NCBI GenBank assembly: GCA_021790385.1 | Contig: JAJYDW010000012.1 | Coordinates: forward strand, 1-64,000 | Reading direction: 5' to 3' | DNA length: 64,000 nt | DNA from: Planctomycetota bacterium | GTDB lineage: Bacteria; Planctomycetota; Phycisphaerae; WQYP01 | Shown here: positions 1-64,000 of the stretch, one piece after another | Layout of the letters: each line of letters opens with the position of its first letter | How positions within the stretch are numbered: position 1 is the first letter of the stretch | Program-made: the position numbers and the translations under genes | The notes under the pieces: model-generated | What the model was told of the DNA's origin: nothing | The model's input: the letters and a program-made list of their open reading frames with translations, nothing else | The model's database searches: none

Positions 1-53
1 AACAGCGTCTCTCGATCTTCCTCGTGTAACGTGATCTGGGGGGCAATTCGCAT
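1..53 (-). CDS. IS630-type transposase, N-terminal fragment (runs off the window)
   Basis: Reading the minus strand from the ATG at 53-51 gives MRIAPQITLHEEDRETL before the window ends. This matches the usual opening of IS630-family (Tc1/mariner-like) transposases, which begin MRIAP and continue with an acidic 'L-E-E-R' stretch. A good ribosome binding site (AAGGAGAACG) precedes the ATG. Only 17 codons are visible, so the family call rests on a short motif. It lies just downstream of the truncated repeat protein and on the same strand, which suggests the element inserted into that gene. Confidence 0.55.
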   Translation of the reverse strand, partial: MRIAPQITLHEEDRETL

Positions 54-116
54 AACGTTCTCCTTTATAGGAGAACAACGCTCATTATGCCAATATATTG
101 CATCAATTATGAGACA

Positions 117-1988
117 CTACACTAGCGACTGGGCCACGGCATTGATGCCGCCGGATTGGGTAAACGTGCCGGTTCCAAGGGAGCCGATTTGTTCGGTGGT
201 GGCGGAAAGCTGGCCGCCGCTTAATGTATATACACCGGTGGCTCCGACATCATTACCCAGGATTAGACTGCCCGACGTTACCTGACTGTTCCCGCTTTGC
301 TGAAAATCACCGCTCGCTGCGTAACCGATGTACATAGCCGCGGCAACTTGCAGCGTTCCACCGGAGATGTCGTAAACACCTGCGCCGGTATTGCTGTAAC
401 CGATCTTTAAATTATCACCAACAGTGTTGGTGCCCCCCGTCTGGTTGACGCTGCCGAAACCACTTCCACCAATAACTTGGTTGGTCACTGTGGTTAATGA
501 TCCGGCGGAAATGTTGACGTTATAAACGGGACTGGCTCCGCTTTGCGAATTTTGCGATGTTGAATTGCTCCCGCTGGTTTGCCCAACGAACATGTAGCTT
601 CCACTGGCTTGGGCACTGCCGCTGATGTTCAGCGTGCCGTTGCCGCTGGCCCCGACGATAATCGCGCCGTAGCTCCCGGAATAAGCTCCGCCGGCGACAC
701 TTGTCAGGCTGCCGCCGGACGCGTTGACCGTACCATTGCCGCCGACGGCATTACCAATCACCAGGCTGCCCATGCCAACCTTGGCCGAGCCACTGACATT
801 AAACGTACCGCTGCCGCCACCGCCCACCACAATCGGACCGTAGTAGGCCGCAGAACCAACCATCAGGCTTCCGCCGGAAACGCTCACGGTTCCACTGCTG
901 CCGGCCGCGTAGCCGATATACAGCGAACCCATGCTTACCTGGGCGGAGCCGCTGATGTTGAGTGTGCCGGTTCCCATCCGGCCAACATCCACCTCGGCCC
1001 CAGATGCGTTTAATGTGCCCGCCGAGATCTGGTATAAGCCGACACCGCCGGCCAATGACCCAATTTCCAAGCTGCCGTTAAGCACATTGTTGGTTCCCCC
1101 GGTCTGATTGACGCTGCCGAAACCATAGTTACCAACGGACTGGAACGCACAGGTGAAGGTCCCTCCGGATATATTCATGTTGTAAACCGGAGTGCTGGTG
1201 CCCTGGGAATTTTGGGAGAAGCTGTTAGCCCCGGCGACTTGGCCAATTGAAAGGTAAGAGGCGCTGGCCTGGGCAGTCCCATAGATATTAAGAGTTCCGT
1301 TACCAGCATTCACGATAACAATGGTTCCGCCGCCCGCGACGGATAGGTTGCCGCCAGAAATATCATAAACCCCCACCCCTCCGGCTCTATCGCCAAGTAC
1401 AAGATTCGCGCTGGTCACCCCGGTAATGCCAACATTATTGGTTCCCCCGGCCTGATCGACATTGCCATAGCTAGAGGTCCCGATGCTTTGAGTGGAGCTG
1501 GTGCTCAAAGTTCCGCCACCTAAGTAATAATACCCGTATCCGCCCGTTGCTCCCCCTAACTCCAGCGCGTTTGCTTGATTGGTCCCACCCCATTGATAAT
1601 ATTCGCCAAAATTGGCGATGCCAACCACTTCCACACCACTGACATACATCGCTCCGGCGGTCTGGTACAGTTCCGCCATTATACCCGATGAATTTATACT
1701 CAGGTCCGATAATCCTGGATTGCTGTACGTGGCGCTATAAGTGACATTTACGTTGGTATCAATTACCGCGGTATCGCCGTTGGCTGGAGCCGCACTGTTT
1801 GACCAATTGCTGGCCGTACTCCAATCTCCGCCCGTCGGCCCGACAAAAGTATCCGTCGTGCCCGCCCGCGTAATCACGGGCATCGCCAGCGCTCCCGCGG
1901 CCACGGCGGCGGCCATGGCCAGAGTGAATCTTCCCATGCCCCGGCAGGCCGCCGACAACTTCCGCTGGTGATGATGATTTCTTACCAT
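117..1988 (-). CDS. Secreted glycine/serine/asparagine-rich repeat protein, probably 3'-truncated
   Basis: The 623-residue product has a signal-peptide-like N-terminus (hydrophobic AMAAAVAAGALAM) and then many imperfect repeats of the 'SVNQTGGTNNV...YDISGGTL...GTGTLNISGSAQ' kind. These resemble the autotransporter-associated beta-strand/PEP-CTERM surface proteins of planctomycetes and predict a long beta-helix. The start is supported by AGAAGGAGAATATC before the ATG. The protein stops abruptly in the middle of a repeat (GGINAVAQSLV) with no PEP-CTERM anchor. An IS630-type transposase begins 64 nt further on. I infer that insertion removed the C-terminal sorting signal; the exact boundary cannot be placed from this window. 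Confidence 0.75.
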   Translation of the reverse strand: MVRNHHHQRKLSAACRGMGRFTLAMAAAVAAGALAMPVITRAGTTDTFVGPTGGDWSTASNWSNSAAPANGDTAVIDTNVNVTYSATYSNPGLSDLSINSSGIMAELYQTAGAMYVSGVEVVGIANFGEYYQWGGTNQANALELGGATGGYGYYYLGGGTLSTSSTQSIGTSSYGNVDQAGGTNNVGITGVTSANLVLGDRAGGVGVYDISGGNLSVAGGGTIVIVNAGNGTLNIYGTAQASASYLSIGQVAGANSFSQNSQGTSTPVYNMNISGGTFTCAFQSVGNYGFGSVNQTGGTNNVLNGSLEIGSLAGGVGLYQISAGTLNASGAEVDVGRMGTGTLNISGSAQVSMGSLYIGYAAGSSGTVSVSGGSLMVGSAAYYGPIVVGGGGSGTFNVSGSAKVGMGSLVIGNAVGGNGTVNASGGSLTSVAGGAYSGSYGAIIVGASGNGTLNISGSAQASGSYMFVGQTSGSNSTSQNSQSGASPVYNVNISAGSLTTVTNQVIGGSGFGSVNQTGGTNTVGDNLKIGYSNTGAGVYDISGGTLQVAAAMYIGYAASGDFQQSGNSQVTSGSLILGNDVGATGVYTLSGGQLSATTEQIGSLGTGTFTQSGGINAVAQSLV

Positions 1989-2363
1989 GATATTCTCCTT
2001 CTAAAAAACACACGAATAAAGTCAAAGTTTATGTTCCACCGGATCCATCGCCCGGTGGACTAATGGATGCACATATCCATTTTCTGAAAATACGTACCCT
2101 CCGTCGCCATATTGACCCAAGCAATCTTGTCCATAATAGGCCCTTCCGCAATCATCATACTCCACCGCAAGCCCGCACGCTATTCCCCTAGACAGGGGAA
2201 TAGCAGGTGCTCCGGCAAGCACATCTGCTGAAGCGCGCCATCCGGACTTCGTTCTAACATCCCTATCTAAAGCCGCAATTCCCCTAACCAGGGGGTGGTG
2301 CAGCGTGGCCAGCGCAGGTGCATTGAGAAAGTTGAAAATGCCGCACTTGGGAAGTCGACTGAA
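1989..2363. promoter_or_regulatory. Gene-free leader/operator region with palindromes
   Basis: This stretch lies between the LuxR-type gene and the repeat-protein gene, both on the minus strand. It holds a perfect inverted repeat at 2179-2204 (GCTATTCCCCT, four-base loop, AGGGGAATAGC). A second, weaker CCCCT...AGGGG motif lies at 2281-2294. Nearer the repeat-protein start is a CCACCGG...CCGGTGG pair. None is followed by a T-run in either direction, so operator or 5'-UTR function fits better than termination. No gene is seen. Confidence 0.45.
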
Positions 2364-3215
2364 TCAGCCCTGGGGCGGCCGGGCCGCGGGAATGCGCGGC
2401 AAACCGGGAATATCCATGGCCAGACCGATCGGAGTCGGTGTCCGCCAGGTTGCCATCAGCTCCACATGCGAGCTGCATCCCATTCGGCGATAAAGCACTT
2501 TTATATATTGATGTACAGTATGCCGGCTGATGGCCAGATGGCGGGCAATGGCTTTTTCGGCGTGGCCGGCCAGAAGCAGTTCCAGCGTTTGCCGCAGGCG
2601 CGGGCTTAAGCCCGCCAGACGGGGGTTCTGCCGCGACTTGTTGCCGTCGCGCGCCAGCAGCAGCGCCAGCTCATCGTGAAAAAGTGAAAGAATCCGGCAT
2701 TGGCGGCGCTCCAGCGGCGGCGCATTCCATGCGCGGAGGATATAGATGAGGTGATCGCGCCTCAGCCAAGGCAACGGCCGCTGCGACATGATAAAGCCGT
2801 CCACGCCGCTGCCCCGACGATAACGCTGAACATGCTCGCTGCTATACCATTGCCGCAGTGGCATGAATTGGTCGCGGCAGCGCGTCAGGGCGCGGCCACG
2901 CCTAGGGTAAATCTGATGCCAGGTGGGATCGTCGCTCAGGTCCAGCCGGGAGAAATAGTCCAGCCAAATGCCGCGCTCGGCGGCACCCGACCAGCCGTGG
3001 TCAACCGGGTTCACCGGACACATCCGATTAAGGGTATAGGGCAATTCCATTTCACCGGTCAGGCCGACCTGGGCACCCAGCAGATCCGTCAATCCGGTGA
3101 GCATCCGCAAACGCCAGGCCCAGGGATCGTGGCCCAACTCGCGCAGTTCACCCAGCAGGCGAAAGACACCGCGTACATCCCCAAGAGTTAAGCTTTGATG
3201 TTTGCCCATTACCAA
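2364..3215 (-). CDS. LuxR-family (GerE-type HTH) transcriptional regulator
   Basis: The 283-residue protein ends in a GerE/LuxR-type helix-turn-helix at roughly residues 200-260 (LSPRLRQTLELLLAGHAEKA, then ISRHTVHQYIKVLYRRMG). This has the expected pattern of an acidic/hydrophobic first helix and a 'S-x-x-T-V-x-x-Y/H' recognition helix. The N-terminal ~190 residues show no family I recognise and no receiver-type phosphoacceptor motif, so it is not an obvious response regulator. Two methionines (residues 1 and 3) are possible starts. It lies directly upstream of, and co-oriented with, the repeat-protein gene, whose upstream region carries CCCCT/AGGGG palindromes that could be its sites; that link is inference. 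Confidence 0.8.
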   Translation of the reverse strand: MVMGKHQSLTLGDVRGVFRLLGELRELGHDPWAWRLRMLTGLTDLLGAQVGLTGEMELPYTLNRMCPVNPVDHGWSGAAERGIWLDYFSRLDLSDDPTWHQIYPRRGRALTRCRDQFMPLRQWYSSEHVQRYRRGSGVDGFIMSQRPLPWLRRDHLIYILRAWNAPPLERRQCRILSLFHDELALLLARDGNKSRQNPRLAGLSPRLRQTLELLLAGHAEKAIARHLAISRHTVHQYIKVLYRRMGCSSHVELMATWRTPTPIGLAMDIPGLPRIPAARPPQG

Positions 3216-3396
3216 TCCCCGCAGTCTTGCCTTGCTTCGGCGGAAAAGTGCACATATTTATTTCAACATCATTATAATTAACGCAGCGTTCAATATCAAT
3301 CCGCACACCCGCTATCCAGAGCTTTGAGCTTTTGGCCGATCCGCACCCGCGATGCCACCTCAGCTCGGCTGCGGATTCAGTCGCTGGTAATGCCGC

Positions 3397-3840
3397 TGTC
3401 CAGCCCCCATTTATGACTCCACTTGTGCGTATAGGTTTCGAGCACATTAACATTAATTCACTCGTATAGTCTGTTCATTGAACAAGGCATAGTGGGCGCG
3501 GGGATTCAGCCTGGCTCGTACCGGCCGCTCCGCAGGGGTGGTGGTAACATCGGAAATGGTATCAGTTGCAAGACCGGGTGGGGGTGCGGGGGCGGGTGGA
3601 AGAACCCGTCCCTGCGCCGCGTGCGACAAACTCGTCCGGAGTCAGGTAGTCCAGACTGGAATGCGGACGCTCTCTCAATTGTATTGCCGACGATACAGTT
3701 GACAGATCGCCTGTGCATAGGCCAGAGTTCCGAATGTTTCCATATCCAGACACGCGCGGCGCAAGGTTCCGTTAAACCGCTCATTGGTTCCGTTCTGCCA
3801 AGGGCTTGCAGGATCAATGTGCCGGCAGGTAACCCCCGCC
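3397..3840 (-). pseudogene. Decayed 3' end of an IS3-family transposase (copy 1)
   Basis: The minus strand encodes pieces of an IS3 orfB C-terminus (GVTCRHIDPASPWQNGTNER then FNGTLRRACLDMETFG), followed by a frameshift and 'SGLPDSGRVCRTRRR'. The same DNA occurs at 22483-22905 with scattered substitutions and small indels. Both copies begin at TGTCCAGCCCCCATTTATGA, which resembles an IS3-group terminal repeat. Similarity stops at 3840, where this copy is cut. It is a dead remnant. Confidence 0.75.
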
Positions 3841-4479
3841 CGCGGATTTGTAAGGAGCAAAAAACAATGCCCAACCTCCAAAAGAACCAGCTAGAACGTG
3901 TGCAGTTATTTTGTCGCGGCCCTGAAGGCTCGCCTGCCTTGTGCAGCCCAGCTTGTTCCGCCCGACCGCGGGCATCCGGACATCCCTAAAATGCCGGCGA
4001 TCATTGACAAGTAAATACGTGCACCGTTATTGGCCCCGTCAAGGCACCGGCCCGCACTCTACCCGCTGGTAGCAGAAAGCTGACCGCATTGTGTTTCGTT
4101 TGTAGGAATTATTTCATGTTGAATCGTCAAACTCCCTACTCCCGTCACCCGACTCCCGACTCGCGGGCCGCAGCCCGCACCCCTTCCGGTTCCAACAACG
4201 TCGCCCATTGATCCGCCGCCTCGGTGGCTTCTCGTTGCCACCACACGTATGTGGCAGTAACCAAACCCGCCAGTACCACTACCGCAAAATATTCCAGACA
4301 CTATTCATGAGGACACCCGCGCTCCCGGAAATTCCGTTAGGCCTGGAAACTTGATGCCACCCTTGGAGATATTGCCACAAGTTAGTGGCCGCACCCCATT
4401 TTTGTTCATAGCCGATGCACCCGTTGACAATCGCCTATGGCGTGGGTACAAAAAGCAAGTCTTTTCCGGAGATTCTCTT
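3841..4479. other. Gene-free stretch with one short membrane-segment ORF remnant
   Basis: No convincing complete gene is present. On the minus strand an open frame at 4145-4300 has no start codon. It reads EYFAVVVLAGLVTATYVWWQ and then a hydrophilic stretch before TGA, typical of the N-terminal membrane anchor of a larger protein, so it may be the last piece of a lost gene. Next to it (4128-4165) is a low-complexity run of ACTCCC/GACTCCC units. The rest shows nothing I can assign. Confidence 0.35.
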
Positions 4480-4803
4480 ATGCTTGTTACGACCAGCGAG
4501 AACATTGCCGGTTTCCGCATCGTGGAAACCAAGGGCCAGGTCTTTGGTGTGGTGGTCCGCAGCCGGGGCGCGGCGGGCAATATCATGGCCGGCCTGCGAT
4601 CTATTGTCGGCGGCGAGATCAAAGAATACACCCAGATGCTGGAAGAGGCTCGTCGGCACGCCGTTGATCGCATGGTAAAAAACGCGCAGGTTATGGGTGC
4701 CAACGCCGTGATCATGATGCGGTTTGACTCCTCCGAAATGGGCCAGACCATGAGCGAGGTCGTTGCTTACGGCACCGCGGTAACCGCCGAGGCGGCAGGC
4801 TAA
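4480..4803 (+). CDS. YbjQ/UPF0145-family protein
   Basis: I chose the ATG at 4480 (107 residues) over the longer ORF because GGAG lies 8 nt upstream and the family normally starts with a short 'ML-V-T-T-x-x-x-I-x-G' strand, seen here as MLVTTSENIAGFR. The core motif GVVVRSRGAAGNIMAGLRSI matches the family's G-x-x-V-R-S-R/T pattern. It is followed by the E-Y-T-x-M-L-x-E-A-R helix and the 'GANAVIMMRFDSSE' strand. YbjQ-type proteins form small cytoplasmic oligomers, sometimes described as heavy-metal-binding-like; the function is not established. The next gene begins 4 nt after the stop, so the two are probably co-transcribed. Confidence 0.88.
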   Translation: MLVTTSENIAGFRIVETKGQVFGVVVRSRGAAGNIMAGLRSIVGGEIKEYTQMLEEARRHAVDRMVKNAQVMGANAVIMMRFDSSEMGQTMSEVVAYGTAVTAEAAG

Positions 4804-4807
4804 GAAC

Positions 4808-5113
4808 ATGTTAAAACACCTGCTGATTGGATGCGGCTCAATCTGCGTGGTGGCGGCGGTGGTTCTATTGGTTGTATGGCCGGTAACATTTCCGCTGGCA
4901 CTGTGGCTCGGTGGGCTGGGCCTGTTGTTGACTCTGGGTTTTGCCATAGAACGCTGGAAGTATCGCCAAACCCCCGTTCCGGGCGGCCAATGGCAAGCCA
5001 CCGAAGAACGTTTCTTTGACGAAGAAAAAAACTGTAACATCCAAGTGTACTACAATCCTGCCACCGGGCAGCGGCGCTATGTTCCTGAAAGCCACAGCGC
5101 CGGCGAGCAATAA
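4808..5113 (+). CDS. Small membrane protein co-transcribed with the YbjQ-family gene
   Basis: The 101-residue product has two strongly hydrophobic segments near the N-terminus (LLIGCGSICVVAAVVLLVVW and FPLALWLGGLGLLLTLGFAI). A polar C-terminal tail follows with a 'YYNPATGQRRYVPE' motif. No enzyme motif is visible. It starts 4 nt after the YbjQ-family stop codon, implying translational coupling and a shared role at the membrane. It is convergent with the downstream E2 gene. I do not recognise a named family. Confidence 0.7.
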   Translation: MLKHLLIGCGSICVVAAVVLLVVWPVTFPLALWLGGLGLLLTLGFAIERWKYRQTPVPGGQWQATEERFFDEEKNCNIQVYYNPATGQRRYVPESHSAGEQ

Positions 5114-5149
5114 AGCTGCGGATCGTGGTTGCTCTGCCGTCCCTAAGAA

Positions 5150-6460
5150 TTAAAGCACCATTCGCAGCGGATTTTCCAGAAGGGTTTTGATTTCAGCCAG
5201 AAATTCGGCCGCAGTTGCCCCATCCACCACGCGATGATCCGCGGAAAGCGACAGGCTCATCACCTGGCCGGGCACGACCTGGCCATTTTTAACAATGGGG
5301 CGAGGCTCGGTACCGCCGACAGCAAGAATAGCCGCTTCAGGGGGATTGATGATAGCCTGAAATTCGCGTACGCCGTACATACCCAGATTGCTGATGGTAA
5401 AGGTGCCGCCGGTCATCTGATCGGCCTTGAGCTTACGCCCGCGGGCCAATTCCGCCAACTGGCGGACCCGCGCAGACATTTCAAACACACTTAGCAGTTG
5501 CGCATCGCGGATCACGGGTACCACCAGTCCATCTTCAACCGCAACGGCAACGCCCAAATGCACGGTACCGTGGCGAATAATGGCCGCCGGTGAAAAACTG
5601 GCATTAACGGCGGGCACGTTGGCAATAGCCAGGGCGGTGGCCCGGCAAATAAAATCGGTTACGCTTAGCTTGGTAGGAGCAAACTGCTCGTTGACGGCTT
5701 TGCGCAACTCCAGCAGGGAATCCATGACCACATCTATGGAAACATAAAAATGCGGAATGGACTGCTTGGACTCCAGCAACCGCCGGGCAATGGTCTGCCG
5801 CATGTTGGACAGCGGCAACGTAGCGGCTTGAAGTTTATTTTTTTTCGGCAACCCTGCCGGTCTGGGTACGGCCCCGGCCACAGGTGCCTCAAGCACATCC
5901 CGGCGAATGATGCGTCCACCGGGGCCGGTGCCGTGAACGGAACTGATATCGACGCCTTTTTCCGCAGCAATTTTTCTGGCCAGCGGAGAAACGCGAAACT
6001 TGCCGGAGGCGGGCTGGCCGGCAGGACTGGGTGTTTTAGCCGCAGCCGCCGGAGCGGGTGCCGGTGCAGGCACGGGCGTGGGGGCCATGGCCGGTATCGG
6101 ACTGGGGGTGGAAACTGCAGGAGCGGCAGCCGCCGTGGTGGGTGCTGCCTGCTTAGTGGCAGCGGGTGCCGAAACTTTGGGTGCGTTGGCAACAGTCTTG
6201 GCGACATCGGCAACATTTTCGCCGGGGCCGGCAAGCACCACAATCACGCCGCCGATGGGAATCTGGCTGCCTTCACCGACCATAATTTTGGCGACGGTTC
6301 CCGGTTCAAAGGCTTCCAATTCCTGGGTGGCTTTGTCGGTTTCCACTTCGGCGATGATATCACCGGGATTCACCGAGTCGCCTTCCTTTTTCAACCATTT
6401 AACCAAAGTACCCGTGGTCATGGTGTCGGAAAGTTTAGGCATGGTAATTTCAATGGGCAT
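5150..6460 (-). CDS. pdhC: Pyruvate dehydrogenase complex E2 (dihydrolipoamide acetyltransferase)
   Basis: This 436-residue E2 chain transfers the acetyl group from lipoyl-lysine to CoA in the cytoplasmic pyruvate dehydrogenase complex. An N-terminal lipoyl domain carries the modified lysine in EVETDKATQELEAFEPG (about residue 43). A long Ala/Pro-rich linker follows (AP repeats, about 95-150), then a peripheral-subunit-binding domain (VSPLARKIAAEKGVDISSV, then GTGPGGRIIRRDV). The C-terminal catalytic domain has the active-site ADHRVVDGA motif. A single lipoyl domain is present. E1 and E3 genes are not in the window, so this subunit appears to be encoded apart from them. A branched-chain or 2-oxoglutarate E2 cannot be fully excluded, but the MPIEITMPKLSDTM opening fits pyruvate-type E2. 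Confidence 0.93.
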   Translation of the reverse strand: MPIEITMPKLSDTMTTGTLVKWLKKEGDSVNPGDIIAEVETDKATQELEAFEPGTVAKIMVGEGSQIPIGGVIVVLAGPGENVADVAKTVANAPKVSAPAATKQAAPTTAAAAPAVSTPSPIPAMAPTPVPAPAPAPAAAAKTPSPAGQPASGKFRVSPLARKIAAEKGVDISSVHGTGPGGRIIRRDVLEAPVAGAVPRPAGLPKKNKLQAATLPLSNMRQTIARRLLESKQSIPHFYVSIDVVMDSLLELRKAVNEQFAPTKLSVTDFICRATALAIANVPAVNASFSPAAIIRHGTVHLGVAVAVEDGLVVPVIRDAQLLSVFEMSARVRQLAELARGRKLKADQMTGGTFTISNLGMYGVREFQAIINPPEAAILAVGGTEPRPIVKNGQVVPGQVMSLSLSADHRVVDGATAAEFLAEIKTLLENPLRMVL

Positions 6461-6701
6461 GTGTAATCCTTATATATAGTGGGGACGCATCATGTTCCAC
6501 ACAGCCAAATTATCGAGCCATCGACAGCTCGCCAAGATGTGATAGTGTAAACGCAATTGTCCCGAACGTTAAGCCTTGCCGGGTCGGGCCGCAGTTAGTT
6601 GCGGCGGCAGGCAGGGCGATACGAGCTTGCCAAAAATCAGAAATGTCATAAAATTCCTGGTTACGCATCCTCGCGCGTGCCGGTGTCTGCGAGGCGGCTG
6701 G

Positions 6702-9113
6702 ATGATGCTCTTAAAGAAACTGCCAATTTCGATCACCATGTTTGTTGCGCTCACGGTGGCGTTGCCGACCATGCTTTTTTCGGCGGCAGCACAGGGAGCA
6801 AATCTTACGCTTACGGGTGCGGTGTGCCCGCTGGGAGGCGTAAAACCGGGCCGGTGGGTGGAAGCCCGCTGCCAGGTTACCAATCGCAGCGGAGCAGCCC
6901 GGCGACTGTTGACCGTGATCAGCTTTAAGAGTCAGCCAAATGTGCAATTTGCGGCTCGACTGGAAATTCCAGCGCATTGCCGCCGGCAGGTCTGGATTCC
7001 AGTGCGCAGCGCCGGGCTTCAGCCGGGCGAACGAAGTATATGGCTGCATACCCTGCTGGTGGATGACACGGTGAAGCCGGAGCGGGTTCTGAACCGACAA
7101 ACCGGCGCGATGATGGTAGAACAGATGACGAGTCCAATGGCGGTGCTCGTCGGTTACAACGACCCTGCATCGATGAACCTGGCGGAAGCGATGCGCAATC
7201 AAATGGGCCTGGGTAAAGCCCTCTTTTTTACTTCTCCCCGGATGTTGCCCAATGAATTGCCGGGCTGGGGTGCCGTAGACTGCTGCCTGGTGGGCACAGA
7301 CAATCCGAAGATCGCTCCGCTGCAACTGCATATAATGCGGGACTGGCTGGCGGCCGGCGGGCGGTTATGGATTCAGGCCTCGCCCCAAAACGAAACTTTT
7401 TGTGCGGCACTGCTGAAACAGGCGTTTGTCTGCCAGACTGTAGCGGTGATCCACACGGCGCATCTGCATTTCACAGGCAAGATGCTCAACCAGCGAGTGG
7501 TGTTGAAACGCGCGGTACGGCTATCTTGTGCACTGCCCAACGGTATGAAGACGCTTGAAACCGTGAATGGATGGCCGGCAGTGATGGAGGCCTCTTTTGG
7601 TCGTGGACGCGTGTATGTATGCATGCTCAACGGGCGCGGCATGTTGAATGCCAAAAGACAAGGAACAGCGGCCCTGTGGACGGCAGTACAGCACTTTTTC
7701 CCCAGCACCATGCGAAGCCCGAAGTCTCTGCTACCGCAACTGCACCATTTTGCGATGGCCCAAATTGGATATCAGATCGTAGGTCGATCGGCGGTGGCTG
7801 GGATTCTGCTGGCCTTTACAAGCATACTGATATTGATAGCGCTGTGGCTGTATCGCCGGAAGCGGTTGGAAAGGCTGGCACTGCTGGGCGTAGCTGCGGC
7901 GGTGCTGGCGGTGATCGGCTTGACCATCCTGGGGATCCATTCGCGGCAAGCGGTACCGCTGACTTTGTCTACGGCGGAGATGGGCTATGTGGTACCGGAG
8001 GCGAAGACCCTGGTATTTTCCGGGGCGGCGGATGTGTACAGCCCGCAACAGCAAAACGCACGGATCAACTCGACGGGCGGCGGCGTATTCTGGCCTGATC
8101 TGACAGGCAGCCGCGAAACCGTAGTACGTATGATATGGACTGATTACAACCTCTGGAACTGGCGCGGGCTGCAATGGCCATCGGGGGCGGTGGCCCGGGG
8201 CTTTATTTCGGGCGTCAGGCACACAACGCATCTGCGCGAAGTAGCCGGGCGTTTTGGCCCTGCCGGTCTGTCTCTCCGGCCAACGCCGGACATTATGAAA
8301 CGGTTGACGGATGTGCTGATTGCCGCTCCATCCGGCGATTTGACGGTAAAACCGGCAGCGCATGGTCGCTGGCTGGCGGGGACGGCGCAGGTGTTGGCCC
8401 CCGGGCAATATGTAAGCTCCCTGGTGCTGGGCAACCGGCAGTGGCAACGCAGCCAGGTCTTTGCGACACTTTTGCACCAGCGGGAATTTTCAGCACCGGT
8501 GATGCTGGGCTGGATGACACGTGTGAACCCGGGCTTACAGGCGAACAATGATATTCGCCGGCAGCAGAATATGCTGGTGGAAATTCCCATTAAACTTCTG
8601 CGGAGCAAGACCGGCGGCAACGTGCGGATCCCGGCACCCTATATACATTTCCGGTTGGTGGCCGGACCTGGACAAGTGCGACCCGCCCTGGTGTACAACA
8701 CTCAACGGAAGAAGTGGCTGACCAGCCTGACCAACCCGACCAACATCTTTGTGACTTTTGCGTTGCCGCAGACGGTGCTCCCAATCCAGGTGCGACAGTT
8801 GCAGGTGCATCTGTTGATCCATGCGCCCAATCGCATGGTGAAAGTGCTCCTGGTACAGGGTACACGATGGCGCGTACTTAAGGCGCAGAAAGGGCCGATT
8901 GGAGAAATGGACATCACGCAAGGCGGGTTGAATTTGACTCTGGGACGCGGCCCGGGCATGAGGGCAAAGGGCCTTGAGATGGAAATTCAGGTGCAGGGAA
9001 GGGTGAACGTGGCACACCCGTGGGGAATCAGTGGGTTACAAGCCGGCGTGGAAGGGCACGTGCTGGCCCGATCGGCAGGGTACCGGCGGACAAAGCCATT
9101 GGCTCAAAAATAA
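6702..9113 (+). CDS. Large exported membrane protein of an ABC-transporter operon
   Basis: The ORF is open from 6576, but the ATG at 6702 gives a proper signal peptide (LPISITMFVALTVALPTMLF) and has GAGG upstream, so I place the start there (803 residues). An extracytoplasmic N-terminal part of ~350 residues is followed by two adjacent membrane spans (about residues 360-410, AVAGILLAFTSILILIALWL and LALLGVAAAVLAVIGLTILG) and a second soluble domain of ~380 residues. The architecture recalls the large auxiliary membrane proteins that accompany ABC-2-type exporters such as gliding-type systems, but I recognise no named domain. The ABC ATPase, permease and HEAT-repeat genes follow on the same strand with short spacing. 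Confidence 0.75.
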   Translation: MMLLKKLPISITMFVALTVALPTMLFSAAAQGANLTLTGAVCPLGGVKPGRWVEARCQVTNRSGAARRLLTVISFKSQPNVQFAARLEIPAHCRRQVWIPVRSAGLQPGERSIWLHTLLVDDTVKPERVLNRQTGAMMVEQMTSPMAVLVGYNDPASMNLAEAMRNQMGLGKALFFTSPRMLPNELPGWGAVDCCLVGTDNPKIAPLQLHIMRDWLAAGGRLWIQASPQNETFCAALLKQAFVCQTVAVIHTAHLHFTGKMLNQRVVLKRAVRLSCALPNGMKTLETVNGWPAVMEASFGRGRVYVCMLNGRGMLNAKRQGTAALWTAVQHFFPSTMRSPKSLLPQLHHFAMAQIGYQIVGRSAVAGILLAFTSILILIALWLYRRKRLERLALLGVAAAVLAVIGLTILGIHSRQAVPLTLSTAEMGYVVPEAKTLVFSGAADVYSPQQQNARINSTGGGVFWPDLTGSRETVVRMIWTDYNLWNWRGLQWPSGAVARGFISGVRHTTHLREVAGRFGPAGLSLRPTPDIMKRLTDVLIAAPSGDLTVKPAAHGRWLAGTAQVLAPGQYVSSLVLGNRQWQRSQVFATLLHQREFSAPVMLGWMTRVNPGLQANNDIRRQQNMLVEIPIKLLRSKTGGNVRIPAPYIHFRLVAGPGQVRPALVYNTQRKKWLTSLTNPTNIFVTFALPQTVLPIQVRQLQVHLLIHAPNRMVKVLLVQGTRWRVLKAQKGPIGEMDITQGGLNLTLGRGPGMRAKGLEMEIQVQGRVNVAHPWGISGLQAGVEGHVLARSAGYRRTKPLAQK

Positions 9114-9160
9114 TAAGTCCGAAGCAGCAGACAGGAACTGGCCATGACCATGGAGCTATC

Positions 9161-10165
9161 ATGAACGGCGAATATGTGGTGCAAACCGAAAACCTCACGA
9201 AAAAATATGGCGAGTTCACAGCGCTGGACGGGCTGACCATTCAACTGGAAAAGGGAAAGATACTGGGGTTCATCGGACCCAACGGTGCGGGCAAAACTAC
9301 GACCATCAAAATTCTGGTGGGCATGGCGTTGCCCACGGCCGGCTGGGCGAAAATTGCCGGCATTGATTGTTCGACGCGCTCACGCGAAATTAAAAAGCTG
9401 GTAGGGTTCATGCCCGATACCTTCGGCGGCTATGACAATATGCGGGTGCATGAATATCTGGATTTTTTTGGTGCGGCGTTTGCAATTCCCCGAGCCAAGC
9501 GACAAAAACGCGTAGATGAGGCCCTGGAAACCACGGGAGCCACGGCGATGCGCGATTTGTTTGTCGAAAGCCTGAGCCACGGCATGAAACAGCGGGTGGC
9601 TATTGCCCGCACACTGCTACATGAACCGCCGGTGCTGATTCTGGATGAACCGGCCAACGGGCTGGATCCCACCGCCCGGGTGGAAATGCGCCACATTCTG
9701 CTGAACCTTGCGGCGATGGGCAAAACACTGATTGTTACGAGCCACATTCTTCCGGAGCTGGCCAGAATCTGTAACATGGTGGCGATTATCACCGGTGGCA
9801 AGTTGCGGGCCTTTGGCACATTGGACCAGATCATGCACGATGTGCGGGAAAAAAGGATGATTGAAGTGCAGCTTGCGGCCCGGGAGGATGTAGCCAAGGC
9901 TGCGGCAACGCTTACCGCGGTGCTTGGCCCGCAGGCACAGGTGCAGGAATCCCTGGCGGAAGGCATGGTGCGCTTCACGACTACACAAAACGATGCAGCC
10001 CTGGTCCGGATGCTGGCGGCGCTGGTAGACGCCAAAATTGCGGTGGCCCAATTCCGTGATGTACCGCAAAATCTGGAAGACGCGTTTTTGTCCGTAACCC
10101 AGGCAGCCCAGGCACCGGACAAAGCCGACGGAGAGAAAATTGCTGCAGGTGGAGGGCGGGCATGA
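9161..10165 (+). CDS. ABC transporter ATP-binding protein
   Basis: A 334-residue ABC ATPase energising the adjacent ABC-2-type permease. It has a Walker A (GPNGAGKTT, near residue 40), the ABC signature (LSHGMKQR), Walker B with catalytic Glu (VLILDEPANGLDP) and the H-loop (VTSHI). A ~100-residue C-terminal extension (DVREKRMIEVQLAA...) resembles that of gliding/antibiotic-type exporters. I start at the ATG at 9161 because GGAG lies 5 nt upstream, and the extra N-terminal residues of the longer ORF overlap the preceding gene. Its stop codon overlaps the permease start (ATGA), showing translational coupling. Confidence 0.93.
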   Translation: MNGEYVVQTENLTKKYGEFTALDGLTIQLEKGKILGFIGPNGAGKTTTIKILVGMALPTAGWAKIAGIDCSTRSREIKKLVGFMPDTFGGYDNMRVHEYLDFFGAAFAIPRAKRQKRVDEALETTGATAMRDLFVESLSHGMKQRVAIARTLLHEPPVLILDEPANGLDPTARVEMRHILLNLAAMGKTLIVTSHILPELARICNMVAIITGGKLRAFGTLDQIMHDVREKRMIEVQLAAREDVAKAAATLTAVLGPQAQVQESLAEGMVRFTTTQNDAALVRMLAALVDAKIAVAQFRDVPQNLEDAFLSVTQAAQAPDKADGEKIAAGGGRA

Positions 10166-11829
10166 ATAATCCGATTATCCGGCGCGAACTGGTGGGAGTT
10201 TTGCGAAATTGGCGTACGGCCGCGGCAGAAATTATTTTTACCATGACCCTGATCGGGGTGGTGCTGCTGCGCTGGCCGACCAATGCCCAGGTGAGCTTGT
10301 CGGGCCGACAGTCGCAGGAAATGCTGCGGTTGTTCGGGTATGCGTTTATGACGGCGATGATTCTGATTGTGCCGGCATTTTCAGCGGTTTCGATGGTGCG
10401 GGAGAAACAGGCCGGCACCCTGGCGTTAATCTTGAACACCCCCCTTTCGCCCTGGTCGGTTTTTTCCGGAAAGGTTGCGGCGATAAGCGGCGTGATTGCG
10501 TTGTTGATGGGGCTAAGCGTGCCGGCGGCAGCGGCCTGTTACGCGATGGGCGGAGTAAGCCTGCGTGTGCAGATTGAGCCTTTATACCTGCTGCTGGCGC
10601 TGGCGTCTCTGGAATATACGGTGGTGGGCCTGTACATCAGCACACGATCCAACCGGATAGATGCGGCACTGCGGAGCACCTACGCAACGGTGTTTGCCCT
10701 GGTAGCGCTGGCGGTGATACCGCAAGAATTCGCGCAAGGCCGACTGACGGGTCTGCCGGCCCAGGTGTGCCAGTGGCTGGCCGCGTTTTCGCCATTGCCC
10801 GCCATTTTGCAGGTGTTTGGCCAAAGTGGTGTTACCCATGCCGGCAACATGTCAGCGGGCAGCGCGGTGTTGCGTTACGTAGTGGTAAGCATCGTGGTGA
10901 TACTGTGGGGCACACGGGCGACGCTGCAGCGTCTGAACAGCGGGCTTTTTGACCGGCCGCGCAGCGCCGGAACCATCACCGATGAAAGCTCCGGAGGCGT
11001 ACAGGCGTACCGACGGGTGATGTACCTGTGGTTTTTTGATCCGCAGCGCCGCAGCCGGCTGATTGGTCCCCTCACCAACCCGGTGATGGTCAAGGAATTC
11101 CGGACGTCCCGATTCGGGCGTTCGCACTGGATGATGCGTATGATAGGGGCGTGCCTGATTGTGTCGCTGGCCCTGATGCTGGCGGCCGCCCGCGGATCCG
11201 AAGTAGTGAACACCCGGACCATGGGGGCCATTCTGGTTATTTTGCAAAGCGCCTTGATCATCATCATGACCCCCGGCCTGGCGGGCGGCCTGATTGCCGG
11301 AGAAATCGAAAGCGGCTCGTGGCAACTGTTGCGGATGACGCCCCTGAGCGCACGCAGTATTGTGCTGGGCAAACTGCTGAGCGTGGGCCGCACCCTGCTG
11401 CTATTGCTGCTGGCCACCCTGCCCGGTTATGCGGTGATGCTGGTGATTGATCCGAATGAAAAAACTCAAGTGGTGGAGGCCCTGGTCAGCCTGGTGATCA
11501 TGGCGGTATTTGCGTTGTTGGCCAGTGCCGCCATCAGCAGCTTTTCCCGGCGTGCGGCCACGGCCACGGCCACGGCGTATGGATTTTTGGCAGTCCTTTG
11601 CGCAGGTACCCTGCTGGCATGGCTGGGGCGCGGATCTTTGTTTGGCTTTACCCTGGTGGATTGGATTCTGCGGTTGAATCCGGTGGCCGCAACGCTCTCC
11701 GCCATCCACGCTCCGGGCTTTGGACACTATGGCCTGATTCCGTTGACCTGGTGGATTATGGCCTATGGATGCGGGCTGGCGGTGGTGGTGCTGGTGCTGC
11801 GCACGTGGCGGTTGACCCGCCCACAGTAA
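10162..11829 (+). CDS. ABC-2-type permease, two-half fusion
   Basis: The 555-residue integral membrane protein contains two consecutive ABC-2-type membrane halves. The first opens with NNPIIRRELVGVLRNWRTA. The second opens around residue 310 with 'LTNPVMVKEFRTSRFGR', the typical amphipathic helix before the first span. Each half has about six hydrophobic segments. The fused form would let one polypeptide supply both transmembrane halves for the upstream ATPase. It overlaps the ATPase gene by 4 nt. The substrate cannot be told from sequence. Confidence 0.88.
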   Translation: MNNPIIRRELVGVLRNWRTAAAEIIFTMTLIGVVLLRWPTNAQVSLSGRQSQEMLRLFGYAFMTAMILIVPAFSAVSMVREKQAGTLALILNTPLSPWSVFSGKVAAISGVIALLMGLSVPAAAACYAMGGVSLRVQIEPLYLLLALASLEYTVVGLYISTRSNRIDAALRSTYATVFALVALAVIPQEFAQGRLTGLPAQVCQWLAAFSPLPAILQVFGQSGVTHAGNMSAGSAVLRYVVVSIVVILWGTRATLQRLNSGLFDRPRSAGTITDESSGGVQAYRRVMYLWFFDPQRRSRLIGPLTNPVMVKEFRTSRFGRSHWMMRMIGACLIVSLALMLAAARGSEVVNTRTMGAILVILQSALIIIMTPGLAGGLIAGEIESGSWQLLRMTPLSARSIVLGKLLSVGRTLLLLLLATLPGYAVMLVIDPNEKTQVVEALVSLVIMAVFALLASAAISSFSRRAATATATAYGFLAVLCAGTLLAWLGRGSLFGFTLVDWILRLNPVAATLSAIHAPGFGHYGLIPLTWWIMAYGCGLAVVVLVLRTWRLTRPQ

Positions 11830-11878
11830 CAGTACTTCCATACCGAGGTCTGGCGTGGCAGAAAGGAATTGGTAGTCC

Positions 11879-13690
11879 ATGACGGAAACGCCCCGATTGT
11901 TGCGGCACTTTTTTTTGATCGCTGGAGCGGCTGTGCTGCTGCTGGGTGGCGGACGAGGTTCGGCGGCGACTCGTGCAGGTGATGGAATTGATCAGCCGAT
12001 GAATCGGCAACCCCTCTTACCCAAGCTGCAAACGACCGAAACGTATGATTCAGCTTATCTGGTTTTGTGGCGTCAGGCACTGGCGGAACACAGCGTTCAG
12101 GTGCGATGCCACGTGTGCGAAGCCCTGGCACAGGCCGGACGGGCGAAGTTTCCCGGGCTGACTCTCTTTATGGCAACACTGGAAAACTTCGCCGCAGGCA
12201 GAGCGGAAAAGCCGGTCTTACGGCAAAGTGCGGTTCAGGCACTGGCGGCGATCAACAACCCGTCGGCAGCACCGGCCCTGTTACAAGCGGAAAAGCGCGG
12301 CGGGGTTGATGTGGCATTGGCGGCGGACCGGGCGCTGGTGCGCTGGCACTACCAGCCGGCGGTGCAATGGTGGCGATCCCGACTGCTGAATCGGCATGTC
12401 GCAGCGCTGGTGGAAATTTCCGCCATTACCTCGATTGCAAATATGCCGGCCCCGCAGGCCATAAGCCAGTTGCGGCAACTGGTGCTCAATGCGAGTACCG
12501 ATATCCGCATTCGTCTGGCAGCAGCCAGAGCGTTGGCCAGGCTCCACGCCAAAGGGGTGGTCGGCATGGCGAACAAACTGCCGGGGGAACATCTGCCGGA
12601 CGCAATGGAGCCTGACTTGATTGCGGTATGGCTGGTTTCCGACGGCCACAACGCGCCGCAGCAAAACATTTTGTCCACACTGGCGCGCAATAAGAATCTG
12701 GCAGTGCGGGTGATAGCCGTGCGCTGCTTGCTGCGAGCCAATTGGCATGCGTTAACGCCGGATACGCAAACCTTGGCCCAGGCCCGGAATTCCACCATCC
12801 GAATTTTGGCGGCGCGGCTGGCTCGGCGGGAAAAGAACGTGGCGGTTTTAGCGCGACTGCTCAACGATGTGCGGCGGCCGGTGCGATGGTACGCCCGAGA
12901 CGCTTTGGTGCGGCTGGGACGGCAAACTCATTTGGATGCAACCACGGAACATGTGCTGATGAAGCTACTGACTGTTGATCATCCGCGGCAGCAGCGACAG
13001 GCGGCACTTGCTCTGGGCATGTTGAATTACCGGCCCGCCGCCGGTGCTTTATTACGACTGCTGCGAGAGAAATTGCATCCGGGTGTGCGGCTGGGTGCCC
13101 TGGTGGCTTTGCGCCGATTGGCCGTGCCCGATACCTTGGCCCCGTTGTTCATTTATGCCAAACACGATGCGGCGATCTCCCGCCGCATGGCCGGTCCGAA
13201 CAAGCGGGTTCAAGCCGCCACAGCCAAAGAATTTAGAATTTGCAATGATGAACTGGCACAGTTGCTGCAACTGTTTGGGAAAACCCGATACCGTTCGGCC
13301 AGTGCGCTGCTGGCAAAATTCATTCCCAAAAAGTCTCCGTATGGCACAACGGCCCGCGCAGCCGCCATCTGGGCCTTGGGTAAAATTAATGCGGGTGATA
13401 AACACTCTCCACTGGTGGGATTGTTTCAAGGACGGCTGGCGGACCAGAGCATGTTGGATCCCGAAGCCCCGGCAGTGCGGCAGATGTCAGCTATTTCGCT
13501 GGCTCGCTTAGGCTCTGTTGCCAGTTTGTCGGAACTACAGGAGTTTTTCGCAGAAGCACCAACCAGCGACATAGGGCTGGCGTGTCGCTGGGCGATCGGC
13601 AAATTAACAGGAAAAATGCCGGCCAGACCGATGTTTCCGATGGAATTCCGCAGTAACTTCATTGCGCCGAAACGGCCCAATTCCCCATAA
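11879..13690 (+). CDS. Exported HEAT-repeat protein
   Basis: A 603-residue protein with an N-terminal hydrophobic segment (FFLIAGAAVLLLGGG) that should direct export or anchoring. It is followed by many ~30-residue alpha-helical HEAT-like repeats, recognisable from recurring 'VRxxAxxALARL...' units such as DIRIRLAAARALARLHAKG and VRWYARDALVRLGRQ. HEAT solenoids are protein-binding scaffolds. It starts 49 nt after the permease and is the last gene of the ABC operon, so it may serve as an envelope-side adaptor of the exporter; that role is inference. Confidence 0.8.
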   Translation: MTETPRLLRHFFLIAGAAVLLLGGGRGSAATRAGDGIDQPMNRQPLLPKLQTTETYDSAYLVLWRQALAEHSVQVRCHVCEALAQAGRAKFPGLTLFMATLENFAAGRAEKPVLRQSAVQALAAINNPSAAPALLQAEKRGGVDVALAADRALVRWHYQPAVQWWRSRLLNRHVAALVEISAITSIANMPAPQAISQLRQLVLNASTDIRIRLAAARALARLHAKGVVGMANKLPGEHLPDAMEPDLIAVWLVSDGHNAPQQNILSTLARNKNLAVRVIAVRCLLRANWHALTPDTQTLAQARNSTIRILAARLARREKNVAVLARLLNDVRRPVRWYARDALVRLGRQTHLDATTEHVLMKLLTVDHPRQQRQAALALGMLNYRPAAGALLRLLREKLHPGVRLGALVALRRLAVPDTLAPLFIYAKHDAAISRRMAGPNKRVQAATAKEFRICNDELAQLLQLFGKTRYRSASALLAKFIPKKSPYGTTARAAAIWALGKINAGDKHSPLVGLFQGRLADQSMLDPEAPAVRQMSAISLARLGSVASLSELQEFFAEAPTSDIGLACRWAIGKLTGKMPARPMFPMEFRSNFIAPKRPNSP

Positions 13691-13931
13691 CCAGCAACGT
13701 CGCCACTTGCAGCATTACACCAATGTGCCGCTGCACAACAAGCCTCTGCCCGACACGGTGGCAACACCGGCGGGCAGATGGCCACATACAAAGCAGCATG
13801 CTGCCAGCATGGTCGGAAATTTCGTCTGCATGCGATCAGCGGTAGCCAAAGCAGCAGGCCACCCCTTATGATAAAAGCTGTTGGAGCCGCGTGCCCCGTG
13901 GAGATGCGATCCGTTGCAGGAGTAGGAAAAC

Positions 13932-14666
13932 ATGAGTTCTGTTGCAGTGCTGTTTGTCATTGCGCCGCCGGTGTGGGCGGTCGGCGCCCCCGGCAAACCG
14001 TTTAATAAAATTGACACCCGCGAAGTGTTTATGCGAACCATTGATATTTATTCCAAAAGAGATCAGGTGGCGCAGCGCATTCTCTGCGCAGCGCCGGATC
14101 AGCTTGGCCGCATTCAACAGAATTTTTCGGCCCATCTGGGGTTTCAGGGAGTTTCGGTTACCGCGGGTGGACCGGATTGGTTTGGTGCGGTCAGCCGGGG
14201 ACTGGAAAAACTCCAGCCGGAAATACAGATCGTAATTATTCATGATGGGTGTTGCCCGGCGGTGCCGTATCCTGTGATCGACGAATTGGAGGAAGCGGTG
14301 AAAAAGACGGGAGCGGCGGTACTGACGCTTACACCGACCATGCCACTGGCGCGCAGTGATGAGCGAGGCCATTTGCTGGAACGATTAAATCCTGCAACTC
14401 TGCGGGAAATTCAGTCACCACAGATTTTCAGCCGGCCGGTGCTGGAAAAGGCGTATGCCGGGCGGTCCGGGCTTGTTCCGCCGCCGCAGGACGATGCAGC
14501 ACTGGTGCGTGCATTGGGTGGCAAGCTGACCACGATACCCGGATCGCGGATGAACCTGCGTGTCGGAACGGATGAAGATGTGCGGGTGGTTGGAGAACTG
14601 GTAAAAATGCTGCCCAAGCCGCGAAGCAAGACTCCACTTTCACCGTTTGATGAAGCGCAATGGTAA
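13932..14666 (+). CDS. Degenerate IspD-like (MEP cytidylyltransferase fold) protein
   Basis: The 244-residue protein aligns by eye with 2-C-methyl-D-erythritol 4-phosphate cytidylyltransferase (IspD) along its length: KPFNKIDTREVFMRT for the 'K-x-F-x-x-l-x-g-x-P-v-l' region, VIIHDGCCPAV for 'V-x-v-H-D-A-A-R-P', and IQSPQIFSRPVLEKAY for 'x-Q-T-P-Q-x-F'. The N-terminal CTP-binding loop of real IspD (AAGxGxRxG) reads IAPPVWAVG, and DAARP reads DGCCP. The essential glycines and arginines are therefore missing. Length and start (AGGAG 9 nt before the ATG) are normal, so it is not simply truncated. It may be a pseudo-enzyme or have a new activity. The glycosyltransferase gene follows closely. Confidence 0.7.
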   Translation: MSSVAVLFVIAPPVWAVGAPGKPFNKIDTREVFMRTIDIYSKRDQVAQRILCAAPDQLGRIQQNFSAHLGFQGVSVTAGGPDWFGAVSRGLEKLQPEIQIVIIHDGCCPAVPYPVIDELEEAVKKTGAAVLTLTPTMPLARSDERGHLLERLNPATLREIQSPQIFSRPVLEKAYAGRSGLVPPPQDDAALVRALGGKLTTIPGSRMNLRVGTDEDVRVVGELVKMLPKPRSKTPLSPFDEAQW

Positions 14667-14703
14667 AAGCCGGGATCAACCCGCTATCATTCCGGAACTT
14701 ACG

Positions 14704-15801
14704 ATGCGGAAGATCATATTTTTGATTACCGATCTGGACCTGGGAGGCAGCCCGCTGGTGGTGCGACGCGTGGCCCGGGGCCTGGCCGAAAGCGGTACGT
14801 GGCAACCAACGGTGGTCAGCCTGGCTACGCCCGGCGTTGTAGGACGTTTCATCCGCACGGATGGCGTGCCGGTGGTGGGTTTGCACGCACGCGGCCCACG
14901 CGATGGAGCGGTGCTGCGGCGCTGGCTGGGAGTTCTGCAGGCGCTGCAGCCAGACGTGGTGCTAAGCGTATTAATTCATGCCAATGTGATCGCCGCGATG
15001 GGGTCCGGTTTCGGGCCGCGCTGTACCTATTTGCAGTCCATTCACACGCTGGCGGAACATCCGGCATGGCATTGGCAGGCGCAAAGCCTGATTGCGGGGC
15101 AATGTGCCGCGATTATTGCGCCCAGCCGATTTATTTTGCAACGTATTGCCGGCTACGGTGCGGTGCCCCCCGGAGTGGTGATTCCCAATGGAATTGACGT
15201 GGAATGTTTTGCCGAGGCCAAGCCCATCGAACCGGCTCTGCGGCCGTGGCCCGCTGATGCCCTGGTGGTTGGATACGTAGGGCGTTTTGATCCGGTCAAA
15301 AGACTGCCGGTACTGCTGCAGGCTCTCGCGGCCTTGATTCACACCGATGCTGCCCGATGGCGACGCGTGCACGTAGCGATGGTGGGCTATGGCCGGCAGG
15401 AAATTTACCTCAAAGACCTGGCGCGGAAACTGGGGATTGCCGCGCGGGTTCATTTCACCGGTGCCACAACCACACCGCAGCGTTGGTACAAGGTAATGGA
15501 CGTGCTGTGCATGCCGTCGATTTCGGAGGGGTTCGGCTTGAACATGGTGGAGGCGATGGCGGCGGGCACGCCGGTGCTGGCCTTTGACACACCGGCGGTG
15601 CGGGAAATTATTACCCATTGCAGGACAGGGTGGCTGGTGGATCCGGTACGTACAGGGGCACTGGCGGATGGACTCGCCGCGCTGCTGGAGGATAGCTCAT
15701 TTCGGGGGCAGTTGGGGAAGCTGGCGGCTCAGGAGGCGTCGCAACGCTTCAGTTCGACGAAAATGGTAGAACAATACGAAAAAATTTTGGGGCAAATCTA
15801 G
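14704..15801 (+). CDS. Family 4 glycosyltransferase (GT-B fold)
   Basis: A 365-residue GT4-type glycosyltransferase that would transfer a sugar from a nucleotide-sugar donor to a cell-envelope or glycan acceptor in the cytoplasm. The N-terminal Rossmann half begins MRKIIFLITDLDLGGSPLVV. The C-terminal half has VGYVGRFDPVKRLPVLLQA and the donor-binding E-x7-E motif in EGFGLNMVEAMAAGTPVLA. I start at the ATG at 14704; the longer ORF start at 14647 lies inside the preceding gene. It ends in TAG. Acceptor and donor are unknown. Confidence 0.9.
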   Translation: MRKIIFLITDLDLGGSPLVVRRVARGLAESGTWQPTVVSLATPGVVGRFIRTDGVPVVGLHARGPRDGAVLRRWLGVLQALQPDVVLSVLIHANVIAAMGSGFGPRCTYLQSIHTLAEHPAWHWQAQSLIAGQCAAIIAPSRFILQRIAGYGAVPPGVVIPNGIDVECFAEAKPIEPALRPWPADALVVGYVGRFDPVKRLPVLLQALAALIHTDAARWRRVHVAMVGYGRQEIYLKDLARKLGIAARVHFTGATTTPQRWYKVMDVLCMPSISEGFGLNMVEAMAAGTPVLAFDTPAVREIITHCRTGWLVDPVRTGALADGLAALLEDSSFRGQLGKLAAQEASQRFSSTKMVEQYEKILGQI

Positions 15802-15940
15802 GTTTTTCTCTAAAACAGTGCCACTTTATACAGTTCATATTACGCCATCAAACTACTATATGTAGTATAGCTAACAATTTATTCGCATTTTGTTTGGCAT
15901 TTAATCGAATTTAGCATCCGATAATTATGATTCTTTTCAC

Positions 15941-16016
15941 TTGCATCATGCCGATAGTCTTAGTATTGTAATGGTGGAAAAAGGGGAAGAATGGGCTAAA
16001 AAGGGGTTGAGTGATG
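15941..16016 (+). promoter_or_regulatory. mraZ promoter with MraZ-type operator boxes
   Basis: TTGCAT at 15941 and TATTGT at 15964 are separated by 17 nt and form a plausible sigma70 promoter. Immediately downstream is an exact 10-bp-period series: TGGTG (15972), AGGGG (15982), TGGGC (15992) and AGGGG (16002), each followed by a 5-nt spacer, with a weaker TGATG at 16012. Direct repeats of TGGGN spaced by 5 nt are the known binding signal of MraZ. Their placement over the likely transcription start, ahead of the mraZ homologue, fits autorepression. Confidence 0.75.
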
Positions 16017-16083
16017 CAGGCGTGGGAAACTCTGGTGACTCCCGCTGAAAATAAACAGGCTCGTGGCTTGGCCCGGAATTGCG

Positions 16084-16602
16084 ATGGATAATAGGGTTTA
16101 TTTTCCCGGCACGTATGACCTTGTTATTGATGACGGAGGGCGTATAGCCATTCCAAGCGGTTTGTACAATATTTTTGTCAAAAATACAGTTCAACCTGAC
16201 ACGTTGTACGCAGAGACGGCAAAAAGAGTCGGTAAGAACGGCCAGATGTTTACATGTGTCAAGCTGCTGCGTTATGAAGTTTTGCATGATCGGGCCGGCA
16301 AACTTATGGTTGAATTTACCAGCGACGATGAACGGGATCAATTTGGGGAAATTTATTTTTCCAAGTATAAAGCATTGGAAATCAAGCTGCCCCAGCCACG
16401 TGTTACACTGCCGGCGGAATGGCTTACGCAGCGAAAAACCAAAACGGCACCCAAGGACAAGGCGTTTCTGGGCAACAAAGTAACCTTGACCGGCGCAGGT
16501 GAAGTCATCGAAATTTGGAACCTTGACGAATGGCCGGTGTGGCACGCCGAGAAAGACACGGAAAATGCCCGCGGCAGCGTACGCCAGGCAGCGGAAGCCT
16601 GA
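16084..16602 (+). CDS. mraZ: MraZ, transcriptional regulator of the dcw cluster
   Basis: The product (172 residues from the ATG at 16084) contains two AbrB/SpoVT-like units. The first reads YFPGTYDLVIDDGGRIAIPS, matching the family's 'G-x-Y-x-x-x-i-D-x-k-G-R-i-x-i-P' motif. The second reads LPQPRVTLPAEWL and ends with VTLTGAGEVIEIWNLDEW. MraZ forms a ring-shaped oligomer and represses its own operon by binding TGGGN repeats, which are present just upstream. rsmH lies 478 nt downstream, as expected for a dcw cluster. A longer start at 16063 is possible but adds residues outside the conserved fold. Confidence 0.87.
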   Translation: MDNRVYFPGTYDLVIDDGGRIAIPSGLYNIFVKNTVQPDTLYAETAKRVGKNGQMFTCVKLLRYEVLHDRAGKLMVEFTSDDERDQFGEIYFSKYKALEIKLPQPRVTLPAEWLTQRKTKTAPKDKAFLGNKVTLTGAGEVIEIWNLDEWPVWHAEKDTENARGSVRQAAEA

Positions 16603-16781
16603 ACTTTGGAATCGCATGGGCGGCAGGAGGCCGCCGGAATCATGCGAGTTCCGCCAACTATACCGCCGAAACCATGGACCGGTTCGGCGGTTACCAAAAC
16701 CGGAGCGACGGATCGCTCTTAGAAATTTGGGTTGACGAGGCTGCATGGACGTTAGCTTCCCAACCTGACTAAGGCACGAAG

Positions 16782-17027
16782 GGTCGGCAGCCCATGGATG
16801 GGCTGCCGACCGCTTCCTCTGCGACTTAGAAGGCCATCAGACACAGTAACATACAGTCTGTTGGCCCAGGCCGATATCGCCATCTTAAAGCTTTTATCGG
16901 TCAAATACAAGCAGTGACTTTGCTTCAGGAAGGGGCATCGTAGAGCCACGGACGGCGGGTGAGGACATGCAGGCCGATCATGTCCTCGCCCTTTTTTTGA
17001 AGACAAGCGGTGCGTTAGACCGCTTTT
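16782..17027 (+). ncRNA. Highly structured intergenic region, candidate RNA gene ending in a terminator
   Basis: Between mraZ and rsmH the plus strand can form a row of hairpins: 16782-16811 (14-bp perfect stem GGTCGGCAGCCCAT/ATGGGCTGCCGACC), 16832-16866 (ten pairs with one mismatch), 16869-16902 (seven pairs), 16909-16925 (AAGCA/TGCTT), 16957-16991 followed by seven Ts, and 17005-17027 (AAGCGGT/ACCGCTT). The fifth is a canonical rho-independent terminator. It matches none of tmRNA, RNase P, SRP or 6S by their known conserved pieces. It could be a small RNA or the 3' region of the mraZ transcript. Confidence 0.45.
16957..16998 (+). terminator. Rho-independent terminator upstream of rsmH
   Basis: A 13-bp stem (GGGTGAGGACATG pairing with CATGTCCTCGCCC, one G-U pair) with a 9-nt loop is followed directly by TTTTTTT. 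It terminates transcription coming from mraZ or from a small RNA and separates mraZ from rsmH. Confidence 0.85.
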
Positions 17028-17080
17028 AGAGACATGTCATTCGCTTTCGTGAAAAGTTAATGCCGGTCTCTTTATGATTG

Positions 17081-18019
17081 ATGGTCGCCGACTTTATGGA
17101 TGTTCCGGATCATGGTCACGAACCGGTACTCCTGAATGCCGTGTTGAATTTCCTTGCACCGCGCAGAGGCCAGGTGGCACTTGATTGTACTGCGGGGCGA
17201 GGCGGCCATGCGTTGGCTTTGGCAAAAGCGGTAATGCCGGGGGGCTTGGTGCTGTGTGTGGATGTAGATCCTGACAATCTTGCTTATGCCCGTACACGCC
17301 TGGGGCCATGGGGGGAAAACTGTCGTTACTTTCAGGCTAATTTTGCCCAGGCCGACGAGGTGCTTCAAGCGGCAGGTGTATCAGGTGTGGATCTGGTATT
17401 GGCGGATTTAGGGGTATCCACCAACCAGTTGACTCAAGACCGCCATGGTTTGAGTTTTTCGGTTGATGCACCGCTGGATATGCGCTTGGACCCCGAGTTG
17501 ACTATCACCGCCGCCGACTTAATGGCCAAACTTCCGGAAAAGGAACTTGCAGATATGCTTTTCACCCTGGCGCAGGAACGCTGGTCCAGGCGAATTGCCC
17601 GACGCATCGTGCAGGTTCGGCGGACCACACCCATTACCAGCACCCGACAACTGGCAGACTTGGTGCGGCAGGTCGTTCCACCAGTACCAGGGCAGCATAA
17701 AATTGATCCGGCCACGAAAACCTTTCAGGCGCTGCGGATGGCCGTGAACGCGGAACTTGAGAATCTTGGCACCTTGCTAAAGCAGGTGCCGCAATTCATC
17801 AAGCCGGGTGGCCGCGCCGCTTTTATCAGCTTTCATTCGGGCGAAGATCGGCTGGTTAAACACGCGATGCTGGAATGGCAAGCGCAGAACAGGTGCCTTG
17901 TGCTGACGAAAAAACCTGTGATGCCTGACGAGGTAGAGATCGAGTCTAATCCACGCTGCCGCAGTGCCCGGCTAAGGGCGGCAGAATTTGCTGTCTCGAC
18001 CGGTGAGCCACCACAGTAA
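17081..18019 (+). CDS. rsmH: 16S rRNA (cytosine-1402-N4)-methyltransferase RsmH (MraW)
   Basis: The ~312-residue protein carries the RsmH hallmarks: HEPVLLNAVLNFLAP at the N-terminus, the AdoMet-binding VALDCTAGRGGHALALAKA, LADLGVSTNQLTQDRHGLSF with FSVDAPLDMRLDP, and TKTFQALRMAVNAELENL. It methylates N4 of C1402 in the 30S decoding centre using AdoMet. The start is uncertain: TTG at 17078, ATG at 17081 and ATG at 17096 (MDVPDHGHEPVLL) are all in frame and none has a strong ribosome binding site. It is the second gene of the shortened dcw cluster. Confidence 0.95.
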   Translation: MVADFMDVPDHGHEPVLLNAVLNFLAPRRGQVALDCTAGRGGHALALAKAVMPGGLVLCVDVDPDNLAYARTRLGPWGENCRYFQANFAQADEVLQAAGVSGVDLVLADLGVSTNQLTQDRHGLSFSVDAPLDMRLDPELTITAADLMAKLPEKELADMLFTLAQERWSRRIARRIVQVRRTTPITSTRQLADLVRQVVPPVPGQHKIDPATKTFQALRMAVNAELENLGTLLKQVPQFIKPGGRAAFISFHSGEDRLVKHAMLEWQAQNRCLVLTKKPVMPDEVEIESNPRCRSARLRAAEFAVSTGEPPQ

Positions 18020-18132
18020 CGGCGACTGGCTGGGACGAACTGGCCGTCCGCCGCAGGCGACGGCCGTATATCAGAATGATGAGATGGTGCCCAATGGAGC
18101 GGCAACATCCTGAATTTACACGGAGGTTTTTT

Positions 18133-19011
18133 ATGAACCGCGAAACCAAGTTTGGCCTGATTACCGGATTGCTGTTGATTGTGGCGATTGGCATGCTTAT
18201 TTCACGCTACCTAAGCTCCCGCACCGCACCGGCAATTCAAACTCCCAGCCTGCAAAGTCTGGGGGGAAATTTCCGCAAGCAAATTATTTCTCCCGCCGGA
18301 ACGGCACTTATTCCGCCGGCTTTGCAATCCCATCCATCAGGACAAAGTGCGACCACAGCTCCATCCGCTCTGGCAGAAGAATTACCCCCCTCTTCCCAGG
18401 GCCAAATCACCACTACTTTTCCAGCAACGCAGCCATCTGCCTTGGCAGGCACAACGGGACAAACTTCGGCCCTGGTTCCCACGACCGGTGCAGCGGTCTC
18501 GGTGGTAAGCAATGTCAGAGATCCGATTGCCAGCGCCAACCCGAAAACATCAAGAGAATATACGGTTAAAGCCGGCGATACCCTCTGGCGTATTGCACGC
18601 AGATTCTATCACCAGGTGGGGCCGACCCAACTGGCCCTGATCGTTCGTGCGAATCCCGGGAAGTTATCCTCGGCCAAGTCGATGCTGCAGATTGGAGAAA
18701 CACTGACCATACCCACAGTTCCAGCTTCCGGTCAAATTCGTCTGACACAGATGGCCGCCATATCTATGGGCACTGTGCCGATTCCCACCACGGCAACTAA
18801 TTTATCCAGCCTCCCCACCCATCACGTAACAACCAAAGCCCGCATGGTCACCTATAAAGTGCGTGCCGGCGACACGCTTTATTCCATTGCTCGCAAAATT
18901 TTCGGTGCGGGTTCTCATGCGGCGATTGCCCACATCATGCGGGAAAACCATATTCGCAAGGCCCGCGATCTGCGCGTCGGTCAGATTTTGCACATTGGCA
19001 AACCCTTGTAA
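18133..19011 (+). CDS. Membrane-anchored protein with two LysM domains
   Basis: The ATG at 18133 has GGAGG 7 nt upstream and yields 292 residues. An N-terminal membrane anchor (FGLITGLLLIVAIGMLIS) is followed by a Ser/Thr/Pro/Ala-rich linker (about residues 35-135) and two LysM peptidoglycan-binding motifs: YTVKAGDTLWRIARRFY near residue 142 and YKVRAGDTLYSIARKIFG near residue 239. It takes the position usually held by ftsL after rsmH, but it is not FtsL-like. A role in cell-wall attachment or division-site organisation is likely from context. The following dcw genes (ftsI, murE and so on) are absent. Confidence 0.85.
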   Translation: MNRETKFGLITGLLLIVAIGMLISRYLSSRTAPAIQTPSLQSLGGNFRKQIISPAGTALIPPALQSHPSGQSATTAPSALAEELPPSSQGQITTTFPATQPSALAGTTGQTSALVPTTGAAVSVVSNVRDPIASANPKTSREYTVKAGDTLWRIARRFYHQVGPTQLALIVRANPGKLSSAKSMLQIGETLTIPTVPASGQIRLTQMAAISMGTVPIPTTATNLSSLPTHHVTTKARMVTYKVRAGDTLYSIARKIFGAGSHAAIAHIMRENHIRKARDLRVGQILHIGKPL

Positions 19012-19251
19012 GATAATTTTGGCAGGTCCGGACTGGGCAATATTAGCCCAGAGTATTGGCATCAGCTACATGCGATCATGGTGCAGACTGGCGGGTACCT
19101 CGTGCATAAAAATAACCGCGCCAGGCGAGAATGCGCCAACACGCCGCGATGCACACCCGCCAGACCTAATCTCTGTCGGCCTGCCGATTTTGTCCTGCGC
19201 CATGCTGAAAATCATTGGCGAAAGCCTGGCGAAGCCGGCATGCGGCAACTT
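19012..19251. other. Gene-free spacer between convergent LysM and glycosidase genes
   Basis: No convincing coding sequence is present. No clear terminator hairpin with a T-run was found in either direction, although GC-rich partial inverted repeats (GCCTGGC...GCCGGC) occur near 19222-19240. Confidence 0.4.
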
Positions 19252-21444
19252 CTAATCACTGCATTTCTGATCGGCCGCCAAATGCAAGATGGTTTGCGGC
19301 GGCAATTCGTAAATACCGTGTTTGCGCAAGCTCGGACGGTCTGATTCCTGCTGTGTGCCATCCAGCACGTCGGTTATTCTAACGGAGCGTTCCAGAGACA
19401 ACCGTATGGCGGCAAAGGTCCAAAGGATCAGCCGATTCTCACTGCGATAAACCACGCCCGCTTCGGCAGGCAGTATCTTCCTTTCCAACATATCCGGCTC
19501 CACGTGGTTAAAAGCCTTTAATAACCGCCAATGGGCCAAAGTGGGTATGTCTTCCACCCCGCCTATGGAGCCGTAGCGAAAACTCAAGGCGTTGTGTTGC
19601 ACATTCCAATAGATAATCCAGACCATACGGTAAGCCAGCCCACGAAAGAAAATATCCAACGGATCGTGGCCCGCCCGCGCAATGGCCGGCCCATCAAATT
19701 CCACCAGACAATCGGCCCAGATCGGCATAGAGCCAATGCGCTTATCCACCGCCGGACCATGGCGATGAATTCCGAATACGCCCAGGTCTTCGTTGCAATA
19801 GTCATAGCCGATTCGCTGCATAGCCACCATCAGGTCCAGATGGGCCGCGTACTGGCTTAAAATAGCGCTCGGTCCTTGCACCGCAGGCCTATAATTACCC
19901 AGCAACTCCGTTTGATCCGCGGTGGCACCCTGAACCGATTGATCTGCCGTGTTTTGCACCCAATGAAACTTATCGCTGGAAAGATTAAAACTGCTGTCCA
20001 GAAATATTCCCTCCAGGCCGATTCGATCATGCAATTCCCTCCATCGCCGTATCCAGTAATCACGAATCGTCGGGTCACGCAGGTTCAGCACCGCAAATAC
20101 CGGCGTGTAATGATCCGCCTCAATCGCATTGGACGGGTTGCGTACGTAGGCGGCCCTGGCCGTAGCCAGGATCTGGTCTACGGAATCTTCCCCCGGCATA
20201 AATCGAATGCGATCCGCATTGCCATTTCGATTGCGAAAAATCTCCGTCAGCACAGATAACGACGTGTTGCCCCACATTTCCACCTTGGCACCCGCGGCCC
20301 GCACAAACTGGCATAAGGCCCGAAGTTTATCTTCCCCGACACTTTCCGGAATTTTATAATCAACCGTGCAGCACATGTTGCTCACGCCCCAAACATTCAT
20401 ATTGTTCGCACAGTGATTGGCCAGTCCGATTTTTCTAACACCCGCCGCCAGCAGCTTGGCGGCCCCCTGCGTGCGATAACGGTCCAGATCGGCCACCCCC
20501 CATTCTTCCATCAACCCGTAGGTAGTTACCCGCTGCCGCTTCATGCCTATCTGATTGTGCAGATGATTGAAAACAGTTTCGCGAATGTCGTGGTACACAT
20601 TCAGCCGCTCCACCCGATCCAATGGGCCAGCCAGCCAGAGCACTTCCATCGGCGATGTGGTGAATTGAGTTGCCAGATCGCTACAATGCTCATGCCAGTG
20701 AACCATCTGCCCACGGCCACGCGGTTTTTCAAACAGCGATCGAATATGGGCCGTGCGCGTGGCCCAGGTGACAAGCGTCCCGGCCGGGCCACTGGTAAAA
20801 GTGAATCCCTGTAATTCAGTCTGCAGCGGCAGAAACTGAAAAACTGAGGGATTGGCAGCGCTGGGCAGATACCATTCGCTGGAATAAAATTGTGCTTCTT
20901 CAGTAAACGGGACTTGGGATGGCACAAAACAGTTCCGCAACCAGAATTCGTTCCCAAGTATGGAACCCCCGGGTTCCCAGGTACCACGATCCAGCACTTT
21001 ATAAATCGGAATATCTTTGCTTGTATACTTGTATTGATAAGAAAACCCGATCCATATCTGATCAGCAATTTGCCTTTCCACAGGTATCAGAACCAATTCC
21101 AACATGGTGCCTTCCGCGGGTACGGCAAGGCTCGTCCAGTCCGCCGTTATATAGCGGTTCCGCACACTATGAACCATCCATTCCATGATACCCCGCTGCT
21201 CCCGGGAAGCGGTAAAAGTCAGGCGTACACCGGAGTTATCCCCGGAATAGTCCTGCAGACGGTAATCCAGGAGTTGCACGCCCCACGGATTGCGAATTTC
21301 CACAAACATCGGACGTGCCGCACTCCGAAGCGCCACGCCGTTGGCCGATACCGCTCCCAAACCTGAATAGTTTTCATTTTGCCACACAAAAGGGAGGCTG
21401 ATCCCGTTGGAGAATATAGTTTTGTCAGGCAACGCCGCAACCAC
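19252..21444 (-). CDS. Glycoside-hydrolase-like protein with a GH-D/GH31-type TIM barrel
   Basis: The 730-residue product has an N-terminal beta-rich half and a C-terminal barrel. Features typical of clan GH-D and GH31-related alpha-glycosidases include the strand-end motif LEGIFLDSSFN (about residue 480, a candidate nucleophile Asp), the preceding FAVLNLRDPTIRDYWIRRW and the late YCNEDLGVFG. No signal peptide is visible, so it may act inside the cell or have lost its original 5' end. The start is doubtful: GTG at 21444 sits only one nucleotide after AAGGA, and a TTG 12 nt further on is an alternative. Upstream DNA is IS3 debris plus a decayed copy of this gene's 5' part. The exact GH family and substrate are unknown. 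Confidence 0.65.
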   Translation of the reverse strand: MVAALPDKTIFSNGISLPFVWQNENYSGLGAVSANGVALRSAARPMFVEIRNPWGVQLLDYRLQDYSGDNSGVRLTFTASREQRGIMEWMVHSVRNRYITADWTSLAVPAEGTMLELVLIPVERQIADQIWIGFSYQYKYTSKDIPIYKVLDRGTWEPGGSILGNEFWLRNCFVPSQVPFTEEAQFYSSEWYLPSAANPSVFQFLPLQTELQGFTFTSGPAGTLVTWATRTAHIRSLFEKPRGRGQMVHWHEHCSDLATQFTTSPMEVLWLAGPLDRVERLNVYHDIRETVFNHLHNQIGMKRQRVTTYGLMEEWGVADLDRYRTQGAAKLLAAGVRKIGLANHCANNMNVWGVSNMCCTVDYKIPESVGEDKLRALCQFVRAAGAKVEMWGNTSLSVLTEIFRNRNGNADRIRFMPGEDSVDQILATARAAYVRNPSNAIEADHYTPVFAVLNLRDPTIRDYWIRRWRELHDRIGLEGIFLDSSFNLSSDKFHWVQNTADQSVQGATADQTELLGNYRPAVQGPSAILSQYAAHLDLMVAMQRIGYDYCNEDLGVFGIHRHGPAVDKRIGSMPIWADCLVEFDGPAIARAGHDPLDIFFRGLAYRMVWIIYWNVQHNALSFRYGSIGGVEDIPTLAHWRLLKAFNHVEPDMLERKILPAEAGVVYRSENRLILWTFAAIRLSLERSVRITDVLDGTQQESDRPSLRKHGIYELPPQTILHLAADQKCSD

Positions 21445-22482
21445 TCCTTGATTTTTAAGACTAATCCAACACGACCATTAAACCATGCTTCAGTTGCCCG
21501 TGTTACTTTTCCCAGCCAAAGGCAAGCTCATTGGCCCAGTGCGGTTCCCATTGGGCATCCAGAGCCGGCGTGTTCACGCGGGAGGCCAGCCGATGCATCG
21601 GCAGTTCCATCAGCGGCCCGCCTCATCCACTTTAAGGCAAAGAGGAAGACACCTGTCCTGCCACCATCAAACCCCGAAGACTGAAGCTCCCATACACTCC
21701 ACTATAATACCATAACAAACCGAGGGCCAAGACTAAGATCATTGCCATCCCGCTTGAAGAAACGCCTCTTGGCCCCGGTAACATCGCCTGATTGAGCGAA
21801 TACACCCACTATGGAGCAGTTATTGAGTGACGCCACGGTCCTCCTCGGAAGCAGTAAAAGACAGGCGTACACCAGAGCCATGGAACAGTCCTTCCTTGCC
21901 TGTCTTCCTTTCTCACCGGCAGGTACGGGGCAGCGCATGCTGTGGGAGAGTACTCAGGAACAGCCAATTGCCTTTCTGCCACAACGTCAGCGGCATCATG
22001 GACGGCTTGCCGGCGGGGCTGGACGAGCTGGCGTGACCGATCCAGCGATCTCCTTGCTGGCGTAAATGTGCCGCAAGGGCGATTCTGGACAATGACGCCA
22101 CGGCCTGTACACGAGAGGCAAAGCACGCCAGCCAGAGGGTGTCGCCATAGGCCCGCCGATCCAAACCATCGAGGTATTGCTGTATGGCATGAGAAGAACC
22201 CGAAGTAGACCATGTCCCCGGCTGATGGTATTTGGCTCGCCAAATGATCTGCGGTTCCACCTTGCACGCAGCCTGGACGCCGCGGTATTCGGTCTTGTCA
22301 GCCTGTATCCAGCCCATGCGCGTTGCAGGCCCCAAGTGCGATGGTGCAAAGGGCGGCGGCACAAAATCCGGTGCCAATGGGGCACGTTCGAGCAAAGATG
22401 GACGAGACCGCGTCCAGCCGGGCGCGGCCACTACGCCATCAATCAATCCTTGATCTAGAAAGGCGTGGACGGCAAGGACCGC
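21445..22482 (-). pseudogene. Decayed coding DNA, including a fragment paralogous to the adjacent glycosidase
   Basis: At 21838-21887 the minus strand reads SGVRLSFTASEEDRGVTQ then stop. This matches SGVRLTFTASREQRG near residue 75 of the neighbouring glycosidase, and the DNA matches over ~31 nt with three differences. Upstream, an open frame at 21913-22482 (WIQADKTEYRGVQAACKVEP, later MMPLTLWQKGNWLF) may be more of the same lost gene but is not recognisable. A short frame at 21507-21614 (NTPALDAQWEPHWANELAF) could be the tail of another lost gene. Together this is a gene graveyard flanking the IS3 remnant. Confidence 0.45.
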
Positions 22483-23470
22483 TGTCCAGCCCCCATTTAT
22501 GATCCCACTTGAACGTATAGGTTTCGCACACATTAACATTAATTCACTCGTATAGTCTGTTCATTGAACAAGGCGTAGTGGGCGCGGGGATTCAGCCTGG
22601 CTCGGACCGCCCCACGGCCGGAGGGAAGAGAGTTGCAATGCCGGGTGGGGGTGCAGGGGCGGGTGGAAGAACCCGCCCCTGCGCCGCGTGCGGCAAACTC
22701 GTCCGGAGTCCGGTAGGCCAGACTTGAATGCGGACGCTCTCGATTGTATTGCCGACGATACCGCTGACAGATCGCCTGTGCATGGGCCAGAGTTCCGAAT
22801 GTTTCCATATCCAGACACTCGCGGCGCAAGGTTCCGTTAAACCGCTCATTGGTTCTGTTCTGCCAGGGGCTTGCAGGATCAATGTGCCGGCAGGTAACCC
22901 CCGCCTGCTGGAGCCTCCGAATCAGGGCCTTGGCGATAAATTCCGGGCCGTTATCGCAACGGACGAAGGGTGGTGTTCCATAATGGCTGAACAGTCGCAG
23001 AAGCGTCTGGGCCACCATGGTGGCGTTCATACGCCGTCCCACCTCCAATGCCAGGACCGGTCGGGTGTATTCATCCTCCACGGTGAGGATTTTGCGCTTG
23101 CGGCCGTCGTCTGTGGCGTCCAAGACCAAATCCTACGCCCACACATGGTTGGGATATAGCGCCCGGCAGGGTGTTCGCGTGCCCTGCCCTCGGCGTTGGC
23201 GCAGCTTTCTGCGGGGTAGTGTGAGACGGTATTTCGGGCACAAACGTCGAATTCTTTTCACATTCAATCTTTCCTGCCGGCCCTGGAGCATCCACTGCCG
23301 CCGGATCCGCTGGTGCAACATCCGGTAGCCGGCACATGGATATCGCCGGGCCAGGTCGCACCGCAGCCGCACCAATGCCGTATCCTCCTCTTGTGGCTGG
23401 TAGGCCAACCAACGACGGCTCGGGCCTACCAGACTACAGGCCCGCCGCCGGGGCCTTGTCGGCCATGGAG
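22483..23470 (-). pseudogene. IS3-family transposase orfB remnant (copy 2) with an in-frame amber codon
   Basis: The minus strand encodes most of an IS3-group orfB: RRRACSLVGPSRRWLAYQPQ, YPCAGYRMLHQRIRRQW, then YPNHVWA followed by TAG and DLVLDATDDGRKRK in the same frame, then DNGPEFIAKAL and PASPWQNRTNERFNG. The two pieces given separately in the ORF track (23133-23408 and 22539-23129) are one gene broken by a single nonsense codon where Tyr is expected. No intact orfA or right terminal repeat was found. The left end TGTCCAGCCCCCATTTATGA is shared with the copy at 3397. Confidence 0.8.
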
Positions 23471-23664
23471 CTAACCGGGATTAACCATCTTGATTAGACC
23501 GAGACTGCTTCGCGGCCTGTAAATGCTGCCGCTGCCAGCGACCACCCAAGCACTATACTCGAACCTAACGCCACGCTTGCGTTTTTTTTGACGAAACGCC
23601 GGTTAATTTGCCGTAATGTGAAGCGTATATCCTGCGAAATTTTCCTGGCAGCGAAGGATATAAA

Positions 23665-24594
23665 TCATCGATCCGGCCGATGAGAATGCGGAGGCTCCCG
23701 CCCGGCCCTCTTGCCCAGCAATAACCACCCCATCCGCATGGGTGATACATGCGGCTGCCCACATGCCACCGGAGACCAATTCATCGCCACAAGCTGGCGA
23801 TGCGCATCTTTAAGTGGTCCCGTGTAGTGATATCGCAGTAAATTCATCCGCATTCTCATTCCAACGTGAAAGTGCTGGTGCCCCGTGCGTTTGAGCACGC
23901 TGTTGGCGGGAATTGCCAAGTCCACAGTCCAGACGTACTTTTTACCGTCACGATGGATCGACGCAGCCGTCCGCAGGCCGCGTATATCGTAGCCAAGATC
24001 AGGCCAATAATTTCGCCGTAAAATATCCCCCGCCAGAACACCATCAGCCTGCGATCGCGGCCTGGTGGTAATTAAAGTATTCTGCTCCAATACACCATTG
24101 GCCGGCGAAACCTCGATCTCAAAATATTGCCGGCTGTCACCCACCGGATCCAAAAACACTTCCGCTACATCGCCGCGATAGTGCGGCGCGTTTCGCTTTT
24201 TCCCATAAGGGGCATAGGGCTTCGGACCCAGACAGTCAAAACGGATATACAGCCAATCCCGATTCCACTGCAACCAAATCTTTGTCGGCAAGGGATGGCC
24301 GGCCGAATTACAGCCCAGTGAAAGCGTCAAATGCCCGATAAGAGGCGGGCCGGCCCAGGCTGGATCCGACGGCCGGGCTGTAACGCCCGGCGTAACTGCG
24401 GCGTGCGGAACATCCAGATGTGGAATTGCTGCGGGCAGAGTCGCATAACAGCGCTGGCCCGCTGCCAAGCCTATCCACAACAACACGATACACAGCGTCG
24501 GCCAAAAAAGGCGAACGCCATTGCCCTGGCCGCCATCAAGCAAGCCGTCGCCCGTCGCTGACTGAAAATTGGCACTTCGTAAACAAATTTGCAT
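23665..24594 (-). CDS. Exported CBM9-like carbohydrate-binding (DOMON-type) protein
   Basis: A 309-residue protein with a hydrophobic export segment (LFWPTLCIVLLWIGLAAGQ) some 29 residues in. A domain resembling family 9 carbohydrate-binding modules follows, with KIWLQWNRDWLYIRFDCLG, GDVAEVFLDPVGDSRQYFEI, YVWTVDLAIPANSV and a C-terminal LVAMNWSPV strand. Such proteins bind sugars in the envelope. There is no good ribosome binding site before the ATG at 24594, so the start is uncertain. The intact IS3 element lies 119 nt upstream and the IS3 remnant downstream separates it from the glycosidase gene. An original operon PEP-CTERM / CBM9 / glycosidase is plausible. Confidence 0.7.
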   Translation of the reverse strand: MQICLRSANFQSATGDGLLDGGQGNGVRLFWPTLCIVLLWIGLAAGQRCYATLPAAIPHLDVPHAAVTPGVTARPSDPAWAGPPLIGHLTLSLGCNSAGHPLPTKIWLQWNRDWLYIRFDCLGPKPYAPYGKKRNAPHYRGDVAEVFLDPVGDSRQYFEIEVSPANGVLEQNTLITTRPRSQADGVLAGDILRRNYWPDLGYDIRGLRTAASIHRDGKKYVWTVDLAIPANSVLKRTGHQHFHVGMRMRMNLLRYHYTGPLKDAHRQLVAMNWSPVACGQPHVSPMRMGWLLLGKRAGREPPHSHRPDR

Positions 24595-24881
24595 TAACGC
24601 ACCGCATCACTGGCCACCGCATCTCATTTCTAACCACCCGGATATACCATCGCGTCTTTGGCTTTTCTGGTCCGCGCCTCGCCGCGTGACAGCTTGTGCC
24701 CTGCCGCCGCAACTGTCAAGTCCTGGTCTAAAGTTGTCACATTATTGTTCATTGTTCGCATCCAAGTTTAACTTCTTTCTGGGAATCGCATGGGGGTGTC
24801 TGCGCAGCGCAGCGAGTCCGACCGCAGCCCAGCAGACGCCCCCACGCGGCGCGGTTTTCCGTCCTCGTGCCGGACCTTCTG

Positions 24882-25739
24882 TCACGCCGTATCGCCTGCC
24901 GGTTTTGGCCTTACCGTCTGGGGTATTATCCCATCGCTGTGCACCTGCTGGGGAACACGCATCTGGAGCTTCCCGTGCGGGCGGCATTGGTTGTATATCG
25001 CTACCGCCTCCGCCACCGCAGGACCCACCATCGCCTTGCGGCTAAAGCTGATCCCCATCCCCAGTTCCTGCTTGAGAATCCCGTTGAGTCGTTCCGCTTT
25101 CCCATTCTCGTAACAGTGACTCTCTTCCGTCATGCTTATTCCCAGCTCCGCGGCCTGCAACTGCTTGATATACGCCTGGCAGCAGTATTGGCTGCCCCGA
25201 TCCGAATGGTGCACCGCATAGGCTCCAGCAGGTAATTGCTTGATCGCCTGGGCTCCGGCCCGGATCACGCCTTCCATCTCCAAGGTATCGCTGCTGTCGA
25301 ATCCCACGATCTTCCGACTATACGCATCCATCACCAGGCTCAAAGACATAAACCCTTCATCCGTGCGGATGTACGTTATGTCGCTAACCCATAGCTGATG
25401 CGGACTGGTCACCGGCATATTCTTGGCAAGGTTAGGATACACCGCAAATCCATGCCTGCTGTCGGTTGTGCGGACACCACGCTTGGGACGTTCTATGAGC
25501 ATATTGTGCCGCCTTAATAACGAAAAACACCGGTCTCGACCTAGCGCCACGCCCGCCACCTCCAACTCGGGTTGTATCAGGTACATTAACTTCCGACATC
25601 CCAAACGCGGCATATAACAGCGCTCCTTGCGGATGAGTTCCAGCACGAATGCTTCCTCCACCGTCAAACGTTCCCGCACCAGCCGCTGTTTGCAATAATT
25701 CTGCCGCGTCATGCCCACCAGTCGGCATAGCACCTTCAC
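24882..25739 (-). CDS. IS3-family transposase, orfB (DDE integrase domain)
   Basis: The product has an HTH_21-type N-terminal region (MTRQNYCKQRL...RLGCRKLMYL) and an rve integrase core. The catalytic triad is visible in WVSDITYIRTDEG, VHHSDRGSQYCCQ and NGKAERLNGILKQELG (D, D, E). The frame is open upstream to 25793, so the functional protein is likely an OrfAB fusion made by -1 frameshifting at the A-run near 25790. Fusion residues include VRWEAVHAVGEQQLRGVKVL. It appears intact. Confidence 0.92.
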   Translation of the reverse strand: MKVLCRLVGMTRQNYCKQRLVRERLTVEEAFVLELIRKERCYMPRLGCRKLMYLIQPELEVAGVALGRDRCFSLLRRHNMLIERPKRGVRTTDSRHGFAVYPNLAKNMPVTSPHQLWVSDITYIRTDEGFMSLSLVMDAYSRKIVGFDSSDTLEMEGVIRAGAQAIKQLPAGAYAVHHSDRGSQYCCQAYIKQLQAAELGISMTEESHCYENGKAERLNGILKQELGMGISFSRKAMVGPAVAEAVAIYNQCRPHGKLQMRVPQQVHSDGIIPQTVRPKPAGDTA

Positions 25740-26137
25740 CCCACGCAGTTGCTGCTCTCCGACGGCGTGGACCGCCTCCCATCGGACTTTTTTTTAAAAC
25801 TCTCCACCTCCTGCCCCAACTGCTCGCAGGCCAGCTTCAAAAATGTCGCATTCAGCACATTCTCCGCTTGGGTTTTACCCAAGGCCTGCTCCAACTGCGC
25901 TATACGCTTTTTGTACTCCCGTATCCGATCTTGTTCGTCTGGCTTTTCCACCCGTACCACCTTCGCTTGTAAATGATTCCTACCGTAGTGTTTTATCCAT
26001 TTCTGTACCGTTGTCGCGCCTGGAATCCCGTGGTGCAACCGCGCCTGGGTAATCGAAGCAAATCGACCATCCTCCAACTCGGCAACCGCCTGCCTCTTGA
26101 AGCACTCACTATACCGCTTTATTACCCGTACCCGCAT
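25736..26137 (-). CDS. IS3-family transposase, orfA (DNA-binding subunit)
   Basis: The 133-residue protein has an N-terminal helix-turn-helix (YSECFKRQAVAELEDGRFAS, then GIPGATTVQKWIKHYG) and a leucine-zipper-like helix (RIREYKKRIAQLEQALGK) typical of IS3 OrfA. Its frame overlaps orfB, and the slippery run lies in the codons for ESFKKKS. The start is an ATG 57 nt inside the element's right end. Confidence 0.9.
   Translation of the reverse strand: MRVRVIKRYSECFKRQAVAELEDGRFASITQARLHHGIPGATTVQKWIKHYGRNHLQAKVVRVEKPDEQDRIREYKKRIAQLEQALGKTQAENVLNATFLKLACEQLGQEVESFKKKSDGRRSTPSESSNCVG
25787..25799 (-). other. Programmed -1 frameshift site of the IS3 element
   Basis: On the minus strand the sequence TTTTAAAAAAAAG contains the slippery heptamer A-AAA-AAG in the orfA frame. 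Moving back one base enters the orfB frame just after an in-frame TAA, giving a continuous OrfAB polypeptide. This is the standard expression mode of the IS3 family. Confidence 0.85.
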
Positions 26138-26194
26138 ACCAAAACTCCTGATATTTCCATTGCCATAAGTGACAACCTATATCAGGACGTGACA

Positions 26195-26215
26195 TTTCCT
26201 GTTACCCATAAACAT
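26195..26215 (-). pseudogene. First seven codons of a PEP-CTERM-type gene cut by IS3
   Basis: The minus strand reads ATG TTT ATG GGT AAC AGG AAA (MFMGNRK), identical to the start of the PEP-CTERM gene at 46339, with GGAAGGAGTT before it. Codon eight onward belongs to the IS3 terminal repeat and the frame soon stops. The rest of the gene is not found on the other side of the IS, so it was deleted. Confidence 0.8.
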
Positions 26216-26355
26216 TGCAACTCCTTCCGGGTCTGCGGCCCAAACACTTGAAACCCTCCCGCAAGATAAACACAACCCTGCGGAAGCCTGATACGCTTGA
26301 ATAATTTTAGCCGATGCCAAACGGTGCCACAAGACAAAAATCACCGTATTTTCTA
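26216..26355 (-). promoter_or_regulatory. PEP-CTERM-type promoter and leader, copy C
   Basis: On the minus strand TTGTGG (26332-26327) and TAAAAT (26309-26304) are 17 nt apart. They are followed by a leader containing GTTGTGTTTATCTTGCGG, GTTTCAAGTGTTTGGGCC and CCCGGAAGGAGTT. Sequence upstream of the -35 (TGTAAAG, AATAG, AAAT, CGGTG) also matches copy A at 28600-28630. The promoter now points into the IS3 transposase genes. Confidence 0.75.
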
Positions 26356-26618
26356 TTACTTTACATTAATTCGGTATGTATAACGCGATTTTCCATCAAA
26401 CATGGATAATAAATTTAATTTCATCTTACAATAAATCGTTGCTTGTATCGCAGTTATAGGCCAGTTACGGCCATATTTTTTGGCAACGGCGGCAGGGAAT
26501 TTGGACGGTTGGCTCCTCGAGAAGCCTCGGCGGCCAAGATGCCCCCCAATACCACAGCGGACTTGCAGATCACCATTTGCTTTCGGTATGGCTTTGCCAA
26601 AAATCATGCCCCATCATG
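26356..26618. other. Gene-free AT-rich stretch upstream of copy C promoter
   Basis: The only listed frame (83 codons, minus strand, 26356-26607) has no recognisable features and biased composition. I see no supported gene here. Confidence 0.3.
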
Positions 26619-26776
26619 TTAACCCGGATTATTCACACGCTTTTGTGCAAATCATATGTAACGGCTTTAGGTTAAATGGGATACATCAAAAAATTCCGCT
26701 CCTATTTTTCTGCACACTGCTTTTTGAAATGCTTTATTCACGGGCTTTTCAGGCGACTGTGAATAATCCGGGTTAA
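26619..26776. repeat. MITE-like element with perfect 19-bp terminal inverted repeats
   Basis: TTAACCCGGATTATTCACA at 26619-26637 is repeated as its exact reverse complement at 26758-26776, enclosing ~120 nt without a gene. An internal partial copy (TTTATTCACGGG) lies near 26733. The CCCGGATTATTCA core resembles termini I associate with IS1380-type elements, but that is recollection rather than a search. No clear target duplication is visible. Confidence 0.7.
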
Positions 26777-27076
26777 GGTGGAGATTTGAGCGAGCGAGCA
26801 GATCAACCACCGGATTATCCTCTCAGCGCGGCTGCAGCCGCAGGAGTTAGAAGCCAGGTGCCGATGTGGCACGCTTCGTGGATGAAGAAGAATTGGACAT
26901 ATGTCTGTGAGGTCGGAAATCCTAGTGCTTTGCCGGCAAGCCACAGGATTACAGTTAAGTACACGATTAAATGTATAGTCGCTGATCCGGTGCGTGCACT
27001 CTCCGCCACGCGGTTTGCAAGCCGCGTATACCCGCCAGATCTGCTGACCCACAAGCCTCGTCATGGCCTGGGCCTA
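26777..27076. other. Gene-free spacer with palindromes downstream of the hybrid regulator
   Basis: It contains a perfect 14-bp palindrome GCGGCTGCAGCCGC near 26828 and a 20-bp near-perfect palindrome ACGCGGTTTGCAAGCCGCGT at 27008-27027 with one mismatched pair. Neither has a T-run. The second superficially resembles an anticodon arm, but no tRNA can be folded around it. Small frames here look spurious. Confidence 0.4.
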
Positions 27077-28219
27077 TTATTTCCTCGAGCCTGCTTTGGC
27101 CGTGATGCTTTCGCCGGACGATGCCCGTCGGATAAGCTCCGCGCTAAGCTGGACATGGGTTGCCGGAAGTCCCGGTTCCTCCAGGCGCTGGCGCATCAAC
27201 CGATAGGCGGTCACGCCCAGTCCCGCAGCGGGTTGGCGCATGGTGGTCAGCGGCACCTGCAGGTGGGCAGCCATGGGTAGATCGTCAAAACTTCCCAGGC
27301 GTAGTTGCTGGGGAATGGCCCAGCCGTCCTCCAGAGCGCAGCGCATGATCGGGGCGGCCCGGGAATCGGAAACGACCAGCACGGCTTCGGGTTTTCGCTG
27401 GCGCAGTTTTTCCAGTACCAAGGTGTTGTTCCGCAGGTCAAGATGGTGTACCGCACTGTCGTCCGGCCGCAGGCCATGGGCCTCAAATGCCGCCATGTAG
27501 CCGGCGATACGCGCTTCCTGCGTGGGGTGGCGGAAAGTGCTGCCGAAAAAGTCGATTCTCCGGCAGCCCAGTCGAATAAAATGCTGGGTCAGGTGGAACC
27601 CGGCTCCGAAATTGTCGATTCCCACCAAATCCAGATGGCTGCGCGCCGGATAACGCACGATGTCGCCATCGATGAGCACCACGGGAATTCGGGCGGCGGC
27701 GAATTCTTCCACCAAGGCGACGGTCGGGGAGATATTATCGGCCGGCGAAATTTCCAGCGGCATTAGAAATACGCCGGCCACTTTTTGTTGAATCAACCGG
27801 CGCGCAATCTCCTGATAGCGCAACTGCAGGCCGGCGGCATTCGTATGGCCGTCCCATTGCGGATCCTGCAGCAGCATCATGGAGTGCTCCATACTGGCGC
27901 GGTGGGCCAGTTCACTGCCAAGCCCAGCAAAAATCGTCTGTTCCTGGTCCTGCCGGGCCAAGCCCAGCAACACAGCTCCGAAGGTGAGGGTGCGGCGCGA
28001 CGGAAGACCGATGACAACCGTGCCGGCTTTGCGGCCGCGCTGCAGCAAGTGTTCCGCCACCAGCCTCCGTATGGCGGCGGTGGCGGTAGGCCGCGATACA
28101 TCAAAAAGGCGGGCCAGTTCAAGTTCGGTCGGGATGCGTTCGCCGGGACGGAACTTTCCACTATCAATTCCCGCAAAGAGAAAATGATAAATCTTATTTG
28201 ATTTTCGCGGCACACGCAT
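27077..28219 (-). CDS. GntR/LacI hybrid transcriptional regulator (AraR-like), rhamnose island
   Basis: The 380-residue protein joins a GntR-type winged helix (residues ~1-70: GERIPTELELARLFDVSRPT then AIRRLVAEHLLQRG) to a LacI/GalR-type sugar-binding domain (VPVVLIDGDIVRYP..., LVGIDNFGAGFHLTQHFIRL, LGSFDDLPMAAHLQVPLTTM). Such proteins bind operators and release them when a sugar is bound. It is transcribed away from the PEP-CTERM gene and the L-rhamnose genes at 28.7-46 kb, so a rhamnose-related effector is a reasonable inference. GAGAG lies 10 nt before the ATG. A second protein of the same architecture lies at 61760. Confidence 0.88.
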   Translation of the reverse strand: MRVPRKSNKIYHFLFAGIDSGKFRPGERIPTELELARLFDVSRPTATAAIRRLVAEHLLQRGRKAGTVVIGLPSRRTLTFGAVLLGLARQDQEQTIFAGLGSELAHRASMEHSMMLLQDPQWDGHTNAAGLQLRYQEIARRLIQQKVAGVFLMPLEISPADNISPTVALVEEFAAARIPVVLIDGDIVRYPARSHLDLVGIDNFGAGFHLTQHFIRLGCRRIDFFGSTFRHPTQEARIAGYMAAFEAHGLRPDDSAVHHLDLRNNTLVLEKLRQRKPEAVLVVSDSRAAPIMRCALEDGWAIPQQLRLGSFDDLPMAAHLQVPLTTMRQPAAGLGVTAYRLMRQRLEEPGLPATHVQLSAELIRRASSGESITAKAGSRK

Positions 28220-28595
28220 GAAATTACTCTCGTAGAGCCTGTCTGATAATCACGACGGGGACGAAGTGTGAATTATGCCAACTGGTGATCCGGTATGCAA
28301 TCCCGAAACGAATTGGATGCCTGACACGTTATGCGGCCCGTCTTGGAACACAGCAATGGAATATGATGATTCTTGAAATGCCCCAGGTCTTCCGCCAACG
28401 CCCCCCACGCTGGAAAATCATCTGCACCCATTCGCAGGCCGCCCCTGCACCAATAATCCTGTCACCATTCGCACTCCCGCATATTACATCACGCACCCGA
28501 TGAATGGGTCCGAAAATACGCCACTAGTCATGATTTATTGTAAACTCACATAAAATTTATTATGCATGTTTGCTGGCAAATCACTGTATACCTAC
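28220..28595. other. Gene-free divergent spacer
   Basis: No supported gene. Short frames are unconvincing. The region separates the hybrid regulator from the promoter of the first PEP-CTERM gene. Confidence 0.4.
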
Positions 28596-28596
28596 A

Positions 28597-28752
28597 GCTT
28601 TATTGTAAAGCAATAGGAAATCCGGTGTTTTTTCCTTGTGGCGCCGTTTTGTATTGGTTATAATTCCTAGATGTATCAGGTTCTGCGGGGTTGTGTTGAT
28701 CCTGTGGAAGAGTTTCCAGTGTCTTGGGACGCAGGTCCGGAAGGAGTTTCAG
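28597..28752 (+). promoter_or_regulatory. PEP-CTERM promoter and conserved leader, copy A
   Basis: TTGTGG (28636) and TATAAT (28659) are exactly 17 nt apart. The ~80-nt leader has GTTGTGTTGATCCTG, a CCTGTG...CGCAGG helix and GGTCCGGAAGGAGTTTC before the ATG at 28753. A 15-nt palindrome, GCTTTATTGTAAAGC (28597-28611), lies upstream of the -35 and is a candidate operator. The leader is shared with copies B (46225) and C (26216). Confidence 0.75.
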
Positions 28753-29946
28753 ATGTGCATGGTTAATGCAAAACGCATGGTTGTTTTGGCGGCGGCAGCC
28801 GCAGCCGCTTGTTTGGCGGCAAACGGCATGGTTCGGGCGGCGTCGCAATCGATTGTCGTGGCGAATCCAAGTTTCGAGGATAACTCGATCACGACGGGTG
28901 TGGGCTATGGGGCGATCAACGATTGGACCAGCTCTAACCTGTCCAACACAGGCTTGAACACGGTGGGCGGCCCGTTCGCCACGGGTACCACAATTCCGGA
29001 CGGCGGGCAGGTGGCGTTCATTCAGTCGAATTTTACGACTGGCTCGACCGGTGAATCGCTGAGCCAAACCTTATCTGGTTTGATCCCCGGCGAACAGTAT
29101 TGGTTTCAACTCTTTTATAACGCCCGGCAAAATTACAGCCAGCCGACACTCTCGGTAACATACGGAAGCCAAACTTTGGCCAATATTGCCAATATTCCCG
29201 TAACCAACTCCAACTACACGTTTCTCAATGTTCCATTTACCCCGGCCGCGTCATCCGGCACACTGACAATATCAAATAATGACACTACAACGAGCGGCAA
29301 CAGCTCGCTGTTGCTGGACGCGGTTTCGGTCATTGAGCGCGGGGCCGGTCAGGTGGTAATCGCCAATCCGAGTTTCCAGGGCAGCTCGGCCGACCTGCAA
29401 CTCTTCAACGGTGGTTACGGCTATTCACCGGCCATCGCCGGCTGGAACATCGGCGGCAGCAGCGTCTTCACTGGCATAAATAAGTTGGGGGGACCATTCT
29501 ACGATAACGGCGTCGCTCCGGATGGCACCAAAGTAGCGTACCTGCAACATATTAACACCAACCCCGCGACCACAATCAGCCAGACGCTCGGAGGCTTGAT
29601 AGCCGGGGATACGTACAAGTTGACCTTTTATTACAACGCGCGAGCGGCTACCGCCGATCCACTGATGGAAGTGAGCCTCGGTGGCACCACCTTCACGCCC
29701 ACCGGCGGCCTTGATGTGGCACCGGTCGGCGGGAGCAATCCATTTTATGAAGGGCAGTATTTTTACACGGCGACTGGACCCACTGCCGTGCTTAGCTTCG
29801 GCAACATCAATCCAACGGCGTCCGATTCGAGCCTGCTGCTGAACGATGTAAGCTTGCAGGTCGTTCCCGAACCAGCCACGCTGGGCCTGATGGGTGCCAT
29901 GGGCGTCGGCCTGCTTTTGGTGGGTCGTAAACGCACACGTGCTTGA
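28753..29946 (+). CDS. PEP-CTERM-anchored secreted protein with two carbohydrate-binding-like repeats
   Basis: From the ATG at 28753 (AAGGAG 7 nt upstream) the 397-residue product has a signal peptide (VVLAAAAAAACLAANGMVRA). Two tandem ~180-residue beta-sandwich modules follow, each starting with ANPSFE/ANPSFQ and containing W, 'GGPF...PDG-Q/K-VA', 'SQTLSGLIPG/SQTLGGLIAG' and 'FYNAR'. The C-terminal sorting signal PEPATLGLMGAMGVGLLLVG is followed by RKRTRA. PEP-CTERM signals are cut by an exosortase. The modules look like carbohydrate-binding jelly rolls, suggesting a surface glycan-binding role beside the rhamnosidases. Confidence 0.85.
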   Translation: MCMVNAKRMVVLAAAAAAACLAANGMVRAASQSIVVANPSFEDNSITTGVGYGAINDWTSSNLSNTGLNTVGGPFATGTTIPDGGQVAFIQSNFTTGSTGESLSQTLSGLIPGEQYWFQLFYNARQNYSQPTLSVTYGSQTLANIANIPVTNSNYTFLNVPFTPAASSGTLTISNNDTTTSGNSSLLLDAVSVIERGAGQVVIANPSFQGSSADLQLFNGGYGYSPAIAGWNIGGSSVFTGINKLGGPFYDNGVAPDGTKVAYLQHINTNPATTISQTLGGLIAGDTYKLTFYYNARAATADPLMEVSLGGTTFTPTGGLDVAPVGGSNPFYEGQYFYTATGPTAVLSFGNINPTASDSSLLLNDVSLQVVPEPATLGLMGAMGVGLLLVGRKRTRA

Positions 29947-29958
29947 AAGCACGCTTTT
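29938..29958 (+). terminator. Terminator-like hairpin at the end of the PEP-CTERM gene
   Basis: CGTGCT-TGAA-AGCACG followed by CTTTT overlaps the stop codon. A similar hairpin overlaps the stop of the second PEP-CTERM gene (47222-47243), so it is probably a conserved weak terminator. Confidence 0.55.
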
Positions 29959-30208
29959 CCAAAGGAATACCGGTGGTCCATCGCTGCCGGCCCCTTTCAC
30001 TAGTGCAGCCGTGTGCTGTTTGTGCTTGGTGCTGATCGGCTGGCGGCGAGCCTACGGAATCAGCCACCAACCGCCAGGGTGGATACTCAAATCGTTCCCG
30101 TGTCGAAGTGCCGCCGATGAATGAGGGATGAGAGTGGGTACGAGGGGCAGGTATCGGTCATCGTTACGTATGGTGCCCGTGGTTTTCATGGACTGAAAGG
30201 AGATACCG

Positions 30209-31084
30209 ATGCGGCGGTCCCCACAGGGTTTTACTCTCGTGGAACTTTTGGTGGTGATTTTGATCATCGCCATTTTAATTGCACTGCTGCTGCCGGCGCT
30301 GGCCGCGGCGCGAACCCAGTCGGAAGAGGTGGTTTGCGCCGCAAACCTGCGATCGATCGGCCAAGGCATATTTGAATACGCCGATGAACAGCGCGGAGCG
30401 TATCCGATGCCCGCAACTACGTTTATACTCAATCAGGCCTCGGCCAGCGGCCGCTCCTGGCCCTTTGCCCAGCTCGCCGTCACGGTGTCTGGCAGTTGGA
30501 ACACGATTGTAAATTCCTCCGGCGGTGAGGTTCCCTGGGGCATGGGGGATTTATACCAAACGGGAATCATCACCACGCCGCAGGTGTTTTATTGCACGCA
30601 GCCGGGAATATGGGGGGATGTGGGGCCTTCCCAGAACAATATGGATTGGCAAGGTTTGGGCTACGCGCTGCAGCAGAACCCGCAGTGGCTGCAACATCCT
30701 CTGGCGGCCAATGGAATTAACTGGGGCAGCATTTATGTTGGGTACTGCTATTATTACCAATTTCCCAATACCGTAGCCAATCTGTGGCCCTCACCATATG
30801 TCTTGCCGCATCCGCAGCACCCATTTGTCCAGCAACCCACCAGCCCCCCTGGAGATCTGCTCATGTCCGACATCATTGCGCCCGGCAACGACAGCACCTC
30901 CCCCGGATGGTCCAACCACGTTACCACCGGTGCCCAGCTAAACCCCTACAACGCCTACGGCATACCGGGGCCGGCTCCGGATGGCGGAAACAGCCTGTAT
31001 AACGATGGCTCGGTGGAATGGCATCAGTTTTACAAGATGCATGCGATTGTGCAGGGCATTGACGGCGTGGAATTCTGGGATTAA
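30209..31084 (+). CDS. Prepilin-like protein with H-X9-DG-type C-terminus (pseudopilin 1)
   Basis: The 291-residue protein has a short basic leader and the type IV prepilin cleavage and helix motif ([20 protein letters not shown]), followed by [20 protein letters not shown] and a long C-terminal domain ending [13 protein letters not shown]. This is the planctomycete-expanded 'prepilin-type N-terminal cleavage/H-X9-DG' family. A prepilin peptidase would remove the leader before G. A good ribosome binding site (AAGGAGATACCG) sets the start. It lies between the PEP-CTERM gene and the glycosidase operon. The function of the family is unknown; export or surface display of glycan-processing factors is a guess from context. 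Confidence 0.88.
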
Positions 31085-31151
31085 CGGTTTGTTCCGGCGA
31101 ATGGCCAGCCGCATGGCATCGAAATAATCATAACAACAAGAAGGGTGACTA

Positions 31152-34100
31152 TTGGTAAATCGACGGGATTTTTGCCGGCTGGCAGCGGCAGGCGCCGTGG
31201 CAGTCACGTTGCGGCCTGGAACAAGCGTGTTGGCCGCGGGCCATGCCGCTGGAACTTTCAAGGCTTCGGTGCGGCGCTGGTGGTTTCTGGGGCCGGTTCC
31301 GTGTGCCAATGCCGCCGAATTTAACGCACCCACGGCGGTTGAGCATGGGGCGGTCGACTTTGTCGTGCCAGCCACTATTCTGGGCCGACACCTGCAGTGG
31401 CAACCAGGAATTTCACCCGGCGACCATATTGATTTGTACGCGCGATATTTTCCCGATATTACGAATTATTATGCTTATGGCGGTATTCGTGTTTTCGCCT
31501 CGGAGGCAACCGCGGCCACGGCCAGCGTCGGGGTGGATAACGTGATGCGGCTGTTTGTCAACGGCAAACTGGAACTCGATTATTCATCCGGCGGCGCGGC
31601 GACGCCCGGCCAAAGGCGGGTCAGGATCAGCCTCCGCAAGGGGTGGAATACCGTTCTGGCAAAAGTATGGAACCTGGGCGGACCGTGGGGTTTTTATCTG
31701 GAACTGGAATCCCCGGTGGCGCTGCGAATCGAACCGACGGAAGCCCAAGTGCCCTACCGGGCCACGGGTTGGCGGAATGTGGCGTATTGGCGCGAGCCGG
31801 GGGTTCAAGTTGAAACCAGCATGTCCGAGTCGGCAGCGCTGAGCTCGGTGCATACCGCGCGGCGGCTCAATGACGGCCGGAAGTTTTCGCCCGGCGCTGA
31901 TCCCGGGTCCCTCTGCTGGACCACCGATCCGTATCACGATTTGCCCTGCTGGGTATGGTTTGGATTTGCCGGCCCGCGGCGTATCAGCCGCGTGATTGTG
32001 TATGGCGGTGAGGCGAATTTGCAGCCGGTGGAGTTCCTCGGTCAGACCTCGGATGACGCGGGGGCTACGCTGCGGGAGCTTTTTCGGGTGAATAACGCGC
32101 GGTTTGACCCGGCCACGCTTTCCTACAGTGTGGATTTCGAGCCGGTCGATACAGATAATTTTCGGTTGCTGATCGTGCGCAGCGCCGGGCCGGAGACCCC
32201 GCAATCCAACTGGGCGCAGCTTTCGGAGGTTGAAGTTTATGGGGATAATGCCCCGGTGGCCAAAAAGGCCGCCCAGCCGGACGATGGGGCGAGCGCGGCC
32301 TTGGTGCCCGCTTCACGATTTCAAAGCGACGCGGCCTTTTCGCCGCACGTTAAGGACAATGGACGAACGCTGGATATCTCCACGCCGTGGTACAAAATTC
32401 AACTGGACAAGTACCGCCCGCGCATCGCGTATCTGGCGTGGGACAGCCTGGGCCGGGGCAATCTGGGGGTTAATTTTCTAAGGGGCACCGGCGGGTTCCC
32501 ACGGTTGACGCTTCCAATTTATGGGGCCGTCGCGCCCCGGCCCGGCAGCCTGACGCGAAAAGGCAATGTTTTTGAATATGAGGCGGTGGGCGTGGCACCG
32601 GGCGTAGCGGTGCGCGTGGCTTTGAAAATGGGCGAGCGGGATTTTGACCTGGAGCTGACGGCGGTGGCGGATCGCAAAACCGCCCTGCGCGGCGGCCTTT
32701 TCCGCTTCGACTTCGCGGCCAACCAGACTCCCACGACTTTTGTCTGCCGGCCGGAGAAAATTTTCAATTTTGTCTCCATCCCATGCTATCTGCATGCCCC
32801 GGACTTTGGCACGGCGTTTATCACCAGCAGCAACAAAGACACCTGTTTTTATCGTACGCCAGCGGGAATTTTTCCGGCGCTGGATTACCATGTTGAAATA
32901 GCTTTGCAAATACCGGCGCGCCCGGATCGGCTTTGTGAACTAAACGCCGGCGTCTGGCGGGACACGCTGCACTTTGCCATTGAAACCATCCGTCCGCTGC
33001 CGGACCTGACCGCATCTGATGCGCGGCTGCGTCGACTGCCGGCCTGGGCGCTGAATCTGACACAGTGGCGACCGGACACGGGCATTATCAGCAACAGCGT
33101 GGTGAGTGTAAATTGCGGATTGTCGATGCTGTTTTATGCGGAAATGGCAGCGTTTTCGCCGATGCTGAAGGCGGGCATCTCGGCAATGGAATTGGTGCGG
33201 GCGTCGGTGCATCGCTATTTTAACGGAGCGCCGGGTTATTATATGCCGCCGCGCAATGTCTACGCGGCCCGCGGCGATTGGCAATCGTCACGGGAGACAC
33301 CGGCTTATTTGATTATCTGCGCCTGGTATGTGATACGTACCATCGGCGGCATGCCGGAACTTGGTGAAAGTCTTCAGGCTCTGGAATGTATCGCCGGTGC
33401 AATAGAATCGCTGGACACCAACGATGACGGCCTGGCGGACCACGGGAACGGGATGTGGTTTGATTGTTATAATATTCACGGCGCGGATGCCTATTCCAAT
33501 GCCGCCAATTACCGGGCATTTCGCTGCCTGGCGGAGTTGGAAAACTCGGCCGGCCGCCCGGCCATGGCGGCGCATTATCATCAGAACGCCGAGCGCATTA
33601 AAAATGTGTATATGAGGACGTTTTTTAATCCGGCTACCGGCGTGCTGGCGGGATGGCGGGATGAAAAGGGGCAACTCCATGATTACATGTTCCCATGGGT
33701 GAACGGTTTTGCGATTCACCAGGGACTGGTACCCGACCGGCAGGCTAATGCAATCCTGGATCGCCTGCTGGCGCAGCTCAAAAAGGACGGGTTTAAGTCG
33801 TACTGGTTTGGTTTGCCCACCAACCTGCTTCCTATTCACCCCGCCGATTATATACCACATACCAGTGGTGCCCCGACCAACCCATCGGGCACGGACACCT
33901 GGCAGCAATATATGAACGGCGGAGCATGTCCGACTTTCGTCTACTATGTTATTCAGTCATTTTACAAACTGGGACGACGCCGCGACGCGGAAAAAATGCT
34001 CTGGCCTCTGGTTGGCTCGTTTGAAAAGGGAACCTTTAACGCGGGTGTGCAGGCGTCGGCGAAATGGCCACGGCGCAATCCCATCAGCAGCGCGTTTTAC

Positions 34101-34298
34101 GTGTGGAACGGCTCGCAAGCCTCCGGCGAGGGATATTTACCGGAGGACTGGCAGGCCATGACGGCGATATTCACCGGGCACTATGGTATTGGCCTTAATG
34201 ACCAGGGCTGGCACTTGGAGCCTTGGTCGCCGCTAAAGGGGCAACAGATCAAATGGGGCCTGCCCTTTATGGGCAAGGTCGTGGAGAGAATCGGATAA
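31152..34298 (+). CDS. Tat-exported (alpha/alpha)6-barrel glycoside hydrolase with discoidin-like domain
   Basis: A 1048-residue protein opening with a twin-arginine signal (NRRDFCRLAAAGAVAVTL). Two N-terminal beta-sandwich regions follow: one with SVGVDNVMRLFVNGKLELDY, and an F5/8-type (discoidin) module around residues 230-365 ending NWAQLSEVEVYGDN. The C-terminal ~450 residues look like a six-hairpin toroid (LDTNDDGLADHGNGMWFDCY, NAANYRAFRCLAELE, FPWVNGFAIHQGL). I cannot name the GH family. The start codon is TTG at 31152 with AAGGGTGA upstream; no closer ATG preserves the Tat motif. It is the first hydrolase gene of the rhamnose operon. Confidence 0.75.
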   Translation: MVNRRDFCRLAAAGAVAVTLRPGTSVLAAGHAAGTFKASVRRWWFLGPVPCANAAEFNAPTAVEHGAVDFVVPATILGRHLQWQPGISPGDHIDLYARYFPDITNYYAYGGIRVFASEATAATASVGVDNVMRLFVNGKLELDYSSGGAATPGQRRVRISLRKGWNTVLAKVWNLGGPWGFYLELESPVALRIEPTEAQVPYRATGWRNVAYWREPGVQVETSMSESAALSSVHTARRLNDGRKFSPGADPGSLCWTTDPYHDLPCWVWFGFAGPRRISRVIVYGGEANLQPVEFLGQTSDDAGATLRELFRVNNARFDPATLSYSVDFEPVDTDNFRLLIVRSAGPETPQSNWAQLSEVEVYGDNAPVAKKAAQPDDGASAALVPASRFQSDAAFSPHVKDNGRTLDISTPWYKIQLDKYRPRIAYLAWDSLGRGNLGVNFLRGTGGFPRLTLPIYGAVAPRPGSLTRKGNVFEYEAVGVAPGVAVRVALKMGERDFDLELTAVADRKTALRGGLFRFDFAANQTPTTFVCRPEKIFNFVSIPCYLHAPDFGTAFITSSNKDTCFYRTPAGIFPALDYHVEIALQIPARPDRLCELNAGVWRDTLHFAIETIRPLPDLTASDARLRRLPAWALNLTQWRPDTGIISNSVVSVNCGLSMLFYAEMAAFSPMLKAGISAMELVRASVHRYFNGAPGYYMPPRNVYAARGDWQSSRETPAYLIICAWYVIRTIGGMPELGESLQALECIAGAIESLDTNDDGLADHGNGMWFDCYNIHGADAYSNAANYRAFRCLAELENSAGRPAMAAHYHQNAERIKNVYMRTFFNPATGVLAGWRDEKGQLHDYMFPWVNGFAIHQGLVPDRQANAILDRLLAQLKKDGFKSYWFGLPTNLLPIHPADYIPHTSGAPTNPSGTDTWQQYMNGGACPTFVYYVIQSFYKLGRRRDAEKMLWPLVGSFEKGTFNAGVQASAKWPRRNPISSAFYVWNGSQASGEGYLPEDWQAMTAIFTGHYGIGLNDQGWHLEPWSPLKGQQIKWGLPFMGKVVERIG

Positions 34299-34402
34299 GG
34301 GGTCTTCGCAGCCACCAGTACCGCGGTCTGCAGCCGCATGGGAATACGGGCCATCAGGAACAGGGTGATGGCTCAGAATTGTTTTTTATTTGGAGTTAAG
34401 AC

Positions 34403-37400
34403 ATGACGAACATGAACCGACGAGATTTTGTGGAGCGCATTGGATTAAGCGCGGCGGGGCTGATGGTTTTGCAGGCTGGGCCGGCGGTTCGCGCGGCATC
34501 GCTGTCGCTGGCGAGCGAGGCCGGCGACGGTGCCAGGATGGCCGGTTTGTTTGCCACGCCGCCTTTCGATTGCGGACCGTGGGTGTACTGGTTCTGGCTG
34601 GATGTAAATGTCACACGCGCAGGGATTACTGCGGATATGGAGGCGATGAAAGCGGTGGGCGTGGCGGGTGTATTGATTATGGATGTGGATCAAGGCACGC
34701 CGCCAAGCTTCAATGGAGCCAAATTCGGCGATGCCAAATGGTACGAACTATTTAAGTTTGCCTGCCAGGAAGCGCATCGTCTGGGTCTGCACATCAACAT
34801 GACCAATGACGCCGGCTGGTGTGGCAGCGGCGGGCCGTGGGTAACACCGGAACTTTCGATGCAGCGCGTGGTGTGGAGCGACACCGCCATCGCCGGGGGC
34901 CGAAAATTTAATGATGTGTTGCCGCAGCCGCAGGCAAAGTTGAACTTTTACCGCGATATCGCCGTATTGGCCTTCCCTACACCGGCGCAAGGATATGCCA
35001 TCGGGAACCTCAAAGAACAAACCGACGTCAACACGGCGTACAATATTTTTGCCGCCGCAACATGGCCGACCCTTAAGCCCGGTCAAGAGATTTCCAGGAA
35101 GTCGATTCTAAATTTGACCCGTCAAATGGATCGCAACGGGCGGCTGACATGGACCGTGCCGGCGGGAAAGTGGACTGTGCTGCGGCTTGGCCATACCACT
35201 ACGGGGGTGGATAACCATCCGGCACCGGCGGGCGGATTGGGCTTGGAAACCGACAAGCTTAGCCGGAAGGCCACTATTTTTCAGTTCAATTCCCTGATGG
35301 AGCGAATCATCAGGCAGATTGGCCCATTGGTGGGTAAAACGCTGGTGTCCACGCATATTGACAGTTGGGAAACCGGTTCGCAGAATTGGACGCCGACGTT
35401 TGCCGCGGATTTCAAAAAATTACGCGGTTACGACCTAACGCCGTACCTGCCGGTATTTGCCGGACTGGTGGTGGAAAGCTTAGAAGTGTCTGAGCGATTC
35501 CTGTGGGATGTGCGCCAGACTGTGGGCGATTTACTGGTTGAAAATTATGCCGCCGCCATGCGCCAGGTCGCCAGGAAACATGGATTGCGGCTGTCTATTG
35601 AAGGTTATTTTGGTGAACCTGCCAGCGATATCCGTTACGGGGGACAGGCGGTTGAGCCGATGTCGGAATGCTGGTCCTGGCCACGGTTTGGGGCCATGGG
35701 GTCGGTCATAGAGATGACCTCCGCCGGGCACGTCTATGGCCACAATATCATCGGTCAGGAAACCTGTACGGCCGACGCTAATGAAAAATGGCAGGGCTAT
35801 CCGGCGGTGGTCAAGGATATTTGCGATTGGACCCTCGCGGAGGGCATCAACCGCTTTGTTTTCCATCGCTACGCCATGCAACCGTGGACCAACCCACACT
35901 ACGCGCCGGGCATGTCCATGGGACCATGGGGATTGCATTATGAGCGTACCCAAACCTGGTGGTATTTAACCAAACCATGGCACGATTATGTGGCGCGGTG
36001 CTGCTGGCTGCTGCGGCACGGTCATTTTGTGGCGGATGTGTGCTACATGCAGGCGGAAGGAATGCCTCGGACGTTTTCACCGCCGTCCAATATCCCGGGT
36101 AATCCGCCGCCCCGTCCGGGTTACAACTACGATGGATGTCCGGCGGAAGTGGTGCGCACGGATATGGAGTATAAAGCCGGGTTTTTAACCCTGCCCGGCG
36201 GCATGAGATATCGCGTTTTGGTACTTTCCAATTCCCCAACGATGAGGCCGGAACTTCTTAAGAAAATCAAACTGCTGGTGGATGCCGGCGCGACGGTCAT
36301 TGGTCCGCAGCCGCAATCTTCGCCCAGCTTGAGTAATTTCCCTCATTGCGATAGTGAGGTTCAAACACTAGCCGCGGAATTATGGGGGACGAAAAAAATA
36401 ATCACCGGTAAAACCGCGGAAGAGGTTCTCTCGGCACGCGGCATCCAGCCTGATTTTGCCTGTGATCAAGTTATGGTGCGCTGGACGCATCGGCAAACCG
36501 CGGATATGGATATCTATTTTGTGGCCAACGGCGAAGCCGCGGCGACACTGCCCTACGCCGGCCGGGCGATGCTCGCCAATTGTGCTTTTCGAATCAGCGG
36601 TGTCGCGCCGGAATTGTGGAATCCGGAAACTGGAACCATGCGCCCTGCGCCGGCGTACCGTGTTGAGGGTGGCCGAACGCACATACCGCTTGTTCTGGGA
36701 CCCAAGGAATCGGTCTTTGTGGTTTTTCGGAATGGTAACGCGCACCGTCCGGAGAATATTATTACCAGCGCCAGTCACAGCGGGAAGGTTTTCTTGTCTA
36801 CCGATGCGCCGGCACATGTGGTTATGCCAAAAAACATCCGAGTTTTACAGGCTATTTATGGCAAACCCGGCCAACCCAAACACCTGCGGAATGTAACGGC
36901 TATCGTGCAAAAACTAGTGGCTGCCGGCCACAATGGCTTTCCGGTGGTCCAGATCGCCGCCATCGGGGGCGACCCGGATCCATACGTGGTTAAGACTTTG
37001 GATATTAAGTACGAAGTGAGTGGTCGTATTGGGCGGGTTAGTTTTCAGGATGGCGGCTGGGTGTGGTTTCCCATCCCGGGAGGAGAGACTTTTCGCCGGC
37101 CTGCGCTGCTGGAGATGGAAAATGACGGGAACGTACGGGGGGTATTTACGGAGGCGGGTCGGTACCAGTTTGCGTTGGCCTCTGGTCGTCGGACCACAGT
37201 TGCGATTCCCAGCGTACCCCGGCCGATTTCCATCACCGGCCCATGGCGGGTGGCGTTTCCCGCCGGCTGGGGGGCTCCGGCGGAGATCCATCTTCAGCAC
37301 CTGATTGCCTGGAACAAGCATCCGGATGCGGGCGTACGTTATTTTTCGGGTACGGCGGAATATCGGGCCGAATTTATGACTCCGGCAGGCTTACCGGCAC

Positions 37401-37807
37401 CGCATCGACGCATATATTTGGATCTGGGCGAGGTTGCGGTCATGGCCCAGCCAACGCTTAATGGTCACGAGCTGGGAATTCTGTGGAAGCCGCCATTTAA
37501 GGTTGACGTTACCGCGGTATTGCAGCCAGGCCGCAATCAACTTCGCGTCCGCGTAACCAATCTGTGGATTAACCGGATGATCGGAGATGAGCAACTACCG
37601 CCGGACTGCGACCAGGCTCCGAATGGTCATTTGCGTAAGTGGCCGCAATGGCTGCTCGATGGCAAGCCCAGCCCGACCGGGCGATTTACATTTACTACCT
37701 GGCGGCTATGGGGTAAAACTGACCCATTGGCGGAATCTGGCTTGATCGGTCCGGTTCAACTAATCTTCGCTGAGACCGCAACCATTTTGAAAGGCAACCT
37801 GAAATGA
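34403..37807 (+). CDS. Tat-exported GH106-type alpha-L-rhamnosidase
   Basis: The 1134-residue protein starts with a twin-arginine signal (MNRRDFVERIGLSAAGLMVL) and TGGAG upstream. Residues ~55-150 carry the GH106 signature: GPWVYWFWLDVNVTRAGITA, VAGVLIMDVDQG, then HINMTNDAGWCGSGGPWVTP and SMQRVV. Later motifs typical of the family include HIDSWETGSQNWTPTF, LRLSIEGYFGEPA and a C-terminal galactose-binding-like sandwich (LDLGEVAVMAQPTLNGHELG, LWKPPFKVDVT). GH106 enzymes hydrolyse alpha-L-rhamnosides, for example in pectin rhamnogalacturonan. The adjacent RhaT symporter and GH78 enzyme support L-rhamnose release. The stop overlaps the next start (ATGA). Confidence 0.88.
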   Translation: MTNMNRRDFVERIGLSAAGLMVLQAGPAVRAASLSLASEAGDGARMAGLFATPPFDCGPWVYWFWLDVNVTRAGITADMEAMKAVGVAGVLIMDVDQGTPPSFNGAKFGDAKWYELFKFACQEAHRLGLHINMTNDAGWCGSGGPWVTPELSMQRVVWSDTAIAGGRKFNDVLPQPQAKLNFYRDIAVLAFPTPAQGYAIGNLKEQTDVNTAYNIFAAATWPTLKPGQEISRKSILNLTRQMDRNGRLTWTVPAGKWTVLRLGHTTTGVDNHPAPAGGLGLETDKLSRKATIFQFNSLMERIIRQIGPLVGKTLVSTHIDSWETGSQNWTPTFAADFKKLRGYDLTPYLPVFAGLVVESLEVSERFLWDVRQTVGDLLVENYAAAMRQVARKHGLRLSIEGYFGEPASDIRYGGQAVEPMSECWSWPRFGAMGSVIEMTSAGHVYGHNIIGQETCTADANEKWQGYPAVVKDICDWTLAEGINRFVFHRYAMQPWTNPHYAPGMSMGPWGLHYERTQTWWYLTKPWHDYVARCCWLLRHGHFVADVCYMQAEGMPRTFSPPSNIPGNPPPRPGYNYDGCPAEVVRTDMEYKAGFLTLPGGMRYRVLVLSNSPTMRPELLKKIKLLVDAGATVIGPQPQSSPSLSNFPHCDSEVQTLAAELWGTKKIITGKTAEEVLSARGIQPDFACDQVMVRWTHRQTADMDIYFVANGEAAATLPYAGRAMLANCAFRISGVAPELWNPETGTMRPAPAYRVEGGRTHIPLVLGPKESVFVVFRNGNAHRPENIITSASHSGKVFLSTDAPAHVVMPKNIRVLQAIYGKPGQPKHLRNVTAIVQKLVAAGHNGFPVVQIAAIGGDPDPYVVKTLDIKYEVSGRIGRVSFQDGGWVWFPIPGGETFRRPALLEMENDGNVRGVFTEAGRYQFALASGRRTTVAIPSVPRPISITGPWRVAFPAGWGAPAEIHLQHLIAWNKHPDAGVRYFSGTAEYRAEFMTPAGLPAPHRRIYLDLGEVAVMAQPTLNGHELGILWKPPFKVDVTAVLQPGRNQLRVRVTNLWINRMIGDEQLPPDCDQAPNGHLRKWPQWLLDGKPSPTGRFTFTTWRLWGKTDPLAESGLIGPVQLIFAETATILKGNLK

Positions 37808-39246
37808 CCACCCGGCCGGTACACCATCAACTCAAAGTTGGAATTTTTGGCGTCGGCCTGGCGGCGTACTGGCCGCAATTTGCGGGGCTGAGGCAGCGTT
37901 TGGACGGCTACGTCACCAAGGTGGCCGGTCGTTTGTGCAGGCCTGGCGTGGAACTGGTGAATCTGGGCTTAATCGATACACCGGAAAAGGCTTTCGACGC
38001 CGGCCATCGGTTTCGCCAGGCGGATGTGGACATCATATTTCTCTACGTTACCACGTATGCACTTTCGTCGGTGGTTCTGCCGGTGGTGCAGCGGGCCAAA
38101 GTGCCGGTGATTATCCTGAATCTACAGCCTGATCATGCGATTGATTATGATCGATTCAATAAGATGGGAGATCGTACCCGCATGACCGGCGAATGGCTGG
38201 CCTTTTGCTCGGCATGCCCGGTTCCGGAAATCGCCAATGTGTTTCGGCGGACCGGGGTGAATTTCCATCAGGTAACGGGCGTATTAGATGGAGATTCGAA
38301 TTGCTGGAATGAAATTTCTGACTGGTTGGATGCCGCCGAGGTAGCACACACCATGTTTCATAATCGTTTGGGTCTGCTGGGACATTATTATGGGGGCATG
38401 CTGGATATATATACGGACCTCACTCGCCAATGTGCTGTCTTCGGTGGGCACATTGAAATGCTGGAGGTGGGGGAACTGGCCGCTTTGGCGGCAAAAGTGT
38501 CGAGATCGGACATGGGCCGGCGGGTTCGACTGTTTCAGCAGAAATTTATCATTCAATCGGATTGCAGTGATGCCGAACTGGCTCGCGCCGCCCGCACTTC
38601 CATCGCGCTGGATCGTCTGGTGGAGAACCATGGCCTTGGGGCCATGGCGTACTACCAGATGGGGTTGGGTAACGCGGCGGAAGAAAATACAATGACTTCG
38701 ATCATACTTGGTACATCATTGCTGACCGCCGGCGGTATTCCGGTGGCGGGAGAATATGAGGTCAAGAATGTACAGGCAATGAAAATTATGGATAGCCTTG
38801 GCGTTGGCGGTTCGTTCACGGAATACTACGCCATTGATTTCAAAGACGACGTGGTGTTGATGGGCCACGATGGCCCAGGCCATATTGCCATTGCGCAGGG
38901 CAAACCCCGGGTGCGACCTCTGCGTGTATACCACGGCAAAGTCGGGCGTGGTCTTTCGGTGGAGATGGCGGTCAGGCATGGCCCGGTGACGCTTCTGTCT
39001 GTGGTGGAAAGCGCGGATGACCGGCTCAAACTGCTGGTGGCGGAGGGGCAGTCAGAAGCTGGGCCGATTCTGGCCATTGGTAACACCAACAGTCGCTATC
39101 GATTTTCCATCGGAGTTCGTGAATTTATCAACCAGTGGAACAGTCATGGTCCAGCCCATCACTGTGCTGTGGGGGTGGGCCATGTGGCAAGTAAGATTGA
39201 TAAACTCGCCAAACTGCTGGGAGTGCTGACCGTGCGGGTTTGTTAG
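37804..39246 (+). CDS. L-fucose/L-arabinose-isomerase-fold protein, candidate L-rhamnose isomerase
   Basis: The 480-residue cytoplasmic protein belongs to the AraA/FucI-like superfamily: an N-terminal Rossmann-like half (VGIFGVGLAAYWPQFAGL, DIIFLYVTTYALSS), a central NKMGDRTRMTGEW stretch and a C-terminal half with GLGAMAYYQMGLGN and KIMDSLGVGGSFTEYYAIDF. Aldose-ketose isomerases of this fold use a metal held by Glu/His. It overlaps the GH106 gene by 4 nt and is followed by the L-rhamnose symporter gene, while no classical rhaA is present. It may therefore isomerise L-rhamnose, although L-fucose or L-arabinose remain possible. Confidence 0.8.
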   Translation: MTTRPVHHQLKVGIFGVGLAAYWPQFAGLRQRLDGYVTKVAGRLCRPGVELVNLGLIDTPEKAFDAGHRFRQADVDIIFLYVTTYALSSVVLPVVQRAKVPVIILNLQPDHAIDYDRFNKMGDRTRMTGEWLAFCSACPVPEIANVFRRTGVNFHQVTGVLDGDSNCWNEISDWLDAAEVAHTMFHNRLGLLGHYYGGMLDIYTDLTRQCAVFGGHIEMLEVGELAALAAKVSRSDMGRRVRLFQQKFIIQSDCSDAELARAARTSIALDRLVENHGLGAMAYYQMGLGNAAEENTMTSIILGTSLLTAGGIPVAGEYEVKNVQAMKIMDSLGVGGSFTEYYAIDFKDDVVLMGHDGPGHIAIAQGKPRVRPLRVYHGKVGRGLSVEMAVRHGPVTLLSVVESADDRLKLLVAEGQSEAGPILAIGNTNSRYRFSIGVREFINQWNSHGPAHHCAVGVGHVASKIDKLAKLLGVLTVRVC

Positions 39247-39269
39247 TAGCAACACGAAAGGAGAAGTAA

Positions 39270-40583
39270 ATGGCGGCAAATCCGGCACTGGGTGTGGTAT
39301 TTCATTGGATCGGCGGGTTAGCCTCGGCGAGTTTTTATGTGCCGTATCGCAAGGTGCGGCATTGGTCGTGGGAAACGTATTGGCTGGTGGGAGGATTTTT
39401 TTCATGGATTATTGCCCCGGTAGTTTTTGCCACGCTGCTGGTGCCGGATTTCTGGCGTGCAATTTTGAGTCCAAAATCCGAAACCATCCATTATTTCAGC
39501 AATACAATACAACTGCACAATAGTGGTATCCTCCTGCTAACCTACATGTTCGGTGCGTTGTGGGGATTGGGCGGATTAACCTTTGGCTTGACTATGCGTT
39601 ACCTTGGTATTGGACTGGGAATGGCCATTGCGCTGAGCTATTGCGCCGCTTTTGGCACGCTGATGCCGCCGATTTTTAACGGTTCGATTGTGCATATTGC
39701 CCATACGCTTTCCGGGCAGATCATTTTATTGGGGGTGGTGGTATGTCTGCTGGGCATTGGCCTAAGCGGGGCGGCGGGAATGGCCAAGGAAAAAGAAATG
39801 CCGGAAGCGCAGAAAAAAGCTACCGTGAAGGAGTTCAACTTTGGTAAAGGCATTCTGGTAGCCACGTTCTCGGGGATTATGAGCGCGAGCTTTGCCTATG
39901 GCCTGGCGGCGGGCACGCCGATTAATGTCATGGCCCGACATCTGTTGGCGCAGCATCACCGCGCTGTATTTTGGGATGGTCTGCCGGCGTTGATTGTCGT
40001 ACTGTTGGGCGGATTTACCACCAATTTCATCTGGTGCGCGGTTTTGCACCTGCGACATCGCAGTGCCCATGAATACCTGGCCTCCAGGGCCAGGGCGGAT
40101 GAAAATCGCCTGGTGACGGCGGTGGATGGTCCGGGTTATACCGAGCTGCCGGAAGCTTTACCTGCGGTGAAGGCTGCTGACAGCCGGCGGATTCCCGTTC
40201 CACTGCTGCTCAATTATGCCTTTTGCGCCGTAGCGGGTACGCTGTGGTACCTGCAGTTTTTCTTTTATACCATGGGGCAAACGCAAATGGGGCCGTATAA
40301 ATTTTCCGGGTGGACGCTGCACATGGCCAGTATCATTATTTTTGCCACATTGTGGGGGGTAGTGCTGCATGAATGGAAAGGCTCGAGCAAACGTACGCAT
40401 ATCATCATCGGCGCAGGTTTGGCGGTGCTGATTGGCTCGACGGTAATTGTGGGCTATGGCAATTATTTAAAAATCAGGCAAAAGACATCCGCGCCGGCGG
40501 TGCATAAAGCACAGGCGGCCCTGCGGTCCCAGGGAGGTTTCAGGGCGAAGGATTCATTGGCGAGTGTGTGGAGACTACCATAA
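39270..40583 (+). CDS. rhaT: L-rhamnose/H+ symporter RhaT
   Basis: A 437-residue membrane protein with ten predicted hydrophobic segments and RhaT-type motifs: GGLASASFYVPYRKVRHWSW near the N-terminus, MFGALWGLGGLTFGLTMRYL, GLGMAIALSYCAAFGTL and GTLWYLQFFFYTMGQTQMG. It imports L-rhamnose together with a proton across the inner membrane. The start is preceded by AAAGGAGAAGTAA. Its TAA overlaps the next ATG by one base (TAATG), so the GH78 gene is translationally coupled. It is longer than E. coli RhaT because of a soluble loop around residues 265-300. Confidence 0.93.
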   Translation: MAANPALGVVFHWIGGLASASFYVPYRKVRHWSWETYWLVGGFFSWIIAPVVFATLLVPDFWRAILSPKSETIHYFSNTIQLHNSGILLLTYMFGALWGLGGLTFGLTMRYLGIGLGMAIALSYCAAFGTLMPPIFNGSIVHIAHTLSGQIILLGVVVCLLGIGLSGAAGMAKEKEMPEAQKKATVKEFNFGKGILVATFSGIMSASFAYGLAAGTPINVMARHLLAQHHRAVFWDGLPALIVVLLGGFTTNFIWCAVLHLRHRSAHEYLASRARADENRLVTAVDGPGYTELPEALPAVKAADSRRIPVPLLLNYAFCAVAGTLWYLQFFFYTMGQTQMGPYKFSGWTLHMASIIIFATLWGVVLHEWKGSSKRTHIIIGAGLAVLIGSTVIVGYGNYLKIRQKTSAPAVHKAQAALRSQGGFRAKDSLASVWRLP

Positions 40584-43500
40584 TGTTCAGCAGTGCAGTG
40601 GTTTATACACGACGTATATTTTCCAAGTTGTGGCTATTGGTGTTTGTGGCCAGTATGGTTGTCGGTGGAAGATTATATGCAGGAACCATTGCGGCACCGA
40701 TTCATCTGCGATGTGATGGGTCGCACAATCCAGAGGCAATAAATTCCACCGAGCCGTTTTTGAGTTGGGTCGTGCCATGGAAACGTCGAGGAGAGACGCA
40801 AAGTGCCTATCAGCTTTTGATTGCCGGCTCACGGGCGCTGCTGGCTGCCAACAAGGTCAATTTGTTTGACACGGGCAAAGTTTTCAGTTCGCAGTCTGTC
40901 AACGTTCAATACGTGCTCCACGGTACGCCGCCACTGGCGTCCGGGAGGCGTTATTTCTGGAAGGTGCGCGTGTGGAACCAGGCGGGAGTGGAATCTGCCT
41001 GGAGCAAGGTAAACTATTGGCGGGAAGGCTTGTTGTCGCATGGAAATTGGAACAAGGCCCAATGGATCGGTATTCCACGTCCGCGCCAAAGCATGGCTTT
41101 GCATCCGTGTTTCTGGATCTGGTACCCGGAAGGATCGCCAGCCCAGGCTGCCCCGGTCGGTTCGCGCTATTTCCGCAGGATTATTAAACTTCCGGCCCGG
41201 CCGCGGCTGGTTTCGGCAACATGCACCATGACCGCAGATAATGCTTTTGTTATGCGGATCAATGGTCATCGCGCCGCCAGTGGCAGCAATTTTAACACGG
41301 CACCAATTACGCAGGTAACGGAGCTTTTTCATCCCGGGCGCAATGTCGTGGATTTAACGGCGGTGAATCAGGGCCGCACACCCAATCCCGCCGGCCTTAT
41401 CGGCGATCTGCATTTTGTATTTGCGCATGGCAAATCCCTGGACATTCGCACCAATGCACGCTGGCAAGCAGCCCGGCAGCCGAACCGGGGTTGGAAATCA
41501 TCTCTGGTGCTGGGCCGCTATGGCATGGGGCCGTGGGGCCAGGTGGGCGTATCGACGCGCCGGCAATCCGCGGTTTACCTGCGGCACAAATTTACACTGC
41601 GTGCTCCCGTTGAACGAGCCATTGTGTATTTCTGCGGTCTGGGCTTAAGCAAGCTCTATTTTAACGGTCACGCCGCCAGTCACAACCAGCTTTCTCCACC
41701 GTTGAGTTGGTATCCCAAGCGGTGTTATTATGTTGCGTACAATGTAACCAAGCTGTTGCGACCGGGCAGCAACGTCATGGGCGCGATTCTAGGTAATGGT
41801 CGCATGTATGGTATGCCGGGCTACACCATCAACATTCCACCACGGATGATTTTGTTGTTGCGTATCCGCTATGCCGATGGGTCCAAGGCCGTGGTTGTCA
41901 GTAATAATCAATGGAAAGAAACGGAACACGGACCGATCCGGATGAACAATGAATACAATGGTGAAACCTATGACACTCGCATGGAAATGCCCGGCTGGGA
42001 TACCGTGGGTTTTGATGCCGCCGGATGGAAACCTGCCCGATCGGTGCATTCACCGGGTGGACGTCTGGTGGCCGAATGTCAGCCGCCGATTCGGGTGACG
42101 CAGGTGATTCATCCGGTCGCGGTACTGCATGTCGGCAAAGGCCGGTGGATTTTCGACATGGGCCAGAATATGGTGGGCTGGTGTGAGATTCATGTGAATG
42201 GTCCAGCGGGCACAACACTGGTGCTGCGGCACGCGGAGGCGCTGACCCGCGACGGCCATCGCTGGATGCCGGCCCTGGGGCCAGGCCGACGCCTGATTGC
42301 CGCAGAGAAGGCCCACCCTGGCGGACTGGGACTGTACACCGCGAATCTTCGCTCGGCCCAACAAACCGACACGCTGATTCTTAACGGCAAGCCCATCATC
42401 TGGCATCCGATTTTCACCTATCACGGTTTTCGGTATGTGGAATTGATGGGTTATCCGGGTCGGCCGAATCGTTCCACCCTGGAGGGCCAGGAAGTGCACG
42501 ATGAGTTGTCGGCGGCCGGCGGGTTTGCCTGTTCGGACCCGTTGGTGAATCAGATTTATCATAATTGTAAATGGGGAATCCAGGACAACTACCGCAGCAT
42601 TCCGACCGATTGTCCGCAGCGAGATGAACGCCAGGGATGGATGGGGGATCGCAGCGCGGAATCAAAGGGTGAAATGTTCATTTACAATGTTGAGCGATTT
42701 TATGATAAGTGGTTGTGGGATATCCAAGATGGGCAAAAACCCGATGGGGACATCGCCGATGTCAATCCGCCGTATTGGAATATCTACAGCCACGACGTAA
42801 CCTGGCCCGGCACGTTCATCATGGTGGCAGACCATCTTTACGTGCAATATGGGCAAACTGCTCCTATCCGGGAGCATTATGCGGCCATGGTTCGGTGGGT
42901 CGATTATCAGATGAAAATGGTTCACCAGGGGATTGATTCGAATGGCGGCTTCGGCGACTGGGATTCGCCGCCGCATGCCCATTCCACCAACATTGGCTCG
43001 CACGATCCCAACCGCAGCACGCCAGGCCCGCTGCTGGCTACGGCCAGCATGTATAAGTATCTGCGTATTATGGCCAGGTTTGCCGGGTTATTGCATAAAC
43101 CAGCCGATCAGCGGCGCTGGTTGGCTGATGCCAGGAACCTGTACGCGGGCTTCCAGACCCTGTGGGATGCCAAGGGTGGTTTCTATGGCAATGGTTCTGA
43201 TACTTCCTGCCTTCTCCCGCTGGCGGTGGGAATCATTCCAGCCGCCCGGCAGGCGGCAGTGGAACATCGTCTGGTCTGGCTGATTCACCAGCATCAACAT
43301 GGGCATTTGTATTGCGGCCTTATTGGCATGCAATGGGCATTTGCGGCGTTAAACTGCATTCACGAAACACCTCTGGCCTGGACATGGCTTAATAAGACTA
43401 CGTATCCAAGTTACGGTTACATGATCAAACACGGTGCCACCACCCTATGGGAAAACTGGAACGGCAACACTGCCGGCTCGGGTATGAATTCGATGAATCA

Positions 43501-43891
43501 TGTGATGCTTATCGGCGATATGGTGAGCTGGTTGTATCAGGATTTGGGGGGAATCCGGGCTGATGTCGCAGATCCTGGCTTCAAGCGAATCATCATGTGC
43601 CCGCATCTGGAGAAGAATCTCACGTGGTTTAAGTGCTTTCACCGCTCGCCTTATGGCACCATTGTGAGCAACTGGAAAATAACCCGCAATCATCAGTTCC
43701 ACTGGCACGTGGAAATTCCCGCCAATTCCAGTGCGCTGGTGGAAATTCCAACCAGGTCCGCGGCGGCGGTGCGTTTGAATTCCAAGGCACTGCCGAAGAA
43801 AAGCTGGATCAAATACGTGCGGATGGCCAGAGGTCGTGCGATATACCGGGTTCAATCCGGAACATATAATTTCAGCGCACCGTTGCCCTGA
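40583..43891 (+). CDS. GH78-family alpha-L-rhamnosidase
   Basis: From the ATG at 40583 the product is 1102 residues with an export signal (LWLLVFVASMVVGG). The order matches GH78: an N-terminal fibronectin-like domain (PIHLRCDGSHNPEAINST, FWKVRVWNQAGVESAW), two beta-sandwich modules (LGLSKLYFNGHAASHNQLSP; WIFDMGQNMVGWCEIHV) and an (alpha/alpha)6 catalytic domain. The general-acid motif is TDCPQRDERQGWMGD near residue 674, and a terminal beta-sandwich follows. It hydrolyses terminal alpha-L-rhamnosyl residues in the periplasm or outside the cell, supplying RhaT. The GTG start at 40568 in the ORF track is unlikely because it lies inside rhaT. Confidence 0.93.
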   Translation: MFSSAVVYTRRIFSKLWLLVFVASMVVGGRLYAGTIAAPIHLRCDGSHNPEAINSTEPFLSWVVPWKRRGETQSAYQLLIAGSRALLAANKVNLFDTGKVFSSQSVNVQYVLHGTPPLASGRRYFWKVRVWNQAGVESAWSKVNYWREGLLSHGNWNKAQWIGIPRPRQSMALHPCFWIWYPEGSPAQAAPVGSRYFRRIIKLPARPRLVSATCTMTADNAFVMRINGHRAASGSNFNTAPITQVTELFHPGRNVVDLTAVNQGRTPNPAGLIGDLHFVFAHGKSLDIRTNARWQAARQPNRGWKSSLVLGRYGMGPWGQVGVSTRRQSAVYLRHKFTLRAPVERAIVYFCGLGLSKLYFNGHAASHNQLSPPLSWYPKRCYYVAYNVTKLLRPGSNVMGAILGNGRMYGMPGYTINIPPRMILLLRIRYADGSKAVVVSNNQWKETEHGPIRMNNEYNGETYDTRMEMPGWDTVGFDAAGWKPARSVHSPGGRLVAECQPPIRVTQVIHPVAVLHVGKGRWIFDMGQNMVGWCEIHVNGPAGTTLVLRHAEALTRDGHRWMPALGPGRRLIAAEKAHPGGLGLYTANLRSAQQTDTLILNGKPIIWHPIFTYHGFRYVELMGYPGRPNRSTLEGQEVHDELSAAGGFACSDPLVNQIYHNCKWGIQDNYRSIPTDCPQRDERQGWMGDRSAESKGEMFIYNVERFYDKWLWDIQDGQKPDGDIADVNPPYWNIYSHDVTWPGTFIMVADHLYVQYGQTAPIREHYAAMVRWVDYQMKMVHQGIDSNGGFGDWDSPPHAHSTNIGSHDPNRSTPGPLLATASMYKYLRIMARFAGLLHKPADQRRWLADARNLYAGFQTLWDAKGGFYGNGSDTSCLLPLAVGIIPAARQAAVEHRLVWLIHQHQHGHLYCGLIGMQWAFAALNCIHETPLAWTWLNKTTYPSYGYMIKHGATTLWENWNGNTAGSGMNSMNHVMLIGDMVSWLYQDLGGIRADVADPGFKRIIMCPHLEKNLTWFKCFHRSPYGTIVSNWKITRNHQFHWHVEIPANSSALVEIPTRSAAAVRLNSKALPKKSWIKYVRMARGRAIYRVQSGTYNFSAPLP

Positions 43892-43893
43892 TT

Positions 43894-46074
43894 TTGAGCG
43901 CCGCAAATGTGGTTCACAACCGGAGCACGCCAGTGGTGATGATTACAAAATGGTGTGGATGCCCACCGCGCCGGTTCCTGCGGTGTCTGATGCTTGTCCT
44001 GACACTCTGGTTGGTGTCCCATAAGCAAGCCTTGTCGGCATCAGCACAATTTCCAGCCCCTTCACGTCCATGGTGTCTGGGACATAGTCGGTACTTTGCC
44101 ATTTGCGTCATCGACAGGGCTACGGGACGTGGCATTCCTCTGGTACGTCTGCAAACCGACAACGCAATCCGCTTCTATACCGACAGCAATGGGATTGTCG
44201 CTTTTTACGAACCGGGCCTTATGCATCGGCACGTTTTCTTTTCCATCAAAAGCCCGGGCTACCGCTATCCCAAAAATGGCTTTGGGTTTCGCGGTATTTC
44301 GCTGCGGATTCATCCGGGCGGACATACCACCTTGCGTATGCGGCGGGTGGAGATTGCCCAGCGGCTTTACCGTATAACGGGGGCGGGAATTTACCGCGAC
44401 AGCTTGTTGGTGGGTGCGGCAATCCCGATCCGGCAGCCGGTACTGAACGGATCGGTATTCGGCAGTGATGGAGCCATGCCCACCGTGTTTAAGGGCAAAA
44501 TTTACTGGTTCTGGGGTGATACGCTGGAGCCGCAGTACCCTCTCGGCAATTTTGCGGTAACCGGAGCCACATCAATGCTGCCTGGAAAGGGCGGGTTGAA
44601 TCCACAAGTGGGCATCAATTTGCATTATTTTCTGGATCGTCATGGTCGACCCGCGCCCATGACCGCCATTCCCGGCCCCGGACCCACCTGGATTGCCGCG
44701 CCCACGGTGCTGCCCGATCGTCACGGGCGATCCGCCCTGTATGCCACTTTCATGAAAGTAGGCAAGCATTTTGATCTTTATCGGCGGGGACTTCTCAAGT
44801 TCAACACATACAAACATCAGTTTCAAACGGTGACGACATTTTCATCCGCCTGGCCTCTGCTCCAGCATGGTGCCCCACCGGACGGGCACACCTTTATCAC
44901 CCAACGCCATGGTCAACGCTGGATTTACTTTGCAAATCCTTTGCCGCTGATCCGCGTTCCGGCTCTGGCCAGCGCCTTGGCCTCCATGGACGACTATCAG
45001 GCCTTTACCTGCCTGCAACCAGGTAGCAATGCGCAACATCCGCGTTTTAATCTCGGCCAGAATGGTGCCCTTCGCTGGCGCTGGCAAACAAACACTGGAC
45101 CAGTGAATCCGTGGACATTCGACCGGTGGAACCAACAGGGCAAAGTTCACCTGTACATTGCCCCGATACGGGATGTAACCACCGGTAAGCCGGTAATTAT
45201 TCATGCCGGTTGCGTGAATTGGAATCCGTACCTGAATCGGTGGCTGCTGATCGGCGAAAGCGCTAACGCTTTGCAGGCAACCATTCAAAAGAAAATGATC
45301 AACGGCAAACCGTGGGTATGCACAGCCAACATTCACCTTAAACGCATCGGCAACAAGGGCTGGATGGTGGTCAACAACGGCAGTACCAGTTCGCTCGGTG
45401 ATATCTATGCCGCCGTCGGCGATACACCGCTGGGGCCTTGGGTGTATGCCCAACGGGTGGTTAATTTTCCCCGGATGAGCTTTTATAATCCGAGCGAAGA
45501 TTGGTTTTTCAATCAGCACCGGAGTCGGATAGTATTTTTTGAAGCAACTTATTGTAATATGTTCAGTTCTTCGCGTACACCTACGCCCCGCTACAACTAC
45601 AATCAGTTGATGTACTCTCTGAACTTGGCTGACACCCGGTTGCTCCTGCCAGTAGCGCTGTATGGCACCGGCCCGGCGAATCCCGCCGTGGCTCTTCGGC
45701 CAGCAAACAGGCTTCGCCATGCACGTGTTGGCCGGTACATTGCCTTTTTTGCCTTATCCCAGACCCGCCCCGGTTGGCAAGCTGTTTACGTAGCATCGTC
45801 GGCGAGCGCCGGTTCTTGGCTTACACCGCGCGCACCCGGCAGCCATGCCCAGCCGCTGTTTTACGCGTACCCGATAAACGCGAGCCATGCGCCCAAGGGC
45901 CTGGTCGCCCTTGAACGTCTGGTTGGCCCGGACGGAAAGTATCTCTATACCACAAAAAGCAGGTTAAAAGTTCCCGGCTACCGGCATAGCGGCAAACCGT
46001 TCTGCCGGGTATGGCCGGCGGGATGGTTCGCGGCTTTGCCTTATGCGGTGGGAAATCCGGCAGAGAATCACTAA
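43894..46074 (+). CDS. Secreted five-bladed beta-propeller protein (DUF4185/GH43-like)
   Basis: The 726-residue product has a hydrophobic export segment (CLMLVLTLWLVSHKQAL) and a short beta domain with DRATGRGIPLVRLQT. A propeller-like region follows, with GSVFGSDGAMPTVFKGKIYW, FWGDTLEP, TWIAAPTVLPD and WFFNQHRSRIVFFEATYCN. Similar 'D-G-x-x-P-x-x-w-g-k-x-Y-w-F-w-G-D' repeats occur in GH43/GH32-type and DUF4185 propellers, so glycan binding or hydrolysis is likely. The start is doubtful: TTG at 43894 lies 2 nt after the GH78 stop, and the ATG at 43939 gives a more normal signal peptide. It is the last gene of the rhamnose operon. Confidence 0.65.
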   Translation: MSAANVVHNRSTPVVMITKWCGCPPRRFLRCLMLVLTLWLVSHKQALSASAQFPAPSRPWCLGHSRYFAICVIDRATGRGIPLVRLQTDNAIRFYTDSNGIVAFYEPGLMHRHVFFSIKSPGYRYPKNGFGFRGISLRIHPGGHTTLRMRRVEIAQRLYRITGAGIYRDSLLVGAAIPIRQPVLNGSVFGSDGAMPTVFKGKIYWFWGDTLEPQYPLGNFAVTGATSMLPGKGGLNPQVGINLHYFLDRHGRPAPMTAIPGPGPTWIAAPTVLPDRHGRSALYATFMKVGKHFDLYRRGLLKFNTYKHQFQTVTTFSSAWPLLQHGAPPDGHTFITQRHGQRWIYFANPLPLIRVPALASALASMDDYQAFTCLQPGSNAQHPRFNLGQNGALRWRWQTNTGPVNPWTFDRWNQQGKVHLYIAPIRDVTTGKPVIIHAGCVNWNPYLNRWLLIGESANALQATIQKKMINGKPWVCTANIHLKRIGNKGWMVVNNGSTSSLGDIYAAVGDTPLGPWVYAQRVVNFPRMSFYNPSEDWFFNQHRSRIVFFEATYCNMFSSSRTPTPRYNYNQLMYSLNLADTRLLLPVALYGTGPANPAVALRPANRLRHARVGRYIAFFALSQTRPGWQAVYVASSASAGSWLTPRAPGSHAQPLFYAYPINASHAPKGLVALERLVGPDGKYLYTTKSRLKVPGYRHSGKPFCRVWPAGWFAALPYAVGNPAENH

Positions 46075-46224
46075 TGTGCTCCATAAATGATATAATAACA
46101 TTACGAAGCCACGTTATCGGTTGTCTAAAAACAACTAAAAATTGGCGTTTTCAAGCGATTTATGCCAAAAGGTGGTTGGACAATAATTGCGGTAAAATAG
46201 CCCTGAAAAAATTTATTTTTTCTC

Positions 46225-46338
46225 TTGCAATGCAATTTACGATCTGTTATGATATGGCTTATCGAAGGTTGCAGAGTTGTGTTGATCCTGCGGCATGGTT
46301 TCAAGTGTTTTGGGCCACAGGCCCGGAAGGAGTTACGT
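46225..46338 (+). promoter_or_regulatory. PEP-CTERM promoter and conserved leader, copy B
   Basis: TTGCAA (46225) and TATGAT (46248) are 17 nt apart. The leader shares GTTGTGTTGATCCTG, GTTTCAAGTGTTTTGGGCC and GGCCCGGAAGGAGTT with copies A and C, and forms a CCTGCGG...CCACAGG helix with one mismatch. The -35 overlaps a TTGCAATGCAA palindrome, a possible operator. Confidence 0.75.
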
Positions 46339-47229
46339 ATGTTTATGGGTAACAGGAAATGTATGGTTGTGCTCATGGGGCTGGCGGCATCGGCGTTGGC
46401 GCTCGCCCCGCCGATCGCGCCACCGGCTGCGGCCTCGATCACGCTGCCGGTCTTGCCGTCTGGACTGATGGTGAATTACGAGTCCGCCAATTACGACGCC
46501 AGCACCGGTGTTTGGACTGACACCTCCGGCAACGCCAACAACGCCAGCGTGGCCAATGCTGCTACCTATAACCAACTTTCCTCAAACGGTACGCCCACGC
46601 TGGTTACCAATGCCACACCGAACGGGTCGTCGGCGGTCCAATTCACATTCTCGGCGACCGCGCCGGGGACGCTCGGCCAATCGCTTGGCCTGACGACACC
46701 GCTGAGCTCCAGCATAGGCTTCACGATTTTCGCCTATATATTGCCGTCATCCGCGATGGCCACGGCCAATGGCGGATTTGTGGGAGGGCAGGGAGGCTCG
46801 CTTGAATACCGTCTCGCGAATACGTTCCATCAGGACCTGCTTGTGGAGGACACTGCAGATTTGGGCATGTCCAGCACCGCCCTGTCCGACGCCAGTTGGA
46901 ACAATATCAACGTCACCGCCAGCAGTGTTGGGGGTGGCGGTGGATATTTCCGCTTCAACGGAAGTGCAGATGGCACCACCACCGCGCCGAGTGGCGCCTT
47001 TAACCCGATCCAGGCGATAGGCGACGGTAATGTCAATGGTACCGAATACTTCGCGGGGGAGATCGCGGGGTTGCAGATTTACAGCGGCGAATTGACCGGT
47101 GCCCAGCGAACGACCGTGGAGACTTATTTTACCGATCTCTACGCCATCCCCGAACCCGCCACGCTGGGCCTGCTGGCGGCTATGGGTGTCGGACTGCTTT
47201 TGCTGGGTCGTAAGCGCCCACAAGCGTGA
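46339..47229 (+). CDS. PEP-CTERM-anchored LamG/concanavalin-like protein
   Basis: The 296-residue product starts MFMGNRKCMVVLMGLAASAL (signal peptide), with CGGAAGGAG upstream of the ATG. A single LamG/ConA-like jelly-roll follows, with GLMVNYESANYDASTGVWTD, the hallmark GVWTDTSGNANNA strand, ASWNNINVTASS and EIAGLQIYSGELTGAQRT. The C-terminal signal PEPATLGLLAAMGVGLLLLG ends in RKRPQA. This design is common in planctomycete surface proteins that bind carbohydrates. The first seven residues are identical to the IS3-disrupted copy C. A pseudopilin gene follows. Confidence 0.87.
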   Translation: MFMGNRKCMVVLMGLAASALALAPPIAPPAAASITLPVLPSGLMVNYESANYDASTGVWTDTSGNANNASVANAATYNQLSSNGTPTLVTNATPNGSSAVQFTFSATAPGTLGQSLGLTTPLSSSIGFTIFAYILPSSAMATANGGFVGGQGGSLEYRLANTFHQDLLVEDTADLGMSSTALSDASWNNINVTASSVGGGGGYFRFNGSADGTTTAPSGAFNPIQAIGDGNVNGTEYFAGEIAGLQIYSGELTGAQRTTVETYFTDLYAIPEPATLGLLAAMGVGLLLLGRKRPQA

Positions 47230-47280
47230 GAGCCACGCTTTTTCCAGAGGCCGGTGGCACCATGCCATCAGCCTCTTTTT
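47222..47280 (+). terminator. Tandem terminators after the second PEP-CTERM gene
   Basis: First, AAGCGTG-AGAGC-CACGCTT followed by TTT overlaps the stop codon. Second, AGAGGC-C-GGTGGC-ACCAT-GCCATC-A-GCCTCT at 47246-47276 is followed by TTTT. Both are rho-independent in form. Confidence 0.8.
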
Positions 47281-47356
47281 CTCTGGTGCGGCGGCATATC
47301 AACTGGGCTTACTACTGATTGGGTAGTGCGACGAACGGCTATGTAATGGTGGACTC

Positions 47357-48433
47357 ATGAATGTGTTGTACCCTTTACGATGTCGCGGTGAGGATAGCCA
47401 GGGGCGTGATGCGTATTTACGTATCAGGAAGTGCTGCTGTCTTCCAACACGACGTAGCCGTAGCTGCTTTCGCCAGCCCCTACACGGTTTTACTCTCGTC
47501 GAGCTATTGGTGGTCATCTCCATCATCGCCTTGCTCATTTCTCTGCTGTTGCCGGCTTTGGCCTCCGCCCGGCAAAGTGCCCAGCAGATCGTTTGCGCAA
47601 GCAATATGCGCCAGCTGGGCCAGGCGCTGCACGAGTATTTCGTCACGGACAACGGTTTTTTTCCGCTCGACGGCCTGCTGTTTCCGCATAAGGCCAGCTT
47701 TCCGCCGTACAGCAACGCCAAATCTAGTACCGACGTCCAGACAGCAACATTCTGGAACAACCAGCAGGATTGGCGCGTGCAGGCGGGTGTTCTCTACAAC
47801 CAGCTCAATGGCTCGCTGGCCCAGATGAGTACTGCTACGCCCTACACCATTTCTCCCACCTCCACCACCCCCGCACCGGGCAGCCCGCCACCGCTCAATC
47901 CGCAATATGCCAAAATCTTCATGTGCCCGTCCGATATGGGCAACCGCAATTCCGCTACCGCTTTAACCATGGGGCCAAGTGCCCTTCCTGGCTGCGGCGC
48001 AATTAGCGTAGGGCCATCCACCACCGGTGGTTATTGGAGTTATTCGGTCAATTCTCTGGTCAACTCGCAGTCCATCACGCTGGCCACTATTTATCCACCG
48101 ACGACATCCGGCGGTGTTCCTTCCACACCGTGGAGCTATCCACTGCGCGCCGACGCCATTCAAAATAACGCGTTCGCAGTGTTTATTGAGGAGTCCGCCC
48201 TTTTATCCAATTTCAATGATGAAGTATTGGATCCTCCCGCCTTCAATCTGGGTGATCATTTAACTTCCCGCCATAACGGTCAGGGCAATATCGGCTTCCT
48301 GGATGGCAGCGTGCAAAGCGTGCCCGCGGTGGAATTTAACAATGCCCCGTCGGTTACCGGTGGTGGCACTTATTCTTTGCAATCCGCTATGCAATACCCC
48401 ATTACTCGATGGTTTATTCCGGTGTTGCCGTAA
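47357..48433 (+). CDS. Prepilin-like H-X9-DG protein (pseudopilin 2)
   Basis: A 358-residue protein with the prepilin motif [20 protein letters not shown], then [20 protein letters not shown] and a C-terminal domain with [20 protein letters not shown], where the H and DG are spaced as in the H-X9-DG family. The leader before the cleavage glycine is long (~45 residues) and rich in Cys and Arg ([20 protein letters not shown]). The true start could be internal, but the ATG at 47357 has GGTGG upstream and the third pseudopilin also has a long leader. It lies between a PEP-CTERM gene and a lipoprotein gene. Confidence 0.85.
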
Positions 48434-48676
48434 AGATTCCTTCCATTCCATTCGCGGCAAAAAAATAATGTGACCGTTCACGGGCCATAAATTTGCAAAA
48501 AAATCACCAAAATGATGTGGAACCCAGAGTTAATGAGGCGTAAAAAACATACAAAATCAAGATATTAAAAGTTGAAAAGTGGCATTTTTATATTTGTTGT
48601 ACCACTTTTATTCGTACCCGGAAAGACTGGAAAATTTCGCAATATCAGAAACTTATTGTTTTTTGGAGATACCCTG

Positions 48677-49408
48677 ATGAAGTTGTTACACCGTTTTCCC
48701 TTGCTGGCTGCGGCTATTGCCTTGGTGGCATTGGCCGGTTGTCGTGCGCCGCTGGCAGTCAATCGTTCTCTGGTTCCACAACACAGCGCCTTTCAGGACA
48801 AAAACCTGCTGGGGGTCTGGCGATTGCAACATCATCATGGTGCCGGCAAACCGGTTCAAACCATCTTGTTTGTTTATCCCTTGGGTACAAAGAGGTATTT
48901 GCTCACCTGCTGCAACTTCAGGGCGGCGGCCACGTCCGATGGGCAGCCGAAACTTCAAGCAGTGCTTGCCGGCACGTTTATCGGCAGCTTAACGAGAATC
49001 CATGGTCGGCTGTGGATGAGTTGCCGCTCCATGGATCCACGCCTGATTTATTCACCCGCCATGGAAGCGTGGTGGAAAACACATGCGCCGGCTGGGCAAC
49101 CCACGAAGTATGCCGCGACCCTGAAAAAGATGGGGATGGCGGCGGGGCGGGCTACTGGAATGGCACGGGTCTTTTACCTGGTTAAACTGCAAAAGGTGTT
49201 GCCAAATAGGCTGGAGGTGTACCCGCTGTTGGTGCCCCAAAACGGTCAACATGCCGTTTTTAACGTACCTACGGGCATCCTCCATAACCGGAAAAAACTC
49301 CGCGTTTTTCTCAATTCCCACACGCTGGCGCACTTACTGCCCCGGCAGCCGTTGGTGCTGGACCGCTTGCCTTGGGCGCAGGCCGCTCCTTATATGCCGG
49401 CGCAATAA
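48677..49408 (+). CDS. Lipoprotein of a three-member paralogous family (member 1)
   Basis: From the ATG at 48677 (GGAG 8 nt upstream) the 243-residue product has a lipoprotein signal with lipobox LAGC (VALAGCRAPLA). The mature part contains LLGVWRLQHHHG, LFVYPLGTKRYLLTC and later GMARVFYLVKLQKVLPNRLEV. The same order of motifs (L-x-G-x-W, Y-P-x-x-x-R-x-Y-L, G-x-A-x-x-Y-x-x-x-x-L/M) appears in the lipoproteins at 58214 and 58991. The family is not one I can name. It is anchored in the envelope and lies beside a pseudopilin gene. Confidence 0.75.
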   Translation: MKLLHRFPLLAAAIALVALAGCRAPLAVNRSLVPQHSAFQDKNLLGVWRLQHHHGAGKPVQTILFVYPLGTKRYLLTCCNFRAAATSDGQPKLQAVLAGTFIGSLTRIHGRLWMSCRSMDPRLIYSPAMEAWWKTHAPAGQPTKYAATLKKMGMAAGRATGMARVFYLVKLQKVLPNRLEVYPLLVPQNGQHAVFNVPTGILHNRKKLRVFLNSHTLAHLLPRQPLVLDRLPWAQAAPYMPAQ

Positions 49409-49425
49409 GGAGCCAATCGCAGAGG

Positions 49426-50040
49426 TTAGCGTTGTCGTGAAGAGCCTTGCTGTTTGGAGATTGAAACCCAATAACGTGGAATAATGCCACCACGAACTCT
49501 TTGCCGATATGCCGGATATGCCTCCGGAAATTGTCGTTGCATGAGTTTCTCTTCCTGCATGGACTTGATCCAGGCTGCCATAATAAATGCCACCAGCATC
49601 GTCAGGCCACCTGTCGTCGGCCATAACGCCAATGCCGTCCCGGTGTACGCCAGCAACAATCCGGTATAAATGGGATGCCGCACCACGGCGTAAGGCCCGC
49701 GACAAATCAATGCATGATCTTTTTTCACCGTTGCGATGCCGCTCCAATTCTTTCCCAGAATCGTGCGTGCCCAAATGGCAAACGCGATGCCACCGGCGCA
49801 CAAAACCACTCCGATTATCCGCTGTCCGGGCGATACGAACAGCAGCGGTATGTTCCTCCACGACCCGTGTGAAATAATCATGAATGCAAATAACAGCGGC
49901 AACACGTAACTCAACTGTGTCGGCAAGCTTTGGCGATAAACGGTTATTTTGTTGTTGAATGCACGTATCAGCCAATAAGCGCTCACTGTCAGCCACAGGC
50001 CTTGAATAATACGTACCGTTATCCAATGATCTAACCCCAT
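49426..50040 (-). CDS. Isoprenylcysteine/phospholipid methyltransferase-like membrane protein
   Basis: A 204-residue integral membrane protein with about five hydrophobic segments and the ICMT/PEMT-type AdoMet-binding motif: GKNWSG, ICRGPYAVVRHPIYTGLLLA, and later KSMQEEKLMQRQFPEAYPAY. Bacterial members methylate lipids or isoprenoid-linked substrates; the specific substrate is unknown. It is convergent with the lipoprotein gene, 17 nt away, and has AGGAT upstream of its ATG. Confidence 0.85.
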   Translation of the reverse strand: MGLDHWITVRIIQGLWLTVSAYWLIRAFNNKITVYRQSLPTQLSYVLPLLFAFMIISHGSWRNIPLLFVSPGQRIIGVVLCAGGIAFAIWARTILGKNWSGIATVKKDHALICRGPYAVVRHPIYTGLLLAYTGTALALWPTTGGLTMLVAFIMAAWIKSMQEEKLMQRQFPEAYPAYRQRVRGGIIPRYWVSISKQQGSSRQR

Positions 50041-50331
50041 ATCCTCTAATCCTGCTAAAATCGTCTTTTGTTTCTGTGATCATGATCACGTGATAAATGG
50101 TGTGTTAACGCTGTGTGTCGGATAAACAACCTAACCGCCTCGCTACATCGAACCACCGCACCAATGTCGTCGTTGTACGTAACGCAAAGCCTGCGGGCAC
50201 GCTGCAGTCGCGTAAGATAGTAAAGGGCCGCTTGTCAGCGGGTTTTCAAAAGCGGTTGATAAAAGAATATGACCGCTATATTATTTCCTTTTAATAAATT
50301 GTTATTGCCGCCAGTATTCATATTACGCATC
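50041..50331. other. Gene-free spacer between two minus-strand genes
   Basis: No supported gene and no clear terminator with a T-run for the giant enzyme gene were seen. A CGTGATCATGATCACG-like palindrome occurs near 50078-50091 (TGATCATGATCACG) and could be an operator for the methyltransferase-like gene. Confidence 0.35.
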
Positions 50332-53300
50332 TTAACGCGAGGTAACTTGATAGCTGCCGGGGGTATCAATTCTTATATACCTTCGCCGCCCCATGGTGTA
50401 AATCATCCTTGGCCGTTTTCCATTGAGACGGATATGCAGGCCGCGAACACCAACTGTTGCGGCCACGCCAGGTGGCAGCCGCAATGATACCACACGTTCC
50501 GTCGCAGTCTTTTCGGCTTTCACCTCAATATTGCCGCGGGGTGTCGGTACCCGGCCGGCAACCCAGGCCAGATTCCCCAGATGCGGTATAACGGTCGCCT
50601 TGGCAAAACCTGCTGCGGTCGGTTGCACCCCCAGCACGTACTCGGTAAGCCAGGTCGTAACCCCACAAGACCAGCCATGGCACAAACTTACAAAATATCC
50701 AGGACGATTATCCGCCTGCAAATAGCGGTGAAAATGTTTTTTCGGCCAGCGTGGATCATAAGCCTCCCAAAACGTCGTAGCACCTTCATGGATCATACCT
50801 CCCCAGTAGGAACGGATGAATCGCAGAGCCTGCATGGTGCGTCCTAAATTCCCCAGCGATTGAAGCACAAAGTAGTTATAATAAGGTGTGGTCACCTGCC
50901 GCCAGGCCGGACAACCGGGGCCAAGAATGGTTTTGGCAATAGCCTGCCGTTGTATTCTATCGGCGACGCCGGCATAAATTGCCATGGCATTGACCTGCCG
51001 CAGGCGGGTAAACGTATGAGTTTTGGCATTTGGCAGATAACGGCGGGCCGCGGTTACAAGCCGCCTATACCAATGCAGGTATATTTCGGCTCCGGCCTTG
51101 TCCTGGATTGCTTGAAGCAGAAATGCCGCCCGCTGTACGGCCAGGCAGGTGTATAAGTCTACGGCGACACGTTCCTGGGGCGTGTCGCCGGAATTCAGAT
51201 GGGGAGCCCAATCGGTAAAACACCAATGATTCCACTTGTTGGTAAAAATGTTACGATGGTCAAATCCACGTTTCATATAACGCAGCATGGATAACAGCAT
51301 CCGGCGCTGCCGACGAATATATTGTATATCTCCTGTGTGCATGTAAAGATCATACAATGCACAGATCCATGCATTCGAATATCCTACGATTCCGTTGATG
51401 TAATTTTCCGGCAGGGCCGCCGGTGGCTTATTCCCTTGAGCATTACGCCTCAGGGCGCTCATCGTTCGCTCGAGCAGAAATTTATTAAGAAAAACATTTT
51501 CAATCACACTGCCCTCAATCTGCAGATCGCCCATCCACATTCCACGGTCACGTTTAGGTGCATCATAGATGTGATTTTGCATGCACAGGTGTACAGTGTA
51601 CGCTCCTGTATACCATATACGGGTCAACAGGGGACTGGAGCAGGCAAAAGTCCCGCGGTACTTAACGGGACTGTATTGAAAATCGAGTTGCAGGCTATTG
51701 ATATGGATTGGTACTGTCCCGAGGAAACGAATGGCGGCATAGCGAAATCCAAAACTTTGCGGAACCGTCGCGGCGATGGTATGTGTGGACAAATGCAGAG
51801 TTTGTATGTCGGCCCAGGGACCATCACCGGCCTCAACCCCCGGATACAGAGCCTCGCCAGCGGACTCTCCCATATGAACCAGCAGCGTCCCATGGTTGCC
51901 GCGAAACTTAAGCTGGCCGGTTACCTCCCGGCCAAAATCCAGCAGCAATTCGGGGCTGCCTGCGGCTGATGCCGGCCAACCTGCCTGCACCGCCCTGCCA
52001 ATATTGCGGTCAACATGCGCAGCACTCCGGATCGTAAGTTGAAAATTGTGTATCGTGCCGCCGTCCGCATTATCACCTATGAACACAGCGGAAATTTTAT
52101 GCAGATCCGCCGGCGTCAAGGACCCGGCGGTGCAGGTGCGGTTTGACAAGCCGCGGCCATCCCAGAAGCTCACCCTGCCGTTGCCTGAGTTGATGCTGAT
52201 TTGAAACCTCTGGGTCACACGGTTACCAGCCTTGGCATAGGTTGTCCGGCCGTGGTGCGTGCCGCCACCCCAAAAAGTTTGTGCCGACACTTGCTGCTTA
52301 ACCAGTTTGTACAGCACCCACGCCATAGAGGACGGATTGTTGGGATTGGCTGTGGTCTTGCCGCCAAAGCCCAAGGCCAGCCATGGTCCGGCACTGCTGG
52401 CATGCGGCACAAGCGTGGCTGAGAGAGTATAGATGTGATCCGGCAATATCGTAAGGGGCAAATAGGCGCTGCCATTGACAGTGATGGCCACGGCGACATC
52501 CGAACCACTTGCCAAAAATTGCCCAGGTGCGGCATTCCAGGTGGCGTTTGTGGTATTAATGGGTGCCGGGGCGGTTCCGTTAATGTCTTCCGGATGAGCA
52601 ACGCTGCCTCGCTCAAAATCATCATGGTAAACCAGTTTTTCCGGCACCTCATGCGGCCGCGGATGCACCAGCAGTGCGGGCTGCCTGCCGCGAAGCAGCG
52701 TTGTTATTCCGGCAAAGGCCCGTCTGTCGTGAACCACGTAGACGCGACACGGCCGAAGATAAAGATGCGCCAACCGCGGGTTGGTCTTTAATCTCTGAAA
52801 CCGTGTAACATCATACGTAGGATCCAGGGCTGTAGGAGGTTGGAGAAACACACTTATACCGTTTTTTTCCGTCGGCGAACCATAAGCCGGCCCCAGCATT
52901 TCTATTTTGCTGAACTCCGGCATGAAAGAGAAATGGGAGATGGTTTGGACCGCTACCGCCGCGCCGCTACCGCCGGTAAAGCCGACCCAGGCTTTCGAAG
53001 CCGGCGCCCAAAAGGCAAGGCGGGTTTGCCACGTGGCACCGGTTTGCATATCCTTAAGCGCCACGTGCAGCATCAGGCCGTTAAAATTAAGTTGCACGCG
53101 TATCCGATGCCCCGAACCCAGGTGTACCGCGCCGGTGGGTATGAAAGCTCCAATATGACCGCAGGCCGGCCCCGCGTAGAAGCCGCTGCCTTTTCCGAGG
53201 ATGTTAAATGCCACCGCCGCGCTGTCGCTAATTCCGCCGTAACCTAATTCTGCACCATTACCGCCGAGAGCGCGGCCTCCGCGTGGATCGCGCTCCAGCA

Positions 53301-56300
53301 CAAAAGCGAACCCATCGCCTCCTGCCACACCGGTCTGATAGGTAAATTGGGCACGAAACGCACTGCTGCGCCAGGGACTTGCCGAGAAAGCAGAAGTCGC
53401 TTCATCAGGCTTGCCGTTGGTTAAGGTAAGAACAGTGCAGGCTTTATTAAATCCCACCGCTTTAGCTGTGCTGTTGACTGCCCCAAAATGGGAAAACAAG
53501 CCGAGTGTGGCTGGCTTTGCGGGGCGACTTGACATGGATGGCGGCCTGTCATCCGGAGCGCTACCCCAATGCCGGTCAGGCTTGTCTCCAAGGGCAACGA
53601 ACATTGACCCTCCGCGGACGATGGCTGCTTGTTTAATCCAGCAATGGGGCGACGGCGTGCCGTCGAGGGTAACAGATTGAATGTATTGATTCCTGGCTGA
53701 AGCCTTGGGAGAGTTGATTGTAAAGGTTTTGCCTCGGTATGGTGATCGCAAGTGAATAACAACATGGCGAAAAACGGGTGAGCAGAGTTCGAAAGCCGGC
53801 CGCCCCGGATCTGCCGGGTACATGCCCATCATGCTGAATATTACCCAGGAGGACATTGCGCCGCAGTCATCATTGCCGGCAAGTCCCGTGGGAGTAACGT
53901 TGTAGTCTTGCTGAACCAGGCGGCGAACCAGTTCCTGTGTTTTCCATGGCTGTCTGCAATAGTCATAAAGAAACGGCGCTTCGATATCGGGTTCATTGTA
54001 AGCATTGTAATAGCGTCCGCTCCACTCAAGGGTGATATAATGGAAGAAGCGGTTCAAACGCTGTATAAAACGATGTTGCCCCATCCGTTGAATTAGCCCG
54101 GCGATGTCCTGCGGCACGTACCACTGGTATTCCCACGCAGGACCTTCCACATAAGGGTGTGCGGCAAAGGTGAACGGCCGTGCCGCCGGATTAAAAGGCG
54201 AAGCCCAGCGGCCATTTTTCAGCCGGGGGCGCATAAACTTTGTGGTCGGATCGAAAAGATTTATCCAATACATGGCGCGGTGCCGCAGACGCCGGGCATC
54301 CGCGGTTCTGCCCAAATCCCTGGCTACCCTTGCCAGCGCCGAATAGGCGTAGCAGCCCTCCTCGGTTTTAGAGACCGAGCCGCCAATTCCACTGTCGGTG
54401 GGAATATAATGAAGTTTGTTCATATAAGCGATGCCTGTTTCACCAGTATAGGCTTTCCCGGGCGGAGCAGGCTCCGTAGCATCCTTAAACATTGCGCGGT
54501 AGGCCGCTTTCATGTTGAAATCATGCAGGCCATATTCCCACGCCGTACATATTACCGTGGTCAGCGGACTTCCTACCATAATATTGGTATATTTGTTGGC
54601 TTCCGGCCAACGCGGCATCCACCCTCCCTGTCGCACGTCGCGCACCAGCGACTGGCACATCTGCTCCATGCGCCCGGGCGCAACCAGCGCCAACAATGGT
54701 ACTTCGTCACGATAGATGTCCCATCCGGAATAATCTGTGTATTGTATCCCCCCGGGGCTAAGATCATGGATGCGGTTATCAAATCCGATATAGCGACCAT
54801 TTACATCCGAAAAAATACTCGGCATCAGCAGGCTGTGATACAACGCCGTGTAAAAAATCATCTTCTGCGCCGCAGTACCACCGTGCACGCTGATACGATG
54901 AAGAATGTGGTTCCACGCCTGCATCGCAGCTTGGCGTACCTGGTTGAATGACTTTCCGCCCAGTTCCGCGGCCAGATTTTTGCGAGCGTCATCTATACTC
55001 ACATAGGAAATGCCTATTTTTACGGTAATGATGCGTGGTCCTTGCGGCGACCAGCTTACGTATGCACCTACATGCGGTTGTCCCACACCGGACTGCATCG
55101 CCTGACCAGAGCCACTTGTTCTTTCTTTATTCGCCTTCCATGTTCCATAACGCCAAAACGGCGAACTGAACTGCATCACAAAATAGACCGTGTAATATGG
55201 CGAGCCTTGTGCCATACAGCGGCTGGTGACCAAGCCTTCCACTTCGCGCGGACCTGCTATCCGAACCTGCGCTGCACGTGTACGGGTCATCGTATGGCTG
55301 ATGGGAATAAGCAGGTTGGCGCGTTTTCCGGATGGAAACGTAAAGCGTGCCATGCTCGCTCGCGTGGCCGATGTTAATTCCACATTTACATTCGGTGTGA
55401 GCAGCCGCACCTGATAATAACCAACTTGTGCGGATTCCTGCCGATGGCTGAAACGCGATGTATAATGTTGTGTGTTCACGGATCCGGTGGTAGCGGTAAA
55501 AAATACATCCCCTTCGTCATTCATCCCCACGCCGGACATATGGAGCATGCTGAAACCGAGTATTCTGGAATCCCGATAATAGTATCCCATGGACCGCGGT
55601 CGTGTATCCGGACTAATCTGCACCATACCAAATGGCATCACCGGGCCGGGGAATTCTGCACCCGTGTTGGCGGTACCAATGAAGGGATTCACAAATGCTG
55701 TCAGTGGCGCTCGCCCGGACTTTCCTGGCATAATTTCCGGGAGGCCCAGCATCCGGCGCAGTTGTGGTAGCGTCAATGTTGCTACGCGCCGCGGCTGGAG
55801 CGATACAAAGGTAAAATGGCTGATTTTCTGTACCGCGGTGGCTGCACCGCTCGCCCCGGTAAAGCCTACGTACGCCCGGCGGTTTTCCGGTGCAAAGGGT
55901 GACGTCATCCGGTAAATTGCGTGCGTTTTCATATCTGCAAGAGTAACACGCAAAATCACCCCATTGAAAATCGCCGTTACGCGTATCAAATCGCCGCTGG
56001 ACAGATTGACCGGAGAGACGGGGGTGAAGGGGCCGGTCTGACCATTCATACCCAGAAGAGAAATGCCGTTCGAAAGAACATCCAACTCCAGGGCGTAACT
56101 GCCATTGATAGAATTATTTTGACCGCCCAACCCCAAATTTCCGCCGTTGCCTCCCAACGCCCGGACTCCACGCGGATCTCGTTGCAGCACAAGGGCCACC
56201 CCGTCGCCACCGCCGCCTGACGGAACTTTAGCTTGGTAGGTGAAAGCCGCCCGGAACGCGCCAACGCGTTGCCTGGTCGGAAAAAAGCAACTCGTCGCCT

Positions 56301-56481
56301 CGTTACGCTTGCCATCCGTAAGGATCAGTATAGTTTTGGACTTTTTCAATTTCGAGGATGTGCCGGCGGTATTCACTGCCGCAAAGCCCTCGAATCCCTG
56401 AATATTACCACGCCCCACCGCCGAGCAGGCCAGTAATACAATCAACAGAATCGCGAGGAATACCGTTCTATGGTTTCTCAT
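50332..56481 (-). CDS. Giant secreted GH92-GH78 fusion enzyme with two L-type-lectin-like modules
   Basis: The 2049-residue product has a signal peptide (VFLAILLIVLLACSAVGRG). An L-type-lectin-like domain spans ~25-235 (GGDGVALVLQRDPRGVRALG). A GH92 alpha-mannosidase-type catalytic region spans ~262-960, with VNPFIGTANTGAEFPGPVMP, YTDYSGWDIYRDE and the catalytic/metal motif GLAGNDDCGAMSSWVIFSMM near 870. A second lectin-like domain spans ~990-1195, then a beta-sandwich (~1290-1490). The GH78-type rhamnosidase region (~1515-2045) has LLDFGREVTGQLKF, YDAPKRDRGMWMGDLQIEGS near 1640 and SLCHGWSCGVTTWLTEYVLG near 1937. One chain could remove mannose and rhamnose from the same glycan. The frame is uninterrupted, so the fusion looks genuine. 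It is the last gene of a minus-strand operon. Confidence 0.88.
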   Translation of the reverse strand: MRNHRTVFLAILLIVLLACSAVGRGNIQGFEGFAAVNTAGTSSKLKKSKTILILTDGKRNEATSCFFPTRQRVGAFRAAFTYQAKVPSGGGGDGVALVLQRDPRGVRALGGNGGNLGLGGQNNSINGSYALELDVLSNGISLLGMNGQTGPFTPVSPVNLSSGDLIRVTAIFNGVILRVTLADMKTHAIYRMTSPFAPENRRAYVGFTGASGAATAVQKISHFTFVSLQPRRVATLTLPQLRRMLGLPEIMPGKSGRAPLTAFVNPFIGTANTGAEFPGPVMPFGMVQISPDTRPRSMGYYYRDSRILGFSMLHMSGVGMNDEGDVFFTATTGSVNTQHYTSRFSHRQESAQVGYYQVRLLTPNVNVELTSATRASMARFTFPSGKRANLLIPISHTMTRTRAAQVRIAGPREVEGLVTSRCMAQGSPYYTVYFVMQFSSPFWRYGTWKANKERTSGSGQAMQSGVGQPHVGAYVSWSPQGPRIITVKIGISYVSIDDARKNLAAELGGKSFNQVRQAAMQAWNHILHRISVHGGTAAQKMIFYTALYHSLLMPSIFSDVNGRYIGFDNRIHDLSPGGIQYTDYSGWDIYRDEVPLLALVAPGRMEQMCQSLVRDVRQGGWMPRWPEANKYTNIMVGSPLTTVICTAWEYGLHDFNMKAAYRAMFKDATEPAPPGKAYTGETGIAYMNKLHYIPTDSGIGGSVSKTEEGCYAYSALARVARDLGRTADARRLRHRAMYWINLFDPTTKFMRPRLKNGRWASPFNPAARPFTFAAHPYVEGPAWEYQWYVPQDIAGLIQRMGQHRFIQRLNRFFHYITLEWSGRYYNAYNEPDIEAPFLYDYCRQPWKTQELVRRLVQQDYNVTPTGLAGNDDCGAMSSWVIFSMMGMYPADPGRPAFELCSPVFRHVVIHLRSPYRGKTFTINSPKASARNQYIQSVTLDGTPSPHCWIKQAAIVRGGSMFVALGDKPDRHWGSAPDDRPPSMSSRPAKPATLGLFSHFGAVNSTAKAVGFNKACTVLTLTNGKPDEATSAFSASPWRSSAFRAQFTYQTGVAGGDGFAFVLERDPRGGRALGGNGAELGYGGISDSAAVAFNILGKGSGFYAGPACGHIGAFIPTGAVHLGSGHRIRVQLNFNGLMLHVALKDMQTGATWQTRLAFWAPASKAWVGFTGGSGAAVAVQTISHFSFMPEFSKIEMLGPAYGSPTEKNGISVFLQPPTALDPTYDVTRFQRLKTNPRLAHLYLRPCRVYVVHDRRAFAGITTLLRGRQPALLVHPRPHEVPEKLVYHDDFERGSVAHPEDINGTAPAPINTTNATWNAAPGQFLASGSDVAVAITVNGSAYLPLTILPDHIYTLSATLVPHASSAGPWLALGFGGKTTANPNNPSSMAWVLYKLVKQQVSAQTFWGGGTHHGRTTYAKAGNRVTQRFQISINSGNGRVSFWDGRGLSNRTCTAGSLTPADLHKISAVFIGDNADGGTIHNFQLTIRSAAHVDRNIGRAVQAGWPASAAGSPELLLDFGREVTGQLKFRGNHGTLLVHMGESAGEALYPGVEAGDGPWADIQTLHLSTHTIAATVPQSFGFRYAAIRFLGTVPIHINSLQLDFQYSPVKYRGTFACSSPLLTRIWYTGAYTVHLCMQNHIYDAPKRDRGMWMGDLQIEGSVIENVFLNKFLLERTMSALRRNAQGNKPPAALPENYINGIVGYSNAWICALYDLYMHTGDIQYIRRQRRMLLSMLRYMKRGFDHRNIFTNKWNHWCFTDWAPHLNSGDTPQERVAVDLYTCLAVQRAAFLLQAIQDKAGAEIYLHWYRRLVTAARRYLPNAKTHTFTRLRQVNAMAIYAGVADRIQRQAIAKTILGPGCPAWRQVTTPYYNYFVLQSLGNLGRTMQALRFIRSYWGGMIHEGATTFWEAYDPRWPKKHFHRYLQADNRPGYFVSLCHGWSCGVTTWLTEYVLGVQPTAAGFAKATVIPHLGNLAWVAGRVPTPRGNIEVKAEKTATERVVSLRLPPGVAATVGVRGLHIRLNGKRPRMIYTMGRRRYIRIDTPGSYQVTSR

Positions 56482-56544
56482 CAGTTATCGTCTCCTATGG
56501 CAGAGGTCAGTCGGTTCCAGTTCGCCAGCGAATTTGGAATGATG

Positions 56545-57468
56545 CTATTCCCAGAAATCGAAAATGCTAAGCGTGTAATTGCAGTGCAGTTGGGATGGAC
56601 CTTTCCATTCCACCGAACCATCGCTGTATAAAATATTGGATCCCGCCGCACTACCAGAGTCCACATGGTTGGAAATGGGCTCTGGCCACTGCGAAAAGAA
56701 CCAGTTGCCTCCGTAACTTGCCGTGAGATCGCTACCCATAATACCGTGCGGATTGTGCAAACCTTGCTGTGTAAACAATGCTGACGGATCAAGATAATTT
56801 ATATTTGAGGTTACCTGTGTCCATGGATTGGTCACAGTACCAGTGGTTGCGCCCGAGTTGCCTTGCGCCCGGCCCACCCAATAACAGTAGCCAAGGTAAA
56901 CATTGGTCCACCACGTTATATTGTTATCGGCGGTTTGGGCCAGATTCGGCTGCCATACCGGGGCATACGTGGGCAGATAATTACTTGGATTGGCCGGGCC
57001 GAAAAAACCCGCCTGCGGACAATAAAAGAATGTCGGATTTGTAATGATACCGTCGGTAAATAACAGCCCAAAGCCCCACGGAGTCGGAATTTCCGCGGAC
57101 TCTCCCGTATTACGTGAAAGATGTCCAAAAGGCCAATCGCCAGGATCCGTAGGCGGATAGGCTTGATATTCTTCCACGTAAATTTGCACACCCTGCCCCA
57201 ACTCACGCAAATTCGAGGCACAGATCATTTCTTCCGCGTCATTATGGGCGGAGGAGAGCGCCGGCAAAAGCAACGCAATGAGCAACGCAATAATAAAAAT
57301 CACCACCAAAAGTTCCACGAGGGTAAAACCGTATAGGGGCCGTTGGAAACAATTACGCTTCCGCGACGGCATGCCGGGATCGGACTTCTGCCAACTGCTG
57401 CCACAAAGAGACGTCTTAGACCGGAAGTTGCCGGCGTTTACTAACCAGTCGTAACCTGTGGTTTTCAT
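56545..57468 (-). CDS. Prepilin-like H-X9-DG protein (pseudopilin 3)
   Basis: The ATG at 57468 (AAGGGTAGATTT upstream) gives 307 residues, with a leader of ~54 residues before the cleavage motif [40 protein letters not shown] follows, and the C-terminal NILYSDGSVEWKGPSQLHC is closely similar in layout to pseudopilin 1. An internal ATG (MPSRKRNCFQRPLYG) would give a conventional short leader. It starts the translational pair with the giant enzyme, which begins 63 nt downstream. Confidence 0.87.
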   Translation of the reverse strand: MKTTGYDWLVNAGNFRSKTSLCGSSWQKSDPGMPSRKRNCFQRPLYGFTLVELLVVIFIIALLIALLLPALSSAHNDAEEMICASNLRELGQGVQIYVEEYQAYPPTDPGDWPFGHLSRNTGESAEIPTPWGFGLLFTDGIITNPTFFYCPQAGFFGPANPSNYLPTYAPVWQPNLAQTADNNITWWTNVYLGYCYWVGRAQGNSGATTGTVTNPWTQVTSNINYLDPSALFTQQGLHNPHGIMGSDLTASYGGNWFFSQWPEPISNHVDSGSAAGSNILYSDGSVEWKGPSQLHCNYTLSIFDFWE

Positions 57469-57531
57469 AAATCTACCCTTACTATCTTTGCCGTGATTCC
57501 AAATGGCCGCAGTCTCCATCTGTGGCACTGA

Positions 57532-58104
57532 TCATCGGGTGTTACGCAGAGCCATAAAAAATTGTGCCATCGCGGCATGTATTTCCGGATTACCGCCGGC
57601 CAGGCCTATAGCCATAGTTCTCTGCAGGTCATTTCCACCATTTCGGAATGGTGCGGGAAACATCGCTTGTATTTGCTCAACCACCGCCTGTCGCTGCTTT
57701 TTAGTAGCATCAGCAAAGACTAAAGATCGCATCGCAAAACGTAAACGCGTTCGTTCGACCACCGCGCGTTGCTGTTCGGGAGTGGCATGGGCAAAGGCTA
57801 GGAAGAAAACTTCGTACCGCCAACGACGTTTTTGTGACAGAACGTGACGTTGGGTGGCGGTCATCTTGTGCCAGACCACACCACTCACCGGGTGAAGCCG
57901 GGGAAATGCCAAAGGTGCGCCACGCATTTTCGCCAGCATTCCCCATACCTTTGGCGGAATGCCTGCCACTGGAGTGGGCCGGGCCATCAGAATGATTCGC
58001 CCATAAACCAGTGCAATTCCAAATAGCAGCAAAACCAGCACAATCAGCGACCGCCGTTTGCGAAAAGATCGCGTAAGTCCAACGCTATCCAGCATTCTTC
58101 GCAT
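57532..58104 (-). CDS. Small single-span membrane protein with heptad-rich C-terminal domain
   Basis: A 190-residue protein with a basic N-terminus and one membrane span (SLIVLVLLLFGIALVYG). A hydrophilic, Gln/Arg-rich helical region follows, containing two parallel 'AxATxxQRxAVVEx' units (FAHATPEQQRAVVERTRLRF and FADATKKQRQAVVEQIQAMF). The repeated unit suggests a duplicated helical hairpin. I do not recognise the family. AAGGGAA precedes the ATG. It lies between the lipoprotein pair and the pseudopilin gene in one minus-strand operon. Confidence 0.65.
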   Translation of the reverse strand: MRRMLDSVGLTRSFRKRRSLIVLVLLLFGIALVYGRIILMARPTPVAGIPPKVWGMLAKMRGAPLAFPRLHPVSGVVWHKMTATQRHVLSQKRRWRYEVFFLAFAHATPEQQRAVVERTRLRFAMRSLVFADATKKQRQAVVEQIQAMFPAPFRNGGNDLQRTMAIGLAGGNPEIHAAMAQFFMALRNTR

Positions 58105-58213
58105 GATAAATTCCCTTTGCTCGCAGGAGATCGAAAAGCTGCCGGTTGTGCTAGGCCGGCGGGCATACGTCTACAACCTCAGACAACGTGGGCCATACTC
58201 TCCATATCCATTT

Positions 58214-58906
58214 TTAATACCCCATATAAAAGCCTTCGGGCAGCGCCTGGGGCGCGGAAATCCGATGAAACACCCATGGTTTTTTTGCGGCAAGTTTTGC
58301 GCCGGCGGGGCTGGAAATAAACTTCACCAGAGCCGCTGGCGAATCCATCGCCTTCCCCGCAATGGAGATATTCTTTGCCAAATGACCACTCATATAAGGC
58401 GTGATCGCAATTTTATCAGGGGTGATGGAATCCATCCGGACCACAAAATAAACATGCGCCATACCAGTTCTTCTCGCCGATGCGATTAAGGATTGCGTAA
58501 ACTGCTTCTGCCCATCTTTACCCGCTTGCAGATCTTTTTTCAGCGTAGCTATATTCCCGCGTTGATCGATGAGGTTAGGCATAAATACCTGGCAGGATAA
58601 ATATTGATGTGCATCCACCGTGGTCAACCACGCCTCAATCAATCCGCAGCCAATTTGCTGCTGCCTTGCCCCAAAACGCACCGCCTCCACCAGATAACTG
58701 CGAGGACCTCGCGGGTAGATAGCCAACGTGGTCTGCACGCCCTCTTTATCCTTGCGGCTCCACACACCCAACAGAGTGCGATCTGGTGTGGCCGTCGCCA
58801 TCGAACTTAGAGGCTGGTTAAAATACTCTGGGCCAGCGCACCCGCCGATAATTGCTGTTAATAGAACAGCCATTACACCCATAAAAACCAATCGAATTGT
58901 TGACAT
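58214..58906 (-). CDS. Lipoprotein of the paralogous family (member 2)
   Basis: I start at the ATG at 58906 because AAGGAGTG lies just upstream (230 residues). The signal peptide ends in a lipobox (LTAIIGGC). Mature motifs are LLGVWSRKDKEGVQTTLAIY, GPRSYLVEAVRFG, IGCGLIEAWLTT and PNLIDQRGNIATLKKDLQAG, with a C-terminal MDSITPDKIAITPYM. It is clearly paralogous to the next gene at 58991-59674 and more distantly to 48677-49408. The function is unknown. Confidence 0.75.
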   Translation of the reverse strand: MSTIRLVFMGVMAVLLTAIIGGCAGPEYFNQPLSSMATATPDRTLLGVWSRKDKEGVQTTLAIYPRGPRSYLVEAVRFGARQQQIGCGLIEAWLTTVDAHQYLSCQVFMPNLIDQRGNIATLKKDLQAGKDGQKQFTQSLIASARRTGMAHVYFVVRMDSITPDKIAITPYMSGHLAKNISIAGKAMDSPAALVKFISSPAGAKLAAKKPWVFHRISAPQALPEGFYMGY

Positions 58907-58990
58907 TGTCAGCACTCCTTTATTTTCCATCCGGTATTTCAAAAAAAACAGTTCGTGTTTCAAAATGTCGATGCCGACCGACACCTACCG

Positions 58991-59674
58991 TTATGGACTG
59001 GTGTAAAATGCGACCGGCAGGGCCGATTTTGCGGTGGCCCGCTCAAATACCCGCGACTGGCTTGCGGCCAGTTGCCGTCCGGCGGGACTGCGAATAAACG
59101 CTACCAACGCCTTGCGCGAACTCACTATGCCTTCCGCCATCGTTAGCGATCCGAGAGCGTTTTTGCCCAGCATGGGCGTAATGACAATCCGATTCGGACT
59201 CATCGAATCCAGTCGCAAGGCGAAATATGTTCGAGCCAGGCCGGTCTCTCGCGCTGAATCAATCATCGTCCTTACCAGGGAACGCCGCGCGCCGCCGTCG
59301 GCGGTCAGGCTTTTTTGCAGAGTGGCAATGTTTTCCGGCTGGTCGGTAAGATTGGGCAACATCCATTGGCAAAATAAATAGCGATGCCCACCTACTCGCT
59401 GCAGTTGTGCCGTCGCCAACCCGCAGCCGATCAGTGGCCGTCTGGTGAAAAATGGCACTGCCTGCACCAGATAAGATCGTCTCCGCAGAGGATAAACCAC
59501 GGCCGTTAGATTAACACCCTTCTTGTGGCTGTGCCAATTCCAGATCCCCACCAAAGCCAGATTTGGTTTCGCACCGACCGTCGGGTGGTGCCCGGCGCAG
59601 CCGGCACACGACATGAGCAAAGTCCCGAAGATGAGTGGAATTACGCTGGGCACTCGAAGCTGAGCCATGGTCAT
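58991..59674 (-). CDS. Lipoprotein of the paralogous family (member 3)
   Basis: The ATG at 59674 is preceded by AAAAGGAG (227 residues). The signal peptide contains two candidate lipobox cysteines (LLMSC and CAGC). The mature part has LALVGIWNWHSHKKGVNLTA, RRRSYLVQAVPF, IGCGLATAQL, PNLTDQPENIATLQKSLTA and LDSMSPNRIVITPML, matching member 2 along nearly its whole length. It is the first gene of the minus-strand operon leading to the giant GH92-GH78 enzyme. Confidence 0.75.
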   Translation of the reverse strand: MTMAQLRVPSVIPLIFGTLLMSCAGCAGHHPTVGAKPNLALVGIWNWHSHKKGVNLTAVVYPLRRRSYLVQAVPFFTRRPLIGCGLATAQLQRVGGHRYLFCQWMLPNLTDQPENIATLQKSLTADGGARRSLVRTMIDSARETGLARTYFALRLDSMSPNRIVITPMLGKNALGSLTMAEGIVSSRKALVAFIRSPAGRQLAASQSRVFERATAKSALPVAFYTSP

Positions 59675-59798
59675 GTTAAAACTCCTTTTCTTTCTTACAA
59701 CCGTTACCCGGCAAATTACCGGTTCCGCCAACACCGCCGCTTCTGATTTCAGCAGCAAACGGCACCGCCACCCTCTCACCTTCTCCTTGATGGCGGTA

Positions 59799-59827
59799 AT
59801 GTTACATCAACCGGCAATAAAAAGCAA
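59799..59827 (-). promoter_or_regulatory. Predicted promoter of the lipoprotein operon
   Basis: On the minus strand TTGCTT (59827-59822) and TAACAT (59804-59799) are separated by 17 nt, ~125 nt before the first lipoprotein ATG. The long leader has no obvious structure. Confidence 0.5.
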
Positions 59828-59883
59828 GTCTTATTTTTCATTAGTTATCCTGTGTATCGTGCGTTTATACCTATTTAAAGCCA

Positions 59884-59910
59884 GATATAGTGAATAATAT
59901 TTACTATATC
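59884..59910. promoter_or_regulatory. AT-rich palindrome at the end of the GxGYxYP gene
   Basis: GATATAGT at 59884-59891 and ACTATATC at 59903-59910 form a perfect 8-bp inverted repeat overlapping the GxGYxYP stop codon. It has no GC-rich stem, so an operator upstream of the lipoprotein promoter is as likely as a terminator. Confidence 0.4.
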
Positions 59911-61654
59911 ATTTAAGTAACTTCGGTTGGTGTCCGGCCATATAAGCCCCAATCAATAGCCGCACCAGTTGCGAAGGCGTTACCACACGAATCGAAGGCC
60001 CCAGATGCCGCGCTACATACAGGGCGGCCCCGTACTGTCGCAGCGCCTTGGTGTCGGGCTTTAAAGCGAAGCTGGACCAAGCATGAATACCCAGCCATGC
60101 AAAATGGCTGTCCAAAGAGGTTGGCGGGTGGTTGGCCCAGGCGTTAAGCTCCGTCGCCGCGTAATTCGGCCACTGAAAATACGCACTGTTGACGTTTTTC
60201 CCCTGGTTCCACAAAAAACTCCGCGCGGAAATCACTGGCATCGGCACGCCATGTGGACGGGGAACCCATAAAATTTTGCCACGTCCCGCCGCATAAGGAT
60301 TGAACTGAATCACGAAAAGGCCCTGAATATCGGGTAATTGTCTGGTCAACACCTGATAGGCTCGCCGGGCCGCCGGTGAATTCCACGTTTTTGTAAAAAC
60401 CAGCAACGTGTGAATATGCAGACGCTCCAAATTGGGCCGTACGCTGCGCATCAAAGCTATCAGCGCCGGCATGCCGCCACGAAGTTGTCCGTATTCATCC
60501 AGATAAAAATAGCCCAATCCGTATTGAAATAACTGATCGCTCGGCCGAGCCTTCTTGTCCATCCATTGCAGTTGCCATGGATTAGCCTGTGCCAGATCCA
60601 CCAGCGGCAAGCTCCAGCCAAACGGAATCGCGCCCCGCGATGGAGAATCCCACAAATTTCGCTGGGAACAATAATTGCCGATCGCCCACTGCACGTTATC
60701 ACCGTCGCTAAGAATAAAACTCAGATAATGAAACTTGGGATTGTAGTGCTGCTGAACCTTACCTTTGTTCTTTTGGCGGGCGTAGATTGTGGCGGGCGGA
60801 TGTCCGGAGGAAAGCACCGGTAGATTGCTGGCGCAATCTGCCGCCTCCACTCGCAGCGCGTACTTGGACGCCGCCTCCACCACGCCCAGTTCATTCATTC
60901 CCCATCCCAGGACGATCCCTCCCGGACGAATCAGCCTTATGCCGCGTTTGTATCCACCGCCATGCACGTCAATGGTAACCAGTGCTTGCGAAGCTACAGC
61001 CTCATCACGCAAATTAGGCTGGTCAGGGTTTAGAAGAAACAGTTGCCGATGAGAAAAATGGTTGTCGAGCTTGGCCAGCACCCAGTGAAACGTCTTGCCC
61101 CGTGCATCAGCCATCATCCGCAACCCGCACGCGCGCGCCTTTGGCAGCAAAGCTGAGGTAATGGCGATGGCATGAAGCTTGGCGCAAAGAGTGGTGGCCC
61201 AGTTCACCGAAATATCCCGTGATGGATGAGGCCCTGGTGTGGAATAAAGAATATATCCGCGTATAATTCCAAGTTTATGGTAATGACGAACAAGTGCCCA
61301 AAGCCGACCCGGTGCATGAAGAAAATCCACTCTTCTGTGGAAATAGGCCAGGAACAACTTCCGCCAACGAGTATAATTCTTGTTGTGCATGGTCAGCCAG
61401 ATCATCGAGCCGGATCTGGCAGTGCGTGCATGAAGTGCCACCACGCCTGAAAGTGTTTCTGCCGCAATTTGATCGGCATAACTTGCATATTTTGCCACTG
61501 AACAGCGGTAAATTCGTTGAGGAACCGGAAATGTAGTCCACCAGCGGGAGACACTGGCCGCAACTCCTTTTTCGGCGCACAACCCCAGAGACAACGCCAG
61601 CACACATCCGACGCCAACTTTGCCATAGCGGTAAAATATTGCGTGAATCCACAT
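59909..61654 (-). CDS. GxGYxYP-family secreted putative glycoside hydrolase
   Basis: The ATG at 61654 (AAAAAGGAAC upstream) gives 581 residues with a signal peptide (YGKVGVGCVLALSLGLCAEK). Matches to the GxGYxYP family include HYLSFILSDGDNVQWAIGNY, GAIPFGWSLPLVDLAQANPW and LFQYGLGYFYLDEYGQLRGG, where the name-giving motif reads GLGYFYLDE. Members are found in polysaccharide-utilisation contexts, but the activity is not established. It is divergent from the GntR/LacI regulator at 61760 and separated by a 105-nt promoter region. Confidence 0.82.
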   Translation of the reverse strand: MWIHAIFYRYGKVGVGCVLALSLGLCAEKGVAASVSRWWTTFPVPQRIYRCSVAKYASYADQIAAETLSGVVALHARTARSGSMIWLTMHNKNYTRWRKLFLAYFHRRVDFLHAPGRLWALVRHYHKLGIIRGYILYSTPGPHPSRDISVNWATTLCAKLHAIAITSALLPKARACGLRMMADARGKTFHWVLAKLDNHFSHRQLFLLNPDQPNLRDEAVASQALVTIDVHGGGYKRGIRLIRPGGIVLGWGMNELGVVEAASKYALRVEAADCASNLPVLSSGHPPATIYARQKNKGKVQQHYNPKFHYLSFILSDGDNVQWAIGNYCSQRNLWDSPSRGAIPFGWSLPLVDLAQANPWQLQWMDKKARPSDQLFQYGLGYFYLDEYGQLRGGMPALIALMRSVRPNLERLHIHTLLVFTKTWNSPAARRAYQVLTRQLPDIQGLFVIQFNPYAAGRGKILWVPRPHGVPMPVISARSFLWNQGKNVNSAYFQWPNYAATELNAWANHPPTSLDSHFAWLGIHAWSSFALKPDTKALRQYGAALYVARHLGPSIRVVTPSQLVRLLIGAYMAGHQPKLLK

Positions 61655-61759
61655 CGAAAGTTCCTTTTTAGTCCACGACCGCATTTGCCTCTTTACCGAC
61701 AATAATGCTATAATAACAATATCGTGGTGGTTGTGTGGATTTTGACGGACTTCCAGACG
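61655..61759. promoter_or_regulatory. Divergent promoter region between GxGYxYP and regulator genes
   Basis: A plus-strand TATAAT lies at 61709-61714 inside GCTATAATAACAATAT. The same AT-rich block would serve minus-strand transcription of the GxGYxYP gene. Close packing suggests the regulator controls both directions. No clear LacI-type palindrome was found. Confidence 0.45.
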
Positions 61760-62884
61760 ATGATTAGACCCAAAGCCGCGTTGACAGTTCCGCTCCCTCG
61801 CGAGCCGATACGCAACGGCAAGAAAAATAAATACGAGCGCGTTTATGAAGCACTCTTGAAATCGATTAATTCCGGTCAATATCACCGAGGTGCCCGGCTG
61901 CCCACAGAGAGCGATCTGATGGAGCAGTTTAACGTCTCCCGAATTACGGTGGTGCGGGCCTTGCGCGACTTACAGGTGCGGGGTCTGGTACGTCGCCGCC
62001 GCGGTTCCGGCAGTTTTGTGCAGGGCCCGCCGGAGTTGGTCACCAAACCGTTTGGCCTCGTGGTCACGGACGTTGAACAGGGCAGTATCTTTTCGACCGT
62101 CCAGCACATTCTGCTGCGTGAAGCGCAAAAACTTCATTGGCACATCGTCGTTGACGGTATCACCGGACATGAAACACCCGCGACCGTGGAGCAAATGTGC
62201 CGCCGTATCGTTGATAGTGGCGCACAAGGAGTGTTTTATCTTCCCCAAAGTGTGTCGCACGCGCAGGCGATACTTAATGAAAAAATTGGAGATTTTTTTT
62301 CAGTAAGTCACGTTCCTCTGGTGTTACTGGATCGCGATCTGCATAAGCTGCATCAACGCAGCAATTTTGACGTTGTCGGCAGTGACAATCGCCAGGGAGG
62401 TTTTCTCGCTGCGCAACATCTGATTCATCGTGGTTGCCGCCGTATCGTTTTTCTGACCGGTGAGGAAAAATATCCCACGGTGGAATCACGCATGGCCGGA
62501 GCCCGAGATGCCGTGCAGGCGGCCGGAAAAGTTAAATTTGATGTACACGTCGGCGAATCCGATGACCTGAATTTTATCCGCGGTGTGCTCTCAGAACGTT
62601 CTCCAGACGCGCTGATGTGCGACAATGACATGACCGCGGCCAAGGCTATGCGCAACCTCATCAACATGGGTATCAAAATACCCGACCAAATCAAAATCAC
62701 CGGCTTTGATGATACCATCACCGCATCGCTATTACCTATACCTCTGACCACTGTGCGACAAGCCGCCGAGGCCATTGCTATTAACGCCACCCTCATGATG
62801 AACCAGCGACTGTCGCGGCCAAATATGCCAGCGGTAACTGTGAATATCGCCTGCGAGTTAATCATCCGCCAATCAACTCAATAA
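61760..62884 (+). CDS. GntR/LacI hybrid transcriptional regulator (AraR-like), second island
   Basis: The protein (374 residues from the ATG at 61760; the ORF track uses a GTG at 61724 that would be nearly leaderless) joins a GntR winged helix (GARLPTESDLMEQFNVSRIT, VVRALRDLQVRGLVRRRRGS) to a LacI/GalR-type effector domain (VPLVLLDRDLHKLH, VVGSDNRQGGFLAAQHLIHR, ITGFDDTITASLLPIPLTTV). It has the same architecture as the regulator at 27077, with different sequence. Its position next to the GxGYxYP gene and the GH92-GH78 operon suggests control of that island by a sugar effector. Confidence 0.88.
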   Translation: MIRPKAALTVPLPREPIRNGKKNKYERVYEALLKSINSGQYHRGARLPTESDLMEQFNVSRITVVRALRDLQVRGLVRRRRGSGSFVQGPPELVTKPFGLVVTDVEQGSIFSTVQHILLREAQKLHWHIVVDGITGHETPATVEQMCRRIVDSGAQGVFYLPQSVSHAQAILNEKIGDFFSVSHVPLVLLDRDLHKLHQRSNFDVVGSDNRQGGFLAAQHLIHRGCRRIVFLTGEEKYPTVESRMAGARDAVQAAGKVKFDVHVGESDDLNFIRGVLSERSPDALMCDNDMTAAKAMRNLINMGIKIPDQIKITGFDDTITASLLPIPLTTVRQAAEAIAINATLMMNQRLSRPNMPAVTVNIACELIIRQSTQ

Positions 62885-62970
62885 GCACGCTTTCGTTTTC
62901 GTTCGCGCAACGCTCAAAAGCAGCCGAAACAGTCTATGAAGGCTGCCAGATATACCCAAGAGCCTCTTAG

Positions 62971-64000
62971 CCCCAATACGGTTTACTTAAGGAGAAATAG
63001 CGAAAAACAAGGGCCTCGATTGCCGATAAAAGTTTTGTGATCAGAACTTTTTAGCAAGGAGGACCTTCTCATGCATATTATCGTCCATGGAAGGACGATT
63101 GATTCACAAGAAATCGTTGCGGTTCCGCCGTCCAAGGATCGGCAGTTTCTGGAAGCCTTGGCGCGGTACATTCCGCCGGTGCTGATTAAACAGGTGCTGG
63201 ATCGCACGGGTCGCAGCATTTCCCGACAGCGACGACTACCGGCGTCTTCGGTGGTATGGCTGGTTATTGCCATTGGTCTGTGGGGTGATCGTGATATTCC
63301 GGCCCTGTGGCGGCAGGTGGCCGGCACGTTGCACGACCTGCTGCAAGCGGCGGGGTTTGGCCAACCACCGCCCGGCAAATAGGCCCTCAGCAAAACCCGT
63401 TCCCGGTTGGGTGCCCGGCCGCTGCGGCAACTGTTTATGGCCGTATCGCGCCCCCTGGCACGGCGCACAACGCGCGGGGCCTTCTATCGCGGCCTGTGTT
63501 TGATGATCGTCGATAGTCAAAAACTCCTGCTGCCGGACACCCCTGCCAATCGGAAAGCCTTCGGCAAACATACGACCCGTCGTTTCGGCCGCATGGTGCC
63601 CGCAGGATATCCCCAGGTTCATCTGATGCGACTACTGGAGGCCGGCACACACCTGACGGTTGAACTGCTGGTCAAGCCCTGCAAAAAACATGAATATCTA
63701 CTGGCCGGGGCGCTGATGCACAAGGCCCGATCCCTGCTGGATTTAATCCTCTGGGATTGCGGGTTCTACGGCTATAGCCTGCTGCGCCAGGCGATCGATA
63801 CGAGCCGATACGTCTTGGGGCGTGTCTCCAGTACGGTAGTATTTGAAGCGGTACAAACGCTCCCCGATGGTTCTTTTCTGGCGCGAATATATCCCTCCTG
63901 GCAGGCTCGTCGGCGAGGCCGGGACGGTAGGATTGTGCGTGTGATTTCCTACAGTTTCAAGGACCCCAACCGTCCCGACCATGGACAACGCCATCGCCTG
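62971..64000 (+). mobile_element. IS4-type insertion sequence, left part (runs off the window)
   Basis: A possible terminal repeat CCCCAATACGGTTTACTTAA lies at 62971, ~100 nt before the transposase start. The element continues past the window edge, so the other end cannot be checked. Confidence 0.5.
63071..64000 (+). pseudogene. IS4-type transposase with an in-frame amber codon, 3' end outside the window
   Basis: The frame starts MHIIVHGRTIDSQEIVAVPP with AAGGAGGACC upstream and runs to TAG at 63380. It then continues without a shift as ALSKTRSRLGARPLRQLFMA, LMIVDSQKLLLPDTPAN, FGKHTTRRFGRM and beyond 63900. IS4 transposases normally read 'x-S-x-x-A-L-S-K-x-R-x-x-L-G' here, so TAG most likely replaced a Gln or similar codon. 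The catalytic D of the first motif is visible in VDSQK. Genes in this window use TAG as a real stop, so recoding is unlikely. Confidence 0.75.

Follow-up and report, generated by a model that had tools for sequence, protein, structure and literature searches.

A GH92-GH78 fusion protein with lectin-like modules encoded beside rhamnose genes in a Planctomycetota genome

Gene content around the fusion gene

The window, by which we mean the whole stretch of 64,000 nucleotides analysed here, carries at 31-46 kb a series of plus-strand genes that we take to be a rhamnose-glycan locus. Among them are the genome's only GH106 alpha-L-rhamnosidase (34403-37807), an arabinose/fucose-isomerase-like protein (37804-39246), a homologue of the L-rhamnose-proton symporter RhaT (39270-40583) and a stand-alone classical GH78 with the motif DCPQRDER (40568-43891). 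The first gene of the series encodes a 1048-aa protein (31152-34298) with a weak, sub-cut-off match to a GH78-like barrel in the genome search (21 bits) and no match in Pfam, NCBIfam and PDB sequence searches at the thresholds used; it may represent a distant rhamnosidase-like family. RhaT and GH78 are read in different frames and share 16 bases; in genome G002, which has a related locus, the two are read as one ORF of 1490 aa (L027:3106-7578, minus strand), which may be either a genuine fusion or the effect of a frameshift in the draft. Next to the GH78 gene is that of a 726-aa protein (43894-46074), which is 85.5% conserved in G002 beside RhaT-GH78; neither this protein nor another of 730 aa (19252-21444) finds a match in Pfam, NCBIfam or PDB. 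The RhaT-GH78-726aa block (39270-46074, compared with L027) is oriented oppositely relative to GH92 in the window and in G002, which suggests an inversion beside the fusion gene.

The fusion gene itself lies on the strand opposite to the rhamnose genes, with about 4.3 kb of unrelated genes in between, and from this closeness we infer that it belongs to the rhamnose locus. It is flanked by a PEP-CTERM LamG-like protein and two prepilin-type (N-methyl) proteins (46225-47229, 47357-48433 and 56545-57528). In addition, three related small lipoprotein-like proteins without Pfam match are found nearby (48572-49408, 58214-58984 and 58991-59779), and an apparent relative of them is located at 8994-9728 in L025, downstream of the fusion in genome G011.

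Extent and architecture of the fusion

The first-pass annotation had described one uninterrupted chain of 2049 residues carrying both GH92 and GH78, without giving its strand. Our analysis confirms this chain as a complete ORF on the minus strand (50332-56481), with no N, no internal stop, and AGGAGA directly 5' of the ATG at 56481. GC and GC3 are uniform along the whole ORF, and scans for promoters and terminators gave no signal beyond the level of shuffled sequence. The protein was also proposed to be secreted, in agreement with a signal peptide predicted by eye at residues 1-24 (MRNHRTVFLAILLIVLLACSAVGR; 56410-56481), in which the residues LLAC could alternatively be a lipobox.

From the N-terminus onward, and all on the minus strand, the signal peptide is followed by lectin-like module 1, related to L-type lectins (residues ~27-250; 55732-56403), the GH92 part (~256-985; 53527-55716) and lectin-like module 2 (~992-1190; 52912-53508). 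According to alignments, the GH78 region then starts with residues 1191-1282 (52636-52911), where the galactose-binding-like N domain of its relatives is deleted, is interrupted within its beta-sandwich by a third, concanavalin-like module (~1283-1488; 52018-52635), and ends with the catalytic part (~1503-2049; 50335-51975). The lectin-like domains noticed earlier on the two sides of GH92 are real. The first pass had overlooked the third concanavalin-like module in GH78, as well as the missing N-terminal domain of GH78, the rhamnose locus, the non-alpha-1,2 type of the GH92 and the signs of gene exchange.

The two active centres

Pfam and NCBIfam place both enzymes in one chain, each above its cut-off. 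The two Pfam domains of the GH92 half, GH92 at residues 499-965 (E 1.3e-157) and GH92N at 263-492 (E 2.8e-64), have 526 and 218 bits against cut-offs of 24.6 and 34.5, and TIGR01180 of NCBIfam has 576 bits against 250. In the GH78 half, Bac_rhamnosid6H (1609-1949, E 1.7e-25) and Bac_rhamnosid_C (1951-2012, E 2.2e-8) are found with 90.5 and 34.2 bits against cut-offs of 24.5 and 22.1. With a pLDDT of 48, the structure model of the GH78 half was of too low a quality to be used.

For the GH92 half we aligned the protein ourselves onto the functional residues named for BT3130 and BT3990 (PMC5930347, PMC12858847). The general acid E779 aligns with E535 of BT3130 and E533 of BT3990, the general base D872, in the motif N870-D871-D872, aligns with D644 of BT3990, and D588, W625 and M635 of the -1 subsite align with D353, W390 and M400 of BT3130. 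The features of alpha-1,2-type GH92 enzymes, namely the DED motif and the His-Glu of the 580-loop, are absent: NDD stands at 870-872, and the loop before NEP is shorter. Judged from these two differences, alpha-1,2 activity is unlikely; any mannose linkage named for the enzyme is a guess, because the +1 subsite of GH92 is not predictable from sequence. The best matches of solved structure are BT3130 (6F8Z) and B035DRAFT_03340 (7ZGM), with E-values of 8e-115 and 2e-113, which share the NDD motif and the conserved -1 subsite residues with the fusion. They are however single-enzyme proteins with a longer loop before NEP, whereas the fusion adds a lectin-like module before GH92 and a GH78 after it. 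The five-domain NnGH92 of Neobacillus novalis (7NSN) is similar in that its GH92 is flanked on either side by accessory beta-sandwich domains, with one accessory domain inserted in another domain, and unlike the fusion it has CBM32 domains, alpha-1,2 specificity and a single enzyme. Deletions showed that its extra domains are important for integrity rather than for affinity (PMC10167667).

For the GH78 half, the putative acid D1645 and the putative base E1906 align with D222 and E486 of KoRha, and W1649, D1652, Y1701, W1758, Y1920 and H1935 align with its residues W226, D229, Y284, W341, Y498 and H508 (PMC4690510). These eight residues, which comprise the catalytic acid and base and the rhamnose contacts of KoRha/BT1001, are conserved in the fusion, and the putative acid of BT1001 is an Asp as well (PMC4690510). 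Besides this Asp and the rhamnose-binding residues, the fusion shares the (alpha/alpha)6 barrel family with BT1001 (3CIH) and KoRha (4XHC), and differs in the concanavalin-like insert in its sandwich, in the GH92 upstream and in lacking the N-terminal beta-domain, a domain that is not essential, KoRha being without it as well. The motifs of both active centres reported in the first pass are borne out by these alignments, and an absence of catalytic residues, which had been named as a possible objection, is not what we find. Catalytic decay of the window's protein is rejected, all mapped GH92 and GH78 residues being intact.

The three accessory modules

Lectin-like modules 1 and 2 share about 48% sequence identity. 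On the whole fusion, the L-type lectin match in Pfam covers two stretches with 54 bits, below the cut-off of 78, and the isolated modules score 37 and 43 bits of PF18483 against the same curated cut-off. Alone, module 1 has E 3.1e-9 to PF18483 and E 8.4e-6 to Lectin_legB, both sub-cut-off, and module 2 has E 6.6e-11 to PF18483. Since the scores stay below the cut-off, L-type-lectin-like is a fair label for them, rather than L-type lectin. L-type lectins are marked by a GDG loop and by the metal-site residues E-x-D. GDG is seen in both modules, and the E-x-D position reads ELD in module 1 and AFN in module 2. In view of the sub-cut-off scores, and of module 2 being without the E-x-D of module 1, glycan binding by the modules is putative.

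The third module comprises about 205 residues starting with VYHDDFERG, which interrupt the GH78 beta-sandwich in an alignment against G011 and stand-alone relatives. In G011 'PYLAHLQLVPVRINIIHGRRAFEGVQTLLKSGDCRLRVRPA' leads nearly directly into 'PPEMLLDFGREV', and the stand-alone relatives are alike. By comparison with G011, L031, L033 and others, the galactose-binding-like N-terminal beta-domain of GH78, of about 150 residues and present in most relatives, is gone from the window's fusion. A Pfam search with the isolated third module (residues 1283-1488) gave no match. Its structure model (pLDDT 75, pTM 0.80) found 218 PDB matches at E<=1e-3, with TM mostly 0.3-0.58, to galectin-, L-type-lectin- and glucanase-like folds, so that the modelled module resembles, at the level of fold only, a concanavalin-like beta-sandwich of lectin/LamG type. 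Its stand-alone homologues in the family are secreted proteins of mostly ~270-310 aa, and at least one of them has PEP-CTERM, a protein encoded immediately upstream of the G011 fusion. The G011 fusion has a homologue of this module between GH92 and GH78, the place taken by lectin-like module 2 in the window, and module 2 is missing from it in the alignment.

Occurrence of the fusion

The same GH92-GH78 fusion is found in two further genomes of the family: as one ORF of 2045 aa in G011, from another genus, and split by two contig ends in G018, from the genus of G011. It is thus present in the genera g1 and g8. The family comprises 28 genomes, and the others among them encode lectin-GH92 (~1000 aa) and GH78 (mostly ~810-870 aa) as separate ORFs on different contigs, in accordance with the earlier statement that the two families usually occur as separate proteins, which holds for nearly all relatives. 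A lectin-like module joined to GH92 is a common architecture in this Planctomycetota family, with GH78 not attached; likewise, the NCBIfam family NF035929 'lectin' matches the fusion at 522 bits, under its cut-off of 800, and its proteins are without GH78. Among 397 genomes of the class, the GH92 search gave only these three matching frames longer than 1400 aa. The GH78 search in 392 genomes of the phylum, a sample that drew no other genome of the family, gave no other matching frame longer than 1000 aa. A contig scan covered two GH92 peptide patterns, with Planctomycetota MAGs as the nearest named records; given these samples and this narrow scan, further fusions may exist elsewhere. The open-access papers searched describe no GH92-GH78 fusion; the fusion is a new combination of known component families.

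An assembly or sequencing error joining two genes had been raised as an objection to the fusion, and the source genome is indeed a draft in 106 contigs, with relatives whose named records are mostly MAGs. Against such an artefact, the same fusion occurs in a separate assembly of the other genus (L025/L059) as one ORF, with the third genome carrying it over split contigs; moreover, reading frame and composition are continuous, and one module is nested inside GH78. We therefore regard a false join as extremely improbable.

Evolution of the fusion gene

In the GH78 tree the fusions group together in a single clade with support of 100/99, which makes two independent fusions less likely. In the GH92 tree, a stand-alone GH92 of G002 groups with that of the window (83/84), with the G011/G018 pair adjacent, and this placement requires two changes of the fused/unfused label. 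The collapse of an old GH92-GH78 operon is unsupported, as the stand-alone copies of the family sit on different contigs. The dN/dS values between G011 and G018 are 0.14 for GH92 and 0.17 for GH78, and those between the window and G011, with synonymous sites near saturation, are 0.15 and 0.10. Both halves are under purifying selection.

In G002 the neighbouring genes are very close to those of the window (GntR regulator 96%, GxGYxYP 89.5% and lipoproteins 94-97% identical), but the GH92 at the matching locus is only 65% identical and is without this GH78. At synonymous sites GH92 diverges by about 1.8, against 0.1-0.4 in the three neighbours tested. The simplest reading of this difference suggests a gene exchange at this locus, either in the lineage of the window or in that of G002. 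As a whole, the fusion provides a clear case of modules entering and leaving a two-enzyme chain, including insertion within another domain. A GH92 of G006 (L092:297-4097) is extended differently at its C-terminus, apparently by a beta-sandwich region and further sequence, with no GH78 seen; the GH92s of the family seem to recruit varied C-terminal modules.

Proposed function

Our preferred reading, with a probability of roughly 60%, is that the protein is a secreted two-headed exo-glycosidase with both sites active, releasing mannose and rhamnose close together from a heteroglycan. The GH92 half would be a Ca2+-dependent, inverting alpha-mannosidase of the non-alpha-1,2 (NDD) type, and the GH78 half an inverting alpha-L-rhamnosidase of the BT1001/KoRha type. 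The three concanavalin-like modules would keep the enzyme on the glycan or surface, and the protein would act alongside the rhamnose locus with GH106, GH78 and RhaT. Its substrate would be a heteroglycan, most likely a microbial or algal exopolysaccharide, from which terminal alpha-mannose and alpha-L-rhamnose are trimmed by hydrolyses in close proximity. The two activities, the glycan binding of the modules, the shared substrate and the gain from proximity are all what we infer here. A substrate with both sugars, as already proposed in the first pass, is plausible, and its rhamnose half is supported by the neighbouring rhamnose locus. The genome has two GH92 and no GH76, so that yeast alpha-mannan is a disfavoured substrate.

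Those members of GH92 and GH78 that have been characterised are exo-acting and inverting, have pocket-type sites, and release one terminal sugar. The processive strategy suggested at first is unsupported for this reason, and proximity is the reasonable form of that processive or proximity-based idea. The two domains might also be active on different glycans, the fusion only co-secreting and co-anchoring independent exo-enzymes without synergy. This would agree with the separate ORFs on different contigs elsewhere in the family, which give no sign of an obligate pair, with the related G002 locus having GH92 without this GH78, and with the free reshuffling of the modules between the halves; two genera nevertheless keep the fusion, with both halves under purifying selection, and we consider independent action unlikely, though to be taken seriously. 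More speculative, and rather doubtful at present, is the idea that the two sites alternate on one mannose-rhamnose heteroglycan lacking any described enzyme, each exposing the substrate of the other, and that whole copies of the gene pass from species to species while its binding modules are swapped. If the two-headed enzyme uses both sites on one glycan, the fusion points to a pair of linkages that co-occur in nature, and it could serve as a tool for finding and cleaving heteroglycans of mannose and rhamnose; the general view of glycan breakdown is unchanged by it.

That one catalytic half is inactive and acts as a binding domain appears improbable. The window's GH78 is without the usual N-terminal domain, and a DDF-GH78 protein of G002 reads KRAPDMW in place of the KRDRGMW of the fusion, with the putative acid Asp lost. 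In the window protein, G011 and G018, however, all mapped residues are intact, and by analogy with KoRha, a GH78 active as a two-domain enzyme without extra domains (PMC4690510), the enzyme may well tolerate being without its N-terminal domain. The G002 protein (L094:1261-4446, also L049) stands alone as a DDF-module-GH78 chain and, with its putative catalytic acid missing, is perhaps an inactive GH78.
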